64,000 bases of DNA from Thuidium tamariscinum (Eukaryota > Streptophyta > Bryopsida > Hypnales > Thuidiaceae), in assembly GCA_947034885.2 (NCBI GenBank), contig OX344749.2, positions 13,655,501 to 13,719,500 of the forward strand, given 5' to 3'. Positions 1-64,000 of this stretch are shown piece after piece (positions within the stretch are counted from its first letter, which is position 1; the number at the start of each line of letters is the position of its first letter). A program made the position numbers and the translations under genes. The notes below the pieces were generated by a model, which was given only the letters and a program-made list of their open reading frames with translations, searched no databases and was not told the DNA's origin.

Positions 1-868
1 ATATGACCTCCTGTCGTGCTATTTCTTCAAATGTTTTATTCTGTGTATTAGCCAACCTCGTGAGCCAAGTCTTCACACGTCTAGCAAAGAAAGTTCGTTG
101 CACCAAATTCGTTTCTGCTGCGAAGCCAGCCCAGTTGATCTTATGCCCCTTTGTTTGCATAGTCCACCCCATAGCAAACTCCTTCCCTACGTGAGTAGGG
201 CATTGGGTCTTCTGGTAGATCTGGCAGTATAAAGTTTCCACTTCTTTTCAAAGTGCAGGAGTGAGCCTCTCCGCAAGGAGGAATCCATTCTGCCCCTTTT
301 CTTCACCGAACAAAGCCTCCACATCAGCCAACGCCACATCCTTCTCCATACGCAATCTATGAGGGTTGAGCCCATCTCTCGGCAGTTGGCAAGAAGTGTG
401 GAAGATGTCCTCAGACATTGCAGTGGGAGGACGCTTCGATGGTTGGCCGAGCAAATTCAATTAACGACGACATTCGTGTTCCTCAAAAATGACTGGGGTG
501 TCAGCAACTTTCTTGCGTTTTGCTGGGTGGCTCACCAACTCCTGCTTTGACATCTCATGTTCAGAAATGTCTTGTCCACTGCCTTGCGATTGGGACTCTG
601 AGACCACCGGCTTTGGCTTTTGCTTGATAGAGGTTCCTTTCTTACTGCCCTTATTCTTGGCCTTACTAACACCTTCCCCTGAAGCACTTGGCGCTGCCAA
701 TGAAGCCTTCTCCATTGTGGGTGGCCGCGGTGGACCTTTCTTCTTGCCTTTCTTCTCATACGTGATTGTAGCCATGTCATCTACAGCACTGCTGTCTTCA
801 GCATGCGCATGCTGAGCCCCAGATTGCCTACCACGTGGTTCAACAATTGTAGTCTTCATCTTTGCCAT
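1..868 (-). pseudogene. Unrecognised coding remnant with two in-frame stops
   Basis: One minus-strand frame stays coding-like from an ATG at 868-866 to the window edge, broken only by a TAA at 461-463 and a TGA between 'LTPAL' and 'KEVETLY' near 245. The first 135 residues are low-complexity and lysine-rich (KKGKKKGPPRPP, KNKGSKKG), as in disordered nuclear or DNA-binding tails. The later part is globular-looking, with Trp- and Lys-rich stretches such as GWTMQTKGHKINWAGF and FFARRVKTWLTRL. A GCAG/G splice acceptor lies just upstream of the ATG, so this may be an internal exon. I recognise no family. A decayed transposon protein is the simplest reading. GC content is higher than in the flanking desert. 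The 3' end lies outside the window. Confidence 0.45.
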
Positions 869-898
869 AGGAACGCCCTGCACTACATATGCACACAA

Positions 899-1697
899 TG
901 AATATGAACAAGAGAATAAAAAGAGCCACTTATTGAACCATCTGAGAAGCCTGAAATCCCTATTTAAGGAATAAGGAAGCTATGGCGGGCTATACATAAT
1001 TGGAAAACAACCCTACTCCATACACACAAATGTATACAGCCATTTAGGAATGTATGAAGCAGAATAGAAAAAAATTTAAGGGGAAAGAAAAGTTCATGTA
1101 CTAAGATCCACAAAAACGCACCTTAATCAATGAGAGAAATTGTCTTCAAGTGTAGTCCTATGGGAGGAGATGCAGTACTATTGAGTATTGATGGAGTACT
1201 ATGTCACAGACTGTATTATTATAGTAGTACAGAAGTTGCCAAAGTACTGGTAGATTGCCAACGTAATGGTCGAAGTATACTGCATACCACAAACCATAGA
1301 AAAAGAGGAGTAAGAGTTCCGTGAAGTACACATATATAGACTTATACCTTAGATACTTCTCACAGAAATAAAAGTACATAGCGGACTATTATTTTATGTG
1401 AACGTGGACTCTAAGTCAACCTCATTCAGTAAGTCAAAAAACAAATTGTGAGGCCATTGTTGAACACCAAACATTGCATAGACTTTACCAAGGCAGTATT
1501 ATAAGCATATCATATTTGTGATAAGAGGACTGCGGCAGTAATCAGTTAATGGTCCAATCCAAATAGTATAGAATGAATAGTCTGTAGTAATAGTCATTTA
1601 CTAAGCAATAGAAATCAGTGTACAGAAATAGAAGTAAGTATAGTGAGAAACAGAGCAGTCATACAAAAGTATGCAAAATTCACTAAATTTAGCCTAT
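899..1697. other. Intergenic, no gene seen
   Basis: AT-rich sequence between two minus-strand coding remnants. Short open frames occur but have no coding character. It could be intron if the two remnants belong to one decayed gene; nothing in the sequence proves that. Confidence 0.4.
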
Positions 1698-2108
1698 TCA
1701 TTTTTTCAAATGGATGCCTACATCCTTGAAAAGCTCTGTCAAACTATATTTTCTTTTGGCTCCTGAAATACAGCCTTCTATTGAGGATGCAAGGGGTACT
1801 TCTTTGGGCAAATGAAAACATTCTAGCTCTATTTTGTGTGGATTATCATGAAGAATTCTAGAGCACTCAGCATTGCTCTTCTGTACTAGGTCCTCCAAGG
1901 TAGTCTTCTTTGTCTCAAAAAAAGGAGCCCTTGGCTGTAGGTCCACAGAACTCACAAATTCTTTGGCAATGCCAAGAGGAAGGTCCTGATATTCTCTCAA
2001 ATTGTGCAACTGGCGCTTGTCATTGGGTTCATCCTCGTCGTCACTCCATACGACTCTCCTTTTTCGTCTATGAAGAGGAGTTGCTCGCAATCTCTTGTGT
2101 TTTTCCAT
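1698..2108 (-). CDS. Hypothetical protein, 136 aa, basic N-terminus
   Basis: A minus-strand frame with a true ATG at 2108-2106 encodes 136 residues. The N-terminus is strongly basic (KRLRATPLHRRKRR), followed by an acidic patch (WSDDEDEP). That resembles a nuclear-localised or nucleic-acid-binding tail. The remainder (KTTLEDLVQKSNAECSRIL, and SLTELFKDVGIHLKK at the C-terminus) suggests short helices. I recognise no family. It lies downstream, in minus-strand order, of a GC-richer 5'-leader-like region and may be the first exon of a transposon gene whose next part is the broken frame at 1-868. A real but decayed gene is as likely as an intact small one. Confidence 0.35.
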   Translation of the reverse strand: MEKHKRLRATPLHRRKRRVVWSDDEDEPNDKRQLHNLREYQDLPLGIAKEFVSSVDLQPRAPFFETKKTTLEDLVQKSNAECSRILHDNPHKIELECFHLPKEVPLASSIEGCISGAKRKYSLTELFKDVGIHLKK

Positions 2109-3153
2109 ATGGCCACTACTTCATTTCAATTAGCGGGTGATTGATTACAATTTCGGAATTAGAAGACAATGTCGAAAGAGTCACGCATCTACATGCAAAG
2201 TAACAAGCTTCTGCTTCCCCCTACAGCAGTCAGTTCCTCTGCCAAAGAAGACCAAAGTAAAGGAAGTTGGAGGCTATACGGGAAAATGAAGGCAAACTCT
2301 ATCGCTCGCGATTACAGGAGGCATTGTTCTATTTTAAAGCGCATTGCACTACCCTAAACCCTTGAAGCCGTTCCTACACTCTAACAACGAAGGTATGCTA
2401 AGAATACAACGAAGCATCACCCTAAATTATGTGAAGAAAAAAAAATGCAAATTAAAATTGAAGTGCAGAAAATGACAACGAACCTTTAGAGACGGTGAAA
2501 CTTCTGCTTACACAGCTGGCGCACAATTGTAGAACTCTCTTTGCATTCCTACGCCCACGGCACGTTGATGTCCTCTATTGCGAAGCGGAACCTGCATCCA
2601 CAAAAAACCGCACATTAAATTGTGTTTTCGTCGCCTTTCCCTCACTCCTCACCAATTCAAACTGAACAGGGAGTTAGAACCCTACCGGCAATGAAGAAAG
2701 AAATCGCTACTCATTTCTCTGCCTAAGTCGCACACAAAATTCCAAACTGCATTGTAATTCGATCATATACCACTTAGAAGAAGTCGACAATGCAAGAAAT
2801 TTTTGACTTTTACCGCGCAAGTTCCAAGTCAACCCAAAATCACAATCTTTGCTTTCCCGAAGTACGCTCCTCTGCCAACATCTCGTCGTGATTTGTGCAG
2901 AGAACCCTAATGCGCACCGGTGCACAAATTCAAACGGCCAAATGCAATAAGGGACATGACGGCCAGGTAGAGTCTTTCACAATCAAAGCATGACTAAGCC
3001 ACTGCAGTCATCCATGAATGTCAGTCGCTTCAATGCGACCACGTGTCATTTCAGCCGTAGATTTCAATTCCAATCGACGGCCCATGATTCATCCTCAGAA
3101 CATCTCATAGTACTCACAGTACGAGTAGTACGAGTAGTACTAACCCTGCGAAA
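2109..3153. other. Moderately GC-rich non-coding region
   Basis: Composition is less AT-biased than the surroundings up to about 3.1 kb, as expected of a promoter or leader for the minus-strand frame at 1698-2108. Near 3.12 kb there are several copies of a GTACGAGTA-like tandem motif. No coding frame is convincing. Confidence 0.35.
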
Positions 3154-3197
3154 ATAAAAAACGCAACAAATAGTACAAGTGTTTCTTGCAATGACCC
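3154..3197. repeat. Solo right end of the GGGTGATTGCAAGAAAC MITE family
   Basis: This segment ends in GTGTTTCTTGCAATGACCC and carries the subterminal stretch AACGCAACAAATAGTAC. The same stretch lies just inside the right end of the complete copy at 22736-23467. No matching left end is visible upstream, so it is a truncated copy. Confidence 0.6.
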
Positions 3198-3288
3198 TAT
3201 ACCAATAAAGAGTATTATCAACTTACAATATATACACTATAAGAAACACGTGTTTTTGGTGACAGATTTTAGGTGACATCCAATGTGA

Positions 3289-3930
3289 GGGTGATTGCAA
3301 GAAAGGGCTATACTATTTAGTGTTACAATCCAAGTGACTTTCATGCCATTGGTTATAACTTTTGGGGAATTAAGCCAATGTACTTGAAATTTTTGTTGAA
3401 GATGGCCAACTTGATAGTAATAAGATTCATTATTTTTCAGAAATTTTCAAAAATCATTTTCAAATTAAATTTTAATTTAGCTAATTTGTCACACTTTGCA
3501 ATTTAGGGTTTTTTAGTACTATGGAGAAATTAAAATTAGTGACATAGACTTGAAATTTATGAGACATATTTCCACACTAAATATTTATGTTTCCACAAAA
3601 AATAATTTTAAAAAACATTATTTTATATCCTCTACATTCATGCAAATAGGGACCTCTTGCGCATGCAATTTTTAACATTGAAAATGGTTTCAAAATCATT
3701 CTTTTAGTGAAATGTAATCACCATTAGTTCTTCTCAAATTCAAAATTTTTCCTTTTTTTTAAATGTCTTTTTTCTATTTTTTATAAATTATTACAAAAAA
3801 AAATGTAAAAGTGCTCATTTTCATGATATTTTGCACTTGTCTAGTTCACCTACTTAGAAAATTTTCCTTCACTTTTCCTTCATAGGGTACCGTCTTCTTC
3901 AAGAAATATACATTGAGTATATATATATAC

Positions 3931-3963
<33 letters not shown>

Positions 3964-4054
3964 AAATTGTTTTTCTATTTTTAAAGTACTTCCAAAAGAA
4001 ATGAGTAATATTTCAAACAAGACAAAAAATAGGAGGCCTTTCTTGCAATCACCT
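3289..4054. mobile_element. MITE A, GGGTGATTGCAAGAAAC family
   Basis: The left end is GGGTGATTGCAAGAAAG and the right end, reversed, is GGTGATTGCAAGAAAGGCC. At about 766 bp, its interior (GAAATTTTCAAAAATCATTT, then TTTGTCACACTTTGCA, then TTTTTAGTACTA) is shared with the copies at 22736-23467 and 24494-25226. It contains a (TA)n tract. It has no ORF. Its target duplication is unclear (GTGA versus ATCA), so it may be old. Confidence 0.7.
3916..3962. repeat. (TA)n microsatellite
   Basis: Interrupted alternating T/A tract inside MITE A. Confidence 0.9.
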
Positions 4055-4292
4055 ATCACAACTCATGTTTTTATGTCGATGACAATGTGTGCCATAATAT
4101 CTTCATGTTATGGCAGACATCATTATTGATATAAAAACACAAGTTGTTAAATTGAATGTCACTTGAAATTTGTCACTTAATGTCCGCCATAACATCTGAA
4201 GTTATTGTTGGCGTTAATGTTGACATTCAAACATGGTTTGTTATATTGAATGTCACCTAAAATTTGTCACAAAAACTTGGGTTTTTATAGTG

Positions 4293-5019
4293 GGGTCGTT
4301 GCAAGAAACACTTACCGGTTTTGGCTCAAAATGACTCAAAATCAATGAGTCCTGTGAGTCCTATGTCCCTTTGAAATAAAAAAATTTTAAATTGAAAAAA
4401 ATATGGATAATTTGAAGAGCAATGAGAATATTATGTCTCTTGAAATTCAGACCTAAGAAATTTTTTCTCTAAATGTTATAGACAATGGAAAATACAAGGA
4501 ACATAGCTCTTTTTTCACTAATTTGGTAAAAATAGTAAAAAAATTCAAAAAATGAAAATGAAAAATTCATTTTTTCTTCAAGTAAAGGTCTTTCTTTTCC
4601 AACAAATTTCATCTTTGGAAAAAATAAATTCTATTCTCTACACTTGCGCAAAGTCAGCCACTTTGACGACATGTGGAAGTTGGACAGTTTAATATTTTCA
4701 AAAATTCTTTTTAGGGATTGTGTAACTATACTATATATCTAATCATGCCAATTTTCAGCTCAAAATTTGAATTTTGGGTCAAAAATAGGACTAAAAACCC
4801 CTAAAATGGCCAAGGTAGACAGCCAATCGGGGGCAATTTAAAAATAGTAAACTAATTTTTTTTAAATTGAAAAAATTACACAACATATAAAACTTTTGTG
4901 TACACCTTCATTCCAAATTTAAAGTTGATGGGGCAAACTATGCAAAAATTATGAGCAAAAGACTACCTGTTGGAGGTCAAGGGGACAAAAAATAGGACAA
5001 GTGTTTCTTGCAATCACCG
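4293..5019. mobile_element. MITE B, GGGTGATTGCAAGAAAC family, AGTG target duplication
   Basis: The left end GGGTCGTTGCAAGAAACAC is matched at the right by GTGTTTCTTGCAATCACC plus one changed base. The flanks are AGTG at 4289-4292 and AGTG at 5020-5023, a perfect 4-bp duplication. The left AGTG is also the last four bases of the CACTA-type element before it, so MITE B inserted into that element's terminus. Length is 727 bp and it is non-coding. Confidence 0.75.
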
Positions 5020-5092
5020 AGTGACCCAAAAAATGTTGCGTGATTCATTGGGAGTTTCAACACTCTATTTTGGAGATATTTGGAGCTTAATA

Positions 5093-5821
5093 GGGTGATT
5101 GCAAGAAACACCGGTTCTATTTCCTGTCACAATTGGAGTGACGTTGTTCTTTTCTACTACAACTTTTGAATTAAAATATTTGAGAATATGAAATAATTAT
5201 TGGACCTCTCTAACTTGATGATTTTTACATCCTTTATTTTTCAAAAAGAAAAAGAAAAACATTTTATATTTAAAATTATTCTTTGTTGATTTGTCACAAA
5301 TTGAGGTTTAGAGGTTTTTACTACTTTAGAAGTACCCAAATTTAATGATCTAAAGTTGAAATTTTCATGGTGCATTTTCATATTATGAAATTTTCATATC
5401 GAAAGAAATCTAAAAATACATTATATTATGTCCTCTACATGCGTGCAAACAACACTCCCATTGCACGCAATTTCTAACTATTGATAATAGAGCTGGGATT
5501 ATTTTTTTGGTGAAATGTCATCACCATCAACTCTTCCCAAATGGACATTTTTAGATTCAATAAAAATAACTTTTCCTAGTTTTTACAAATTAAAATATAA
5601 ATACGCCCATTTTCATGAGATTTTCCACTTTTCTAGTTCACTTACTTGGAGAATTTTCCTAAGTTTTTCCTTCATAGGATACTTTCTTCTTTAAGGTTTA
5701 TACATTGGACATATTTTTTATTTTCTTAAAATTGGTTTTCTAATTAAATAGTACTCCCACAAAAAAAAGCGTCCATTTCCAAAACGCTACGGAAAATGGA
5801 CAGTGTTTCTTGCAACGACCC
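5093..5821. mobile_element. MITE C, GGGTGATTGCAAGAAAC family, AATA target duplication
   Basis: The left end is GGGTGATTGCAAGAAACACC and the right end is GTGTTTCTTGCAACGACCC. The flanks are AATA at 5089-5092 and AATA at 5822-5825, a perfect 4-bp duplication. Length is 729 bp and it is non-coding. The interior follows the same order as MITE A, including the GTCACAA and TTTTTACTACT boxes. Confidence 0.8.
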
Positions 5822-5825
5822 AATA

Positions 5826-8800
5826 TCCTGTCATCACTTTAGAAATAAGCCTATCATCAAATTTCTCCATACATAACATCTTATTCATAAGGATCTTGTA
5901 ATTTCAAATTGTACTGCCATATATCCTTTCAAACAATTATCAAAAAAATGTCCAACTATCCTTGTGAATGAACAAACTGAAATCACAACCTCATTCAAAT
6001 TGAAGAAAAAATACTAATAAAAAAGAATAACATTGCCTTTGAGGATGAAAAGGAAGTGATTTTTAGCATGTATATTCACACATACAAGACAAGAAACATA
6101 TAATCAAAACAATATCAACACATGTAATCAAAATAGTTCATCATCCATATTACTTGCTTCTTTTACTTCGGTTGTTTTATTGGCAAGGGAATTAGGAATT
6201 TCTAATAGGCAATAAAATTCTTCCTTCATGACTCTTGTTATACGACCTCTAGCATCTTGAAATTTTCATGACACTCTACTTTGGAGGCTAGACTTCAAGC
6301 TTGACTACGTTCCCCATACCTGATCAAATTGCTTGCAAATGATAGTCATCAAGAATACCAAAGTCTTATAATATGGACCTCTTAATGTTTACCTACCCTA
6401 GATGAATAAAACTTGTCGATGGGTCTTTCCCAAGAAGAAAGGAACAAATGACTGTAGTCAACCTCCACTATAAAATACAAAATTTAAGTGTCAAATTCAC
6501 CAATTCAAAATAGCTAATATAAAAATTGAGTGCATCAAGGAGGTGAAAAGTTAAATAAAAAGGCATTAGCCATGTAAACCAAGAGCCAAACCTTGACCCC
6601 CCCCCCATTGAGTGCAATAAGCAGGTGAAACGTTTTTTCTGATTGCTAACATATCAATAAGCTTTGAAATCTAGTTAGATTGATCCTTTGTATCCTTCAA
6701 TTTGTAAAAAAATATTTACTTTGAAGTATGGAATCCATTAGTCAAATCTGCACAACAAAACATTAAAGTTAGAGGAAAACGAATAGTCAATGCAAGGATT
6801 GCAAGCACCTATATCTTAACCTCTACAAGCTTAAATTCAATTTCAGCATATTATCCTAGGGCAACAAGGTATTGCTAACTCTATATCCAGAGACAAAGTA
6901 AGTCAAATAGAAGAGATATCTAGAATTATGAAGAAAAACTTGGAGGCCTAAATGAAAAGTCAATAAGGGTACTTCCGTGAGGCATATAACTAAGCCACAT
7001 GGATCTATTTAATTGAGAGTACTACCTTTGTATTACCTCCAGAGCAATATCAATACTAAAAAGCTTGAGGTGAAGAGATTGATTTCAATTTGAATAATGT
7101 CAAAAATTCCATTCCAAAAGGATGCAAAAAAGCTCCCAATCTGAGCAAAAAATACTATTCTAACTAAACACATGAACACGGAAAACTCTCTTCCTCTGTT
7201 ATTGCACCAATATTCTTTCCCTACTACCGCAACAGAAAATCACAAAATTGCCTAAGCTTAAGTCGATTGCAACTTAAAGCAGTAACAACTTGCAATGCTA
7301 ATGCTATGAGAATACACTACCTAGTACCCAGTGCTTTGGGAGCAGGTGCATTTGGCATTGTGTTCAAAGCAACCTAATCTATGGTCATGGCAACAACATT
7401 AATATTAACTCTAGTTTCTCCAACTACGGGATCGATAGAATTACTAGGCTCAGGCATTTGAAACCTAATTGACCTCCCAACATGATAGATGTAAGGTCGT
7501 AAATACATGATTGCATAGCGTTGTCGAGTAGAAAGGAGTGCACTTAGGGAATATGCGGGGTGTTTGGTTGCAAGTTGTTGAGTGAGTGATAGGTAATGTC
7601 AAAAACTCGAATTTTCACTTGATCTTCACTTCAATCTTCCTATTGGTCTATCCTATGATGGCTTTATAGGAATAAAGTGAAGGGGTGTAATAAGAAACAA
7701 GTCCTCGGACAAATAAAACAGGACAGCCAAACTGCAAGCTAACCATCCGAAAGATTGGCTCTTAAACTTCAAACCTACGGTGATAAAGAAGCGCCTTTCA
7801 TCTGTAGGAACAACATAGAAGATCAACCATGTGCATGATCAATCCCACTTCATCGCCACAAACAAGAAATGGGGCTAATAACTGTCATAAGAATGACTCC
7901 ATAGCCCGCAATCAAATTTACAATGCAAAATTAAAATAACAACTAGCTTCCAAAATCAACTGAGAAAAACAAGAAAATCACAATGAGCTTCTCAAACCAG
8001 CTAGAATAAACAAGCTAGAAGCCACACATGAATCTTTAATTTTCTCCCCTTTTGAATCCCAAATCTTCAACCTTGAGTCTTAAAAACTTTTTTCACTCAC
8101 AAACTTGAAGAAATCTCAACAAGAACTAGGTAAAAATAAGGCCTACAAAAGTTGCGACCTTCAATCTAGTGCCGTAGGTGCTTTAGGAAATCAAATGCTA
8201 AATAATTTAGTAATTTACAAAGCTAAAAGCACAAAATAATCACTCACAAAATTTGAGTCTATTCCAAGATATTGTTCAAAAATTATATGAGAGCAAAATA
8301 GAAATCGTCTTCTTCCTTACTAAACAACCACTGCCTCTTTAAATCTCAATAACTTTTGATTAAAAGCTCCAATTACTAAGTATGAGAGCAATTTAAAAAA
8401 CTCTCACTAATTTCTGTAACTTGTGAAAATATCACAATGATATAAGATACTGTTCAAAATTTGTGAGAAGTAGAATCTCGGCCTTCTCAAATAAAAAGGT
8501 ATGAAAATCCTTAACCTTTGATACTACATAACTTTTGCATTACAACTCCAATTTATATAAATAAACTCAATTCAAAAAAATAAAACAATAATCTAGCATC
8601 TCTCAAAATTTCAATTCCATCAAAGAAACTGATCAAAAGTTGTAAACGTTGAAGATACGGTCTCCCTCCTTCAAATCCAATCTTCACTCCAAACTTTAGC
8701 ATCCCATAACTTTTTGATACAAACTCTACACGACAAGTATCATTTTTTTCATAAAAAGATAAATACAAGGAAAATACACACTTCAAATCTCAAGTCAAAC

Positions 8801-9300
8801 AAGCAAGTACTCCAAAAGTTATAGCTTGTTGAAGTCTTTGACTTCTTAATGAAAATTATTGGGTCTTCACAATTTCAAACTCTCATAACTTTTGACTTTT
8901 AACTCCAAATTCAACCTATAAACACTCTTTAGAAAGCTTTAAATACAAGAAATGTCATGCCAAATTTTCATTACTCAATTCTTCATGATTTATGAGCTAC
9001 ATCACCCGAAATCCAACCAAAACCTCTCCAAAACATACATACACCCTTCTTTCTCTTTACACACGAACTAAGCATCTTTTCCCTATTTTTCTCCATATCA
9101 TAAGTGAGGGAGTGGGGCACATCAACCTATACCCCTATCAAGACTCTACCTAAGATTCCAATCACTTCCCCATTCATACTCTCTCTTATCACCAAACCTC
9201 AAGTTAATTTTCTATTACCAAATTTTCATCCTACATTTATAATCACACACTGTGATTTAAATAAAATATTCAAAATATAAAATTAAAAAGTAACATTCAA
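5826..9300. other. AT-rich gene-poor stretch
   Basis: No supported gene. A C-homopolymer occurs near 6600. From 7.9 to 9.0 kb the same sentence-like pattern repeats loosely (an AACTTTTGAT-type motif followed by a line such as CTCCAATTTA), suggesting an ancient tandem or TE-derived array. A short minus-strand coding-like segment around 6.18-6.35 kb is too short and too broken to call. Confidence 0.4.
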
Positions 9301-9444
9301 TAAATGTTCACTAGAGGTAAAAAAACTAGTGTTCCAATTGAAGCTTCACTCCATCTGCAGAAATTTGAAGATGTGTTTGATTATCGTGACGACATAATCG
9401 GCATGATCCGCCTTTGTCAAAGGATTCATCGATCCTTCTAATCA

Positions 9445-9834
9445 TCATTCGTGACCGCGACTCCCTTCGATAAACCTCACCATACCAAAATATTGTTTCT
9501 CGTTTAAGCCTTCAAAACATTCTTCAAATGTCACTTCACGGCTTTCGGGCTCAACACACCCAACTTGTAATAAGATTACCAAAACTCGAGTATCACGTTG
9601 AAGGTTCTTGTGCCACCGTTGCTCCACACGAGGTTGTTTTGGCGATCGAAAAGGCCTAGTTTTATTTTGTAGATGTCTACGCAACAATACAATATCTCGC
9701 AATAGAAGAGGTTGATTCGGCAGTTGTGACAATGAAAGTTCGAATTCAGCCTCTAGTTGAGGCTCTTCATCTTGAGACTCAGAAAAAATCCTCGAATTTG
9801 ATATTTTAATTCTAATGTGGAAAACAAAACTCAC
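9445..9834 (-). CDS. Doubtful ORF, 129 codons, no family
   Basis: An open minus-strand frame of about 390 bases without a true ATG at its 5' end. It contains an acidic segment (SESQDEEPQLEAEFELSL) followed by a leucine- and arginine-rich helix-like segment (LLRDIVLLRRHL). Composition is more coding-like than in the flanks. It could be an exon of a decayed transposon gene. I do not recognise it. Confidence 0.2.
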   Translation of the reverse strand: MSFVFHIRIKISNSRIFSESQDEEPQLEAEFELSLSQLPNQPLLLRDIVLLRRHLQNKTRPFRSPKQPRVEQRWHKNLQRDTRVLVILLQVGCVEPESREVTFEECFEGLNEKQYFGMVRFIEGSRGHE

Positions 9835-10759
9835 TATCGAAATCCAATGAAACTTTAAGGCAAAATTGTGTTCTTATATGAATGTTGTACATCTCAATAA
9901 AACAACATCACCTTGAAGTTATTCAAAGAATCAATGTCATCTTGAAGTTATTCAAAGAATTAATGTCACCTTGAAGCTACCCAATAAAACATATTATGAT
10001 ATATTTGTATATTATGTAGGAATTTACAACATGATAGCGTATTGAAATGAAGAGCATCTTGTAGGTAATCTTGATCTAAAGTCCATCGAAAATAATTGTG
10101 AAATGGAGCACAAAAATGAGTGATTCAAAAGTACAAAAGAAAACAAAGTGATGAGCATACAAGATCGAAAAAACAAGAAGGTGAGCAAAGTAATGGAGCT
10201 TATAAAATTCAAACATTTGTGTTTGCACTCCATTGCTTAGCTTGTGGCTATCATGAGACTTGGTGCCACAAATGAGAAGAGAATAAGACTTATTTTCAAA
10301 AACTACTAATAAGTGCACTAAACTTTCTGAGAACACTGGGGCCGTGACAATATTTTACTTGCTAGCCAGCCACTTTTGAAGCTATACAGTGTTGTGGTCA
10401 CCATTTCAATTAGTTGTTACTCGAATTGAAGCTCTTCTTCGTAAGGTGCATTCAAAGTGCTAGATTTCCAGTTTGGTGTATGTTTTGAAATGTATCACAA
10501 CTAGTTCTCACCCATCTTAAGAAGTGTTTTCATAACTTCAATTGTATTCAAGATTTTCATTCCTTTCATTTTATTTTTATTAGTAATTGTACCAATTATT
10601 GATTAGATTTGAAGGCTTCAACATGATTTGAATTCTATGTCTATACATCTTTCACTAGTTTGTTTGCCTTTACAAGGGCTTCTTCTCATTTCAAACCATT
10701 ATTTTTCAAACATATATAATGTTATTTGCTCTTAATTAAAAATTTCATCTGACAATGAT
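9835..10759. other. AT-rich spacer with a short tandem repeat
   Basis: Between 9905 and 9985 a unit of about 33 bp (ATGTCACCTTGAAGTTATTC-like) occurs three times with small changes. The rest shows no gene. Confidence 0.5.
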
Positions 10760-12026
10760 TTGAGGAAGTGCAAGATTTTTGAATACATATTTAGAATAGT
10801 AAATCAGCTTTTTATTAATAGACATATGAAAACAGAAGCCTTTAGTTGTATTTCTTATGGAGCTAGTAGGTTTGGAAATGCTAGGGCTCTTGGCGCTCAA
10901 AAGAGATATTTGGGATGCGCATCCAAGAGGCAAAGAAGTCCAACTATTGGTCAAAATCTAAATCCACCAAGTCATGTCAATTTAGATCTATCTATTCCTA
11001 TATTTGAATCACATGAAGATGATTTTTTCATCTTTGAAGACAACGATTCTAAAGCTCCTTATGATTCTACATTCAATTTGGTTCATTGGATATGTATTTG
11101 GAGAAACAATAATGGTTTGTGAATAAGAAATATAAATGTTCTACTCAACCAAGTACTATTTCACCCAAGCATTAAATTGGAAGATGTTTCAATGAGATCA
11201 ACTATTGATTTGGACAACTACGAAGGAGAGACCTTAACTATAGCAAATGTTTGGAAACAAGAGCTTATTGAAGGGCACATTTTACATTACTAACATCATA
11301 TTCATGTTTTGGAGTCTCTATTCACTTCTCTTGTTGTAGCTAAAGGATTTGAAATTTATCCAAACTCTAAGAATTTGAGTGTGGATGAAAAGGTGTATTC
11401 AACTCCTAGGACAACAAACTGGTGGGAATAAATGCAATTAAGTCGTACTTTGTTTGCAATTATATGATTGGTTTTTTAGTCTTGAGCTTCAAATCAATTT
11501 TTAACGCATGTTTCATTTTCTAAATCTCTTATTGTGTCTTGTAGGAACATATTAATACTAAACTGGTACTATGATTGCACTATAGATTTTTTACAACAAT
11601 CAAACTTCATTGTCAAATGATGGAAAAGTCAATATGTGTCTTCTTGTATTTAACATTGGAAATATAGCTTGTCAAAACAAATATTTGGATGAAGGACATG
11701 TTCTTCTAGCAATTTTTTCTATACTTCCATCTACTGAATCAACCTACCCAGAGAGATTGCAACCTTTTTACAGTTGGTTGGAGCATGTCTTAAAACCATT
11801 GAAAGATGCTATCAGAACATAAGCCTAATTTTTAATCTTGAATTTCAATGTATATTTTATAGCTAAAATGTTTGTTTCCACTTGAGTTTGTTTTAGTTTT
11901 AATTTGATGGCACTTGTTATAGAGGAATCTTACAATTAGATCCTAATGGTGAAGAGCAATGGATGTATCCTAAATTATATATATGCTTTTGTGTGTAACC
12001 ATTCCAAGGGTTGTAAAGTATGAGTT

Positions 12027-12187
12027 CACTACAAGGGACCACTATCAATTCGGAGTACCTGATTCACATAATTTGTATCCAAATTGACAAAAAACGTCCA
12101 AATTGACTAAAAATTGACAAAAATGTCCAAATCAGGTACTCCAAATTGACAAAAAATGTCAATTCAAACTATGGATCCCTTGTAGTG
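12027..12187. mobile_element. CACTA-type MITE, 161 bp, GTT target duplication
   Basis: The ends are CACTACAAGGGACCA and, reversed, CACTACAAGGGATCC. The flanks are GTT at 12024-12026 and GTT at 12188-12190, the 3-bp duplication typical of CACTA elements. Inside are several copies of AAATTGACAAAAA. It is inserted within the decayed Plavaka-like transposase. Confidence 0.8.
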
Positions 12188-12865
12188 GTTAGAATAGGTT
12201 TTGATACAAGTTATAATTGATTCTAAATTATATTTTTTGGAACTTTTATTTGAAGTTTTAGAGATTTTATGTGGTTATAACTAATATTAAAAGAGTATAG
12301 AATTGTATAGGTTACGTGTACCTTTGACACAAATAAGTAAATGCTTCCTTATAGCATATGTTTTTGCTTCCTTGTAGATATTTTAAGAAACATAGCAACT
12401 TCAACATCTGCTACCATTCTTCTCCAATTGGATTGGAGACTTCTTTGTATTAAAAATTCTTGTAGATTTTTAGAGTTTTGAGTTCCTAGCTCATATAAAG
12501 GAGGGTACTTTACTTCCATCTCAAATTATACAACTTTTGAACATCAATCAATAATACAGGTTAGTATTCATACCTTCACTTTGCACAAATGAGTCTACTT
12601 ATATGAAATGACTACATTGATAGCACTTTCAGAGAGACCTTGGTTGGGGATCCCTTTGTAAATTTATGTGAGCTAATTCCCTATTTGCCTTCAACATTGT
12701 ATCATATTTGTGGTTGATTTCTTTCTTCACTTGAATTTAGTGGAATACAAATTTTTATACTTGAATGGATCCAAAGTGTCATTGAAATTCATCCTTGATA
12801 AGCTTGCTGAAGTTGTATTGTAAAGATCACATTCAAATTTTGTCATTTGAGTGATGTCATTCATC

Positions 12866-13514
12866 CCCGGGGAGGACACTTCTTGTGTATTTGGGGGACC
12901 CACGTGCGACGGTGGGGTATTTTTAGGGGGGCTATCAATTACTTGTAATCATTACTTGGCAACATTAAAAGAGCCCCTATTTTACCATAAAGCGAAAAAA
13001 TTAGCCATATTATCATCCCTATTTTATTTTTAAAACACTTTGCCTTTTTAATGTCCCCTAATTTATATGTAAATGTTTTATAAATTTTACCTGGGATTAT
13101 TTCACTAGAAGAAAACTACACTATTCATGCCAAAAATTGCATTAAACTTGCCAAAACTGCGTTTTACTTAACAAAGATTGCGTTGGAACTATGTTGCGTT
13201 CAATGTAACGTATGGAGTGGATTGTGTTGAGTTCTCCCTTCATAACGCAAAATTTTGCGTCTCAATGTGTCAACACAAAATTGAACAATGAAAATGAAAA
13301 ATTCAACAAGGAAAACGCAGATTTTGTGTTAGAATGAAAAATTCCGCATGACAAAGCAAGACTTCAACACAATCCACTTCACGTGTTACGTTGAATGCAA
13401 CATAGTTTCAACACAGTTTTTGTCAAATACAACATAGTTTTCTTCTAGTGTTTAAATGTACCCTATATTCCACCGCACGTAGGTTATTAAAAAACGGGAA
13501 GTGTCCTCCCCTAG
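12866..13514. mobile_element. hAT-type MITE with 8-bp target duplication, hosting another MITE
   Basis: The left end is CCCGGGGAGGACACTTC and the right end, reversed, is CTAGGGGAGGACACTTC. The flanks are CATTCATC at 12858-12865 and CATTCATC at 13515-13522, a perfect 8-bp duplication as made by hAT transposases. Subterminal similarity continues (ACGTGCGACGG on the left, CCGCACGTAGG on the right). It has higher GC at its ends than its surroundings. A 348-bp CACTA-type MITE has inserted in its middle, so about 300 bp is its own sequence. Confidence 0.75.
13103..13450. mobile_element. CACTA-type foldback MITE nested in the hAT-type MITE
   Basis: The ends are CACTAGAAGAAAACTA and TAGTTTTCTTCTAGTG, flanked by TTT on both sides. 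Most of the element is one long imperfect palindrome. The left arm has TATGTTGCGTTCAATGTAACG and the right arm carries its reverse complement (GTTACGTTGAATGCAACATA). Transcripts would fold into a hairpin. It lies wholly within 12866-13514, so it is the younger insertion. Confidence 0.8.
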
Positions 13515-15550
13515 CATTCATCATGAAGAAAATAAGAGCAGTGTTTGAGCAGACTTGGAGTTGTATGAGTTGTGAATGGAGAATTAAAGTTTAAGAGAAT
13601 TACTAGAGTAGTTTTATTAGTAGACTATTTGTACCTTCACTTTGTGATTTTAGTACATGTAGAAAACTAGATTATAAATTTATCAATAATTAATATCCAT
13701 ATCAATTGTGGTGTAGATGATAGTTGTGTGCATAATTGGATTGTCTAAAAGTGATATCACTAGAACTTTTGTAATAAAATTTAAGTGGTATGAGAAAGAT
13801 TGCCTATCAAAAGAACACACTGAAGAATCGTTTGTAGATATGGATCAACTTATGCAAGAGTAAGTGATGAATTAAATTTAATTAATCTTTCTGGTTGTGT
13901 TTGGAACTATAGAAGGATAAATTCTCATGCACTAAAAAGTCATCATTTTTCATAGAAATACAAAGATTACAAATTCATTATAATTTTTTATTCTTTTGCA
14001 TAGCAATTCTAGCATTATAGGAGCATTATAAAGATGATATAAATCAAATTTTCATCTAGTAAAAATCCATGCAATGAGAAACTTTAGTGATGTAGTTTGG
14101 AGGTCTAGTATATCATTTGAATATAGCTCTAACCTTTATGAGCACTTGCACATTGCTTTAATGAAATTAGCTTATAAATGCAACAATCGGAAAGACTATA
14201 TCAACTATATAGTCAAGCACAACAGAAGATTTGAAGCACTTGAGAAAAATGCCCAAGAAAGAGAAGGTTTTGCACCTAACATTGAGAAAACAATAGCTCT
14301 AGACTTGGTAAGCTCTAGACCCCAACTTTTTTACTTGAGCATTTAAATTTATTTTTTTGGGAACTTAAGGTACAATTTTTCAATCAAAATAATAACAATA
14401 AAGGTCTACTAAATCTGTTAAGATATTGTGGTAACTAATCCAAATTTGAATTTTTCAAACCTTTGTTCAATTGAGGAAACTCATCAATTACTCATCAATA
14501 ATAATCTGACATGGATCGAATCTCACTTTGCTTTGAATCTTTGGAGTTGTTTGTTTTTATAATTAAATAATTGTTACTAGATCACTAAGAATTTGTCCCA
14601 TTCATTTGGAATGTCAACTTTTAATAAATATTCAATTTTGTAGTCCAAAAGTCATGTACTAAAAAAAATCTTCTTAACCAACTAACATGACATCATGGAT
14701 TTGTTTTCTAAGAGCTCTAGAAATGTATTTACCATAAAGCTTCTGTGCATACACTAAATCATCATAGTAATCAATTGTTTGAGATTTTCAACTATTTGAC
14801 CATACAATAATTTATTGAGTGATCATAAGCTGTGGAAGTTGGACGAAATGTCTTAGATGGATACCAAACCACCCTACACATGCAAACCTTGGGGATTGAG
14901 AATATTGCCTGCGTTCAACTATTCAAATCCAACTAAGTTGCAATGAATACTTTTTGTGCAATTAGAGATTGTTTTTGAATTGGTAGCAGCCTTGGCAGCC
15001 TACACCTATGACAATAATTTGAGAGATGCTGAAGTAAGTGAATAATATCCATCATTTTTTATCTTTTTGATAAATGTCTTGGGGCTTATTCTCAATTGTT
15101 GACATATAATGTCTTTTGTCAATTGCAAGTATTGCAAGTTTATGGATCATTGGATATACCTCCACGTGGTCATACCTCAATTTGGCGATCGGCCTATGTA
15201 TGCTCGAGTATCTTACAAATTTCAAGGAAAAGAATGGTACAATTCAATTGTCATTCAAATGGAAGATGTTGGTGAAGAAGAGAGGACTTTGTGTGGTCAA
15301 CTTCATTTGCTATTTTGATATATTTTATTGGATGCAGAAAAGAATGAGGTAGTAAAAGATTTGACATTTGTACAAGTATATCAATATGTGCGAATCAATA
15401 CTACTCTTAAGTGTGCAAAGTTAAAGTGGCCACAAACTCAAATAGGAACTTATGTAGTCATAGAAACAGCTTCTATTCTTAAAATTGTTCAAGTAGTTCT
15501 TCACTTTGAGAAAGTGGGCTTCTTCTTTGTAAACTCATTCAAGTTTTGAC

Positions 15551-16170
15551 TTTTCAATTGTCAACTATCCTGGTAGTATTCATGGTTTCTATTTTAAACC
15601 ACTTTGTTTTCGAGCTTTAGATTAGATTTACAAAGATGTTGTTTGAAAATTGTTTAGCAATTGATATTGAATTAATGTTACAAAAGAATGGTTGGTGATT
15701 TAATATTGAAATATAGTTGATGCAATGTTGTATCTTAAATACTTGTTTACAAAGCATTGAGTCAATTTGCACAAACTTAGTATTGCATTGGGAATGGAAG
15801 AAAAATCACACTACTTTGATGTTGCCACAATGCCAATTCTTTGATAAGTGCAAATTTGAGATTGTACCATTTAGTGTTGATTTATTGTTGTTTCAATGAA
15901 CATGAATTGAGCAATGATACAAGGTTAAAAAATAAATCAAACTAGCATTGAATATTTATGGAGTTGAACCAACAATGAGGTAGTATTGATTCCATGGAGG
16001 TCCTAAATCTAGATGTGACTTTAGAGATGTATACAGGATGAAGATGGTAGTTTAGGGTTAGTAGTGCATTTAGGGTGCCTACCTTTATTTCAAGCAATCA
16101 AAATCCAATACATACATAACATTGTTCCAAAGTAAATTGTAGATAAATGAATGATTCTTTTGTATACAAT
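15551..16170. other. AT-rich spacer, no gene
   Basis: Sequence downstream of the last transposase block. Nothing beyond short chance frames. Confidence 0.5.
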
Positions 16171-16815
16171 TTAACCCCTAAAGGACCTAAATGGCAAATT
16201 TCGTTAAAATGGCGATATTTCATTAGTTTGATACTTTTTGATAGTTCAGATTTTAGACCACACGATCTAAAATCTAAAATTGTCACAGATTTTTGAAATC
16301 TATATGTGTTGTAGATGTTTGAAATCTATATCATTCCAAGATGTTTCAGACCACACGATTTAAAATCTAAATGAGTTATAGATTTTATAAATCTTCATGT
16401 GTCCTAGATGTTTGAAATCTATAGATGTCCTTGATGTCATTTTTAAATTCAAATCATGCGGTCTAAAAAATGGCATAAGGAATACTACCATTTTTACAAA
16501 ATTCACCGTTAATGGCGAATTTTGTTAAAATGGCAATATTCCATTAGTTTGACACTTATATCAATTCAAACCACGCGGTTTGAAATCTGAATGTATCATA
16601 GATTTTTGAAATCTATAAATGTTGTAGATGTGTGAAATTTATACCTATCCAAGATGTTTCAGACTATGTGATCTAAAATCTAAATTTGTATTAGATTTTA
16701 TAAATCTATAGGAATCCTAGATATTTAAAAATTTATAGCAATTCAAGATGTTAGTTTTCAAATGGCATTTGAATATTGCAATTTTAACGAAATTTTCTAT
16801 TTTCAACATTTTTCC
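16171..16815. repeat. TTAA-family left end plus a two-copy tandem repeat of about 314 bp
   Basis: TTAACCCCTAAAGGACC at 16171-16187 is an exact copy of the end of the TTAA-flanked family. It is followed by two diverged copies of a unit of about 314 bp (16190-16503 and 16504-16810). Both start with AATGGC-AATTT-GTTAAAATGG and contain repeated GAAATCTATA and ATCTAAAATCTAAA boxes. The matching right TTAA end is not visible nearby. Non-coding. Confidence 0.55.
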
Positions 16816-17156
16816 ATACAAACGTGGCTTTTTAAAGTGCAGCTCTTTGGATTTTTGCAGTGGTAATAAAAAGTATCTTTAATTTCAAACACTAATATCT
16901 TGCAATTTATACAGCAAAAAATTCTAAAAAGTTTTCTACATTTTTTCATAATAGTGCACAAAAAGATCCTATTGTTACATTATTCAAAAATGTTTTTTTT
17001 CTAAAATTTGGTAGTTGTCCTAAAAATGGAAGTTTTGGAGTGATTTTGGTGAAAACATAGTCAAAAACCTTTAGAGATTAACATTGGTGTGTCTACATCG
17101 TTATGTTTAGTTGAAGTTACATCAATTATTTTTATTTTATTTTATGAGGGATAATG

Positions 17157-18131
17157 TTAAGCCCTAAAACGTCCAAACTGCATCTTTCGGCTACATAGCA
17201 ATTTCAGGTAGCTCACCACAAATGGAGATTTTATTTGTTTTTCTTTAAAATTTTCACACAACATATGCCCAAAAAGTAGCTTCAAGGCCCAAAAAATTTC
17301 ATAGCTTTTGACTACATTGATGATTTAAAAGTTATTGTAAAATATGTAGTTTTCATTGCTCGGTGGATAGTTTGGGCAGCAAAAAAAACTTCTTCAAAAA
17401 TTATTTTTTTAAGTTTTGAAAAATTGAAATTGGTTTATTAAATATTCATCTAAGTAGAGAATTTTGAATCATTCCATTTTGATCAATAAGTCAAAAGTTA
17501 TGAGGAGTTTTAGTTTGGGGTAGTTTATAGCTAGTTATAGAATCTCTAAGCTACCTCCAAAAATTTGAAATCCTTATTTAATTCAATTTTTAATATTTTT
17601 GGAAAATAAAATAAAAATAGTAGGTGTAAATTGTTTATTACAACATTTTAACCATTGGGATTGGCATTTTTCAATTCCATATATAAATTGTTTACAATTT
17701 AGTATTTTTATTCATTTTCTATTTCTTTCATTAGAAGAAATTTGAAGCCTTTGGAAGACTACAAGTTCTCAGACCGCAGGAACATAGATCCAATGTGGTT
17801 GAGAGAGTGCTATGTTATTGATTTCTTAAAACTTTTTTTCACATTTGGAGACCAATATTTTTTTCAAATTTAGTAATTGCTTGCTAACAACCAACTACTT
17901 TGAGAACGGTTTTGGAAACAAGCTTGAAACGGGCTTTTTTTGCCCTTAAATCCCTTCTAATGCTACTTATTATTTATTTCCTATATATTATACAATTATA
18001 AATGATTTGAAATTTTTTAAGCATGTAGCCAACTTACCTTTAAGAATAAATCCAAAGAATAGCCACCTATTTGAACTTTTTTTCATACAAATATGACCCT
18101 ATAAAATGCAGCTACCTGATTTTTTTTGCAA
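17157..18131. mobile_element. Degenerate TTAA-family copy (palindrome-related subfamily)
   Basis: TTAAGCCCTAAAACGTCC at 17157 starts a stretch that follows the same order as one arm of the palindrome at 34177-34920 (a GGCAAC/GGCTAC box, CTCAC-ACAAATGGA, CAAGGCCCAAAA, AGTTATTG, GGGCAGC). It then continues like the copy starting at 63264 (CAACATTTTAACCATTGGG, TATACAATTATAAATGAT). The right end is lost. Confidence 0.5.
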
Positions 18132-18181
18132 TGCCAAAAAAATGAATTTTATCAATTCAAATACTAATATCTTGCAATCTA

Positions 18182-18597
18182 AGGTAGACCAACCTAATTT
18201 TGTCTGCAACCCAATTCTGCCACCCTAAACTTGACTCCATTTACATCCATTCCACCACCCAAATCTATCTAGAAATGAGCCAGTTCTATTTGAAAATCTA
18301 ACAAAATCAATACATTTATGTCATTTAGGGTAACGTGACAATAGCTAATTGGTGAATACCTAGATGCTTATAGTGGTTTTGGATTGTCATTGGGGCATTT
18401 ATGACCCTATTCATGAGCACTTTTGCAATTTAGAGCTGAATACTTCAAATATTCATAGAAATTACAATTTTGATCAAAAAATTATAATTCCACTTGGGTT
18501 TGATTTGTGAAACATGCGCACACCTCTAAATTGTGAAATATGTGTCTTTAGAATTGGCTCCAAAATAGTCAAATTACAAATCAAGGTTGGTCTACCT
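18182..18597. mobile_element. AGGTAG-family MITE P, TA target duplication
   Basis: The left end is AGGTAGACCAACCT and the right end is AGGTTGGTCTACCT, exact inverted repeats of 14 bases. TA lies on both sides (18180-18181 and 18598-18599), as produced by Tc1/mariner-type transposases. Length is 416 bp and it is non-coding. Confidence 0.7.
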
Positions 18598-18599
18598 TA

Positions 18600-21372
18600 G
18601 ATGGTGGAAAATTCTGAATTTTTTTCTAATTCCTTGCAAACAAAAATAATACAAGATCCTACAATTATATGTGTCAAAAAATATTCTTTTTCCTAAATTT
18701 TGGTACACATATTAGAAATGATAGTTCTACAACAATTCTATAAAAATAAAGTCAAAACCATTTAGGAATTAAAAAACAAGATACACTTATTTAGCACTTT
18801 TGGCTATAATTTTGTTAAAGAAAACTTGATTTTGACATTTAAAGTGATTCTTTTCACTTCAAAGTCACACTAGATATTGAACTTGCCAAAGTCTAGCTTC
18901 TACAGTTCTACCAGGCTAGGATAACTTTAAATTTTCTTTACAATGAATATTTTTTTGTATACTTTGCCAAGTTGAAAGGTCACAATGCTATATTGTTTGT
19001 TTTGTGTGCTTTGTTTTTTTTCTAAATATGAGTGAAAAATTCCTATTTTATTCTCTAAAGATGAAAGCACATGTTTTTTACAATACATGTCATAAAGTTT
19101 CAATTTTTTCTTATGAAAGTTCAAAATTATTATGAATTTCTAAAGAATAAGTGAAAGAAATTCATATCAAATTCAAAAAATGCTTAAGAATCCAAATTTT
19201 TACCACTTTTGTAGAAAATAGGTCAAAAATTATAAATTAACAATTATGAAGGAATTATAAATGAATTTTTTTTGTCATTAAATAATTAGAAAATCAAATT
19301 CAGCATTAAATTGTGCTTGTAGGCCCAAAGTTCAAATTGCAATTAGATATTGAATTTTAGGAATTTTATAAATTTTCAAATTATAGTAGAATTAGACTTA
19401 ATAAGATATATTTTATTAGTTTGACTTTATTTTAGAAAAAATTGTTTTAATGTCAAGATACCAAAATTGAATTGGACTATTTTTAATCAAGAATGAAGAT
19501 ATTAAGTTTCATAATACACAAAAAGAACAATTTTTGTCATTGATTCTTATCATTTATTTTCTTAGAATCTTTTTTAGTGGAGAAGTATGATACCTCAATG
19601 TGGGAATTTCTACTACCATCCATTAGAGATATACTCAAAGAACTTCCAAAAAAATTGGATGAAAATCTTAACTACACATCCAAAATTAAAAATTATCTTT
19701 AAACAACCTTTTGGTTTTTGTAAGGCACATGCATCTAGGAGATATGCAAGGTCAAAGCATAACTCACCTACAAATTCCTAGTTCATTTTTAAACAAAAAT
19801 TCCCAAAAATTATAAATTTCTGTAGTACTAAGCATAAATGGAAAGAATAAAGGCTTTTTTTTAATAAAATTAAAAACAATTAAATGAGATTTTATATAAT
19901 ATTGAAACTTGGAAAAAATTAAAACATTGACTTTGTAGATATCAAGATCATTGAATTTGAAATTAGAAGTAACAAGTTATTTTTGGCTCTTCCTAATAGG
20001 ATCAAATAGCATGTAATTTCTCATGTAATTTCTCATGTAATGAGATTTATACATTTCATATGTTTTTTTGTATTGTTTTTAGCTACATACTTTTCAAAAT
20101 TCAAAAGTATAAGAGAAACTTTAAATATGACACAACATATGATGTCTATGATATTCAAAATGTTCATCTTTGGACAATATAATTCTTTTAATCTAAATTA
20201 GGGATGGTTAGAAAAAAGAGTTAAATTCCACTAAAAGAAGTACATTTTTTCATCTTATATTAAATTTTAACAAGACACATTCAAAAATAAGTGTATTCGG
20301 CCTTTGAAGTTCTAATTGGTCTTTTGAAGGACAATTTTTGATTTGGAATTAATCTTTAAACGACAATTCATATTTATGCTTAGTCAAACTTCATCAATTT
20401 TCTATATTAAAACAGACATTATATAAATTTGATATATCTCTTATGTAGGAATATACATATAAATATATATTCAATCTTTTTTTATAACTAAAAATAATAA
20501 AGAAAGTACTTATAGTTTATAAACCATTTTTTATGGATCAAAATCAAAATAATTACAAAAATATTTAAAAGAGTGTGATTTTTTTAAGTGAAAAATAGAT
20601 AATAATGATGAATATAAGAATATGATTGGTATAATCTAAGAGAGGCACACCAAGAAAAATGTGATAGAATTAGTTTTAAAGTGATGTATCTTTAGATTGA
20701 ATAAATTGTAGACTACTAGAGCTATGTTTTTATTTTTTAAAGAGAAATTTTAAAAATTTTAAGTTAGTAACCATGTGAAAATTTAGGTTTGATTTTCCAA
20801 ATGCCCCTCCAACTTGCAAAGTCTTTTAACTCCTAAAAACTCAAGGAATTTGGACTGAGATTTGGACAAAATCCAAATGTATTATAAAATATAAGTTCTA
20901 TAATTTTTTTGAAGTTAGCATCAAAAAAGATAATGTGAAGCACAAAAAGTAGAAAGCATCCATGTGGTCAAAATCATAAAATTATTTCTAGATTTTTTCC
21001 AAATGAATTTTGAAGACATAACTTCAAAAATTTACTAAGAATATAATTTTTGTCATTAGCATTTGAATTTTTTATTGGTCAAATTTGTGATTTTTACTAA
21101 CTTGTGAAAAAAATGCACAAGATCTAGTAGTGAGAACATCAACACTTTCTCCCAAAATAGTAAATTTTTCGACCCCAAGCAAATCCTAAACTTTGTACTA
21201 TTTCTCCAATAAGTGTGACTGTGAAGTTAGTCATTGGACTTTTGAAAAGACTTTGTGAGTACATTTGCTGACATTTGAGAGGTACCGGTGTATTCATTAT
21301 TTCAGGTGCAGGCGCTTGTTTGCGAGAAAACCCGTATAGGGTGAGTTTACTGAGAATAAACACCCGAAGGCA
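18600..21372. other. AT-rich repeat desert, no gene
   Basis: Very AT-rich, with no supported coding frame. An open frame at 19587-19781 has no coding features I trust. Confidence 0.5.
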
Positions 21373-21374
21373 TA

Positions 21375-21729
21375 AGGTAGGAACACCCATAACCATCAAA
21401 ATAAGCAATTCAGTAGAGTTCAAGGTATCTTTTTCTAGGAAAAATATTTTTACAGTATTAGCAACTGAAAATCATGAATTTTCCAAAAAAAAAAAAGAAT
21501 TTTTAGACAAGTCATCTAATTTCTGTGAATTTTCAAAGTGGAACTCACTAGGGCACTCTATACCACACTCTAGTAAATCTACCTTGATTCTCACAACAAA
21601 ATCTAAAAAATTCAGAGTTTACCAATCAAAATTAAGAGTGAGTGATAATTTGGAGGTACTCTTGAAGACGATTTAAGGGCGGTCTACTTGCAGTTATGAG
21701 TGCAGTGATGGTTATGGGTGTTCCTACCT
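21375..21729. mobile_element. AGGTAG-family MITE O
   Basis: AGGTAGGAACACCCATAACC at the left is matched exactly by GGTTATGGGTGTTCCTACCT at the right. The flanks are TA on the left and TG on the right, so one duplication copy has probably mutated. Length is 355 bp. A 133-codon open frame crosses the element and its left flank but has no recognisable product. Confidence 0.65.
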
Positions 21730-21730
21730 T

Positions 21731-22687
21731 GACCCCTAAGCGTCGGCAACGCCATTCTGTGGCTTACGAATGACTTCTCCAAGCCACTAGAAGGGCTGAA
21801 CAGTACTTTTTTCATCCATTTTTTTTCAATGACCTTTCATGTTGAGTTACAAAGAGTGTCCAAGTGAATTCTTAGTGTAATTGATGTTTTTTTTCATGTA
21901 ATTGAGAAATAATGAAGGAAAACGGATGGCAAAATTTGTCATTTTAGTGTATTTTGAGAAATTGAGTAAATCTGAAATTTCTCCTTGAAAACAACATTTT
22001 TTGAATTTGAGCCCAAATAATGAAATGGAGGTCCTCTACTCTAGTTTCTTTCCCAATTGAAACTTTGAAAAAATTCATAAAATTGAATATTTTATTGCAG
22101 TTTGAACTTTGGCTGTATTTTTAATGTCCATTGCATTCTAATTATAGATGTACACGGAAAATTAGTTTACACCATGATGATTTCCACTGTATTTTTCACA
22201 CATGGTGAAATTTTCAGATTTTTTGAGATTATTTTCTATTTTATATGATTTTTTCTTCATTTTTTCTTCAAAAAATTCCAAAAAATACAAATTTCCTCAA
22301 AATAATCTGAAATTTTTTCGAAGTATAGAGGACATGTATTTTCATCTCTGAAAAATAAAATAAAAAATTTCATACAAATCTGGTTAGAAAATGGCAACAA
22401 ACTGGGTGACGGACAGTGAGTCCTGAAACCAGTGGCTATAGGCCCGGCGTTTAAGGGTTAAGCGCCCGGAGGCAAAACACGCTCGAAGGCAGGAAATGTC
22501 AGGCGACAAAAACACGTCAAGGCAGTAAGACCTCAAGGCAAGACCCCAGCAGACGGGGAGCACCCGGGGGCTGGAAACTGGAGGGGAGGCGCCAAGAGGC
22601 AGGAGCAGGCCAAAACGGAAACACCAAAAGGCAGGGCAGAAAGAACATAAGGGGGAAAAACGCCGAACGGCGAGGGTGAAACCCGGA
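21731..22687. other. AT-rich segment passing into a purine-rich GC island
   Basis: No gene up to about 22.4 kb. From about 22440 to 22690 the composition changes abruptly to GC-rich, with many AAGGCA/GAGGCA repeats on the plus strand. This is the 3' flank of the minus-strand ORF ending at 22688. Confidence 0.45.
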
Positions 22688-23978
22688 CTAATCATCAACA
22701 AACTCCTGGTAGATGGTAATAAACGCCTCATATAAGGGTGAATGCAAGAAACACTTGTACTATTTTCCGTCACAATCTAAGTGCTGATCTGTTTTTTGGC
22801 CATAACTTTTGCATTTTTGCTCGAAATGACTCAAGATTTCTAGAGAAGGTACTCATGTCTATCATACACCTTACATAATTTTTTCATAATTTTCAAAAAT
22901 ATTTTAATACTAAAATAGTACTAGTGATTAAATGTCACAAATGAGAATATGGAGGTTTTTAGTACTAAGGAGTACGTTTTTTTAATGATTTTGAGATGAA
23001 ATTTGGATGAGATGGTCTTCTAGTAGATTTACATCTCTCCATGTGAGGGATTTTGAAAAAAGTTATTTTTGTGTGGTGTAGAAGTCTACAAAGTGAGCTT
23101 CTTTCTGCTTGAATTTTGAAACATATAAAATATTATTTTGATTTTTTTTTTGGTGAATGACCATCTTCATAGAATTGTTCCAAATGCCACTTTTTATTTT
23201 TTGAATTTACTTATTTTTACTATTTTTCCCAAATTAAAACATGAAAGTATGTATTTTCTTGAGGTTTGGCACTTTTTTAATTCTCCTACTTAGAGAATTT
23301 TTCTATCAATTTCCTTTGGTGAAAACCTTCATCTTAGAGGTCTATACATTGTTCATATTTTTCAAGTTTTTTTCAAATTAATTTTCTAATTTTAAAGTAC
23401 TCCAGAAATAGTCATTAGTACTGTAGTAAAACGCAACAAATAGTACAGGTGTTTCTTGCATTCACCCGTAAGTCCAGATCGATAGGCTCCGGGCTGTTGA
23501 CCGACAGGTTGTTATGGATGGGGGGTGGATCGCGCTTATCTCCCTGCTCGATATCCCTAAGTATGAGCCTCATGATCTCGTTCGCCTGCTGTTCCGCCTT
23601 GTATATACGATCCTGGGTGGATTCTAAGTTGAGTTGACCCCTACTTTCTTCCTCGCTGGAAGTCGAGGGAAGGGGAGACCAGTGGTTGTGGGGCCTGTCG
23701 AGAGCAACGGTCCCCTCCCGCGCCGTGACTTCCTGCTCCGTCGTTCTTCGCTCCCTTCTTCTGTGCTCCGTCGCTCCTCGCCCTTCGTACGAAGTATATT
23801 CGTCCGAGTCTTCAGTGTCTTCGTTATCATTCTGTCGCGTCGCTGACGAGTCGTCTTGTGGTCCCCTTGCCCCATGATCTGCCGGGTCCTGTACTGCTTC
23901 AATTGCTGTGAATGAATCTTCGCCGGTATCCATGAGCGCCTCGCTTTCTTCCACGTCGTTGCCGTCGTTGCCGTCCAT
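22688..23978 (-). CDS. GC-rich ORF of 184 codons, interrupted by MITE D
   Basis: An ATG at 23978-23976 opens a minus-strand frame of 169 codons up to the MITE at 22736-23467. If the MITE and one 4-bp duplication copy are left out, the frame continues without a shift for 15 more residues to a TAG at 22688-22690. The protein begins very acidic (MDGNDGNDVEESEALMD). A basic, Arg- and Glu-rich middle follows (EHRRRERRTTEQEV), then a Ser-rich segment, then a helix-prone part (DRIYKAEQQANEIMRLIL). The frame is also open upstream of the ATG. GC content is far above its surroundings. It looks like an accessory or structural protein of a mobile element, but I recognise no family. Confidence 0.5.
22736..23467. 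mobile_element. MITE D, GGGTGATTGCAAGAAAC family, inserted in an ORF
   Basis: The left end is GGGTGAATGCAAGAAACAC and the right end is GTGTTTCTTGCATTCACCC, inverted repeats of 19 bases. The flanks are ATAA (22732-22735) and GTAA (23468-23471), a 4-bp duplication with one mismatch. Length is 732 bp. Its presence breaks the GC-rich ORF near its C-terminus, and leaving out the element plus one flank copy restores the frame. This independently supports both the borders and the 4-bp target size. Confidence 0.85.
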
Positions 23979-24362
23979 TGGGTGGATGATCTGGATGGAT
24001 TGGGGCGGGGCTGAGATCCCTGGTCGAGTAGCGAGCTCTTGTGGGAGGCATTCCTTACTAGGGATGAAATTCCAGCAGGCGCTTGTTTGCAATGTGGTCC
24101 CGCAAAAAATGGTAACGGATGTCAATATGATGGATTGGTTATGGAATCTTGGATTCTTTATTAGAAAAATACATAATTGATTGTTACAATACAATGTACT
24201 AGGTAGGTGGAGAAAAAGTGAAGTTTATGAATGATAGTTTGGAGCCAAAACAATTTCTTAGTAGCTGTAGCTGCAGCAATATACGTGGCTTTGGTAGAAG
24301 AAAGGGCAACAACAAAATTGTTTTTGAGTTTTCAATGAAAGTGCATAAGATGAGTTGAGAAG

Positions 24363-24364
<2 letters not shown>

Positions 24365-24417
<53 letters not shown>
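24365..24417. repeat. (AT)n microsatellite
   Basis: An uninterrupted run of about 26 AT units within the Copia remnant, replacing coding sequence between its ST-GY and RNase H blocks. Confidence 0.95.
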
Positions 24418-24421
<4 letters not shown>

Positions 24422-24493
24422 AAAGTAGATTGTTGAAAATCAATATCCCAAGCCCAATCCACATTGCTCCAATGACTTAAGTAATGGTGAGTG

Positions 24494-25226
24494 GGCTCAT
24501 TACAAGAAAGACCGACTGATTTATGTAGCGTTTTCCACAGTATTGCTGAAATTTTCAGGAGTACTGTATAATTAGAAAAACAATTTTTTAAAAATGTAAA
24601 AAATATGTTTTAGGTATATACCTCTAAGAAGAAAGTACCCTAGGAAGGAATAGTGTAGGAAAATTCTCTAAGTAGGAGAACTAGAAAAGTGCAAATTTTC
24701 ATGAAAATAGGTACTTTGACATTTTAATTTGTAAAAAATAGGAAAAAGAATTTTAAAAAAAACTAAAAATTGTAAATTGGGGAGAACTTTATGATGAAGA
24801 GATTTCACAAAAAGAATGATCTCAAAACCATTTTAAATGTTCAAAAGTATGCACGCAAGGGAGGCCTGTTTGTGCACATATAGAGGAAAGAGAATAATGA
24901 TTTTAAAGATTTCCTTTGGTAGAAACATGCCTACCTAGTATGGGAATAGGCCACAGAAATTTCAGCTTTAGATCATTAATTTTGGATGCTCCCTAGTACT
25001 AAAAACCCCTAAACCGCAAAGTGTGACAAATTAGCTTAATTGAAATTTAATTATAAAATGATTTTTGAAAATTTCTGAAAAATAAGGAATTTGATTGTTG
25101 TCATGTCAGACATCTTTAGTCAAAATTTCAAGTTAATATGGTTCATACTTTAAAAGTTATAATCAATAACAACTCTGTCATTCAAAGTGTGACGCAAAAT
25201 AGTACCAGTCTTTCTTACAATCACCC
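24494..25226. mobile_element. MITE E, GGGTGATTGCAAGAAAC family, AGTG target duplication
   Basis: The right end, reversed, is GGGTGATTGTAAGAAAGAC and the left end is GGCTCATTACAAGAAAGAC. The flanks are AGTG at 24490-24493 and AGTG at 25227-25230. It is oriented opposite to MITE D, sharing its GAAATTTTCAAAAAT and TTTTTAGTACTA boxes. It separates two blocks of one Copia pol remnant, which shows directly that it is an insertion. Length is 733 bp. Confidence 0.85.
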
Positions 25227-25700
25227 AGTGGAGGATGAATGGAAAGTATTACAAAAATATGTAAGGCCAGTATTCATAATATGTAGCTTTCAAGTATCAA
25301 AAAAGTCTTTTAACACCAAGCCAATGAGGAAGGGCTAGATTAGCCACAAATCTTCCCAAGTTGTTGATAGAAAAATTAAGATCCGACATTGTACAAGTGA
25401 CCAAGTATTGAAAGTTGCCAATTGCTTGCTTGTAAGGTACATGAGTCATTGACTAGTAACTTTGTTTGGGATAAAATTAGTACTTTGATTCTATGAATAA
25501 CGAATCCCAACTTCAAATAGAGTGCTTATAAGATTGCAATTGTGCATATTGAATTTTAGAAGTAAATCGAAGATGTACTTATCTTGAAATAAGGTGAGTG
25601 TTTTAGTAGCATGATTACTTTGAATTTGAATCTCCAATATATCCTTTAGAAGTCTAGAGTCATTGTGGTCAAATTTTTTTGGCAATCCTACGAAGGTCAC

Positions 25701-27079
25701 TCTTGATTTTTAGAAAACTACATGAATTAAAAGATAAGGTCCATTTAATCAAAAGGCAAAAAAATTAATATAATTCTTAAGGTTATATATATATATATGT
25801 ACTTTGTAAAAACATCATTAGCGTTGAATAAATTAGTATTGATAAATTTTTATTAATAAATTAGCATTGATAAATATGGATCGTGCAAATTTTTCATAGT
25901 ATAGTGAATATAGGCATGGACAAATAATTTTTTGAATGTGCACAATGCAATAAATGTAAGGGGGATTCTAGAAACTTATTGCAATTGTCAAAAAATTCCA
26001 TCTTATCTATAAATATAGCAACATTCCAACAATTCAAGGGCATATAAGAATTTATTGTTCCAAGAAAAAAAATAATGAGCTATAAATCTACAATGAAGGT
26101 TGTGTAAGAAGAGGTTGTAAATCTACAAACAACCCATCACTTAAGTAACTATTTTAGGTTATGGGGTACCTTCACTCCTATGCATTATAGGATTAGTGAA
26201 TACTTTGGACTAGTTGTCTTCTTCCTTTGTTGGTAATGTCTTTCGGTGAAAGGCATATAGAGTTTGTTTTGTTTTTTGCTTTGATTTTTTTACAATTAGA
26301 ATTTAGGTTTGTAAAGCCATTGCTTGGAGTTGGGATTTTGTGTAGGCCTCATATTTTTGTTGTTGTGGGCATATGGAATTCAAGATTTTGCTTTGATTTT
26401 AGGATTTTGACTTTCATCATTACGGTGAAAACACCCAAACCCGTCCAAGTAAGGAATTCAGCATAGTTGGAGGCATTTTCTTTTAAAAATGATATTTTTC
26501 TAAGATTAGAGAGTGAAAATCATGAGTATTCCAAAAAAAATCAAAAATTTCAGAATTAGTATGTAATTTCTATAAATTTCCAAAGTGTTGGCTCCCTAGA
26601 TCACTGGAACCGTCCTGAAGGTGTACCTTTAACTGAACACCTGCTGAAATCAGCTGTCAGTGAATGAAAACTATACATGTGTCTTACAACTGCGTCAGCA
26701 ACTTAGAATTAAACATTTGTCGAACGCTTTAATAAATGCTTATGAACAGGTTTAGTGGTACTCTAGAATCCAGGGGACGGAATTCACGGAAATGGGTGTT
26801 TCTCCCTTATTGACATCAATGCTTTGTTGATGTTGCATGAGGTATGACCACAAATAAGACTATATTGGTTTTGCAATTGTTGGGCAATTTAGCCTATCAA
26901 TGGATATTGTTGAGATTAAGACACTGTCCATGCAAAGTAATAATTCTTCTGACGGGTGATGTCAGCGTTGGAGAGATTGATAGATTGTACTTTTATAAAC
27001 CAATAATATCTTATCTTCTGGTATTGTGGATGTTGGGTAGACTGAGAGATTGCAATTGAAAGTTTCTATTGATTTTGTA
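25701..27079. other. AT-rich, no supported gene
   Basis: The part from about 26420 to 26580 is similar to 21380-21540 (the AAAATCATGA-TTTTCC and ATTTCT-AATTTCCAAAGTG order is shared), so both derive from one repeat. An open frame at 26227-26466 is hydrophobic and unrecognised. Confidence 0.45.
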
Positions 27080-27081
27080 TA

Positions 27082-27355
27082 AGGTAGGTACACCTAAAAG
27101 CGCCAGTTTTTCATAATGTGCCTAGTTCCTGTTATTATGTTGTTCAGACTTTTTTTACAGTCTTGTTGGTGAGTGAAAGCATGTTCCAACGCACCAAAGA
27201 ACAGTGGATTTGGATTCCGTATGCAAAAGTTATTAATAGTCAAAGTGTGTTTGTGAAAGCGCCATCTATAGTCTGGGTACATGACTGATTTTGAAAATGT
27301 ATGCACATTGTACAGGGCGCTTTAAGGTCAGGTGCCATTTTGGGTGTACCTACCT
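27082..27355. mobile_element. AGGTAG-family MITE N, TA target duplication
   Basis: The left end is AGGTAGGTACACCTAAAA and the right end, reversed, is AGGTAGGTACACCCAAAA. TA flanks lie at 27080-27081 and 27356-27357. Length is 274 bp and it is non-coding. With the copies at 18182-18597 and 21375-21729 it defines one family. Confidence 0.75.
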
Positions 27356-27357
27356 TA

Positions 27358-29493
27358 AATAGAGAAAAACTGTGTCTCTTCATAAGGTTGATATTATTAT
27401 CATTTTTATGCTTGACTCTATTCAAATTTATTTAGATTGTTGTTCTTGTTGAAAGTTTGAGCCTTTTATTTCAGTGTTTTTTTCCGGCAATTTGGTGCAA
27501 AATAGCACCAAACTTTTTGGCCTGACATCAAGACTATAGAAAAGAAACAATAAAATTTTGGATGAAGTTTCTAATAAACTTCAAATTTTTTAAGATTACC
27601 AGATGAAATCGCTAGATAATGGATGAAATTAGAATGAGAAATATGTATTATGTGCTAATATGATCTATCCATTGTATGGATGAAAGTTGAAATTTGGAGC
27701 TCCATAGTAAAATGGAGTATTTCTATTTTGGCACTTCATAAAAAACGAAAAAAAAACAATGCCTTATTTCTCTTACATCGTTGAAGGAGTTGGATATAGA
27801 TATTGGCCATTGATTTTCATTTTTTAGGTGAAAGTTTGTTGGTCACAATTTGTTTTAGGGTTTAAAAGTAATATCTATAGGTGTATGAAATCACTACTAA
27901 AAAGAGTTGATTTATAAGATTTGTTAGAGTTCTAATGATATTATTTGTTTGTAAATGAAAAAAGATTCTCATGCATGAAAGAATGTATTATTAAAAGCTA
28001 TGAAGGTATTTTTGGTACATTTTAGAATCAACAATTGTATTGGTATTTATTGTGGTTTACATCCTCTTAAGCAATACTTGCAGATTTTGCAAGATATTAT
28101 GTTAATACGTTAATGGTATTGCTTGGAGGGGGGGCATGTTGCTACTTTTTTAGGTTCTTAATACTACATGGGGTCTTAAAACAATGACTAGCATTTTTTG
28201 AATGTGTGATAAGTATACTAAGTCAACTATAGATTGGCAAGTGAGTATGGAAGTTTATGTCTTGATCAAAAACTAGTTGTTTTAATTCAAAACTATGGAA
28301 ACTAATTCTTCTCTTGCAAATTCTTAAAAGAAGAAGAAAAGCATTTCATGACTACTTAATTTGTTGAAGTAAGTCTATCCTCCAGCCTAAGGAATATCGT
28401 CCTTTTTAGTTGTATTTTGCAATTCAATGACTTGTGTTGAACTACTAGCAAAGAAGATCATCAAACTTGAATCATATTCTTGTTTCTACAACCAATTTTT
28501 CATATTGTATTGCTAGTGTTTGTGTTTTTTGTAGTTTAAATGCAATGACTATTTGAAATTTTTACAATGTTGCTTGTTCTTCTCTATACTAGGTTGTCTA
28601 GAATACATGGCTTGAAATTTAGAACTTAGAAGTACCTAAAACTAGGGCTCAATTACACATTCTTATTTGTTACCATTTGAAATTCTACCATTGTACTAGT
28701 ACTAAATATATCAAAAAATTTAAGTATGAATGTAAGATATCGATTAAAAAAATATAGGGTATAGTAAATATGCTTCTAATATCTTTTTATGTTAAAATAG
28801 GATCATTTTAAATACAACAATGAAGGTAAATAGCCCCATGTCAAATACCTTCTTAACCATTAGAAAAGATTTGAGGGCATTGAGAGATTGCAAATTATTT
28901 TGAATTCCCAAAGTTTAGAAAACTAGGAGCATAAGGCTACATCAATAGTTTGACATGGTCAAGGAATTGCCACATTAGAATTTTTTTAATTTTTAATTAT
29001 TTTTTAAATAATTTTTAATTATTTTGATTTTTTTCCAAAAATTCAAAAATTTCAGTGAATAGGGCTAGTTCACAATTCTTAGACAACACATGGAACACCA
29101 TAAGAGGATTTTTGGCCCATTTAGAAGATTGTGGGTTTTCAAACACTAGGAACGATGGGAATGCTGAAACATTAGCATGTTGATGTAGTCGAGCAACTAC
29201 CATGTCAGAAAATACTAATTAATTAATTATTTAAATTAATTATTAAATGTTTTTTAAAAATATTTTTAAAAATCATTTTCTTTCTTTTTAATACATTCTA
29301 CAATTTTTGGAAAGAATTTTTTTTTTTTTTTTTTTTGAAATTCAAAAATTCAAACCAACAGGGTCTGGTCTACAACAGTGGGAATAGTTTTAGGGAACAA
29401 CCCTGAAACGGTCTTCCAAAGGCCCCAAAATCCTCTTATGGTAGGAAAATAGTCTTGAAACGGGCTTCTCTTGCCATCAAATCCCTTCTAGTG
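27358..29493. other. AT-rich repeat desert, no gene
   Basis: No supported coding frame. It contains stretches of TTAATTATTT-type sequence near 29.0-29.3 kb and a T-homopolymer of about 20 bases near 29.32 kb. Confidence 0.5.
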
Positions 29494-29497
29494 TTAA

Positions 29498-30421
29498 CCC
29501 CTAAAGGACCATTGTCCCTTCGGGGGACAAATGCAATTTTGGGCAGGTACCTACGGGCTGAATTTTTGTCTTGATTTCTTGAAACTTTTTTTAGAGATAG
29601 AAAAATTGAATATCTTCGTGGGGATATAATTTTTTTTCAATCGGTGACCGGGAACAAAAGTTATGCCCAAATAACCTCAAAACAGGGGACGGCGGGCAGT
29701 TCGGGCAGCAAAGAAAATTTTCGAATTTTTTTTTTTTGAATTTTTTTTCTTATAGATTATATTTTTGCCTATCTAGGAAGATTTGATTCATTTTATTTGG
29801 ATTTGTTATGAGAAAGTTATGGACATTCTTGTTTTTTGGGTAATTAGAGCATTTTCTTGGAAAAAATAACTTGTAGGATTCATTTCTGGATGCAATTTTT
29901 GCAATTTTTCAAAAAAACAAAATTTTCATGGTTTAGTTTACTTGCTAGAACAATCTCACCATTAGGATTAGTGCATTTTAATTCCATCTAAAAAATATTA
30001 ATATTTTAGATTTTCCTTTTATCTCTTACCTACTTCTACTTAACAATTTTTTTAAGAATGAAAATTAAGTTTTTTTGAATTTCTTTTTTTTCCCTAGATT
30101 CTCAACTCAATTTTGCATTAGAAATAATTAAAGCTCAAAACTCTTTAGTGCAAAATTTGTAAGTTAAAAATATTCAAAGTCAAAAAATCCAGTCTTGTAA
30201 TGTGCTGAAAAACTTGTTTTTCCCACTTTAAATGCAAGTATCTTGCAATTTGTGTGGTCAAAAATTCTGAATTTTTTTTCACTTTATCTTAGACTAGTGA
30301 GGTATAAGATCATATGGTTAGATGTGAAAAAAAATGAATGAATTTTTTTTTTTACTCTTTGCTATAGAATTGGCAGTTTTCAGTATTTTTGGGCAGAAAA
30401 CAGGGCTTGGTCCTTTAGGGG
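29498..30421. mobile_element. TTAA-flanked element G, CCCCTAAAGGACCA ends
   Basis: The element starts CCCCTAAAGGACCA and ends TGGTCCTTTAGGGG-like, with TTAA at 29494-29497 and at 30422-30425. Length is 924 bp. Inside the left end is GTCCCTTCGGGGGAC, a short hairpin. TTAA duplication together with ends beginning CCC is typical of piggyBac-type elements; Kolobok elements also use TTAA. No transposase is encoded. The copy at 47904-48821 is the same element in the opposite orientation. Confidence 0.75.
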
Positions 30422-30425
30422 TTAA

Positions 30426-32994
30426 ATTTATACCTTAAATTACAAAGAGTGATCTCCCAAAGATGGCAATACAAATTGTTTTGAATGTTTGGAAGCATTC
30501 TGAAGTTCAACCAAACATTTTGGGATTATAGTGAACTTTGGTGGCTTATTTCTTCTTTGTATGGTGTTTGTTTCTAATAAATGTTTTTGGGAAAGTTGCA
30601 CATTCTAGTACAATTTATGCCATTGAAATTTCATATTAATACAAAAATTTATGAGTGACTTAGAAGCATATTTTAGTAAAAAGAAGTTCAATCATAGATG
30701 TGTTTTTGCACCCTTTTTTGCTATTTCTTTTACATTTCAAAGTCATTTTGCAAAGCAAAGGAATCGATTGAATGATATTTTTTTCTCTAATGTGTTTATA
30801 TGTTGATTTTGAATCACTTTTTAGTTTGAAGTTTTTACATTTCAATAGGGTTAGAAATCAAAATCAATTCGCCCATGAATTTGCCTCCAAATGTGTTTTT
30901 AAGAAAATTTCAACGCCTTTTTTCAACACCAAAACATTATAATCTTGCAATATATGCACCCAAATGACTCCAAATTTGATCCAAGTCATCTACAACATGC
31001 ACACTATAAGATTGTATAGTTGAGATTTTCATAAGTGGCATGTAGACTTATAAGGCTTGAAAAGCAAGGATGCTTTTAGACACATTTGGAATTAGGGCAA
31101 TGAGGGGTTAAGATCTAAATGTCTCGGGCCTTTTTTGAGCTTCCTGGGATTTTTTCTAAATTGAAAAAAAAATTTAATTTTTCATTACTTTCATCAATTT
31201 TTGTTTAATTGTAGCTATACAAATTACAAATCATACTAGACTTGTTAGAGATCACATGGAAAAAGAATATACAATGATATCACTTATGGATTGAAAAATT
31301 ATAATGTATGATGATAAGGGTGTTATAATTGCAAAAGTTATTTGAAGTCTTTCAATCTTCTTTTCACATGTCAAATCTAAAAAAATTAATCACCAAAAAA
31401 ATATGAAATTAAAGGGCATAATATACACAACTCCAATCAATTTGTGGCTTTTCAAAATCTACTCTACATTTTTTTGATTGAATCTCTAATGTGATTTTTT
31501 TAATCTAAGCTCTAACATATTTGAGGCTCATCTCTAGGAGCCCTTAACACTAGAAATTAAGTTTTGCAATGGGCACCCTTACACTAATTCTTGAATAGAA
31601 AAATCACAATCATTCATTTTCAAAATCAGATTTTGATACTAAAAAGTAAAAATAGACTTCAAAATAAAAATTTTAAATAAAAATTTTAAAAAATAATATC
31701 TTGTTTAGGTTTTATTTAACTTTAAAGTTTTATTGACACTATAATCTGATGCCTTGGGCATTTATGAGTTAAGGATTAAGCAATAAACAACATTCATTGC
31801 AAGGGTTGACAACTATAGAAATTTTTTGTCAAAAAAACTTAGATAAAGGTTAGGCAACTATTAATCTTAGCTATGCAAATAGAAACCAATGACATTGAAT
31901 AAACAAACATTTTTCAATCCTCACCATTTGACATGTAGCATGTGTACATATTCACAAAAATCTACAAAGGTTGGATACGTTCTGTAAAGTTTTTTTGCTT
32001 TGCTATAAGAACTAGGCAATATAAATTTTGATCGAAGAAATTGGATTGGAGAAAAGAACATATTCTAGTGACAAAGATAGCAACATAATGATCTATATTC
32101 TAATATTCTACAAAATAAGTTTTCCATTGAATTAAAAGAAAGGATAACAAATACCAAACCTATTCTAGTATGAACCACCCAACTATGAGTGGAAATTTGG
32201 GTAGAAATTCAAAGACTCTTTTTATTCACAAATGTATTATAATTTGCAAATTAAGAAAATCATTAATATGCATGATCTCATTCTAGCCTTGAATTTGCCT
32301 TTTATATGCCTTCCTACCATGCTTAATTGCTTTCTATTTTTATACTAATGTAAGAAGATATTAACTAAAAATATCTTTCACTTTGTTCTTGGAAATATTG
32401 GAGTGACTTAAGCCATTGTTATCTTTTCATAGATATGTACATGGTTGTATTACACATACACACATGGTGTATCAAATGTAACTAGAAACATATTCTATCT
32501 TCCAATTGTTTTTAAAATGGACTCTTGGTCTTGTAAAGATTAATCTACAATACTTATGAAGATTTCATATATTGCATTATTATACATGTATGTCTTATTG
32601 AATTTTTCAAAAATAAATAAATATAGATTGGCTAAACTTTAGTCTTGATTCTTTTACAAGTCATTACTAATTTACTAAGCCTCAAAATTAGATATTGGCA
32701 TTGATTTTGATGGCTACAAATTTAGAAGCTTGTATTTCCTTCAACTAATTTTTTTTTCAATAAAATTTGTGAAGTGGTACTTCTCTTGAAGTCTAATATA
32801 GTGTGACCTCGCCTTCATCTTTTCAATGACAAGAAAATTATATTTTAAATCCAAAGCAGTTTGTTTACATTTACATAAATTAGAGATGGTTTTGGTTTTG
32901 AAATTATGTGATTATTTCACAAATGATTATATATTCATAATGAACAAAAGATCATGTCTTTTCAAATTTAAGAAGATCATGAATATGGAAATGG

Positions 32995-33033
<39 letters not shown>

Positions 33034-33434
33034 TATGCTTGCATGGACCTGGGCTTTAAATAACATGTTTTATTTGTATTATTTATAATTGAAGGTAGTG
33101 GTTTATTTATTTGCTTTTGATGACTAGCCAAACAACACATTTGTTTACTTTTATTTACACTAGTCATGTTGGTCACCAATTGTTAAAGTTTTCAACAGAA
33201 CCCTTATTCATTTTTTGCAAATTTTACTATTTATTTCTTGATTTTGACATCAGATTCTAAAAACAAAGGTCAAATTACATTGTAGTAGTTATTGTGGTAA
33301 ACAATTCATGCCAATCCAAGTTGTTTTAAATGTTTCGGAGCAATTCAAAGTTTCAAATCTAGACATATGTGGATTACACTAAACCTTAGTGGCTTGTTTT
33401 TTCTTTACTTTTTTGGAGGAAATTGTTCATACTA
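30426..33434. other. AT-rich repeat desert, no gene
   Basis: No supported gene in 3 kb. A (TA)n tract of about 30 bases starts near 33000. Confidence 0.5.
32997..33028. repeat. (TA)n microsatellite
   Basis: Pure alternating TA run. Confidence 0.95.
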
Positions 33435-33545
33435 CACTACAAAAAAATGAATGTCTACAATGACTACAAGATGATTGCAAAATGACTATAATAGTCATTT
33501 TGCAGTCATCTTACAGTCATCGTGGACACTCATTTTTTTGTAGTG
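33435..33545. mobile_element. CACTA-type MITE, 111 bp, CTA target duplication
   Basis: The ends are CACTACAAAAAAATGA and TCATTTTTTTGTAGTG. CTA flanks lie at 33432-33434 and 33546-33548. The whole element is a palindrome built around GACTGCAAAATGACTATA-like and inverse arms. It is tiny and non-coding. Confidence 0.85.
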
Positions 33546-33685
33546 CTAGTCTAGTTTGTGTGGTTAAAATTTCATATCAATCCAAGAAGTTATGAGTGAT
33601 TTGAAAGAATTTAAATGGATGGAAGTTTAACCTTAAAGATGCTTTTTGACACTCTTTTGACATTTTTTGACATTTCAAAGCCATT

Positions 33686-33827
33686 CACTACAAGAAAAGT
33701 GGACCCTAATTAACAATCTTAAGATGATTCGGACATCTTGATTCAGCAATTTTCAACATAGTTGTGTTAAATTGTACATTTTGTGTTGGTTTGGACATCT
33801 TGATTTGGGCCCTATTTTCTTGTAGTG
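33686..33827. mobile_element. CACTA-type MITE, 142 bp, ATT target duplication
   Basis: The ends are CACTACAAGAAAA and TTTTCTTGTAGTG. ATT flanks lie at 33683-33685 and 33828-33830. It contains two copies of GGACATCTTGATT. Non-coding. Confidence 0.85.
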
Positions 33828-34176
33828 ATTTTAGAAACACAATGAGTCCATTGAATGATATTTTTTTGGCCAATGTATTTGTATGTTGGTTTGGAAGTAC
33901 TTTGTAGTATAATACTTCATTTAAAGAATTCCCACTTAGTTTGGTATAAGTTACAATTGTACACTAGAAGTCCCTTGAGTAGCATCACCAAATCATAAAA
34001 GGTGCTAATATCTAGGATTAGTATTAATGTACAAAAATTGCTCAAAAAACACAATCAATGGGGCAATTTAAGCTTCAAAAAAAATTGTTTGGCAAGTTGG
34101 CTAGTTCAAAAAGTGCAAAAGCACTAAAATGGACCAAACGGAAACAAAGTGCTAACAAAGGCTATGAGTGTTTTAA

Positions 34177-34920
34177 CCCCTAAAGCCCTGAGTTGTGTTT
34201 TTTGGCAACATGAGTTTTTTGGGCAACTCACTACGAATGGATTTTTTTCTTTTTTTTCTTTGAAATGTTTATACAAGATGTGCCCAAGGAATAGCTTTAA
34301 GGCCCAACAATTTTCACAACTTTTGACTTTGTGGTTAAAAAGTTATGGCATGATATGTTGTTTTCTTTACTTGGAGGGCAGCCCGGGCAGCTGAAAAAAC
34401 TTCTTTAAGAAAACTTTTTTTTTCAAAAGTGAAATTTCATATTGATTCTTTAGGTTTTTACAGACATGGGAAGCTTTGTTTCCTTCCATTTGGATTAAGG
34501 AATCAAAAGTTATGAGGAATTTTAGTTTGCGGGTAGGTATGGTTTTCAAAGATTCCATACCTACCCGCAAACTAAAATTCCTCATAACTTTTGATTCCTT
34601 AATCCAAATGGAAGGAAACAAAGCTTCCCATGTCTGTAAAAACCTAAAGAATCAATTTGAAATTTCACTTTTGAAAAAAAAAGTTTTCTTAAAGAAGTTT
34701 TTTCAGCTGCCCGGGCTGCCCTCCAAGTAAAGAAAACAACATATCATGCCATAACTTTTTAACCACAAAGTCAAAAGTTGTGAAAATTGTTGGGCCTTAA
34801 AGCTATTCCTTGGGTACATCTTGTGTAAACATTTCAAAGAAAATAAAATAAAAAATCCATTCGTAATGAGTTGCCCAAAAAACTCATGTTGCCAAAAAAC
34901 ACAGCTTAGGGCTTTAGGGG
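34177..34920. mobile_element. TTAA-flanked near-perfect palindrome, two 366-base arms
   Basis: TTAA lies at 34173-34176 and 34921-34924. Between them the left arm (34177-34542) and right arm (34555-34920) are inverted copies with only scattered differences, joined by a 12-base loop (34543-34554). Each arm starts CCCCTAAAGCCCT, the end shared with the TTAA family. Because of the symmetry, both strands carry almost the same 84-codon frame; this is a by-product and not a gene. High arm identity against decayed surroundings means the duplication is recent or is being maintained. A transcript would form a long double-stranded RNA. Confidence 0.85.
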
Positions 34921-34924
34921 TTAA

Positions 34925-37515
34925 AAGGGGGACATATGACCTACCAAGGGCAACCCCTTTCATTGAACTAGTATTGATCCTATTACCTAGGATTTTAATT
35001 CTAACATTTAGATTTTATACTTTTTATAGTTTTCTAAAATTCTATTTTTTTGAGAGAGACTCAAAATCACAAAAATATTGTGCGATTGGTTTCAAAAGAT
35101 CATTTTTAGGCAAGGAATTACCCTTCCTTTCTTTTGTCATAATAAAGTCATTGAAACCTAGAGTTAATTTAAAATTAAAAAGACATAAATATCCAACTTT
35201 TAGAAATTATCTTTTTCTATAGAAAATAGCTCTAAGCCAAGACTATTTAGAAGATACAAAAGAGTAAGAAAATGCCACTTTTACCTCATTTTGATTTCAT
35301 GTGCTCTCAAAACATTGGGCAGCTTCACTCAGAATCTATTAATTTGCCAAATTCAAAAATTTCAACAGTTTGGGAACTTGTGGATATTGGAATGTTATGA
35401 AACTTATTAGAGTATATTATTAGCATAAAAAAGCTATCATCATTTTCAGCAAGATCCTATGACAACTTCAAAAATTTCTAAGAAGTTTTCATTGTAGGTT
35501 ACTTTGAGCAATTGACTATTCAGAAGAAGATCTTTTGAAAGTTATAATATTAGAAATATTTTATGGAACCTCTTATAGAATCGTATAAAGGATTTGTAGG
35601 CTCATATTTTTTATCTATTCATTGAACAAAGGATAATAAAATCCCTTTTACCTTGACTAATTATATGTAAACAAAAAATCTTTTATATTAAAAAGAATCC
35701 TAGTAAACCAATTTGATCTATAATTGAATTCATTGCATGATTTCAACTTTAAGGTAGCATACTTTTGCCATAGGATTTTATATCATCTTCCATTGGTCCA
35801 TTTTGAGTTTATATTAACTAAAAGCTAACAATTTGAGGTTCTATTGTGTCATTTAGAATTCATTTAGAAACTAAAATTTCCTTCAAAAATTGATTTAGAG
35901 TTCTCACTCAAATTTCTTTAAACCAAATAGCCAAGTTTTATTATATTAATGATAAATTTAGGCAATGTAGATAATATTCACTCAATATTTATAATTTCTA
36001 AATTTTTGGCCTTTCTACATTATTCACATGTAGGATTTTGGTTTATATTAGATATAATACTCTGTTTTGGACCAAATATCCTATTGGTATGTAACATATA
36101 CACTTGGGCTTAGCACTCTTTTCTAGGCTTTTATTATAACAAAATTAACTAAATCAATAATAAACGAAAAAAAACCCCTTTAAATCCCAAGTGGTGTATT
36201 TGGGCCTCACACATGTTTTTAGGACAATCATTCCACACTCCACACGTTTTAGCTTGCTTGCCAAAAGTATACAATAATTTGACTATTGGAATTATTGTGT
36301 TTCAATTCCATTTAAAAAAATATTAACTATGTATTTTCCCCTTCTATCTCTTACCTACTTCTATGTAATATTTGAAAGAAGATATGAAATCAAAAAAAAT
36401 TTGTTGAAATTTTTTATCTTAGATTCTCAATTCAACTTTTAATAGTAAAAATTTCCAAATTCAAACTCTATAGTGCAAAAAAATTAAGTTCAAAAACTTC
36501 AAAGACAAATAATCTAGTCATGCTTAGTGCAAAAATATTTGTTTTTTAATTTAAAAGAAGATGTCTTGCAATCAATGTAGATAAGGTTTCTAAAATTTTC
36601 TTCCATGCATTTTTACACTAGTCTAGTGCACAATTTTGTAGTAAGATACAAAAAACAACTTAATTTTCACAACTTTTTTTTTATAATAGAAATGACAATC
36701 TTAAATGTTTTTTTTAAAAGATAAAGCCTTGGACCTTGAGTGCTTAATGCTTAAAGTCCCATTGTTCCCTTGAGGGACAAAATAGATTTTGAGTAGGCTC
36801 CTACAATTGCAATATTTTTGAAATTTTTTGGAATTTTTTGTAAAGATAAAAAGACACATTAATTTTCCTAATAAATGATTTTTATTTCAATTAGGGCATT
36901 AAAATCCCCCCCCTTTTTTTAGTTTGGTAGGTAAAAATAAACCCTCACAAGAATTCAAAATAATTTTTTTTGGCTTAGAAAAAATTATATTTCAACTACA
37001 TGGAAAGCATAAATTATTCCAATTTGATTTGTTGTGTGAAAATTATGGACAATTCTATTTTAGGACAATCAAAGCATTCTCTTGAAAACTAGTTTGTATA
37101 ATTCATTTTTAACCTAAATTTTTATAATTAAAAATAAATAAAAATTTCACAACATTGAGATTTTTTGCTAGAATGATCTTAGACGCTCCTCATATTAGTG
37201 TATTTCAATTCTATCTTAAAGTCATTAAAAGTTTGATTCTCTTTCAATCTTGAATCTATTTCTACTTAATAATTTTCTTGTTAATGAAAAATAAATGTGT
37301 TTTTCAATTTAAGTTTTTTTTGTAGATTTTCAATTCAATTTTTCATCATATAAAATTAGAAATTAGAAATAAATAGAGTAAAGGTTTTAGGTTAACCTTT
37401 CAAGAACCAAGAAGGCAAAATTTGTCCTCTTTGAATTTTCAATTGCAAATTCTTGGTAGGACGAAAAGAATCTCAATATTTTGTAAACTAGAATTTGGTA
37501 GAGTAACAAGTTGAT
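34925..37515. other. AT-rich desert with two degenerate TTAA-family copies back to back
   Basis: Near 36730-36750 a GCCTTGGACCTTGAG-like right end, then TTAA, is followed at once by a CCCATTGTTCCCTTGAGGGAC left end. Interior landmarks of element G recur on each side (TATCTCTTACCTACTTCTA near 36.35 kb, TTTCAATTCTATCTTAAA near 37.2 kb). Both copies have lost their outer ends. No gene is seen, including in the 133-codon open frame at 34821-35222, which begins inside the palindrome. Confidence 0.45.
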
Positions 37516-38272
37516 GGGTCATTGCATGAAACACTAAATGGCCTAAATACTATTATACTGTGACTTTTGGAATAAATTTTTTATAAATGAAACAAAATAT
37601 GTATAACTTGTAAAGCATTCTAAAATTATAAACAACATATGATTGAAAATTTTGACCTAGGAAAATCTATCTCTAAAAGTTATAAATACTCAAAGAATGA
37701 TAAAAAATGGAAGAAAATAGATACTTGAAATTTAGTTTTTAGAAAATAGTAAAAATATTAAAATTAAAAAATTAAAAAAAATTATTTTTTCTAATTTAGA
37801 GATGCTTCTTTTCAATCACTTTCATTTAAAAAAAATTGAATTTTCCAATTGTGAAAAAGGATAGTGCACTTTGAGCACATGTGGAAGGTGGATACTTTAT
37901 TATATTTAGAAAATCTCTTCACAAGCTCGTTTGATTGTAGTAAAAGTCTTTGTATGCCAATTTTCACTTTTAAATTTTCATTTTGGGTTAGAAATAGCAT
38001 TGGAATCCCTTCAAAATGGCTACGATAGACATCTAATTTGGAGAAATTTAAAAATAATATAATCATTTTATATTTAAGAAAAAATTACACAATGCCTACA
38101 ATTACTAAATGTACCTTATTTCAAATTTCATAAAAAATGGATGTAATATACAAAAGTTATGAACAACAAATCTCATAGAAAATGGACGTAATATGAAAAA
38201 GTTATGAGCAAAAAACCACCTATCTAAGGCCTAGGGGACACCAAAAAGGACAAGTGTTTCTTATAATGACCA
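37516..38272. mobile_element. MITE F, GGGTGATTGCAAGAAAC family
   Basis: The left end is GGGTCATTGCATGAAACAC and the right end is GTGTTTCTTATAATGACC. The flanks are TGAT at 37512-37515 and TGAC at 38273-38276, a 4-bp duplication with one mismatch. Length is 757 bp. More diverged than copies D and E. Confidence 0.65.
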
Positions 38273-38276
38273 TGAC

Positions 38277-39828
38277 ATATTTGTTGCATTTTCTAGTTTT
38301 TAAAATTTCAATATTAGAAGTATTTAAGAATTTATTTAGAAAATATAGTCTCTTAGAAAAAGGAACCAAATGTAATTATTTTACATAGGAAAAAATATTA
38401 GGGATGGAAAAAATTATTCATCATTTCTAATCTTTAATCTGCACAAACAAACTAATTTTGGAGAAAAAAAAATTCAAATTTGTATTCTTAGTAATTTTAA
38501 AATTTCAATTTCAATGTGATGTGATTATGATTATAAAATAATTATAATAATTCCAAATTTTTGGAAGATGTTGCAAACAAAATGCTAATAATAGAAATGA
38601 ATAAATTACAGGATTTGACACGCATATAAATTTTTTTTAATTTGTAGGAACCAATTTGATCAACTTTGGCTTTTTTCTCTTTTTATTTGAAAATGTAAAG
38701 AAAATTGAGATAGTTTTTTATTTTTTATTATTTCAAATGAAAAAATACTACATTTGCCTTAGATTATAATACAATTTTTAATGTTTTTTTGAAGGATGGA
38801 GGCGGGGGTTAAAAACACTCTATTAATATTTTTTATAAATTTTTCACCTAAAAGTTGTATTTTTTGCCTACAAATTTGATCCTTCAAAAAATTTGTAGTC
38901 TCAAAATCTAATGGTTTATTATTTTCACAATTAATTCTATGCATATTAGACAAATTAGTCTTTATTTTTTTACAATTACAATTAAAAAAATTTAGTACAT
39001 TCATATGCAAAAAAACATCAAAGTGGAACAATTCACTAAAAACCTCCATTGACAAAAAGTTGTTGGGCTTTGAAGGGTGAAGAAGATTCAAAACCAAAAG
39101 ATTGTAGTTGAACATTGAAGGTCAAAAAAATTTGCTCCCTTCACTTTAAATGCAAATATGGCTTGCAACTACACAGCAAAAGTTTCTAAAATTTCTTCCA
39201 CAAATTTTTACACTAGTCTAATACAAGTGGAGATGCAAAAGAACACTTAAAAAAATATTTTATTTTTTGCAATAGAAAAAACACTTTTTACACTAGTCTA
39301 ATATAAGTAGAGATGCAAAAGAACATTTCAAAAAAATATTTTGCTTTTTGCAATACAAATAGCACTTTTGAATGTTTTATGATAAAAAGAACTTTGTGCA
39401 TTTTTATAGAACTTAAGCTAATATAATGTTAAATGGTGCTTGTAATAATGCCAATTAAACAAAATTGAGAATTAAAACCATCTCCAATTGTCTAAGGAAT
39501 AGGCTTCAAGATTTGAAAAAACAAGGGATAAGGGAGTAACTTTTGGATGAAAATTGCACCCAATAGCATGGGGCTTGCTCTAGTATTCTTCTAGGCCTAC
39601 CTTCAAAAATTCTTTGCTCAGCCAATTCATTAAGTTGAGCGAAGGCCATACCAAATTTTTTTTTTCATACAATGGACATTTCATTAAAATAGTATGCTAC
39701 AAACTTGACAATTTAGGTTTAAACCAAGTGATTTTACATCTTCTGGATTTCAAGACCCTCAAGTTTGAAATCTATACCAGTCCTAGAAAATGAATGACAA
39801 AATGGCGTAAGATTTAACAAAATATCTG
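38277..39828. other. AT-rich stretch with a 78-bp tandem duplication
   Basis: Around 39210-39370 a unit of about 78 bp (TTTACACTAGTCTAATA to CAAAAGAACA and beyond) occurs twice. It resembles the interior of the TTAA family. An open minus-strand frame at 38759-39115 has only AT-rich codons and no recognisable product. Confidence 0.45.
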
Positions 39829-41323
39829 TTATACCAATTCAACCTTCATCCAATTATTGCTTGCAAGGATATTCGACGGCAGACGGAGGTCGGCAAAGGA
39901 GTGGCCATGTGGCCAATTAATACGGAAAGGCGCTGAAGTGACCATGTTGTTATACTCTATTGCGAACCACTGTGGCAAGCAATTGTTTCCCCTGATCCGT
40001 TCTTCTTCCGGCCCCACTTAGTCTGCAATTCACCGGTTTTGCGCCGGGAGCGGACGGCTGGATGCCGTCCCTAATGAAAATTCTGCAGTTGTGGTCCCAT
40101 ATGAGTAAGTTTAGTCGGCACATACAGACTAAACAGCCCGTACAGACTCCCCCAGCTCCTGGAGGAGATTTGATTTTGTCTAGACTTTCGCCCTCCGACT
40201 GCGTCACATCGAAGGCAGTATAATTCCGTCGAATCTGGAAGTACATGTGCTCAATTCGATCTGTGACACTAAAGAAGAACATCATCGATGGAACTTACGG
40301 TGGCAGGAAAGCTTAAGGACACATCGATCGGCGTTAATTGCGTGTTCGGTGCAACGAGCTCCTCTTGACCAAATTGGATTGCGTGATACATTACTAGCTC
40401 TCTGATCCAAGTAAGTCACCATGATTCTGCTCTTTTGTAATGAATTAAAACTTTCTCCCTCTTTCATAGTGCATGGTACCGGTAATGGTCATCGTGGTTT
40501 AATACTTGACGTAGTACCATGTTTCGGAGCGTCAAAATTGTGACATTTACAGGTGTAGAAGATCGTCAGATATTATTGGCGGCAAGCCATGACTAGGGAA
40601 ATTTTTCAACAAGGCTTTAAATCTACACCAGTCCTAGCTAGTTCTCAGACCTTTACAATGTCCCGGCGCTCGGAACCGTGCATGCATTATCGAAACATAT
40701 CGACGTTACGTTCAGAGCTCTGAATCTGCCCGGAGAGGTATAGATCTAGTTAACTAAGATGGAGACTGGCATCGGGAGCAATCCGATTGTGGAGGTGCAA
40801 TGAATTTATTATCTTAGTAAAGGTACCGAAATAATTTCTGCTTAATTGTGAAAACGGATCTCGTACGTGGTACCGTACGTTGTGGTCCGTTGCTCCTGAG
40901 AAAAATGCGGATGCCGCCGAAGCACGCGCCGAAATACCATGAATAAAGGTACGTAGCTTCGTCTCCCTGACGCACTCACGCAGATTAATCACAATCACAC
41001 TGACAATTTGAGCAAAGCGGGTTTCCTTTTCGTTCACCGGACCTAGCAACGGAACGGTGGAAAAAAGGTTTTGTTGGAAGGTAACCGGTTGTCGGCAAGT
41101 ATTGAGGCGGTAGTCACAGAGTTTTTTTTTTTATCTAAGTAATACCTTTTATCAGTTGCCTGTAAAGCTGCTGTAATGTGGTCCGAGTTCAAGGTATTCA
41201 TTGCGGCAAGACGAAACACGCCGTTTCTCTAGTGATGTACCATAGAGGGTCGGTGTGAAATGAGAATAACCAACTGAAATGTGTTTCTTGTATATTAATT
41301 AAGAGTTTCATTGGTTGTGGATC
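39829..41323. promoter_or_regulatory. GC-richer upstream region of the DUF247 gene
   Basis: Base composition changes sharply at about 39.83 kb and stays GC-richer through the DUF247 gene. Several minus-strand open frames (for example 39950-40285, with CTGCLVCMC) lack family features and may be chance frames in GC-rich DNA. A decayed divergent gene is possible. It is the natural place for the promoter and leader of the gene starting at 41324; I can point to no specific core promoter element. Confidence 0.35.
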
Positions 41324-42976
41324 ATGGAAAATGTTACTGAAATTGATTTGCACCTAAAGCTCGCCGTGCAGGGCAGAAAGGAGGTTCTTGGGGTTCGGAA
41401 AATTGCGTTCTTTCAAACGACCATGGCCAAATACCTTTTGGAAATGGTGCAGCTGCTCAATGACGGAGACGAACGTCAAGAATCTCTAGTGGGGGATATA
41501 CCAGCAGCCTGCATGGTCTTCGAGGTGCAGGCTCACTTGCGAGCGCTGTTCCCTGCACGTTATCAAAGCAAGGTATTGGAGCTGGGCCTCCATCGTCGCA
41601 CCCTCCAGAAATCTCACGCCGAAGTCTTCAAGTTCGAACTAATTCGAATCGTGCACTCAAAGCTGACCATGACCAACAGTTCCTGGGGTCGTTTTGCGAG
41701 TGCCGTCGTTGGCGATGTGAACAAAGCTAGACGAGCCTATCCAACGAGCTCTGACAAATTCACGGACGAGGAAGTGCAGAGCGTCTTGGCCTCAGATGCA
41801 CTTTTCCTCGTGGTTTTGTTCAAGTATGTCAATGGTCGAAGTTTCTTTTGGAAAGAGTTTGAAGCCATCGCCGAACGCTTCAGGGAAATTCTTGCATTGA
41901 TGGAAAAATCCGATTTCTTTCTCATCGAAAATCAAGTTCCCATGTATCTGCTCCAATCTGCCATCAGGGAACTCTATGGGAATGATGAAGAAACACAAGC
42001 AAGAATTGCAGGTGACCCCACTTTCAAAATAGAGGAGACGGTTGAAAATGAGCTGGAGAAGGTGCTAAATGAAGCCGTTCTTCACCTGAGTCCATTCACA
42101 TTCCCAAATATTGCCGAAAATCGCACCCCGCGGGTAACAGAGAACAACAGAGGCAGATTGTACAAACACCTGAGTCTGTTCACATTCCTGAGTATTGCCA
42201 AAAACCGCATCCCAAGAGCTGCAGTGAACAGCAGGGGCAGATTGTACAGACACCTATTGAAGACGTATCCTGTTGAGCCCTTGGAGAGATCTCTGATAAC
42301 GTGCCAGCATCTTCTTGATTGTTTGTACACAGTCATCTGCGGTCACTTACTTCCATTCAAGGTGGAACCGGGTATAAGATCAAATCTCGCTCTAGAGAAT
42401 ATACCATCTGCCACTCGATTGAAAGCAATTGGAATTCACACGTTAGGCACTGTCCCAACTGTGAGCAATATCAGACTCAGCGGCAAGGGATACGCAAGAA
42501 GTGCAAAGTTGCAGATGCCCAAGGTGGAGTTGTACGATTACAGTGAGTCGGCGTTCCATAACTTGGCCCTTCATGAGCAGAAGAGTTCCGGAGGCAAGTG
42601 TGGTGATTTCAGGTGCTACCTTCAGTGCATGGCCTCCCTTTGCGTCAACATGTCGGATGCACAACTTCTGGGCGAGCAAGGAGTGATCAACAACCACATG
42701 GGTCACGACTGTATTTCCGGCATGTGGGATCGTGCTTTGCGAGGAGTGCTGACACCGAATCCTTCGAGCAAGTGGGTGGAATGTTACCGCCGCATCCATC
42801 AACATCGCAAAGCTTCTCTAAAACGATGGCGTCAGGAATGCTGCACCTTGTTCTTCTCAAGGCCGTGGACTTTGGTGAAGGTGGTTGGGGCTGTCATGCT
42901 GTTGTTTCTTACAGCTGTACAGACATGGCTCACAGCGTTTCCACCCAAAGGTAGTAACAAGGGAAAGAGTAACTGA
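41324..42976 (+). CDS. DUF247 family membrane protein, 550 aa
   Basis: An uninterrupted single-exon frame. I take the ATG at 41324 as start because upstream in-frame triplets are not ATG; the stop is TGA at 42974-42976. DUF247 proteins are plant-specific, usually 400-550 residues, single-exon and anchored by one C-terminal membrane helix. Their biochemical role is unknown, though some grass members act in self-incompatibility. Family marks seen here are DFFLIENQVP (residues 197-206), then FHNLALHEQ (411-419, the family's N-L-A-EQ motif). Next is YLQCMASLCVN running to LLGEQGVINN (432-457), then a C-terminal hydrophobic helix VKVVGAVMLLFLTAVQTW (518-535) followed by a short lysine-rich tail. 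An internal 28-residue tandem duplication is described separately. The gene appears intact, and I see no neighbour that suggests a specific pathway. Confidence 0.85.
   Translation: MENVTEIDLHLKLAVQGRKEVLGVRKIAFFQTTMAKYLLEMVQLLNDGDERQESLVGDIPAACMVFEVQAHLRALFPARYQSKVLELGLHRRTLQKSHAEVFKFELIRIVHSKLTMTNSSWGRFASAVVGDVNKARRAYPTSSDKFTDEEVQSVLASDALFLVVLFKYVNGRSFFWKEFEAIAERFREILALMEKSDFFLIENQVPMYLLQSAIRELYGNDEETQARIAGDPTFKIEETVENELEKVLNEAVLHLSPFTFPNIAENRTPRVTENNRGRLYKHLSLFTFLSIAKNRIPRAAVNSRGRLYRHLLKTYPVEPLERSLITCQHLLDCLYTVICGHLLPFKVEPGIRSNLALENIPSATRLKAIGIHTLGTVPTVSNIRLSGKGYARSAKLQMPKVELYDYSESAFHNLALHEQKSSGGKCGDFRCYLQCMASLCVNMSDAQLLGEQGVINNHMGHDCISGMWDRALRGVLTPNPSSKWVECYRRIHQHRKASLKRWRQECCTLFFSRPWTLVKVVGAVMLLFLTAVQTWLTAFPPKGSNKGKSN
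42083..42250 (+). repeat. 84-bp in-frame tandem duplication inside the DUF247 gene
   Basis: Residues 254-281 (HLSPFTFPNIAENRTPR...RGRLYK) and 282-309 (HLSLFTFLSIAKNRIPR...RGRLYR) are two copies of one 28-residue unit, with about ten substitutions. The reading frame is kept. It falls in the variable middle of the family, between the ENQVP and the N-L-A-EQ motifs. Confidence 0.85.
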
Positions 42977-44548
42977 TTTCATGCAGGACTTTGTGGCAGA
43001 TTAAGCACCTTTCCTGATGTATGAATTTATGTCTACACCTGTATGCTATAGATGCACCAATGTACCTCCAATAACAAGATTTCTGTTCACTTATGCTGTG
43101 GTATTGAAAATGGAAAACCCCATGGAACATGCATGTATGATCGAACTTGCATGATCTGGACTTCAATCCTCGATAGTTAGATATGGGGTGTCCAGAAGCT
43201 GAGGTGGGCATGAAGATACACAAGATGTTGTACTGAGGATCGCGGACTCGCTTAGGAAGTTCTACAAAAAGTTCATTCACTGCCAATTCTTTGTAAGTGC
43301 CTCTGCTAAGGATAATACTCCTATCCAAATTTGTGCACAAAAATGCCCGTCTAGGTGACATTTCAATCTCACATGGGAATGCGGAATGTTATTCATATCG
43401 AGTAGCCACACGAGAACCGCAAGTAGATAGCCGTGCCTGTTCGTCACCAACGATGAGACTTCACTTCACAAAGGAATCAGTCAATGCAGTTTTACTAACT
43501 AGCTGTGACCCCGGCCGTTCATATCTGAGACCTCTCTACATAGCTTCCACTTCTGAGGAGTGACTGTGAGTCTAATTTTAATTAGTTTTTAATTCTAGAA
43601 ACGCTTGTCATTTTTATTATTGGTTTCATTATCAACCCTTATTGTTGCAAATCTAGCTAGGACTGAAAGTATCGATGCCCATGAGCGGCGGCAGCGTTCA
43701 TGCGCTACCAACATGTGCGTAGTTGCGAATTCATGGTTTTGTAATTTGGTGAGGATGGACGAGGCCTGGATGCCGGTATCGTGCTAGGCGAGTTCAATAA
43801 GCTTAGGACGCTACGAGTATTCGGTGGAGAGTAATTGAGTCAACCAAGTCATTTGTTGTAAGCATTTCCGAATCGGTTATTAGATGAGGCTTAAAAATAG
43901 CGATTTGGAACATCGTGATTTTTGGTTTCGTTCAATCTTGATTATTGTATTGTAGTTAGATCCTCTGTTTGTCTTTGGAATGCTCGTAGAATGTCCGCAA
44001 GCAGAGCTTAGAAATTTTCTACTGTCAATCTCTGAATTAGCTCCTCAGTGTACTAGTTCCATGCTGGGACTCACAAAGGGCAAACGAATTACACTACCGT
44101 AACATTGGTGGATTAAAAGACGACTAAAAAGTAGAATTACTAGAATGGTCAAGGTGGTTGCTCACAATCAGATGTTGCAAGTATTTTGCAAAACCACAAT
44201 GCAGATTGGTCATTACATTACCAGAACTTTGTCCTCTTTGATCACTGATTACTAATTGGTCAAAAAGAGTGTAAACTTCAGGAATGAATTTTTTTAAATG
44301 TAAGGATTTGAGCTTTGGAATCACGTTCTGGTCCCAATGTCCTTAAAAAGGATCAAGTAGTCCTAATTAAACTTTTACTAGTGATTCTAGTGACGGAGGT
44401 TTCTTCACGATTAAAAGAGTTCGTACACAGGGAGATTTTTTCAGTTTACTACATAATCCATGTAGTAAAATCATGGAAAACACTAGTATCAAAAGTGATA
44501 GCATGTGGAGATTTAGAATTGCTATGTAGAATTTTCATGAATTTGCTA
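42977..44548. other. 3' flank of the DUF247 gene, GC-richer, no further gene seen
   Basis: Moderate GC until about 44.1 kb. Open frames on both strands (for example minus 42930-43361) have no recognisable product. The first few hundred bases are expected to hold the 3' untranslated region. Confidence 0.35.
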
Positions 44549-45185
44549 CATAATATGGTAAACAATACATTTTTACAACTTTCATACAACACAAATATAA
44601 TTATGTATGATAGTGAAATACATAACATAGTAAACAATACGTTTTTACTACTTTCACACACACACATTACAATTATGTATGATAGTGAAATACATAACAT
44701 AGTAAACAATACGTTTTTACTACTTTCACACACACACATTACAATTATGTATGATAGTGAAATACAAAACATAGTAAATTATACATTTTTACTACTTTCA
44801 CACACATTACAATTATGCATGATAGTGAAACAGAAGACATAGTAAACAACACATTTTACTACTTTCACACATGCACACGCACATTATAATTAAGCGTGAT
44901 AGTGAAAGATTGAACATAGTAAATAACACATTTTTACTACTTTCACACACACATTGCAATTATGCATGATAGTCAAATTCAAAACATAGTGAACAACATA
45001 TTTTTACTACTTTCACACACACACATACATTATAATTATGTGTGATAGTGAAATACAGAATATAGTAAACAACACATTTTTGTTACTTTCACGGACATTA
45101 TAATTATGTATGACAATGAAATACAAAAGATGATGAATAAGACATTTTTACTACTTTATCACACAAAGATTATAATTATGCATAA
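44549..45185. repeat. Minisatellite, about nine units of about 70 bp
   Basis: A unit running ACATAGTAAACAATACATTT, TTACTACTTTCACACACACA, then TTATGTATGATAGTGAAAT recurs roughly every 65-75 bases. The first units are most alike and the last ones most worn. Each unit has dyad symmetry (ACTACTTTCAC against GATAGTGAAAT). The repeat keeps one frame open on each strand for a few units, but nothing suggests it is translated. Confidence 0.85.
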
Positions 45186-47899
45186 TAGTAAAGCAAATTT
45201 TTTATTACTAGCAACACAAAATCAAAGAAATTACTATTGTTTAGAAGGTTATTAAAAAGTATTGATTATAATTATGCATAATAGTAAAGCAAGTTTTTAA
45301 TTATTAACAATAGAGAATCAAAAAAAGAACTATTGTACATAATGTTATCAAAGGTGTTTTCACAAAATGGATGAAATGGAAGTTGTTATTCCCTCTTTTG
45401 AAGTGGTAGTGATTGGAAAACCATATACATTTAAGTGAAAAGCAAACTTTGATTTTAAAAATACTTGGATGAAAGCTACTATAGTATCTCAATAACTATA
45501 AATGAGCCCAAAAAAAACAATCCATCAAAATAATAGAGAACTCTACAGACCTTAAACTAGACGTGTTGATTCTCTTTATATACAAATTTGCTCTTTAGAC
45601 AAAGAACAAGATGAGTCAAACCTTGAGAATCACCTAAAAAAACTTAAATTAGAATTCAAATACCTTAAATATTTTAAATAATAAAATTTCAAATGTAAAT
45701 ATTTAAATTAAAAATCTTTAAAAAGATTTTTTTTGGTTTGTTGTAGCCTTTCATTCCTAAAGTTTGGAGTGCAATTATCATATCTAATTTAATTATATCT
45801 TATTCATTTTATTTGTAGATTTGTATAAAACATCAATTCTAACCCCTAAAAGTTTTAGACTATGTTTTGCTCTACAACTATCATTTCCAAGAGAAGTACC
45901 CAATATTTGAAAAGAACATTATGTGAATAATGTTTTTGTAGGATATTTTAGTTTAGTACTTAGACAACATGGAAAAAAGAATTCCTAAATTTCAGCCACA
46001 TAGATTGCAAGATATTACTATTTGAAGTTACAAAAATCCTTTTTTTAACAAGTGTTGTGGAATCATTGCAAAAAGCACTAACCACTTTTGTAGGTTTTTG
46101 CAGAATTTGTTCTTATCTAATGCTAAAACTTTTGATTAATGAATCTAAAGCCCAAACCAAAAAAAACATTTCTAGGATTTTTGATTGCAATAATATCCTA
46201 TACTTTCTAGAGTTTAAAAAATATCATTTTATTTTTAGGTTATTTTTGTTTATTTATCATACTTTCAAGATTAGGATTTTAATACAATTTATTGGTTGAA
46301 ATTAATGATATTTGGTTGAAATTTTGGTGTTCTGTTTTTATAGTAGGTAGAGAATGAGACATGTCCTTCCTAAAGGACATCCACAAAAATATTATTTTAT
46401 GACCTTTACATTAGTGCAAGGCTAAATAGGCCTACCATGCACGTATATTTCAAGACATTAGAAATTATTTTGAACTCATTTTTTTAGTCAAGCCTCATCA
46501 CCGCATAGTCTTCTCAAATGGCCAATTTTTGGTTATGCTGAAAATTGTTTTTCCTATTTTCAACAAATTAAAATGTCAATGTATGTATTTTCTACGACAT
46601 CATCTTTGACATTGAATTCTTGGAAAGAAAATACATATGTAATGTACTATTTTATGATGAAATAGCTTGATAATTGACTATTTAATAATGACAAGACGTA
46701 TAGACCATACAGGATCTTTTTCAAAAACTATATTATATGTCTATATCGAAGAATTTGTTCTTACAACATATAGACGGATATTATTCTTAGGAATTAAATG
46801 AAGTCGGGGATTGTATAAGTGATAATTTGGGTCTAAAAGTAACCTCCCACATAGAGGTACATTTTGCTTTCTTTAATGCACCAATAGTATATGTTTTAGG
46901 AGGGGCTTTCTTTTAATGACAAACACATTTCAACCTTTGAAATTTGTAACTACTACAAAGGTCAAAATGTTATAAAACAACTTAGGTTGAATGCCAATTC
47001 CACTTCTCTTTGTACAAAAAATATACTAGAAATTATTGAGTGGAATTCTACTTCCCAACAAAAACAAGTGTTGAACTCTTCAATTTTGGGAGGGGTCCCA
47101 TATTGGCCTCCCCATTCCAGGAGCATGCAAAAATGTAAAGCATTCTTATTTGACTCAAACCAACTTTCTAGTATCTCAAGACTCTAAGCTAGACATTAAT
47201 AATTGAGTCCAACTATGTTAGTGAAGAGAAAGTACTAATACCGTCAAATTGTAGATATTATTGATTCAGTAGTTCCCTCTAGAATCGCACTTCCTATGAA
47301 AATGTTGTTCATCTTGTGCTTATAATAAAATCAATAATGTTGTGTGATTAAATGAATATATTGTAAATAAACAATAATATGAATTCATTGAAAGTGGACT
47401 ACAAGAAAATCAAACTGAAGAAAAATTCAATGAAAGATGTACAAGCAAAATTAAAACTATAATTTCAAAAATTTTATAATCAAACCTCCTTTTTCATGCT
47501 AATCAATGAAAGAGGGGGAAAACTAGGTGATTACCTCCTCTAATTGCGTTGTTAATTGTAAATGTAATTGTATACAAAATTTAGAAACTCATATTGAAAA
47601 ATAATAGTTCATATAAGAGTTGATGTTATACAATCTATATCTATAAGATATAGATAATAGACTTTACAATATATCAAAGGTAATTTTATAAAGTGATAAA
47701 GATTTTAACTTCTAAATACCTAGGACATTATTTTTGGGTAGAACATCAAAATTCCTTTAAACTTCATAAGAAGAGTCAATATTGATTCTTTTGGATAGAT
47801 CTCCAAATAGAAATCAAATGACATTTCAAAGAGAAATGAAATCTCAAAAAAATATTATTTTGAATATTTTGAATGTTAAATTTTTTTTTTAAGTCTACT
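45186..47899. other. AT-rich desert with a TTAA-family left end
   Basis: CTAACCCCTAAAAGTTTTAG near 45.84 kb is a worn left end of the TTAA family; no right end is found. No gene is supported. Confidence 0.45.
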
Positions 47900-47903
47900 T
47901 TAA

Positions 47904-48821
47904 CCCCTAAAGGACCAAGGCCTTTTTTCTGTCAAAAAACTCTCAAAACTGCCATTTTTGTTGCATTCATCCAAGAAAACAAATTTTTTTTTTAAGAATC
48001 TAACCGTAGGATCTTGTACTTAACTTGATTGAGATCAAGTGGTAAAAATTTCATGAAGTTTGACCGTACAGATTGGAAGATATGAGCATTCAAAGTTGGA
48101 AATAGAAGTTTTTTTGAACTGTGGTTTGCAATTTCAGATGACTTTGACTGGAATTTGTATTAAAAAATTGCACTATAGACTTTGAATTTATAATATTTTG
48201 TGTTAAGAAATTGAGTTGAGAGTCTATGAAAAAAATTTCACACAAAAAACACTTGATTTTCATTCTTTAAAAAATTGTTAAGTAGATGTAGGTCCAAGAT
48301 GGAAAGAAAAACAAAATGGTTAATAATTGTAAGATGGGATTGAAATACAATAATCCCAATGGTGAGATTGTTCTAGAAAGTAAACATAACCTTTTCCAAC
48401 AATTTTTTTTGAAAAATTGTGAAAATTGCATTCAAAAATGAATCCTATAAGTTATTTTTTCAAAAAATTGTTTAGATTGCCCGAAAAACAAGATTGTCCA
48501 TAACTTTCTCATTATAAGTCCAAATAGAGTGAATCAAAGCTTCACATGTAGGAAAAAATATATTATTTTAGAAAAAAAAATTAAAAAGTTAAATTTTGAC
48601 TTTTTGAAAAAAAAAATTCTGCCCGCCGAATGAAAGTTTGGGCTTTTTGTGGTATAACTTTTGCTCCCGGTCACCAATTGAAATAAAAATTTCATTCCCA
48701 TGAAGCTAATCAATTTTCCTATCTTATGAGAAAGTTTCAAAAAGATTCATTAAAACTTGAGGTGTAGGGAACTTGCCCGAACTCCAAATTGTCCCTCGAG
48801 GGGACAATGGTCCTTTAGGGG
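47904..48821. mobile_element. TTAA-flanked element I, inverted copy of element G
   Basis: TTAA lies at 47900-47903 and 48822-48825. It starts CCCCTAAAGGACCAAGG and ends GGACAATGGTCCTTTAGGGG. Length is 918 bp. Read in reverse it follows element G box by box, including GTCCCTCGAGGGGAC next to the end and GCTCCCGGTCACC further in. Non-coding. Confidence 0.8.
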
Positions 48822-48825
48822 TTAA

Positions 48826-50008
48826 GCATCAATTATCTAATAGAAAACCAAATGGTTTATGATTTTCTGATAGAAGTTTCTATGAAGTGTTTCCCTTACA
48901 AATTTTATTTTATTAGTGTTACAAGCTCTTAGTAAAGAGCCTCAAGTACACTTGATTATAATGAAAAAATAAAATGAAAGCCACTAATTGATAATGGTCA
49001 TGTATCAATGTCATGTCTCTGAATCTCATAATCCTTTTATGACCTCAATTTTTGACTTCCTATGTAAAAGTGGTTAGGAAAACATCAAATCACTTTCATA
49101 GTTTCAACACCTTTTACAAAAACACAATAAGCTTTCAATCCATTATGATAATGCTGTCTTTTCTTTTCCTTAAGTGATCCATAACAAATGCAGTTTGAAT
49201 TTGTATAGGTATAGTTTTAAATCATGGTAATGCTTTTCAAAGCTAACATTCTTTCAATTCATAATAATATTGTTGTGTTTTCTTTTCCTAAATTCAGAGT
49301 ACATGTAGTTAGACTTCATACTATTATATAATTTAATTTAAATCAATTGGTTACAATTCTCAAAGCTTTGGACTTCCTTTTCAATTTATCAATCAAACTC
49401 CATGCAACTTAGAAAAGTCTTTTAGAAATTGGATAAGGTAAGCCTATTCTATAGTGAACTCTCCTTCAAAGATTCAAACAAATCACATCCACAATTAGAT
49501 TTGACAACTTTCAAGGCTCCAAAACAATATGAAAATATATTGATGCACTTAGCACCAAATTTTCTAATAACAATTTACTGTATGAAGAATTCTTTGTTTG
49601 TAATTCCAATCAAATAAGACAATGAAATATTCAGACTGAATACAAACACTATACAAAACTCACTTGACACTAAACTTTCTAACAACAATTTCCTAACCCA
49701 ACAATAAAATATTTCTTTTATATCTATTGTAAAAATGAAATTCACATAGAATGAATGACAATTTTGCATTCCAACATTAACTAGCACTATACAACAAACA
49801 AAAATCAACTAATTATTACCATACATCCATACAACACAAAAAGAATTCAAAGCCATATGACAAAAATAAATAAATGAAAGTATGTTCTCCAATAACAATT
49901 GCAACACCTTAATATGAGAACATCCACATTCCCTATAAGGAAAGCATAAGCATCCCTTAAAGATTACATAAAAAACACAATCTGTGGTAGTCCTACCTAA
50001 TATTTCCT
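48826..50008. other. AT-rich spacer, no gene
   Basis: 3' flank of the minus-strand ORF ending at 50009. Short open frames only. Confidence 0.45.
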
Positions 50009-51262
50009 TCAAATTGTTGAAGTCTTCACACGTCTACTATAAGTAAATTCAAACTCAGAAGAATTTTGCTCTACAGCTGGACCAAAACCAATATTCTCTA
50101 AATGACGTTGACTAGCTTCTAAGACCTTCTTTTTCAATGCCAATGCTAAACCCAATTGTGCATATCCTTCATTTGAAATTGTTTGATGTTTAACCTCTGC
50201 AGCTTTAAAAATTGTTAAAGTTCCTTGTGTAGGCCTAAAAAAAACACCATAGTCTACAAATCGAAATTGACTTCGACTACATGTGTTAGAATTAAAGAAC
50301 CTATCAAACCAACAAATTATTCCAAAACCAGTGTCTGAATCATCATAGTGACCATTAACATGAAAATTTAATGTTGTTGCCATAGTTGTGAAAGGAGAAG
50401 ATCCTAATCTACCAATTGAAGTTTCAGCCACATTTGACAATATGTTTTCCCATTCTACTATCCAAGAAGTTAAGTGTTTTTTTAAATGTTTATAGATGGT
50501 ATTAGTTGTACTATTAGCAATATAATCTAAATCTATAGCACTAGGAGGTTGTTTACCAGGGAGACATCCGGTACCAGGAACTTTAACTGATTGTTTATAG
50601 CGATCAAACTGTCCATTACAAATTCTAGCCCCAAACATGAACTGGTAGTTCATTTTAAATTTGTTAGACCGCTTTACAATTCCTGCTGTCTTACATAAGT
50701 TTAGTAAAGTGAATGCTAGAAATTCACTCTCATGGAGACCAAAAAAATCAAAAATGACAAGACCCACTAATTCATTAACATCAACTAGGATGCAACTTTC
50801 TGTAATTTCAAGATAATTTGATGATTTAATATAATGTTTTCGTTTTTGAACCCTACATACCTTTGAAATGAAACTTGGTATGGAAATGCCACGAGTCCTG
50901 AAGGATCTAATGATTTTCTCATCATCAGACAAAGACTTTTCTTCTTCATCTTCCAATACTCCCAAGTCCACATCCATAACAACCGTGTTGACCACGTCCT
51001 CTTCCACACCATCCAGAACTTGATCTTGTATTGCAATCTCTGGATCTTCATTGTTCACCCCTCCACTATTTAGATCCCCTTTGTCTTCAACCTCCACTTG
51101 AGAAATCCCGGTCCTCAAACTATATCGTTTGCATTCTCTGGCATGGCGATTGCTTCGAATATGGGAATCCCATTGAATGGGGCATGAAATACACTTTTGA
51201 CATATTAAACAGTCGTTATGAAATGTTGGTTTAATTGGCTTGAATTTTTTAGGCCTTATCAT
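50009..51262 (-). CDS. C2H2-finger protein with probable TET/JBP-like 2-oxoglutarate/Fe(II) dioxygenase domain, 417 aa exon
   Basis: An intact minus-strand frame of 417 codons ends in TGA at 50009-50011. A strong splice acceptor (T-rich tract, then TTTGGCAG) directly precedes GATG at 51263-51260, so this is probably the last exon, or the start if translation begins at that ATG. Residues 18-40 form a U1-like finger, C-x2-C-x12-H-x5-H (C18, C21, H34, H40). Residues 56-120 are acidic linker. The C-terminal half has LNFHVNGHYDDSDTGFG (298-314), carrying HxD (H305, D307). GVFFRPTQGTLTIF then VKHQT follow, with a distal His at H359. This order (HxD, Gly-rich strand, distal His) fits the double-stranded beta-helix of TET/JBP-like dioxygenases, which oxidise 5-methylpyrimidines in DNA. 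The usual downstream Arg that binds 2-oxoglutarate is not evident (Lys residues at 377-379). The finger and context suggest a transposon-borne copy. Confidence 0.5.
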   Translation of the reverse strand: MIRPKKFKPIKPTFHNDCLICQKCISCPIQWDSHIRSNRHARECKRYSLRTGISQVEVEDKGDLNSGGVNNEDPEIAIQDQVLDGVEEDVVNTVVMDVDLGVLEDEEEKSLSDDEKIIRSFRTRGISIPSFISKVCRVQKRKHYIKSSNYLEITESCILVDVNELVGLVIFDFFGLHESEFLAFTLLNLCKTAGIVKRSNKFKMNYQFMFGARICNGQFDRYKQSVKVPGTGCLPGKQPPSAIDLDYIANSTTNTIYKHLKKHLTSWIVEWENILSNVAETSIGRLGSSPFTTMATTLNFHVNGHYDDSDTGFGIICWFDRFFNSNTCSRSQFRFVDYGVFFRPTQGTLTIFKAAEVKHQTISNEGYAQLGLALALKKKVLEASQRHLENIGFGPAVEQNSSEFEFTYSRRVKTSTI

Positions 51263-51304
51263 CCTGCCAAATATAAGAAAAAAAGATAATATTACAAAAC
51301 ATGT

Positions 51305-51840
51305 CAAAAACTATTTTGTAAAATCTTAGAAATATCGTATTACATATTAAACTTTGTAGCACGGACATCGACAATCCCACACCCCAAAAAATCCAAAAAA
51401 CACATGGATAAAAAATAACTTAGATTGGTCCACTTCACCATGACAGTCCCACTTGCGTAAGCAAGGTCCCTGACTGGCTTCCAATGTACCCACAAGAGAG
51501 ATTTAGAAAACACTAAAGAACATAAGAAAATGTTAACAAAGCATCCATAAAAAAAATGAATAAACCCCTCAAAAACTACTTCGAAAAATCTAAAAAGAAT
51601 CCTATTACATATCATATTTGTAGCACTCAATGCACTTATATTAATAATCCCAGACTCCAAAAAACCCAACAAACACATGGACAAAAAATAACATAGATTG
51701 GTCCACTTCACCATGACAGTCCCACTCGCGAAAGCAAGGTCCCTGACTAGCTTCTGGTGTACCCACAAGAGAGATTTACAAAACACTAAAAAACATAAGA
51801 AAATGATAACCAAGACACTATTAAAAAAAGGACAAAAAAA
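51305..51840. repeat. 273-bp tandem duplication upstream of the TET/JBP-like exon
   Basis: Two copies in direct order with a period of 273 bp. For example TAGATTGGTCCACTTCACCA begins at 51421 and again at 51694, and AACACTAAAxAACATAAGAA closes each copy. Similarity over the unit is high but not perfect. A 157-codon minus-strand frame spans both copies and shows the same repeat at protein level, but it is hydrophobic and unlikely to be a real protein. The unit probably lies in the intron or promoter of the exon ending at 50009. Confidence 0.75.
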
Positions 51841-52235
51841 AATGTAGATCTATGGGACTAGTTCAAATGCTACCACTGACTCAAAGGACTAAAAGAATCC
51901 TTTAGTAAAGAATGTACATTCTATAATTTCACATAAAAACAAAGAAATGCCGTAAGGTACTAATACTACTATGGTTAACACATTGCTTTATCTTCCAAAT
52001 TAGTCAGAAGAATCAATTGAAAGAATCATATGAGAGAAACTAAGTGAATGTTAGTATGGCACTTCACCAAGATATGTTGGCAAAGACATTGTATGAGCGG
52101 AAACAAACTCGCATGATCATGTATCAACCTTTAACCATGAAAGCAGATTCACAAAATATGAAGAATTTACCTTCAGGACTAAAAAATAAATTAAAGCGAT
52201 TGTATCAGAAGATGAAGATGATCTGAACTATCCAT
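51841..52235. other. Spacer, AT-rich, no gene recognised
   Basis: A 60-codon plus-strand frame (52044-52226) is lysine- and methionine-rich without a recognisable domain. It is the transition from AT-rich to the GC-richer block of gene fragments. Confidence 0.35.
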
Positions 52236-52396
52236 AGTGCACTCAGTTCTTGAGCCAGCTTCAGAAAAACCACCAAGTCTGCAAATTCATAGAAGTTGAG
52301 ATGACCTAGGCATGGCTCATGAACATTCCAAGGCATGTAGGTTTGGATTGTGTTCAAGTCCAACGCTATCACTCTCAGCAACCTATCCTTCCAGAG
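52236..52396 (-). pseudogene. Exon fragment of a GH35 beta-galactosidase
   Basis: On the minus strand, a splice acceptor (TTTTCCTTGCAG) at 52397-52408 is followed by WKDRLLRVIALDLNT, then IQTYMPWNVHEP, then FADLVVFLKLAQEL. This is the N-terminal region of plant glycoside hydrolase family 35, whose pattern is W-DRLLR-KALGLN-IQ-Y-PWN-HEP, then F-G--DLV-FLKL. The fragment keeps the first part of the catalytic barrel. It stops before the G-YICAEW block that should follow. No other GH35 exon is nearby. A gene fragment, not a gene. Confidence 0.85.
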
Positions 52397-52739
52397 CTGC
52401 AAGGAAAACATTCCCACTGTATACTAAGCACACATTTCTACCTCACAACAAAAAGATCAATAGCTCCCATCAAGAATGCTTGAACCATGTTTCAATTAAC
52501 CCTAACGACCAAGGAGGCCTATGTACTTATTCTTAATATTTTCTTATTTGCATTAATCATGTAAGAGAACCACAACAATATCAAGAACACAATCTAGTTT
52601 AAGACATGAAAATATCATGTTTGTATTGTGTTGAAAGAAATCATCAAGACACTCACTTATTATAGTAACGACCAGCGGGATAACTCGGATAAGACAATAG
52701 TAGCAATACCTCATAGAAAAACTTCGTCGGTCCTTGGTT

Positions 52740-52890
52740 ACTTCCTTGTTGCCTGTACCACTGCCAAGGACCTCCACGACAACCTCAACACCATTGGGAA
52801 GCTTTCCAAAATAAACAGATCCAAACCCTCCTTTGCCAATTTCTCTATTGCTCTGGTTAGTTCTGCCACTGAGAAGGATCTTGCACCTCC
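52740..52890 (-). pseudogene. Receptor-like kinase fragment (subdomains I-II)
   Basis: Minus-strand frames give ARSFSVAELTRA, then, after a small deletion and frame change, IGKGGFGSVYFGKLPNGVEV followed by VVEVL. This is the plant receptor-like kinase pattern of juxtamembrane F-(Y/V)-EL--AT, nucleotide-binding G-G-FG-VY, then V-AVKVL. The ATP-binding lysine of the VAVK motif is Glu here. The kinase core beyond subdomain II is missing. It is clearly inactive. Confidence 0.8.
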
Positions 52891-53223
52891 AACATTGGGA
52901 GCTCAATCTATCACTACTTCTACAGCAAGAGCCTTGGCTACACTTGTAAGGATTTCCACGACCTGGTGACCAAACGAGTGTATTTCCAGCTTGATACCTT
53001 CACACAAGTATAAACAAAATTGTTTAAATTAGTAAGTACACATTTGATTTAGCACCTTTGCAAGAACAATGCAGAGCATATATTATTTTGAGGGACTACA
53101 AGACTTGTAAATTTCGACCGTAAGGTACTCTTATCTTTCAAGGTCACATGTGAACCTTAAACCCTAGATTCTTAAACCCTGAAAATCTAGAATCCTAAAA
53201 AAATCCCCTCACAAGGCAGCGAT

Positions 53224-54110
53224 ACAAACCGTTCGCTCCAGATGATCGACCTCCTTGGGATGCCAATTTGCGTCTGCCAAAGCCTCTTCAGCAGCACATT
53301 GTGCTTAAGCTATAAAAGCTGGTTCCGCTGGTTTCTGCAACCAAATTCAGAAAAAGACATACACTCAAGAACGGGTACAGCGGGTATGAGAAGCCCCTGA
53401 TAGCCAAAGATGAAGTAACCAATGGTTGCAGCCGAAATTTCAAAGTACTCAATTCTCAATCCTTAATCTTCAATCAATTGTGATTGGCATCTTACTGCAA
53501 AGCAACTGTAAAATCTACTCTTAATGAGTTACAACATGATTCATGTCTTCAAGTATGAGAGCAGACTACACAAAAACAGAGAGCCAACAAGCAGTTTACA
53601 TTTTTCAAATTTCTTGATAATTTCCAGGTCAAATCATTCGATTGATATCTTATTTAAAAGTTATCTATGCTTCTACCAAGCCATTCCCATGTTCTCAGTA
53701 ACCAATTTGCAGTGGCTCATTCTCTGGCTAGGGTTTCAGAAAGACACTTATACGCTCAACAAAGTGAGGATCCATGATTTACCTGATATTTCTCAACATC
53801 AAAGTCACCAGCAGCAGATCCACGGGGCACAAGAGCAGCCACTCGCGAAGGAAGCTGCTGTAGAAATCCAGCGTCCTTCAAATTCAAACTCTCAGGCACT
53901 CAATCAAAGATTTTGGTGTCGTGGTGTTGCCTCCCGAGTTGGATGTTGGTCAAAATGGTGCTTTTTCTATATTAAGCGTGACTGGTAGGAGTATCACAAC
54001 ATGCTTGACCAGGCAAGCAGACGAGTGCCACCCTCAATCCAGCCTACACCACGTTCGAGCTCCAATTGATACAGAACTTCAATCACCAACCCCAGATGAG
54101 AACGGTATGA
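53224..54110 (-). pseudogene. Mitochondrial-type 3-oxoacyl-ACP synthase (KAS) fragment, two exons with intron
   Basis: The minus strand 53876-53783 encodes DAGFLQQLPSRVAALVPRGS then AAGDFDVEKYQ, ending at a GTAAAT donor. A TTGCAG acceptor at 53335-53340 opens the next exon: PAFIA, a stop, QCAAEEALADANWHP, then HLERT. These fit the KAS N-terminal region (SRVAA-VPRG---GEF, then FI-YA-CAA-EAL-DA-W-P, then ERTG) in the right order and phase. The 448-bp intron (53335-53782) is kept, so the copy was made from DNA and not from mRNA. Weaker similarity to the first KAS exon (GART, then W-RL) lies near 54030-54110. The condensing active-site cysteine region is absent. A stop and a frameshift show it is dead. 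Confidence 0.8.
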
Positions 54111-54564
54111 GACTTCCATTGACAAGCACTTTACTCAAAAGGGTCGTTGAGCATTAGTTGAAAGAGCCATGTCTTCGAAAAAGAAGTGGAATTGCGCTTG
54201 GTCTTCCTCCCTGTTCACTCAAGATACGAAAATATCAGCCCAGTTTTTTCATTTAAAAATGACATGAACTTCCTCAATATTCAGTAAATAGACATTGGAC
54301 TTCAATATATCCAAACATAATATTAGATTGTGCAATCACATACTAACTTACAACCATTTTGCCTAGTAATCATGGACTGCTCTTTGGATTTTGTAATGCA
54401 GTGAAAGTCGGAGGACTTTGCCAAAAGGTTGATAGATTCTAGCGTGTAACCAAGAGTTCTAAATTTAAAAGGACAACAAGCTCGTCAGAATTTCAGCAGT
54501 AGGCATCTGAAACGACCATGGCACGCAAAAATTACAAAAATGAGCTCCACCATTAGCAGACCAA

Positions 54565-54777
54565 ATGGGCTCGACCGTTCTTGCTCATATGGTTACTCTC
54601 ATACGGGTTCATCCGTATGTTTCCTGCAGTTTGTTGGTTTTCCTCATACCTCTGTTCTGGCCGATTTTGAAGTTCTTTTCGCCCTTTAGTGCTTGCACAC
54701 CAGTCTTGAGCGCAATCGATCGATTCCAGCTTGCTTGCACTCCTGCTCCTAGAGGTGTTACTAGAGATTCTAGTTAA
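54565..54777 (+). CDS. Unrecognised 70-codon frame with a hydrophobic stretch
   Basis: It starts at a true ATG. Residues 18-40 (VSCSLLVFLIPLFWPILKFF) would span a membrane, then a Cys- and Pro-containing tail follows. It sits among fragments of other genes and may itself be one; I cannot assign it. Confidence 0.2.
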   Translation: MGSTVLAHMVTLIRVHPYVSCSLLVFLIPLFWPILKFFSPFSACTPVLSAIDRFQLACTPAPRGVTRDSS

Positions 54778-54799
54778 TAAGTCGAGATTGTTTTATACC

Positions 54800-54965
54800 G
54801 ACGTTGACGGAATGATGATTCTCCTCGCGCGTCTCGTTTTCCCAACGCTTCCAACTGTGTACTTGCCATAGCCCCAGCAGCACCGTCAAGCAGCTGTAAA
54901 GCACATGCACCACCGCCAGCACGAAAATGAAGATGTGAAGCTCGTGCAGACCAGCGGCGCTGATT
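54800..54965 (-). pseudogene. MLO family membrane protein fragment
   Basis: The minus strand encodes GLHELHIFIFVLAVVHVLYS, then CLTVLLGLWQVHSWKRWENE. This is a transmembrane segment and the start of the following cytoplasmic loop of plant MLO proteins (GLHQLHIFIFVLA--HV-YS--T--LG, then W--WE-E). MLO proteins have seven membrane helices and bind calmodulin; only this one helix is present. The frame then runs into unrelated sequence. A single-exon fragment. Confidence 0.85.
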
Positions 54966-55380
54966 ACTTGCACCCGCCCCTGCAACCCCCACACACGCAT
55001 AGCCACACTAGTCCAAGCCCTGCCATCCGAAAAAATTGTCCACATCATCCTCAGATTTATGAGAGAAGTTAAATCATCTTACTTAAAGCTTAGTCCAATT
55101 CTGTTAAGGGCCGCAGGAATTGAACCCTAACTTATGACCTTCACTTCCCATCGGCGCCCATGGATTTACGCTCTTTCAAAATCATCTAGTTTTGCACTGT
55201 CACCTAACCTCGGAGGACCTCGAGAGTCAGGTTTATAGAGGATGCCTACTGTCTGCTTACAGTACGTGCCACCGCCCTGAAATCACCAATCCTTCAAACT
55301 TCAATCCTATAATTAACATGCTAGAATCCCGCCCTTGTTGGAGTAATATGCAAACAAACCTAGAGCCAACAGATTGCAAA

Positions 55381-55493
55381 GAAGTCCTTACAGATGCGTG
55401 CTGGGCCCTTTCTTATCTGTCGGATGGCACCAACGACAAGATCCAGGCCGTTATTGAAGCCGGTGTCTGCCGCCGACTTGTGGAGCTCTTGCT
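55381..55493 (+). pseudogene. Importin alpha fragment (armadillo repeat exon)
   Basis: The plus strand encodes [20 protein letters not shown], then [17 protein letters not shown]. This matches a conserved armadillo repeat region of importin subunit alpha almost residue for residue (the usual CPRLVELL reads CRRLVELL here). The exon ends at a consensus donor GTAAGA at 55494. A possible acceptor lies at 55625, followed by HPSDD in phase, which would fit the family's LLLHPS, but similarity stops there. It is the only fragment on the plus strand in this cluster. Confidence 0.85.
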
Positions 55494-55625
55494 GTAAGAC
55501 TCTTATTTTGCTGTTGTTCCATGTTCAGTCACCCGCTCTGGTTGTTGCCGTCCGGAAGCCTTTTTCTGAGCGTGCGTGTAGGATTAATTGAAGACTGATT
55601 TGGGTGTTGTTCTGATTCCTAGCAG

Positions 55626-56819
55626 CCATCCATCCGATGACAAGGAGCTGGAATGTATTCCACGTGATAGTCGCCTTGTCAGCAACAGCCAGCAGAGCTG
55701 AGTCAAGTTCCGCAACAACGCGGCCTTCAACAAGCTCAGACACAGCGACCTTCACGGCACACTTCGCACACTCAACGTTTGACGCCACAAAGTGAATCCT
55801 GGCGACAAAAACACGTAATTTCAAGGAACCCTAAATTTCCTGCGAAATCAACACTGCGGTAATTGCAGTGTCGTGAATTTGAGTTTCTGGGATTGCAGAA
55901 GGTGGGATTTATGGCGGCCGGGAGTGTGATCAGCTGCGCAAGCGCACCGCCGGGAAAGTGTCCCGAACTGTCCGTGGTGGGGTCTCACCGCCACCCTCCC
56001 CTCCTGTAGGTGTTCTTTTTCGCCCCGGTCAGTCCCTCTGTTCTCATTCCCGCATTGCGAACAGTCCTTGTAGTCGAAGCCAGCCCTTCCGGCTTTGGAG
56101 CGACTCATCCACTAGTCTTCTTTAGTAGCAACTTCTCCAAAACCACATGAAGCACTTCAAAGACTAGCACTTCAGAAATATCTCAACCTGACCACCTTCC
56201 AGCTTCTGAGTAAGCTCTGCAAAAACTTACTCAAGTATCTCCTCTTAACTGACTCTGGCGAACTAGAAACGCAGCACAATGCTCACTTTGCTGTACCCGA
56301 GCCTTGACAGCAATTTCTTCTGGTATTCGTCTTATTCCCTTTCGTTCCAGAGAAGAAACAAAACGATTTATGCACTCAATCTTGGATCAAGTCTTCCCCA
56401 GCGATACTGTGATTACTGTCTTCCTAGAGGAAAACCTGATTAAAAAATCATCCAAGACACTACCCTATTAGTAAACATGACTATCAAATCAGTGAAAAAA
56501 AGCTAGTAATCATATGACAGAAATGGCGGCTCACAAGACCACTCAGCAAACTGCTAAACAAAAGCTACAGGTTGAAGAAGATAGAGGTTTCTGCGCGAAA
56601 ACGTAACCAACAGAACCAAATCGACCAAGACTATAGACGCATAAACTTCTTTCATTGCTTTAACCCTCGACGAAGTGAAAGAATTCGAAGTAGGTTGAAA
56701 TTCGAACATCCGGTTCCGAAAATCCAATCACCAACGAAACACACAGCACAACAACAACAAATTATTGTTCTACACATACCTGTTTCAATAACAAAATCAG
56801 TGAGTGAGTCGTGTGATAG
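55626..56819. other. GC-rich block with unrecognised exon-like pieces
   Basis: Composition remains like that of the gene fragments. A minus-strand frame at about 56244-56400 reads IECINRFVSSLERKGIRRIP, then EEIAVKARVQQSEHC. It is well-formed protein that ends near a GTAAGT donor-like site, so it is probably an exon of a further host gene that I cannot name. Another minus-strand frame at 55525-55824 (VASNVECAKCAVKVAVSELV) is similar in quality. Neither has its neighbours. Confidence 0.35.
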
Positions 56820-57014
56820 TTAGTCAATGCCATATTCACACAGCGACGCTGAAACTCCATTTGGCCAATTTGTAGCATCGATGAACTGCTCTGGAAACAC
56901 AGCGATTGCATTCCCGTTATGTGAAAGGGAGTTGCCGAACGTATAGACAGCAGGAAATGAACAGATCAGGAGGCATCCCACCAGCAATAATCCGTGCAAA
57001 GAACTCATCAACAT
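56820..57014 (-). pseudogene. GDSL esterase/lipase first-exon fragment
   Basis: An ATG at 57014-57012 opens a minus-strand frame. It has a signal peptide (MLMSSLHGLLLVGCLLICSF), then AVYTFGNSLSHNGNAIAVFP and WPNG. Plant GDSL esterases begin exactly so: secretion signal, block I FGDSL-D-GN, then AAFP. The nucleophile serine is present, but the preceding Asp is Asn (GNS instead of GDS). The frame ends at 56820 soon after, where an intron would be expected. The remaining catalytic blocks are absent. Confidence 0.75.
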
Positions 57015-57430
57015 GAAATACAATGCGTAACTTTAGTGAAATACAATGCAGTATTGGACCAAAATGAAGAAGACCTCGATCTTCACGGCTTACCCTCGGT
57101 TGCACACATACAACACGCGCTGACTTTCTGCAAAACTGTAGACGGCAAAACAATTGATAGTCTTGAAGCCCACACAGAGCCCTCCAGAAGTAAAAATGAT
57201 TAGGAAAAAAGGGCGTCGGTGCAGGAAGAGGTGGCGCAGCTGCAGAGATTAGGGTACAGCGGCGCAAAGCACTAACGGCACAATGCCCAGCAGATGAAGA
57301 CTGCCAGTTCAGGGAAGTTGGTGCAACGACGAAGAACATGCATACGAAGAAGGAGCTTCCCGCCTTAGGGCAAGATCGAACAGACTGGCACTACACGAGA
57401 ATGACGGCTTCACTTTGATTAAGTTCAGGT
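57015..57430. other. GC-richer flank of the GDSL fragment
   Basis: Probably upstream leader carried along with the GDSL first exon. Minus-strand frames lack recognisable domains. Composition returns to AT-rich desert at about 57.43 kb, which I take as the outer edge of the fragment cluster. Confidence 0.35.
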
Positions 57431-59489
57431 AAGGTCCTTACGCTCTATCGACTATTATTTCAGTTGATATTTTTGGAAACTCTGAAGTACCATAAGTTTA
57501 GTGCCACTACTAATCCCTGCGAAATAGTTATTAATATGGAACTTAAATTATTTTTGTTACAGGATTTTAATGGCTACCAAAAGTGCTTTCCAACATACTC
57601 TAGCATGCTTTATTTGAATTCCATATGATAATACTATGAAAATTCAAAGTATTTTTTATAGAAATATTAAAATATTGGAAGTCAAAAGGATGGACCTACA
57701 ACCACTAATTGTTAGCCTCATTGCCTATTACATACTTTGTTACTAATCTTCAACTAGGTATGTATGAAATTTTTTACATTTATTTTTTTGGCATGAAATG
57801 AGATGTTCTCTTTGCTTCACTAGGATTTTAGGCTCTTCGGAGGGAAATTTATTTTTATAAGAACTTGAGAAGGAAACAATGTAAAAATAATAATATCAAA
57901 TAGATTATTTTGACCACGAAAATCTTTTAATTTCATTAGGGGGTTCAATTCTAAAGACAAACATTATGGTGTGAACTTAAATTTAATGTTCCTTCTATAA
58001 AGAAAATACAATGGACTTTGAAAATACATCCAACATTCAAATCGCAATAAACTAAGCAATATTGCAAATTTTTTCGAAATTCAATATAGAATACAAACTA
58101 CAATACATGACATTTTCATCGGTTGGGCTCTATTTTTTTTAAAATATTTTTGTGCATTAATTGAAGATTTAGAGTAAAGAAAAATGAACTCTCTAACTAG
58201 ACTAAAAACAATATATTTTGAAATCCTTTGTTTTTTAAGTAACTTTTTGTTTATATAGACAAATAGTAGCAATAGTAGAAACTCACTAAACAAGTCCTAA
58301 TATATGTAGACTATAGTCAATAAGCTTGCAATTACCTTAAGGCGATGGGATGGATGGAATCATGACTTCCTACCTAATGCCTCAACTCTCCAATTATCTC
58401 TAATTGCAATTTTTTTCAATAGATTATTATTACATTGATAAATATTTGTCTAATTCTTTTTTAAACTAAAGTTATGCAAATATTATAAGAAGCTGTACAT
58501 TGATATAATAGAATACTTTGCAAAATATTTATTAATATCATTTGTACATTTATAAATATATTGCACAACATGGTTTATTAAAAAGAAGAAGACTAAACAT
58601 CTATGTAATATATAAGCATATTTATTAAAATGTAAAGAAGAAATAATATGAAAATTAATACAAAAGATACAAATTTTTTGGAAGCATCACCTTCTTAGAC
58701 TATAGTATTATACACAAAGTTTTCATAACATGTTTTAATACTAATATATATAGACATAGAAACTTTAAGTACAAGACAAAATAGAAAAATGTTGTAGTTT
58801 ATAAAAATAAAATGAAACTTCTGGAGCTCTTGGAATTGCATTAATTATAGAAATCAAAATGTGAAGTTGAACTTCAAAACTTCAAAGTAGTAGTTTAACC
58901 TTAGATCTTTGCATTTTTATTTCTAATTTCAAAAAAATTATCAAAGTAAAAGTAGGTAACTCCAATTTAACTAAATTATAAATATAGACAAATCTATATA
59001 GCTATAGTCTAAAATTAATATCATATATGTAGTTGAATCATAAAAATATAATCTATGGCTCTATGCATAGTGCTCATGCAGAATTTTGTATTAAAATGAA
59101 TGAAAATCATCATTTTGGATAAATTAAAACTAAGAGGAAATAAAAGTAGACAAATTTATGCTACCAACAAACGCATATTCAATGAGAAATAAGACGTGTG
59201 GGCCCCTAAGAATCACTTTCCAAAATGACATGTAGGAAAAAGGCGGATGCAAATTAACAATTAATAAGCATTATCTTTTAAATGATAAAAATAAAAATAT
59301 ATGTGTAAAGTATATATACATATTCAATGTGTGTAAATTCATCTTTGGATGAACCGATGCATCGATGCCATACTTTGGATAGTTGACACATATCACTAAA
59401 GCATATGTGTCAACCCATTTTCTTGTCACTGGTGCCCATTATCTTCATTCCTGCGGAAAAAATAGCAAGTAGGATGAAATTGAAAATGA
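57431..59489. other. AT-rich desert, no gene
   Basis: No supported coding frame or RNA gene. Confidence 0.5.
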
Positions 59490-60024
59490 ATTGAAATACT
59501 AAATTGAGAATAATTTATTTATGGAAATGAAAAATGCCACTCCTAATGGTTGCAATATTGTAATAAACAATTTTTTTCCATTAAAATTTTTATTTTTTCA
59601 AAAATATTAAAGATTAAATTAAACTAAAGGTCTTCAAACTTTTTTGGGGTGAATAGAGATTCTATAACTACCCTCAAACTACCCCAAACTAAAAATTAAT
59701 CAAAATGGAATGATTTAAAGTTTTTCATGTAGATATAAATTTAATAAAACAATTTCAAATTTATATTTTTTTAACTGTAATTTTTAAAGAATTTTTTTTT
59801 AGCTACCTAGGCTACCCATTGCCCATTGTATAAAGAAATCAACATATCATGCAAGAATGTTTTAACCATATAGTCAGAAGTTATAAAAATTCTTGGACCT
59901 TGAAGCTAATCTTGGGGAAAGGTTTTATGAAGATTTCAAAGAAAAACAAACAAATTCTGTTTGTAATGAGCTACCTAAAATTGCTATATTGCCAAATAAC
60001 GCAATTCAAGGCTTTAAGGATTAA
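59490..60024. mobile_element. Degenerate TTAA-family copy, reverse orientation
   Basis: It ends CAAGGCTTTAAGGATTAA at about 60024. Read in reverse it follows the copy at 17157 (ATTGCTATATTGCC, AGGTAGCTCATTAC, then AAAGTTTGAAGACC-type and AATGGTTGCAATATTG boxes). The other end is missing. Confidence 0.5.
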
Positions 60025-63000
60025 AGTAAGTATTACCAATTGCAAAGAGTGATAGGAACAGCCAGGCAAGTTCCAGTCGATCATACACTGAAGAATCTGG
60101 TGCTTGAGGATCCTCTAGACAGAGATGGGAAGTTCAGGAGGCTCCAACAACATCAGGAGATGACGAATTTCGACACGAAACGTCCTTAGGGAACCTAATC
60201 TGGAGTTATCACTACAAGAACTTCTTATTTTGATTGATAATAGGATACGGAATATCAAGAGCTTTCAAAAAATACATTTATTCAAATATGATAACAATAT
60301 CATTCAAAAAATCAATTGACATGTTGATGATAAGAAATTTATTGTACACCAAAGAGAAGGGATGGAGGAGAAGCCATTTGTTTTTTATGAGTTATTGAAT
60401 AGTTATCAATTTACAATATGATGAGTATTAAAAGAATAATAATATATCACAGTAAGTTGTCTTAGTGATTTTTCTATTAATCTAACTGAGATTTGATTTT
60501 AATTAAATTTTCCCCAAAAAATTTCTGGTTTCAAATTAGAGCTTTTCAAAAACACTGTCACAACTTGGAACACCACTAATTTAATGAAATTGACATCCTA
60601 CAAAACAAAGTTGCAAATTGCAAGTTATCAATATAATTTATGTTAAAGTACAAAACCTATGTATCAACTTTTTTATGTAAATATCAATCATGTATCCTAC
60701 TTAACTCAAAAGAAAGTTGTACCACTTCTCTTTTGTATGAAATATACCAAATCCCTCCCTTTTTCACAAGTGATTATGGCTGTGGAGGCCAGATGGCGTT
60801 TGCATGCGTTAAGGCAGTCCTACCTGCCGTTGGTGGTTTAGTTGGGGTCCGGAGTTGCACTTGAGGTACTCTGGATAATTCAGTTGGGTACTCCTAATAA
60901 TAGAAATGACTAAAAATCTTTGAATTTACGCAATAATTTTGGAGTTTTTTGTTTGAATTTGTAAGGCACTCTAAAATGGAAGTTCACAGTATACAAAAAT
61001 TTGCATCAATTTTGGAAGTATTTGAATTCACAAGGAACACTAATATGGAGGTTCTAAACAATTCTCACTACACAAACAATTTACTACCAAACTTAGTGAA
61101 GTATACCTTCTTCCATTATAACTACCAACACTAATCAAATAGAAGATTTTAGACTATATTCTAATTTTGATGTTTTAATCCCTCAAAGACTATTGTGCAC
61201 TTGGAGGGCAAAATGGATTTTTGATAATCTTCATTTCTATTGAAACTTAAAAATTGAATAGACAATGTAATAGCTTGATGAAAATATAATTTTAATTGGT
61301 GCCCGGGAGCAAAAGTTATGCCATCTTAAATATAATTTGCACATCATTGGGTAGAAAAAAAAAGTCTAAAAGAAATCAAAATTAAATTAATTATTTTTCT
61401 TCAAAATCTTATTATTGTTTACATTTAAAGCTTTGATTCATTCCATTTGGATTCATGACTTAAGAGTTATGAACAATCTCGTTTTTTGGGCAATTTGAGC
61501 ATCTTTATTAGAAGATAACTAGTAGGATTCAATTCTACATGCCATTTTCATAGTTTAAGAAAAAATCGGAACAAGTTTAATTTTTCTTATTAGAGCAATC
61601 TCACCGTTGGAATTATCGTGTTACAATCCTAGCTTAGAGCTATCAATGATTTAGTTTTTCTTTCAATCTTGAACCTACTTCTATTTAACTATTTTTTAAA
61701 GAATGAAAATTTAGCTCCTTGTTTTGAATTTTTTTCTTAGACTCTCAATTCATTCTTCAAGACAATTTTTTTTAATTCAATGTCTATAATTCAAAAGTTT
61801 TCCACAACTATGGTAGTCAAAGTCATCTAAAACTATAGGCCATTGTGAATAAAAAACTTATTTTTTCAACTTTGAGTATAAATGTTTTCTAATCTATATT
61901 CTATAGGTTTAAACTTCATGAAATTTTATCATCAATCATCAAAATGAAAACCATTTTAAGGACTATTGCTAGATTTCAATAGCAATTAAATTTACTCTAC
62001 AATCTAATCTATACTATATCCTACCTTCATGTTATTTTTTGCAATATATATATAATTAATTAAAAACAAAAAAATGATGCTATTATCATCTACTACTCAA
62101 ACCAAATTTGTAGTTAAACCCTAGTCTAATCATGTGCAAGCTCCACGTCTTAAATGTCAAAGTTTAGTGAATATTTGTCTTCATTTCTTCTATTGAATGT
62201 AAATTCTGTAACAAATTTATCTATTAACTTTTTATAAATAAATTTTCATTAATTTTTTATTATTGAATATTAAATCCTTTTGACATCCAACATCTTCTCA
62301 ATGAAATCATTTAACTTGATGAAATCTTCTTGGTATAGTTGCATTGCAAAAAGCCTATCTTCCACTTTATATATAACAATTTTGAATCATATACAGAAGT
62401 TGTCAAAGTTGTATATCCATGATGAAATTAATCATAAGAATGGTTGACACTAATGTACAAAAGTGATACAAAGTGATACTTTTGAAAAGCAAGTATAATA
62501 ATCATTTATACATCCTAAATCTTGAAGTTGATTCTCAATTTTTGGATGCCATAGATTAGAACCTTGAATGATATATCTTCAACATTTTTTAATTCAACCA
62601 AGTTTGAATTTATACTTTGACTACATTTTCCTTCAACCATGTATTACATTCAAACAAAGTGGACACTTTTTTAATAATGAGAGGGATAATTAAAATACTA
62701 CCCACAACAATGGAGGATTGAAATAAAGAATTATTCTAAACTTTAGGGTTGCTATTTTTCTCTTTCAAAGCATAAGATACCCTCTTTAATGTGAATGTAT
62801 CTCAAGGAGTGAATTTTGGATTTCAAAACCAAGTTCAATTTTTCATATTTGATCATTCATATTAAATTATAAATTTATATGTTTGTCCCAATGGTAAATA
62901 ATATTTTATATGTTTCTATGTTTTCCCCAAAGGTGAGAAAATGGGGCAATGAGGGATAACATTGGGTGTTCTAATATTGAACCTATTCTAAAATTGACCA

Positions 63001-63259
63001 TAAAACAAATGAACTTATTACTTTCTTCAATGTATCAGTAGTGTACATTTTATGAAATAGTTACTTTTAGTGACTCTTACATTTCAACTTCAAAAATTTG
63101 TAACTAATTCCATAAAGGTCTAAAAAAATATGAAACAACTTGGGTTAGATGCCAATTCCATTTTTCTTCCTATAAAAATATGCTGAAAATTGTTTTAAGG
63201 AATTTAACTTCCCCCAAAATTCAGTCAAATCTTAAAGGTTACTTTACAAGCAAACTAAA
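60025..63259. other. AT-rich desert with one worn TTAA-family copy
   Basis: Near 61174 TTAATCCCTCAAAGACTATT, then CACTTGGAGGG, starts a worn copy of element G (GGTGCCCGGGAGCAAAAGTT and TTCTTTCAATCTTGAACCTA follow in order up to about 61.9 kb). At 60.05-60.20 kb and 60.77-60.87 kb are two short GC-richer patches with no identifiable product. No gene is supported. Confidence 0.45.
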
Positions 63260-63263
63260 TTAA

Positions 63264-64000
63264 CCCCTAAAGGACCAACATGCATTTTTGGGTGTATAGA
63301 AATTTTGGGCAGGTACGTGTGATTGGAAATTTGAATATTTTGGGCTGAAATTTTAATAGAAGGTGGGGGCGAGGAATATCTTCATGTATACCAAATTTCA
63401 TGACATTTGGAAATATGAGTAAAAAGTTATGGCCTAATATGTTGCTTTTTTTCGTAACTGGGCAGTCCGGGCAGATCAGAAAAATCACCTTTTTCAAAAA
63501 TAAAAATTTTAAACTAGTTTTCTACATTTATATACAAGTGGAAAGCTTTGAATCATTCCATTTCAATCAAAGAATCAAAAGTTATGAGGTTTTTTTGTTT
63601 GCGGGCAGTTATGGATTCTCTATTATTAAAAAAACTTTGAAGTCATTTATTTCACTCGATTTTCAATATTTTTGGAAAAAAATAAAATCCTAGGATTGAG
63701 ATTGATTGTTACAACATTACAACCATTGGGATTGGCATTTTTTAATTCCACAATTAAATTCTTAACAATTTAGTGTTATGAATCATTCTCTACTTCTTTC
63801 TACTTACTATTTTTTTCCTATATGTTGTACAATTCCAAATGATGTGAAATTTTTTGAGCATATCCCCATCTTGTTTAGGAAACTTAATTCAAAGAAGCAC
63901 CACCATTTTTAACATTTTTTCTTTGAGAAGTGAGCATGTGAAGTGCAGCTGCCCGGTTTTTAGTAGGATTGAAAAAATGGTTTTGGTGAATTTGAATGCT
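63264..64000. mobile_element. TTAA-family element J, left part, runs off the window
   Basis: TTAA lies at 63260-63263, followed by CCCCTAAAGGACCAACA. It shares GGGCAGGTAC with element G, and GGGCAGTCCGGGCAG and GCGGGCAGTTATGG with the palindrome at 34177-34920, so it links the two subfamilies. Its right end is beyond the window. Confidence 0.7.

Follow-up and report, generated by a model that had tools for sequence, protein, structure and literature searches.

How DNA transposons capture pieces of host genes is debated: fused neighbouring insertions, aberrant transposition and break repair have all been proposed. Patch repair in plants was reportedly described by Wicker in 2010 and by Vaughn and Bennetzen in 2014. 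Among the closest described systems, Tgm-Express1 is a 5.7-kb CACTA element of soybean with five host gene fragments (PMC1947982), and Pack-TYPE elements are by definition non-autonomous and are explained by fused neighbouring insertions (PMC8903248), which carry the DNA between them (PMC8903248, PMC13317346). In Ac/Ds elements, filler DNA consists of genic DNA copied in, introns included, with repair suggested as its source (PMC3260210). Fungal TET-bearing EnSpm/CACTA transposons have 5'-CAC..GTG-3' ends (PMC12730594).

Here, we describe a block of nested host gene pieces in a window of 64,000 nucleotides (the whole stretch analysed) from the moss Thuidium tamariscinum. Like Tgm-Express1, the putative CACTA-type element here packs fragments of several unrelated host genes, introns included, into a few kilobases; in contrast, it has nine sources nested six deep, an element of about 40 kb and transposase ORFs of its own, and the available part of the Tgm-Express1 description does not state that fragments are nested in one another (PMC1947982). 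Like the Pack-CACTA/Pack-TYPE elements outlined in PMC8903248, it carries copied gene DNA inside a CACTA-type left end, but it differs in its nested insertions and in the predicted transposase ORF within the shared segment. As in the Ac/Ds fillers and plant patch repair, the inserted DNA is genic, includes introns and points to a repair source, whereas the layers here order and relatively date nine captures in one element. The combination of a CACTA/EnSpm-type transposase and a TET/JBP-like gene resembles that in the fungal elements, although the host is a plant and the TET/JBP match lies under the Pfam cut-off (PMC12730594).

Results

The captured block (52244..57092) aligned over nearly its whole length to donor DNA of the same genome, far beyond chance, and its pieces traced to nine loci on five contigs. 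The original prediction had placed fragments of at least six unrelated host genes at about these coordinates. Profile and PDB matches and the donor alignments bear out the fragments, while the count rises to nine and the row in which they had been read proves to be a nest six levels deep, in which insertions that came later interrupt six of the nine pieces. The genome search for donors gave 38 matches, of which some were left out: a second KAS-like locus (L026; two matches covering some of the KAS piece at 89-92%), an importin paralog on C2 (L027), a GH35 paralog (L028) and weak matches at C9:7846199 and C10:19426683. Among the genome matches found, no locus outside the three copies of the segment described below held the donors in the same order.

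The outermost layer (layer 0) is a GH35 beta-galactosidase piece on the minus strand. Its left part (52244..52655; donor C4:13577943-13579081) was 89.8% identical over 372 columns and 84.1% over 44 columns, and it resumes at 57016..57092 (C4:13579081-13579156, 85.7% over 77 columns), the two parts overlapping by one base in the donor. The donor locus contains an additional stretch of about 0.72 kb with inverted repeats on both sides. Within GH35 lies layer 1, a minus-strand piece that we take, from recognised motifs only, to be GDSL-esterase-like; it occupies 52664..52688 (C9:14586239-14586215, 96% over 25 columns) and 56843..57016 (C9:14586218-14586045, 94.3% over 174 columns, 4 bp duplicated). 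Layer 2, also on the minus strand, is a receptor kinase in three parts: 52689..53068 (81-85% identical to paralogs), 55055..55127 (81-88%) and 56756..56842 (85-90%; aligned over 56759-56823, the remainder assigned from the letters by eye). Its donor paralogs lie at C1:687k, 814k and 840k.

Two branches lie inside the receptor kinase. In the first, mitochondrial KAS exons and an intron (layer 3, minus strand) run over 53070..53902 (C1:49315677-49316510, 88.0% over 850 columns), resume at 54688..54764 (C1:49316510-49316586, 93.5% over 77 columns) and resume again at 55007..55054 (C1:49316582-49316629, 95.8% over 48 columns, 5-bp duplication). Two layer 4 pieces interrupt it: the start of a gene with an 889-aa ORF (53903..54684; C9:22007334-22008126, 95.2% and 92.1%), one part of which is inverted relative to the other, and a minus-strand MLO exon (54765..54996; C6:24370063-24370297, 97.9% over 235 columns). 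In the second branch, an unnamed gene (layer 3; 55128..55378, C1:5774339-5774590, 91.8% over 256 columns; resumed at 56114..56755, C1:5774590-5775232, 96.3% over 643 columns) encloses a plus-strand importin-alpha exon and intron (layer 4; 55379..55635, C3:26103315-26103059, 97.3% over 257 columns). The importin piece resumes within 56034..56113, followed there by the upstream end of its donor (26103372-26103325). It encloses layer 5 (55636..56033; C1:28465960-28465565, 97.0% over 400 columns), DNA whose donor lies upstream of phosphoglycerate-kinase (PGK) ORFs (E 8.2e-29 and 3e-37) situated about 0.9 kb and farther downstream.

The identities of the GH35 (Pfam E 1.6e-12), MLO (Pfam E 1.8e-20) and importin-alpha pieces (Pfam Arm 8.3e-9; rice importin alpha-1a in the PDB, 5.2e-32) are firm. 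The KAS piece comprises two exons in the correct order with weak matches to plant mitochondrial KAS 1w0i (E 0.53 and 0.0076), and Pfam gave no match to it over the cut-off. The kinase piece is likewise weak (Pfam 0.19, below cut-off; SYMRK E 0.0021, in the first part); in its donor, a malectin-like domain lies upstream (E 5.7e-16), and a kinase was matched at 2.6e-4, under the Pfam cut-off. The GDSL piece had no Pfam match and no relevant PDB match, one downstream donor ORF that was scanned also had none, and the 889-aa ORF had no Pfam match.

At the junctions, the outer donors were continuous across the inner insertions, with either a duplication of 0-5 bp or a loss that ranged from a few bp up to about 30. 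The footprint was 0-1 bp with about 8 nt of filler for GDSL, a 4-bp duplication for the receptor kinase, a 5-bp ACTAG duplication with 10 nt of filler for MLO, a loss of 0-3 bp for the unnamed gene, 0-1 bp for importin and 0 for the PGK-upstream DNA. For the 889-aa-ORF piece the footprint was about 1 bp, accompanied by a 7-nt microhomology, GCACTCA being common to both donors at its left junction; an explanation of this piece as an inversion between short inverted repeats was rejected, as it needs one repeat copy to be absent. The KAS insertion lost 28 bp as judged by the closest-placed receptor-kinase paralog, and 33 and 89 bp by the other two; this loss of about 28 bp or more counts against the overall reading proposed below. 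No transposon ends were seen in the junction displays. Variable small duplications and losses, microhomology and junctions of this kind are those of break-repair filler.

The importin piece is circularly permuted, with 9 bp missing at the opening and a clean circle joint. A second importin locus (C3:26088k) agrees with the first in its order, so that the piece is permuted relative to both. This would suit a route in which most pieces came in as small extrachromosomal circles that opened and joined the chromosome at break sites. However, the other eight captured pieces have no such permutation, and two break ends priming divergently at one donor site would yield an identical product; we consider this explanation improbable for the block.

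Divergence from the donors drops with depth in the nest, from 11.4% to 1.8%: GH35.114, receptor kinase.104 or.113, KAS.083, the 889-aa-ORF piece.054, the unnamed gene.042, importin.024, MLO.022 and PGK-upstream DNA.018. For the receptor kinase, two of the three paralogs were used (L024 was left out), and the ordering test took the L023 value. Seven of the eight parent-child pairs were in age order (permutation fraction 0.007; Spearman -0.88), and the layers therefore accrued successively. The exception is GDSL (.055 over 199 sites, largely coding), which looks younger than its child, the receptor kinase (.104); since the three paralogs match about equally, the true receptor-kinase donor may be missing from the donor set. 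The probability of such nesting was 5.6e-11 when 34 kb of the element outside the block was allowed for and 2.1e-5 when only 5 kb was; the calculation used rounded lengths and took insertions to land uniformly and free of constraint, and these values are a rough guide only because the block was picked for visible clustering and captures were sought in it alone. A single catastrophic replication-based event, with serial template switching, might have built the entire block, and the microhomology, the one inverted half and the one permuted fragment fit it; yet such an event would string the pieces together in a chain and would not make outer ones resume at nearly the same base after every insertion, and the age ladder opposes it. 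We regard it as highly unlikely.

The block lies in a segment present in three near-identical copies, the window's own on contig 1 and another two on contig 7, with pairwise identities of 99.58-99.995% over the portions compared (1 mismatch in 21,806 columns for the contig 7 pair; 71 in 26.7 kb between the contig 1 copy and one contig 7 copy). All three share a sharp left border at window position 44426, where the plus-strand terminus (44426..44450, identical in all copies) begins CACAGGGAG; immediately before it, the sequence differs in each copy. This true border, 7.8 kb left of the captured block, and the copies bear out the capturing transposon that the original prediction had supposed. 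The left half of the segment spans 44426..64000, and sampled stretches and the last repeat seen carry it past the window's end, as far as about 83.2-85.7 kb when numbered as in the window, giving a length of about 39-41 kb with the right end extrapolated. A plus-strand tandem array of a 72-bp unit (TRF; 8.9 copies, 44547..45189) begins 121 bp inside the left end and was seen on the left side.

A right-end terminal inverted repeat was not found in the contig 1 sequence to 83500, the end being expected at about 83.2-85.7 kb. The search used CTCCCTGTG to 74000, CCTGTG over 60000-83500 (only two occurrences, neither terminus-like) and blastn of the left 200 bases. Repeats of 447 bp at 81449-83247 were rejected as subterminal repeats because they resemble exon repeats of another gene. 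The paralogous flank on contig 7 predicts that AATCCAGACAGG-like sequence continues directly after the element. For a 3-bp target-site duplication, the candidates at the left end are GTA on C1 and TCT on C7:19927805. Apart from a direct duplication at 51.3-51.8 kb, a search of about 50-59 kb for Helitron ends or long inverted repeats yielded just short pairs, most of them chance-like. Rfam gave nothing at the gathering threshold.

The shared segment contains a predicted tnp2 transposase ORF (L029:8810-9355, minus strand; Pfam Transposase_21, E 1.4e-7, 31.3 bits against a cut-off of 28.6), and a contig 7 sample inside it (73000-73299 in window numbering) was 99.3% identical. A minus-strand ORF at 50012..51310 has a TET/JBP-like 2OG-Fe(II) oxygenase domain (Tet_JBP in Pfam, PF12851, E 1.2e-6, 28.3 bits, where the curated cut-off is 34.9) and also weakly matches a C2H2 zinc finger; its best PDB match, weak at E 0.058, is algal CMD1, in which H.D and a subsequent H align. 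We read the segment as a putative giant CACTA-type transposon, a label limited to the transposase, the CAC start in all three copies and the left subterminal repeats because the right end, terminal inverted repeat and target-site duplication are unseen. The Pack-CACTA model, in which adjacent insertions fuse and carry the intervening DNA, accommodates such an element and likewise places younger DNA deeper inside, but the nine dispersed source loci, the precise splitting of captured pieces and the junction displays without transposon ends make it very doubtful here. Helitrons often bear mixed gene pieces, but a left border of CAC rather than TC and a segment with a tnp2 transposase leave Helitron capture next to no probability; CACTA was also among the classes suggested in the original prediction.

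Discussion

Our results argue that the locus is probably a CACTA-type transposon of about 39-41 kb, with tnp2 and a TET/JBP-like gene, whose block was built by successive double-strand-break repair. Each of the eight later captures placed a short copied piece (about 0.2-1.0 kb, some with introns), whose source locus was unlinked or distant, within an earlier captured piece that was otherwise left nearly whole. The footprints suggest that double-strand breaks in the element were repeatedly patched with copied genic DNA: break ends would prime synthesis on genic DNA, or join to it, by polymerase-theta or SDSA-type patching, and the traces of such patching would be duplications of varying length, minor losses, short stretches of filler and microhomology. 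The inverted half of the 889-aa-ORF piece would suit template switching, and the permuted importin piece a small circle, opened and then inserted. The completed element would later have moved or been duplicated to reach its present state, a single contig 1 copy and a contig 7 pair. A capturing transposon and stepwise break-repair filler had been set against each other as alternatives; the junctions and the divergence ladder indicate that each holds, the element being mobile and its cargo having come in by nested filler insertion in steps.

We regard the cargo as most likely passive. More tentatively, the capture site could be self-renewing, captured genic DNA being the preferred place for the next break and patch, which would give inward nesting and a dated core; a demethylase-like TET/JBP protein, encoded by the element and keeping it open, would prolong capture.

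From a nest whose donors are identifiable, one can read the order and relative ages of nine captures in a single lineage, along with a nearly exact footprint for each, and the repair model thereby becomes testable from sequence alone. The locus further supplies an example from a plant of a TET/JBP-like gene in a probable CACTA-type element, a pairing described from fungi (PMC12730594). The nested block is a legible record of gene-fragment pickup by a transposon over a long time.

Results

The captured block (window 52244-57092) consists of host gene pieces that donor alignments show to be nested in one another, not set side by side in a row. The window corresponds to contig 1:13655501-13719500, and its gene families and those of the donors (MLO, DUF247, malectin-like receptor kinase) point to a plant. 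A DNA search of the genome (363 Mb, 19 contigs) with the block gave at least 38 matches, 3 full-length (one being the window's own copy) and 35 partial; the count is a lower bound, as the search scores only the best candidates. Fifteen stretches of about 9.9 kb each, around most of the partial-match places, were aligned to the block. The original prediction of at least six unrelated host gene fragments in 52236..57014, read as a capturing transposon, was right about multiple unrelated sources, and every fragment that it named was present, but the alignments raised the number of sources to nine, on five contigs (C, contig of the same genome). These were GH35 (C4:13.58M), a GDSL-like gene (C9:14.59M), a receptor kinase (RLK; three paralogs at C1:0.69-0.84M), KAS (C1:49.32M), the start of a gene with an 889-aa ORF (C9:22.01M), MLO (C6:24.37M), an unnamed gene (C1:5.77M), importin alpha (C3:26.10M, matched equally well at 26.09M), and a stretch upstream of phosphoglycerate kinase (PGK) ORFs (C1:28.47M). 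The donors are still at their own sites, indicating capture by copying, and the KAS and importin pieces contain introns, as read from exon borders, indicating that genomic DNA, not cDNA, was copied.

The identities of GH35, MLO, and importin alpha were firm (profile or PDB match). KAS was identified by two weak matches with exons in the correct order. The RLK piece by itself gave a weak match; in its donor, a malectin-like domain lies upstream, and the kinase match is under the cut-off. The GDSL piece had no Pfam match and no relevant PDB match, and its name rests on motif recognition.

The GH35 piece covers 52244-52655 and continues from 57016, starting with the very donor base at which it was broken off. 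Inside it lies the GDSL piece, itself split by the RLK piece, which is split twice, by KAS and by the C1:5.77M gene. KAS is in turn split by the C9:22.01M exon and by MLO, the C1:5.77M piece by importin, and importin by the PGK-upstream piece. The nest is thus six levels deep, and all eight insertions after the first capture lie inside earlier cargo, which is unlikely under uniform landing (probability 5.6e-11 to 2.1e-5). This clustering could be due to captures in other parts of the element that went unseen, or to constraint acting outside the block.

Divergence from the donors decreased with nest depth (Spearman -0.88), and seven of the eight parent-child pairs were in the expected order, which 0.7% of shuffles equalled. 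The values were.114 for GH35,.104 or.113 for RLK,.083 for KAS,.054 for the C9:22.01M piece,.042 for the C1:5.77M piece,.024 for importin,.022 for MLO, and.018 for the PGK-upstream piece, the difference between importin and PGK-upstream, as between other neighbouring values, being smaller than the standard errors. GDSL was the exception (.055; 199 sites, mostly coding). Because divergence falls with depth, the layers were most likely added over a long time, not in a single event. The GH35 donor also contains a stretch of about 0.72 kb that has inverted repeats at its ends (L014:5315-6040) and is lacking in the captured copy; this is most simply an insertion postdating capture, a further sign of age.

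Junction footprints varied by event, with duplications of 0, 1, 4, and 5 bp, filler sequences about 8 and 10 nt long, and a 7-nt microhomology at one junction. Losses were 0-3 bp, apart from the KAS insertion, where 28, 33, or 89 bp of the kinase piece was lost, depending on the paralog compared. Junction displays of the block contained no transposon ends. Since duplications made by a transposase would be constant in length, break repair fits these footprints better. Rearrangement is seen in two fragments. The C9:22.01M piece has the part left of 22007460 inverted and placed after the part to its right. In the importin piece, the sequence is circularly permuted, with its two donor ends joined and 9 bp missing at the opening point; both importin loci keep the donor order, and the permutation therefore belongs to the captured copy.

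Similarity among the three copies, one in the window and two on contig 7, extends far outside the block. They share a left border at a single base (window 44426, CACAGGGAG), directly outside which the sequences differ. Rightward, they match past window numbering 83040, and the match between the contig 7 sample and contig 1 is gone at about 85741 (extrapolated offset); these limits put the size of the segment at about 39-41 kb, barring a large indel in between. Close to the left end of the element is a tandem array with a 72-bp unit, and the part beyond the window gives a Transposase_21 match that exceeds the cut-off. The contig 1 copy differed from one contig 7 copy by 71 mismatches in 26.7 kb, and the contig 7 copies differed from each other in 1 of 21,806 columns, indicating recent movement or duplication of an element that already held the whole nest. 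The contig 7 copies are about 26 kb apart and point in opposite directions, and each adjoins paralogous sequence (L009:1156-2105 and C7:19901808-19902777, the latter in L012-L013; 85% identical); one flank resembles an amino-acid permease exon.

Elsewhere in the element, about four 447-bp tandem repeats (L031:7449-9247; window numbering 81449-83247) have the look of exons that recur within a second gene, on the plus strand. Two more GC-richer stretches (L029:356-828 and L029:4305-4845) may be other captured pieces; the one ORF scanned in the former had no Pfam match above the cut-off. Just left of the block (51288-51837), a sequence of about 270 bp occurs twice in direct orientation, the copies being 73-85% alike. 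Outside the element are a near-perfect palindrome of about 755 bp (34171-34926; 96.6% identical to its own reverse complement) and a long plus-strand ORF with a DUF247 domain (41303-42973; E 2.2e-42).

The minus-strand ORF at 50012-51310 has a TET/JBP-like profile match below the Pfam curated cut-off and a weak zinc-finger match. Its closest PDB chain was algal CMD1, with H.D and a later H aligned.

Discussion

TET-bearing EnSpm elements are reported in PMC12730594. Those elements are fungal; in contrast, the TET/JBP-like ORF here lies in a probable CACTA-type element of a plant. Among the matches listed by a literature search for TET/JBP with plant or moss, judged mainly by titles, no title concerned a TET-bearing plant transposon.

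Soybean Tgm-Express1 (PMC1947982) is a CACTA element with five host fragments in 5.7 kb. Pack-CACTA capture is accounted for by fusion of neighbours in PMC8903248 and PMC13317346, and PMC3260210 describes filler and gene pieces carried by Ds elements. We make no claim that nested capture as such is unreported. The nest with its donors and footprints, the order of ages, the shared copies, and the transposase match are observed; break repair as the route of capture and the CACTA label are probable, and the cargo is presumably passive. We think that the carrier is a giant CACTA-type transposon, in which internal breaks would have been patched repeatedly, with a gain of host DNA.
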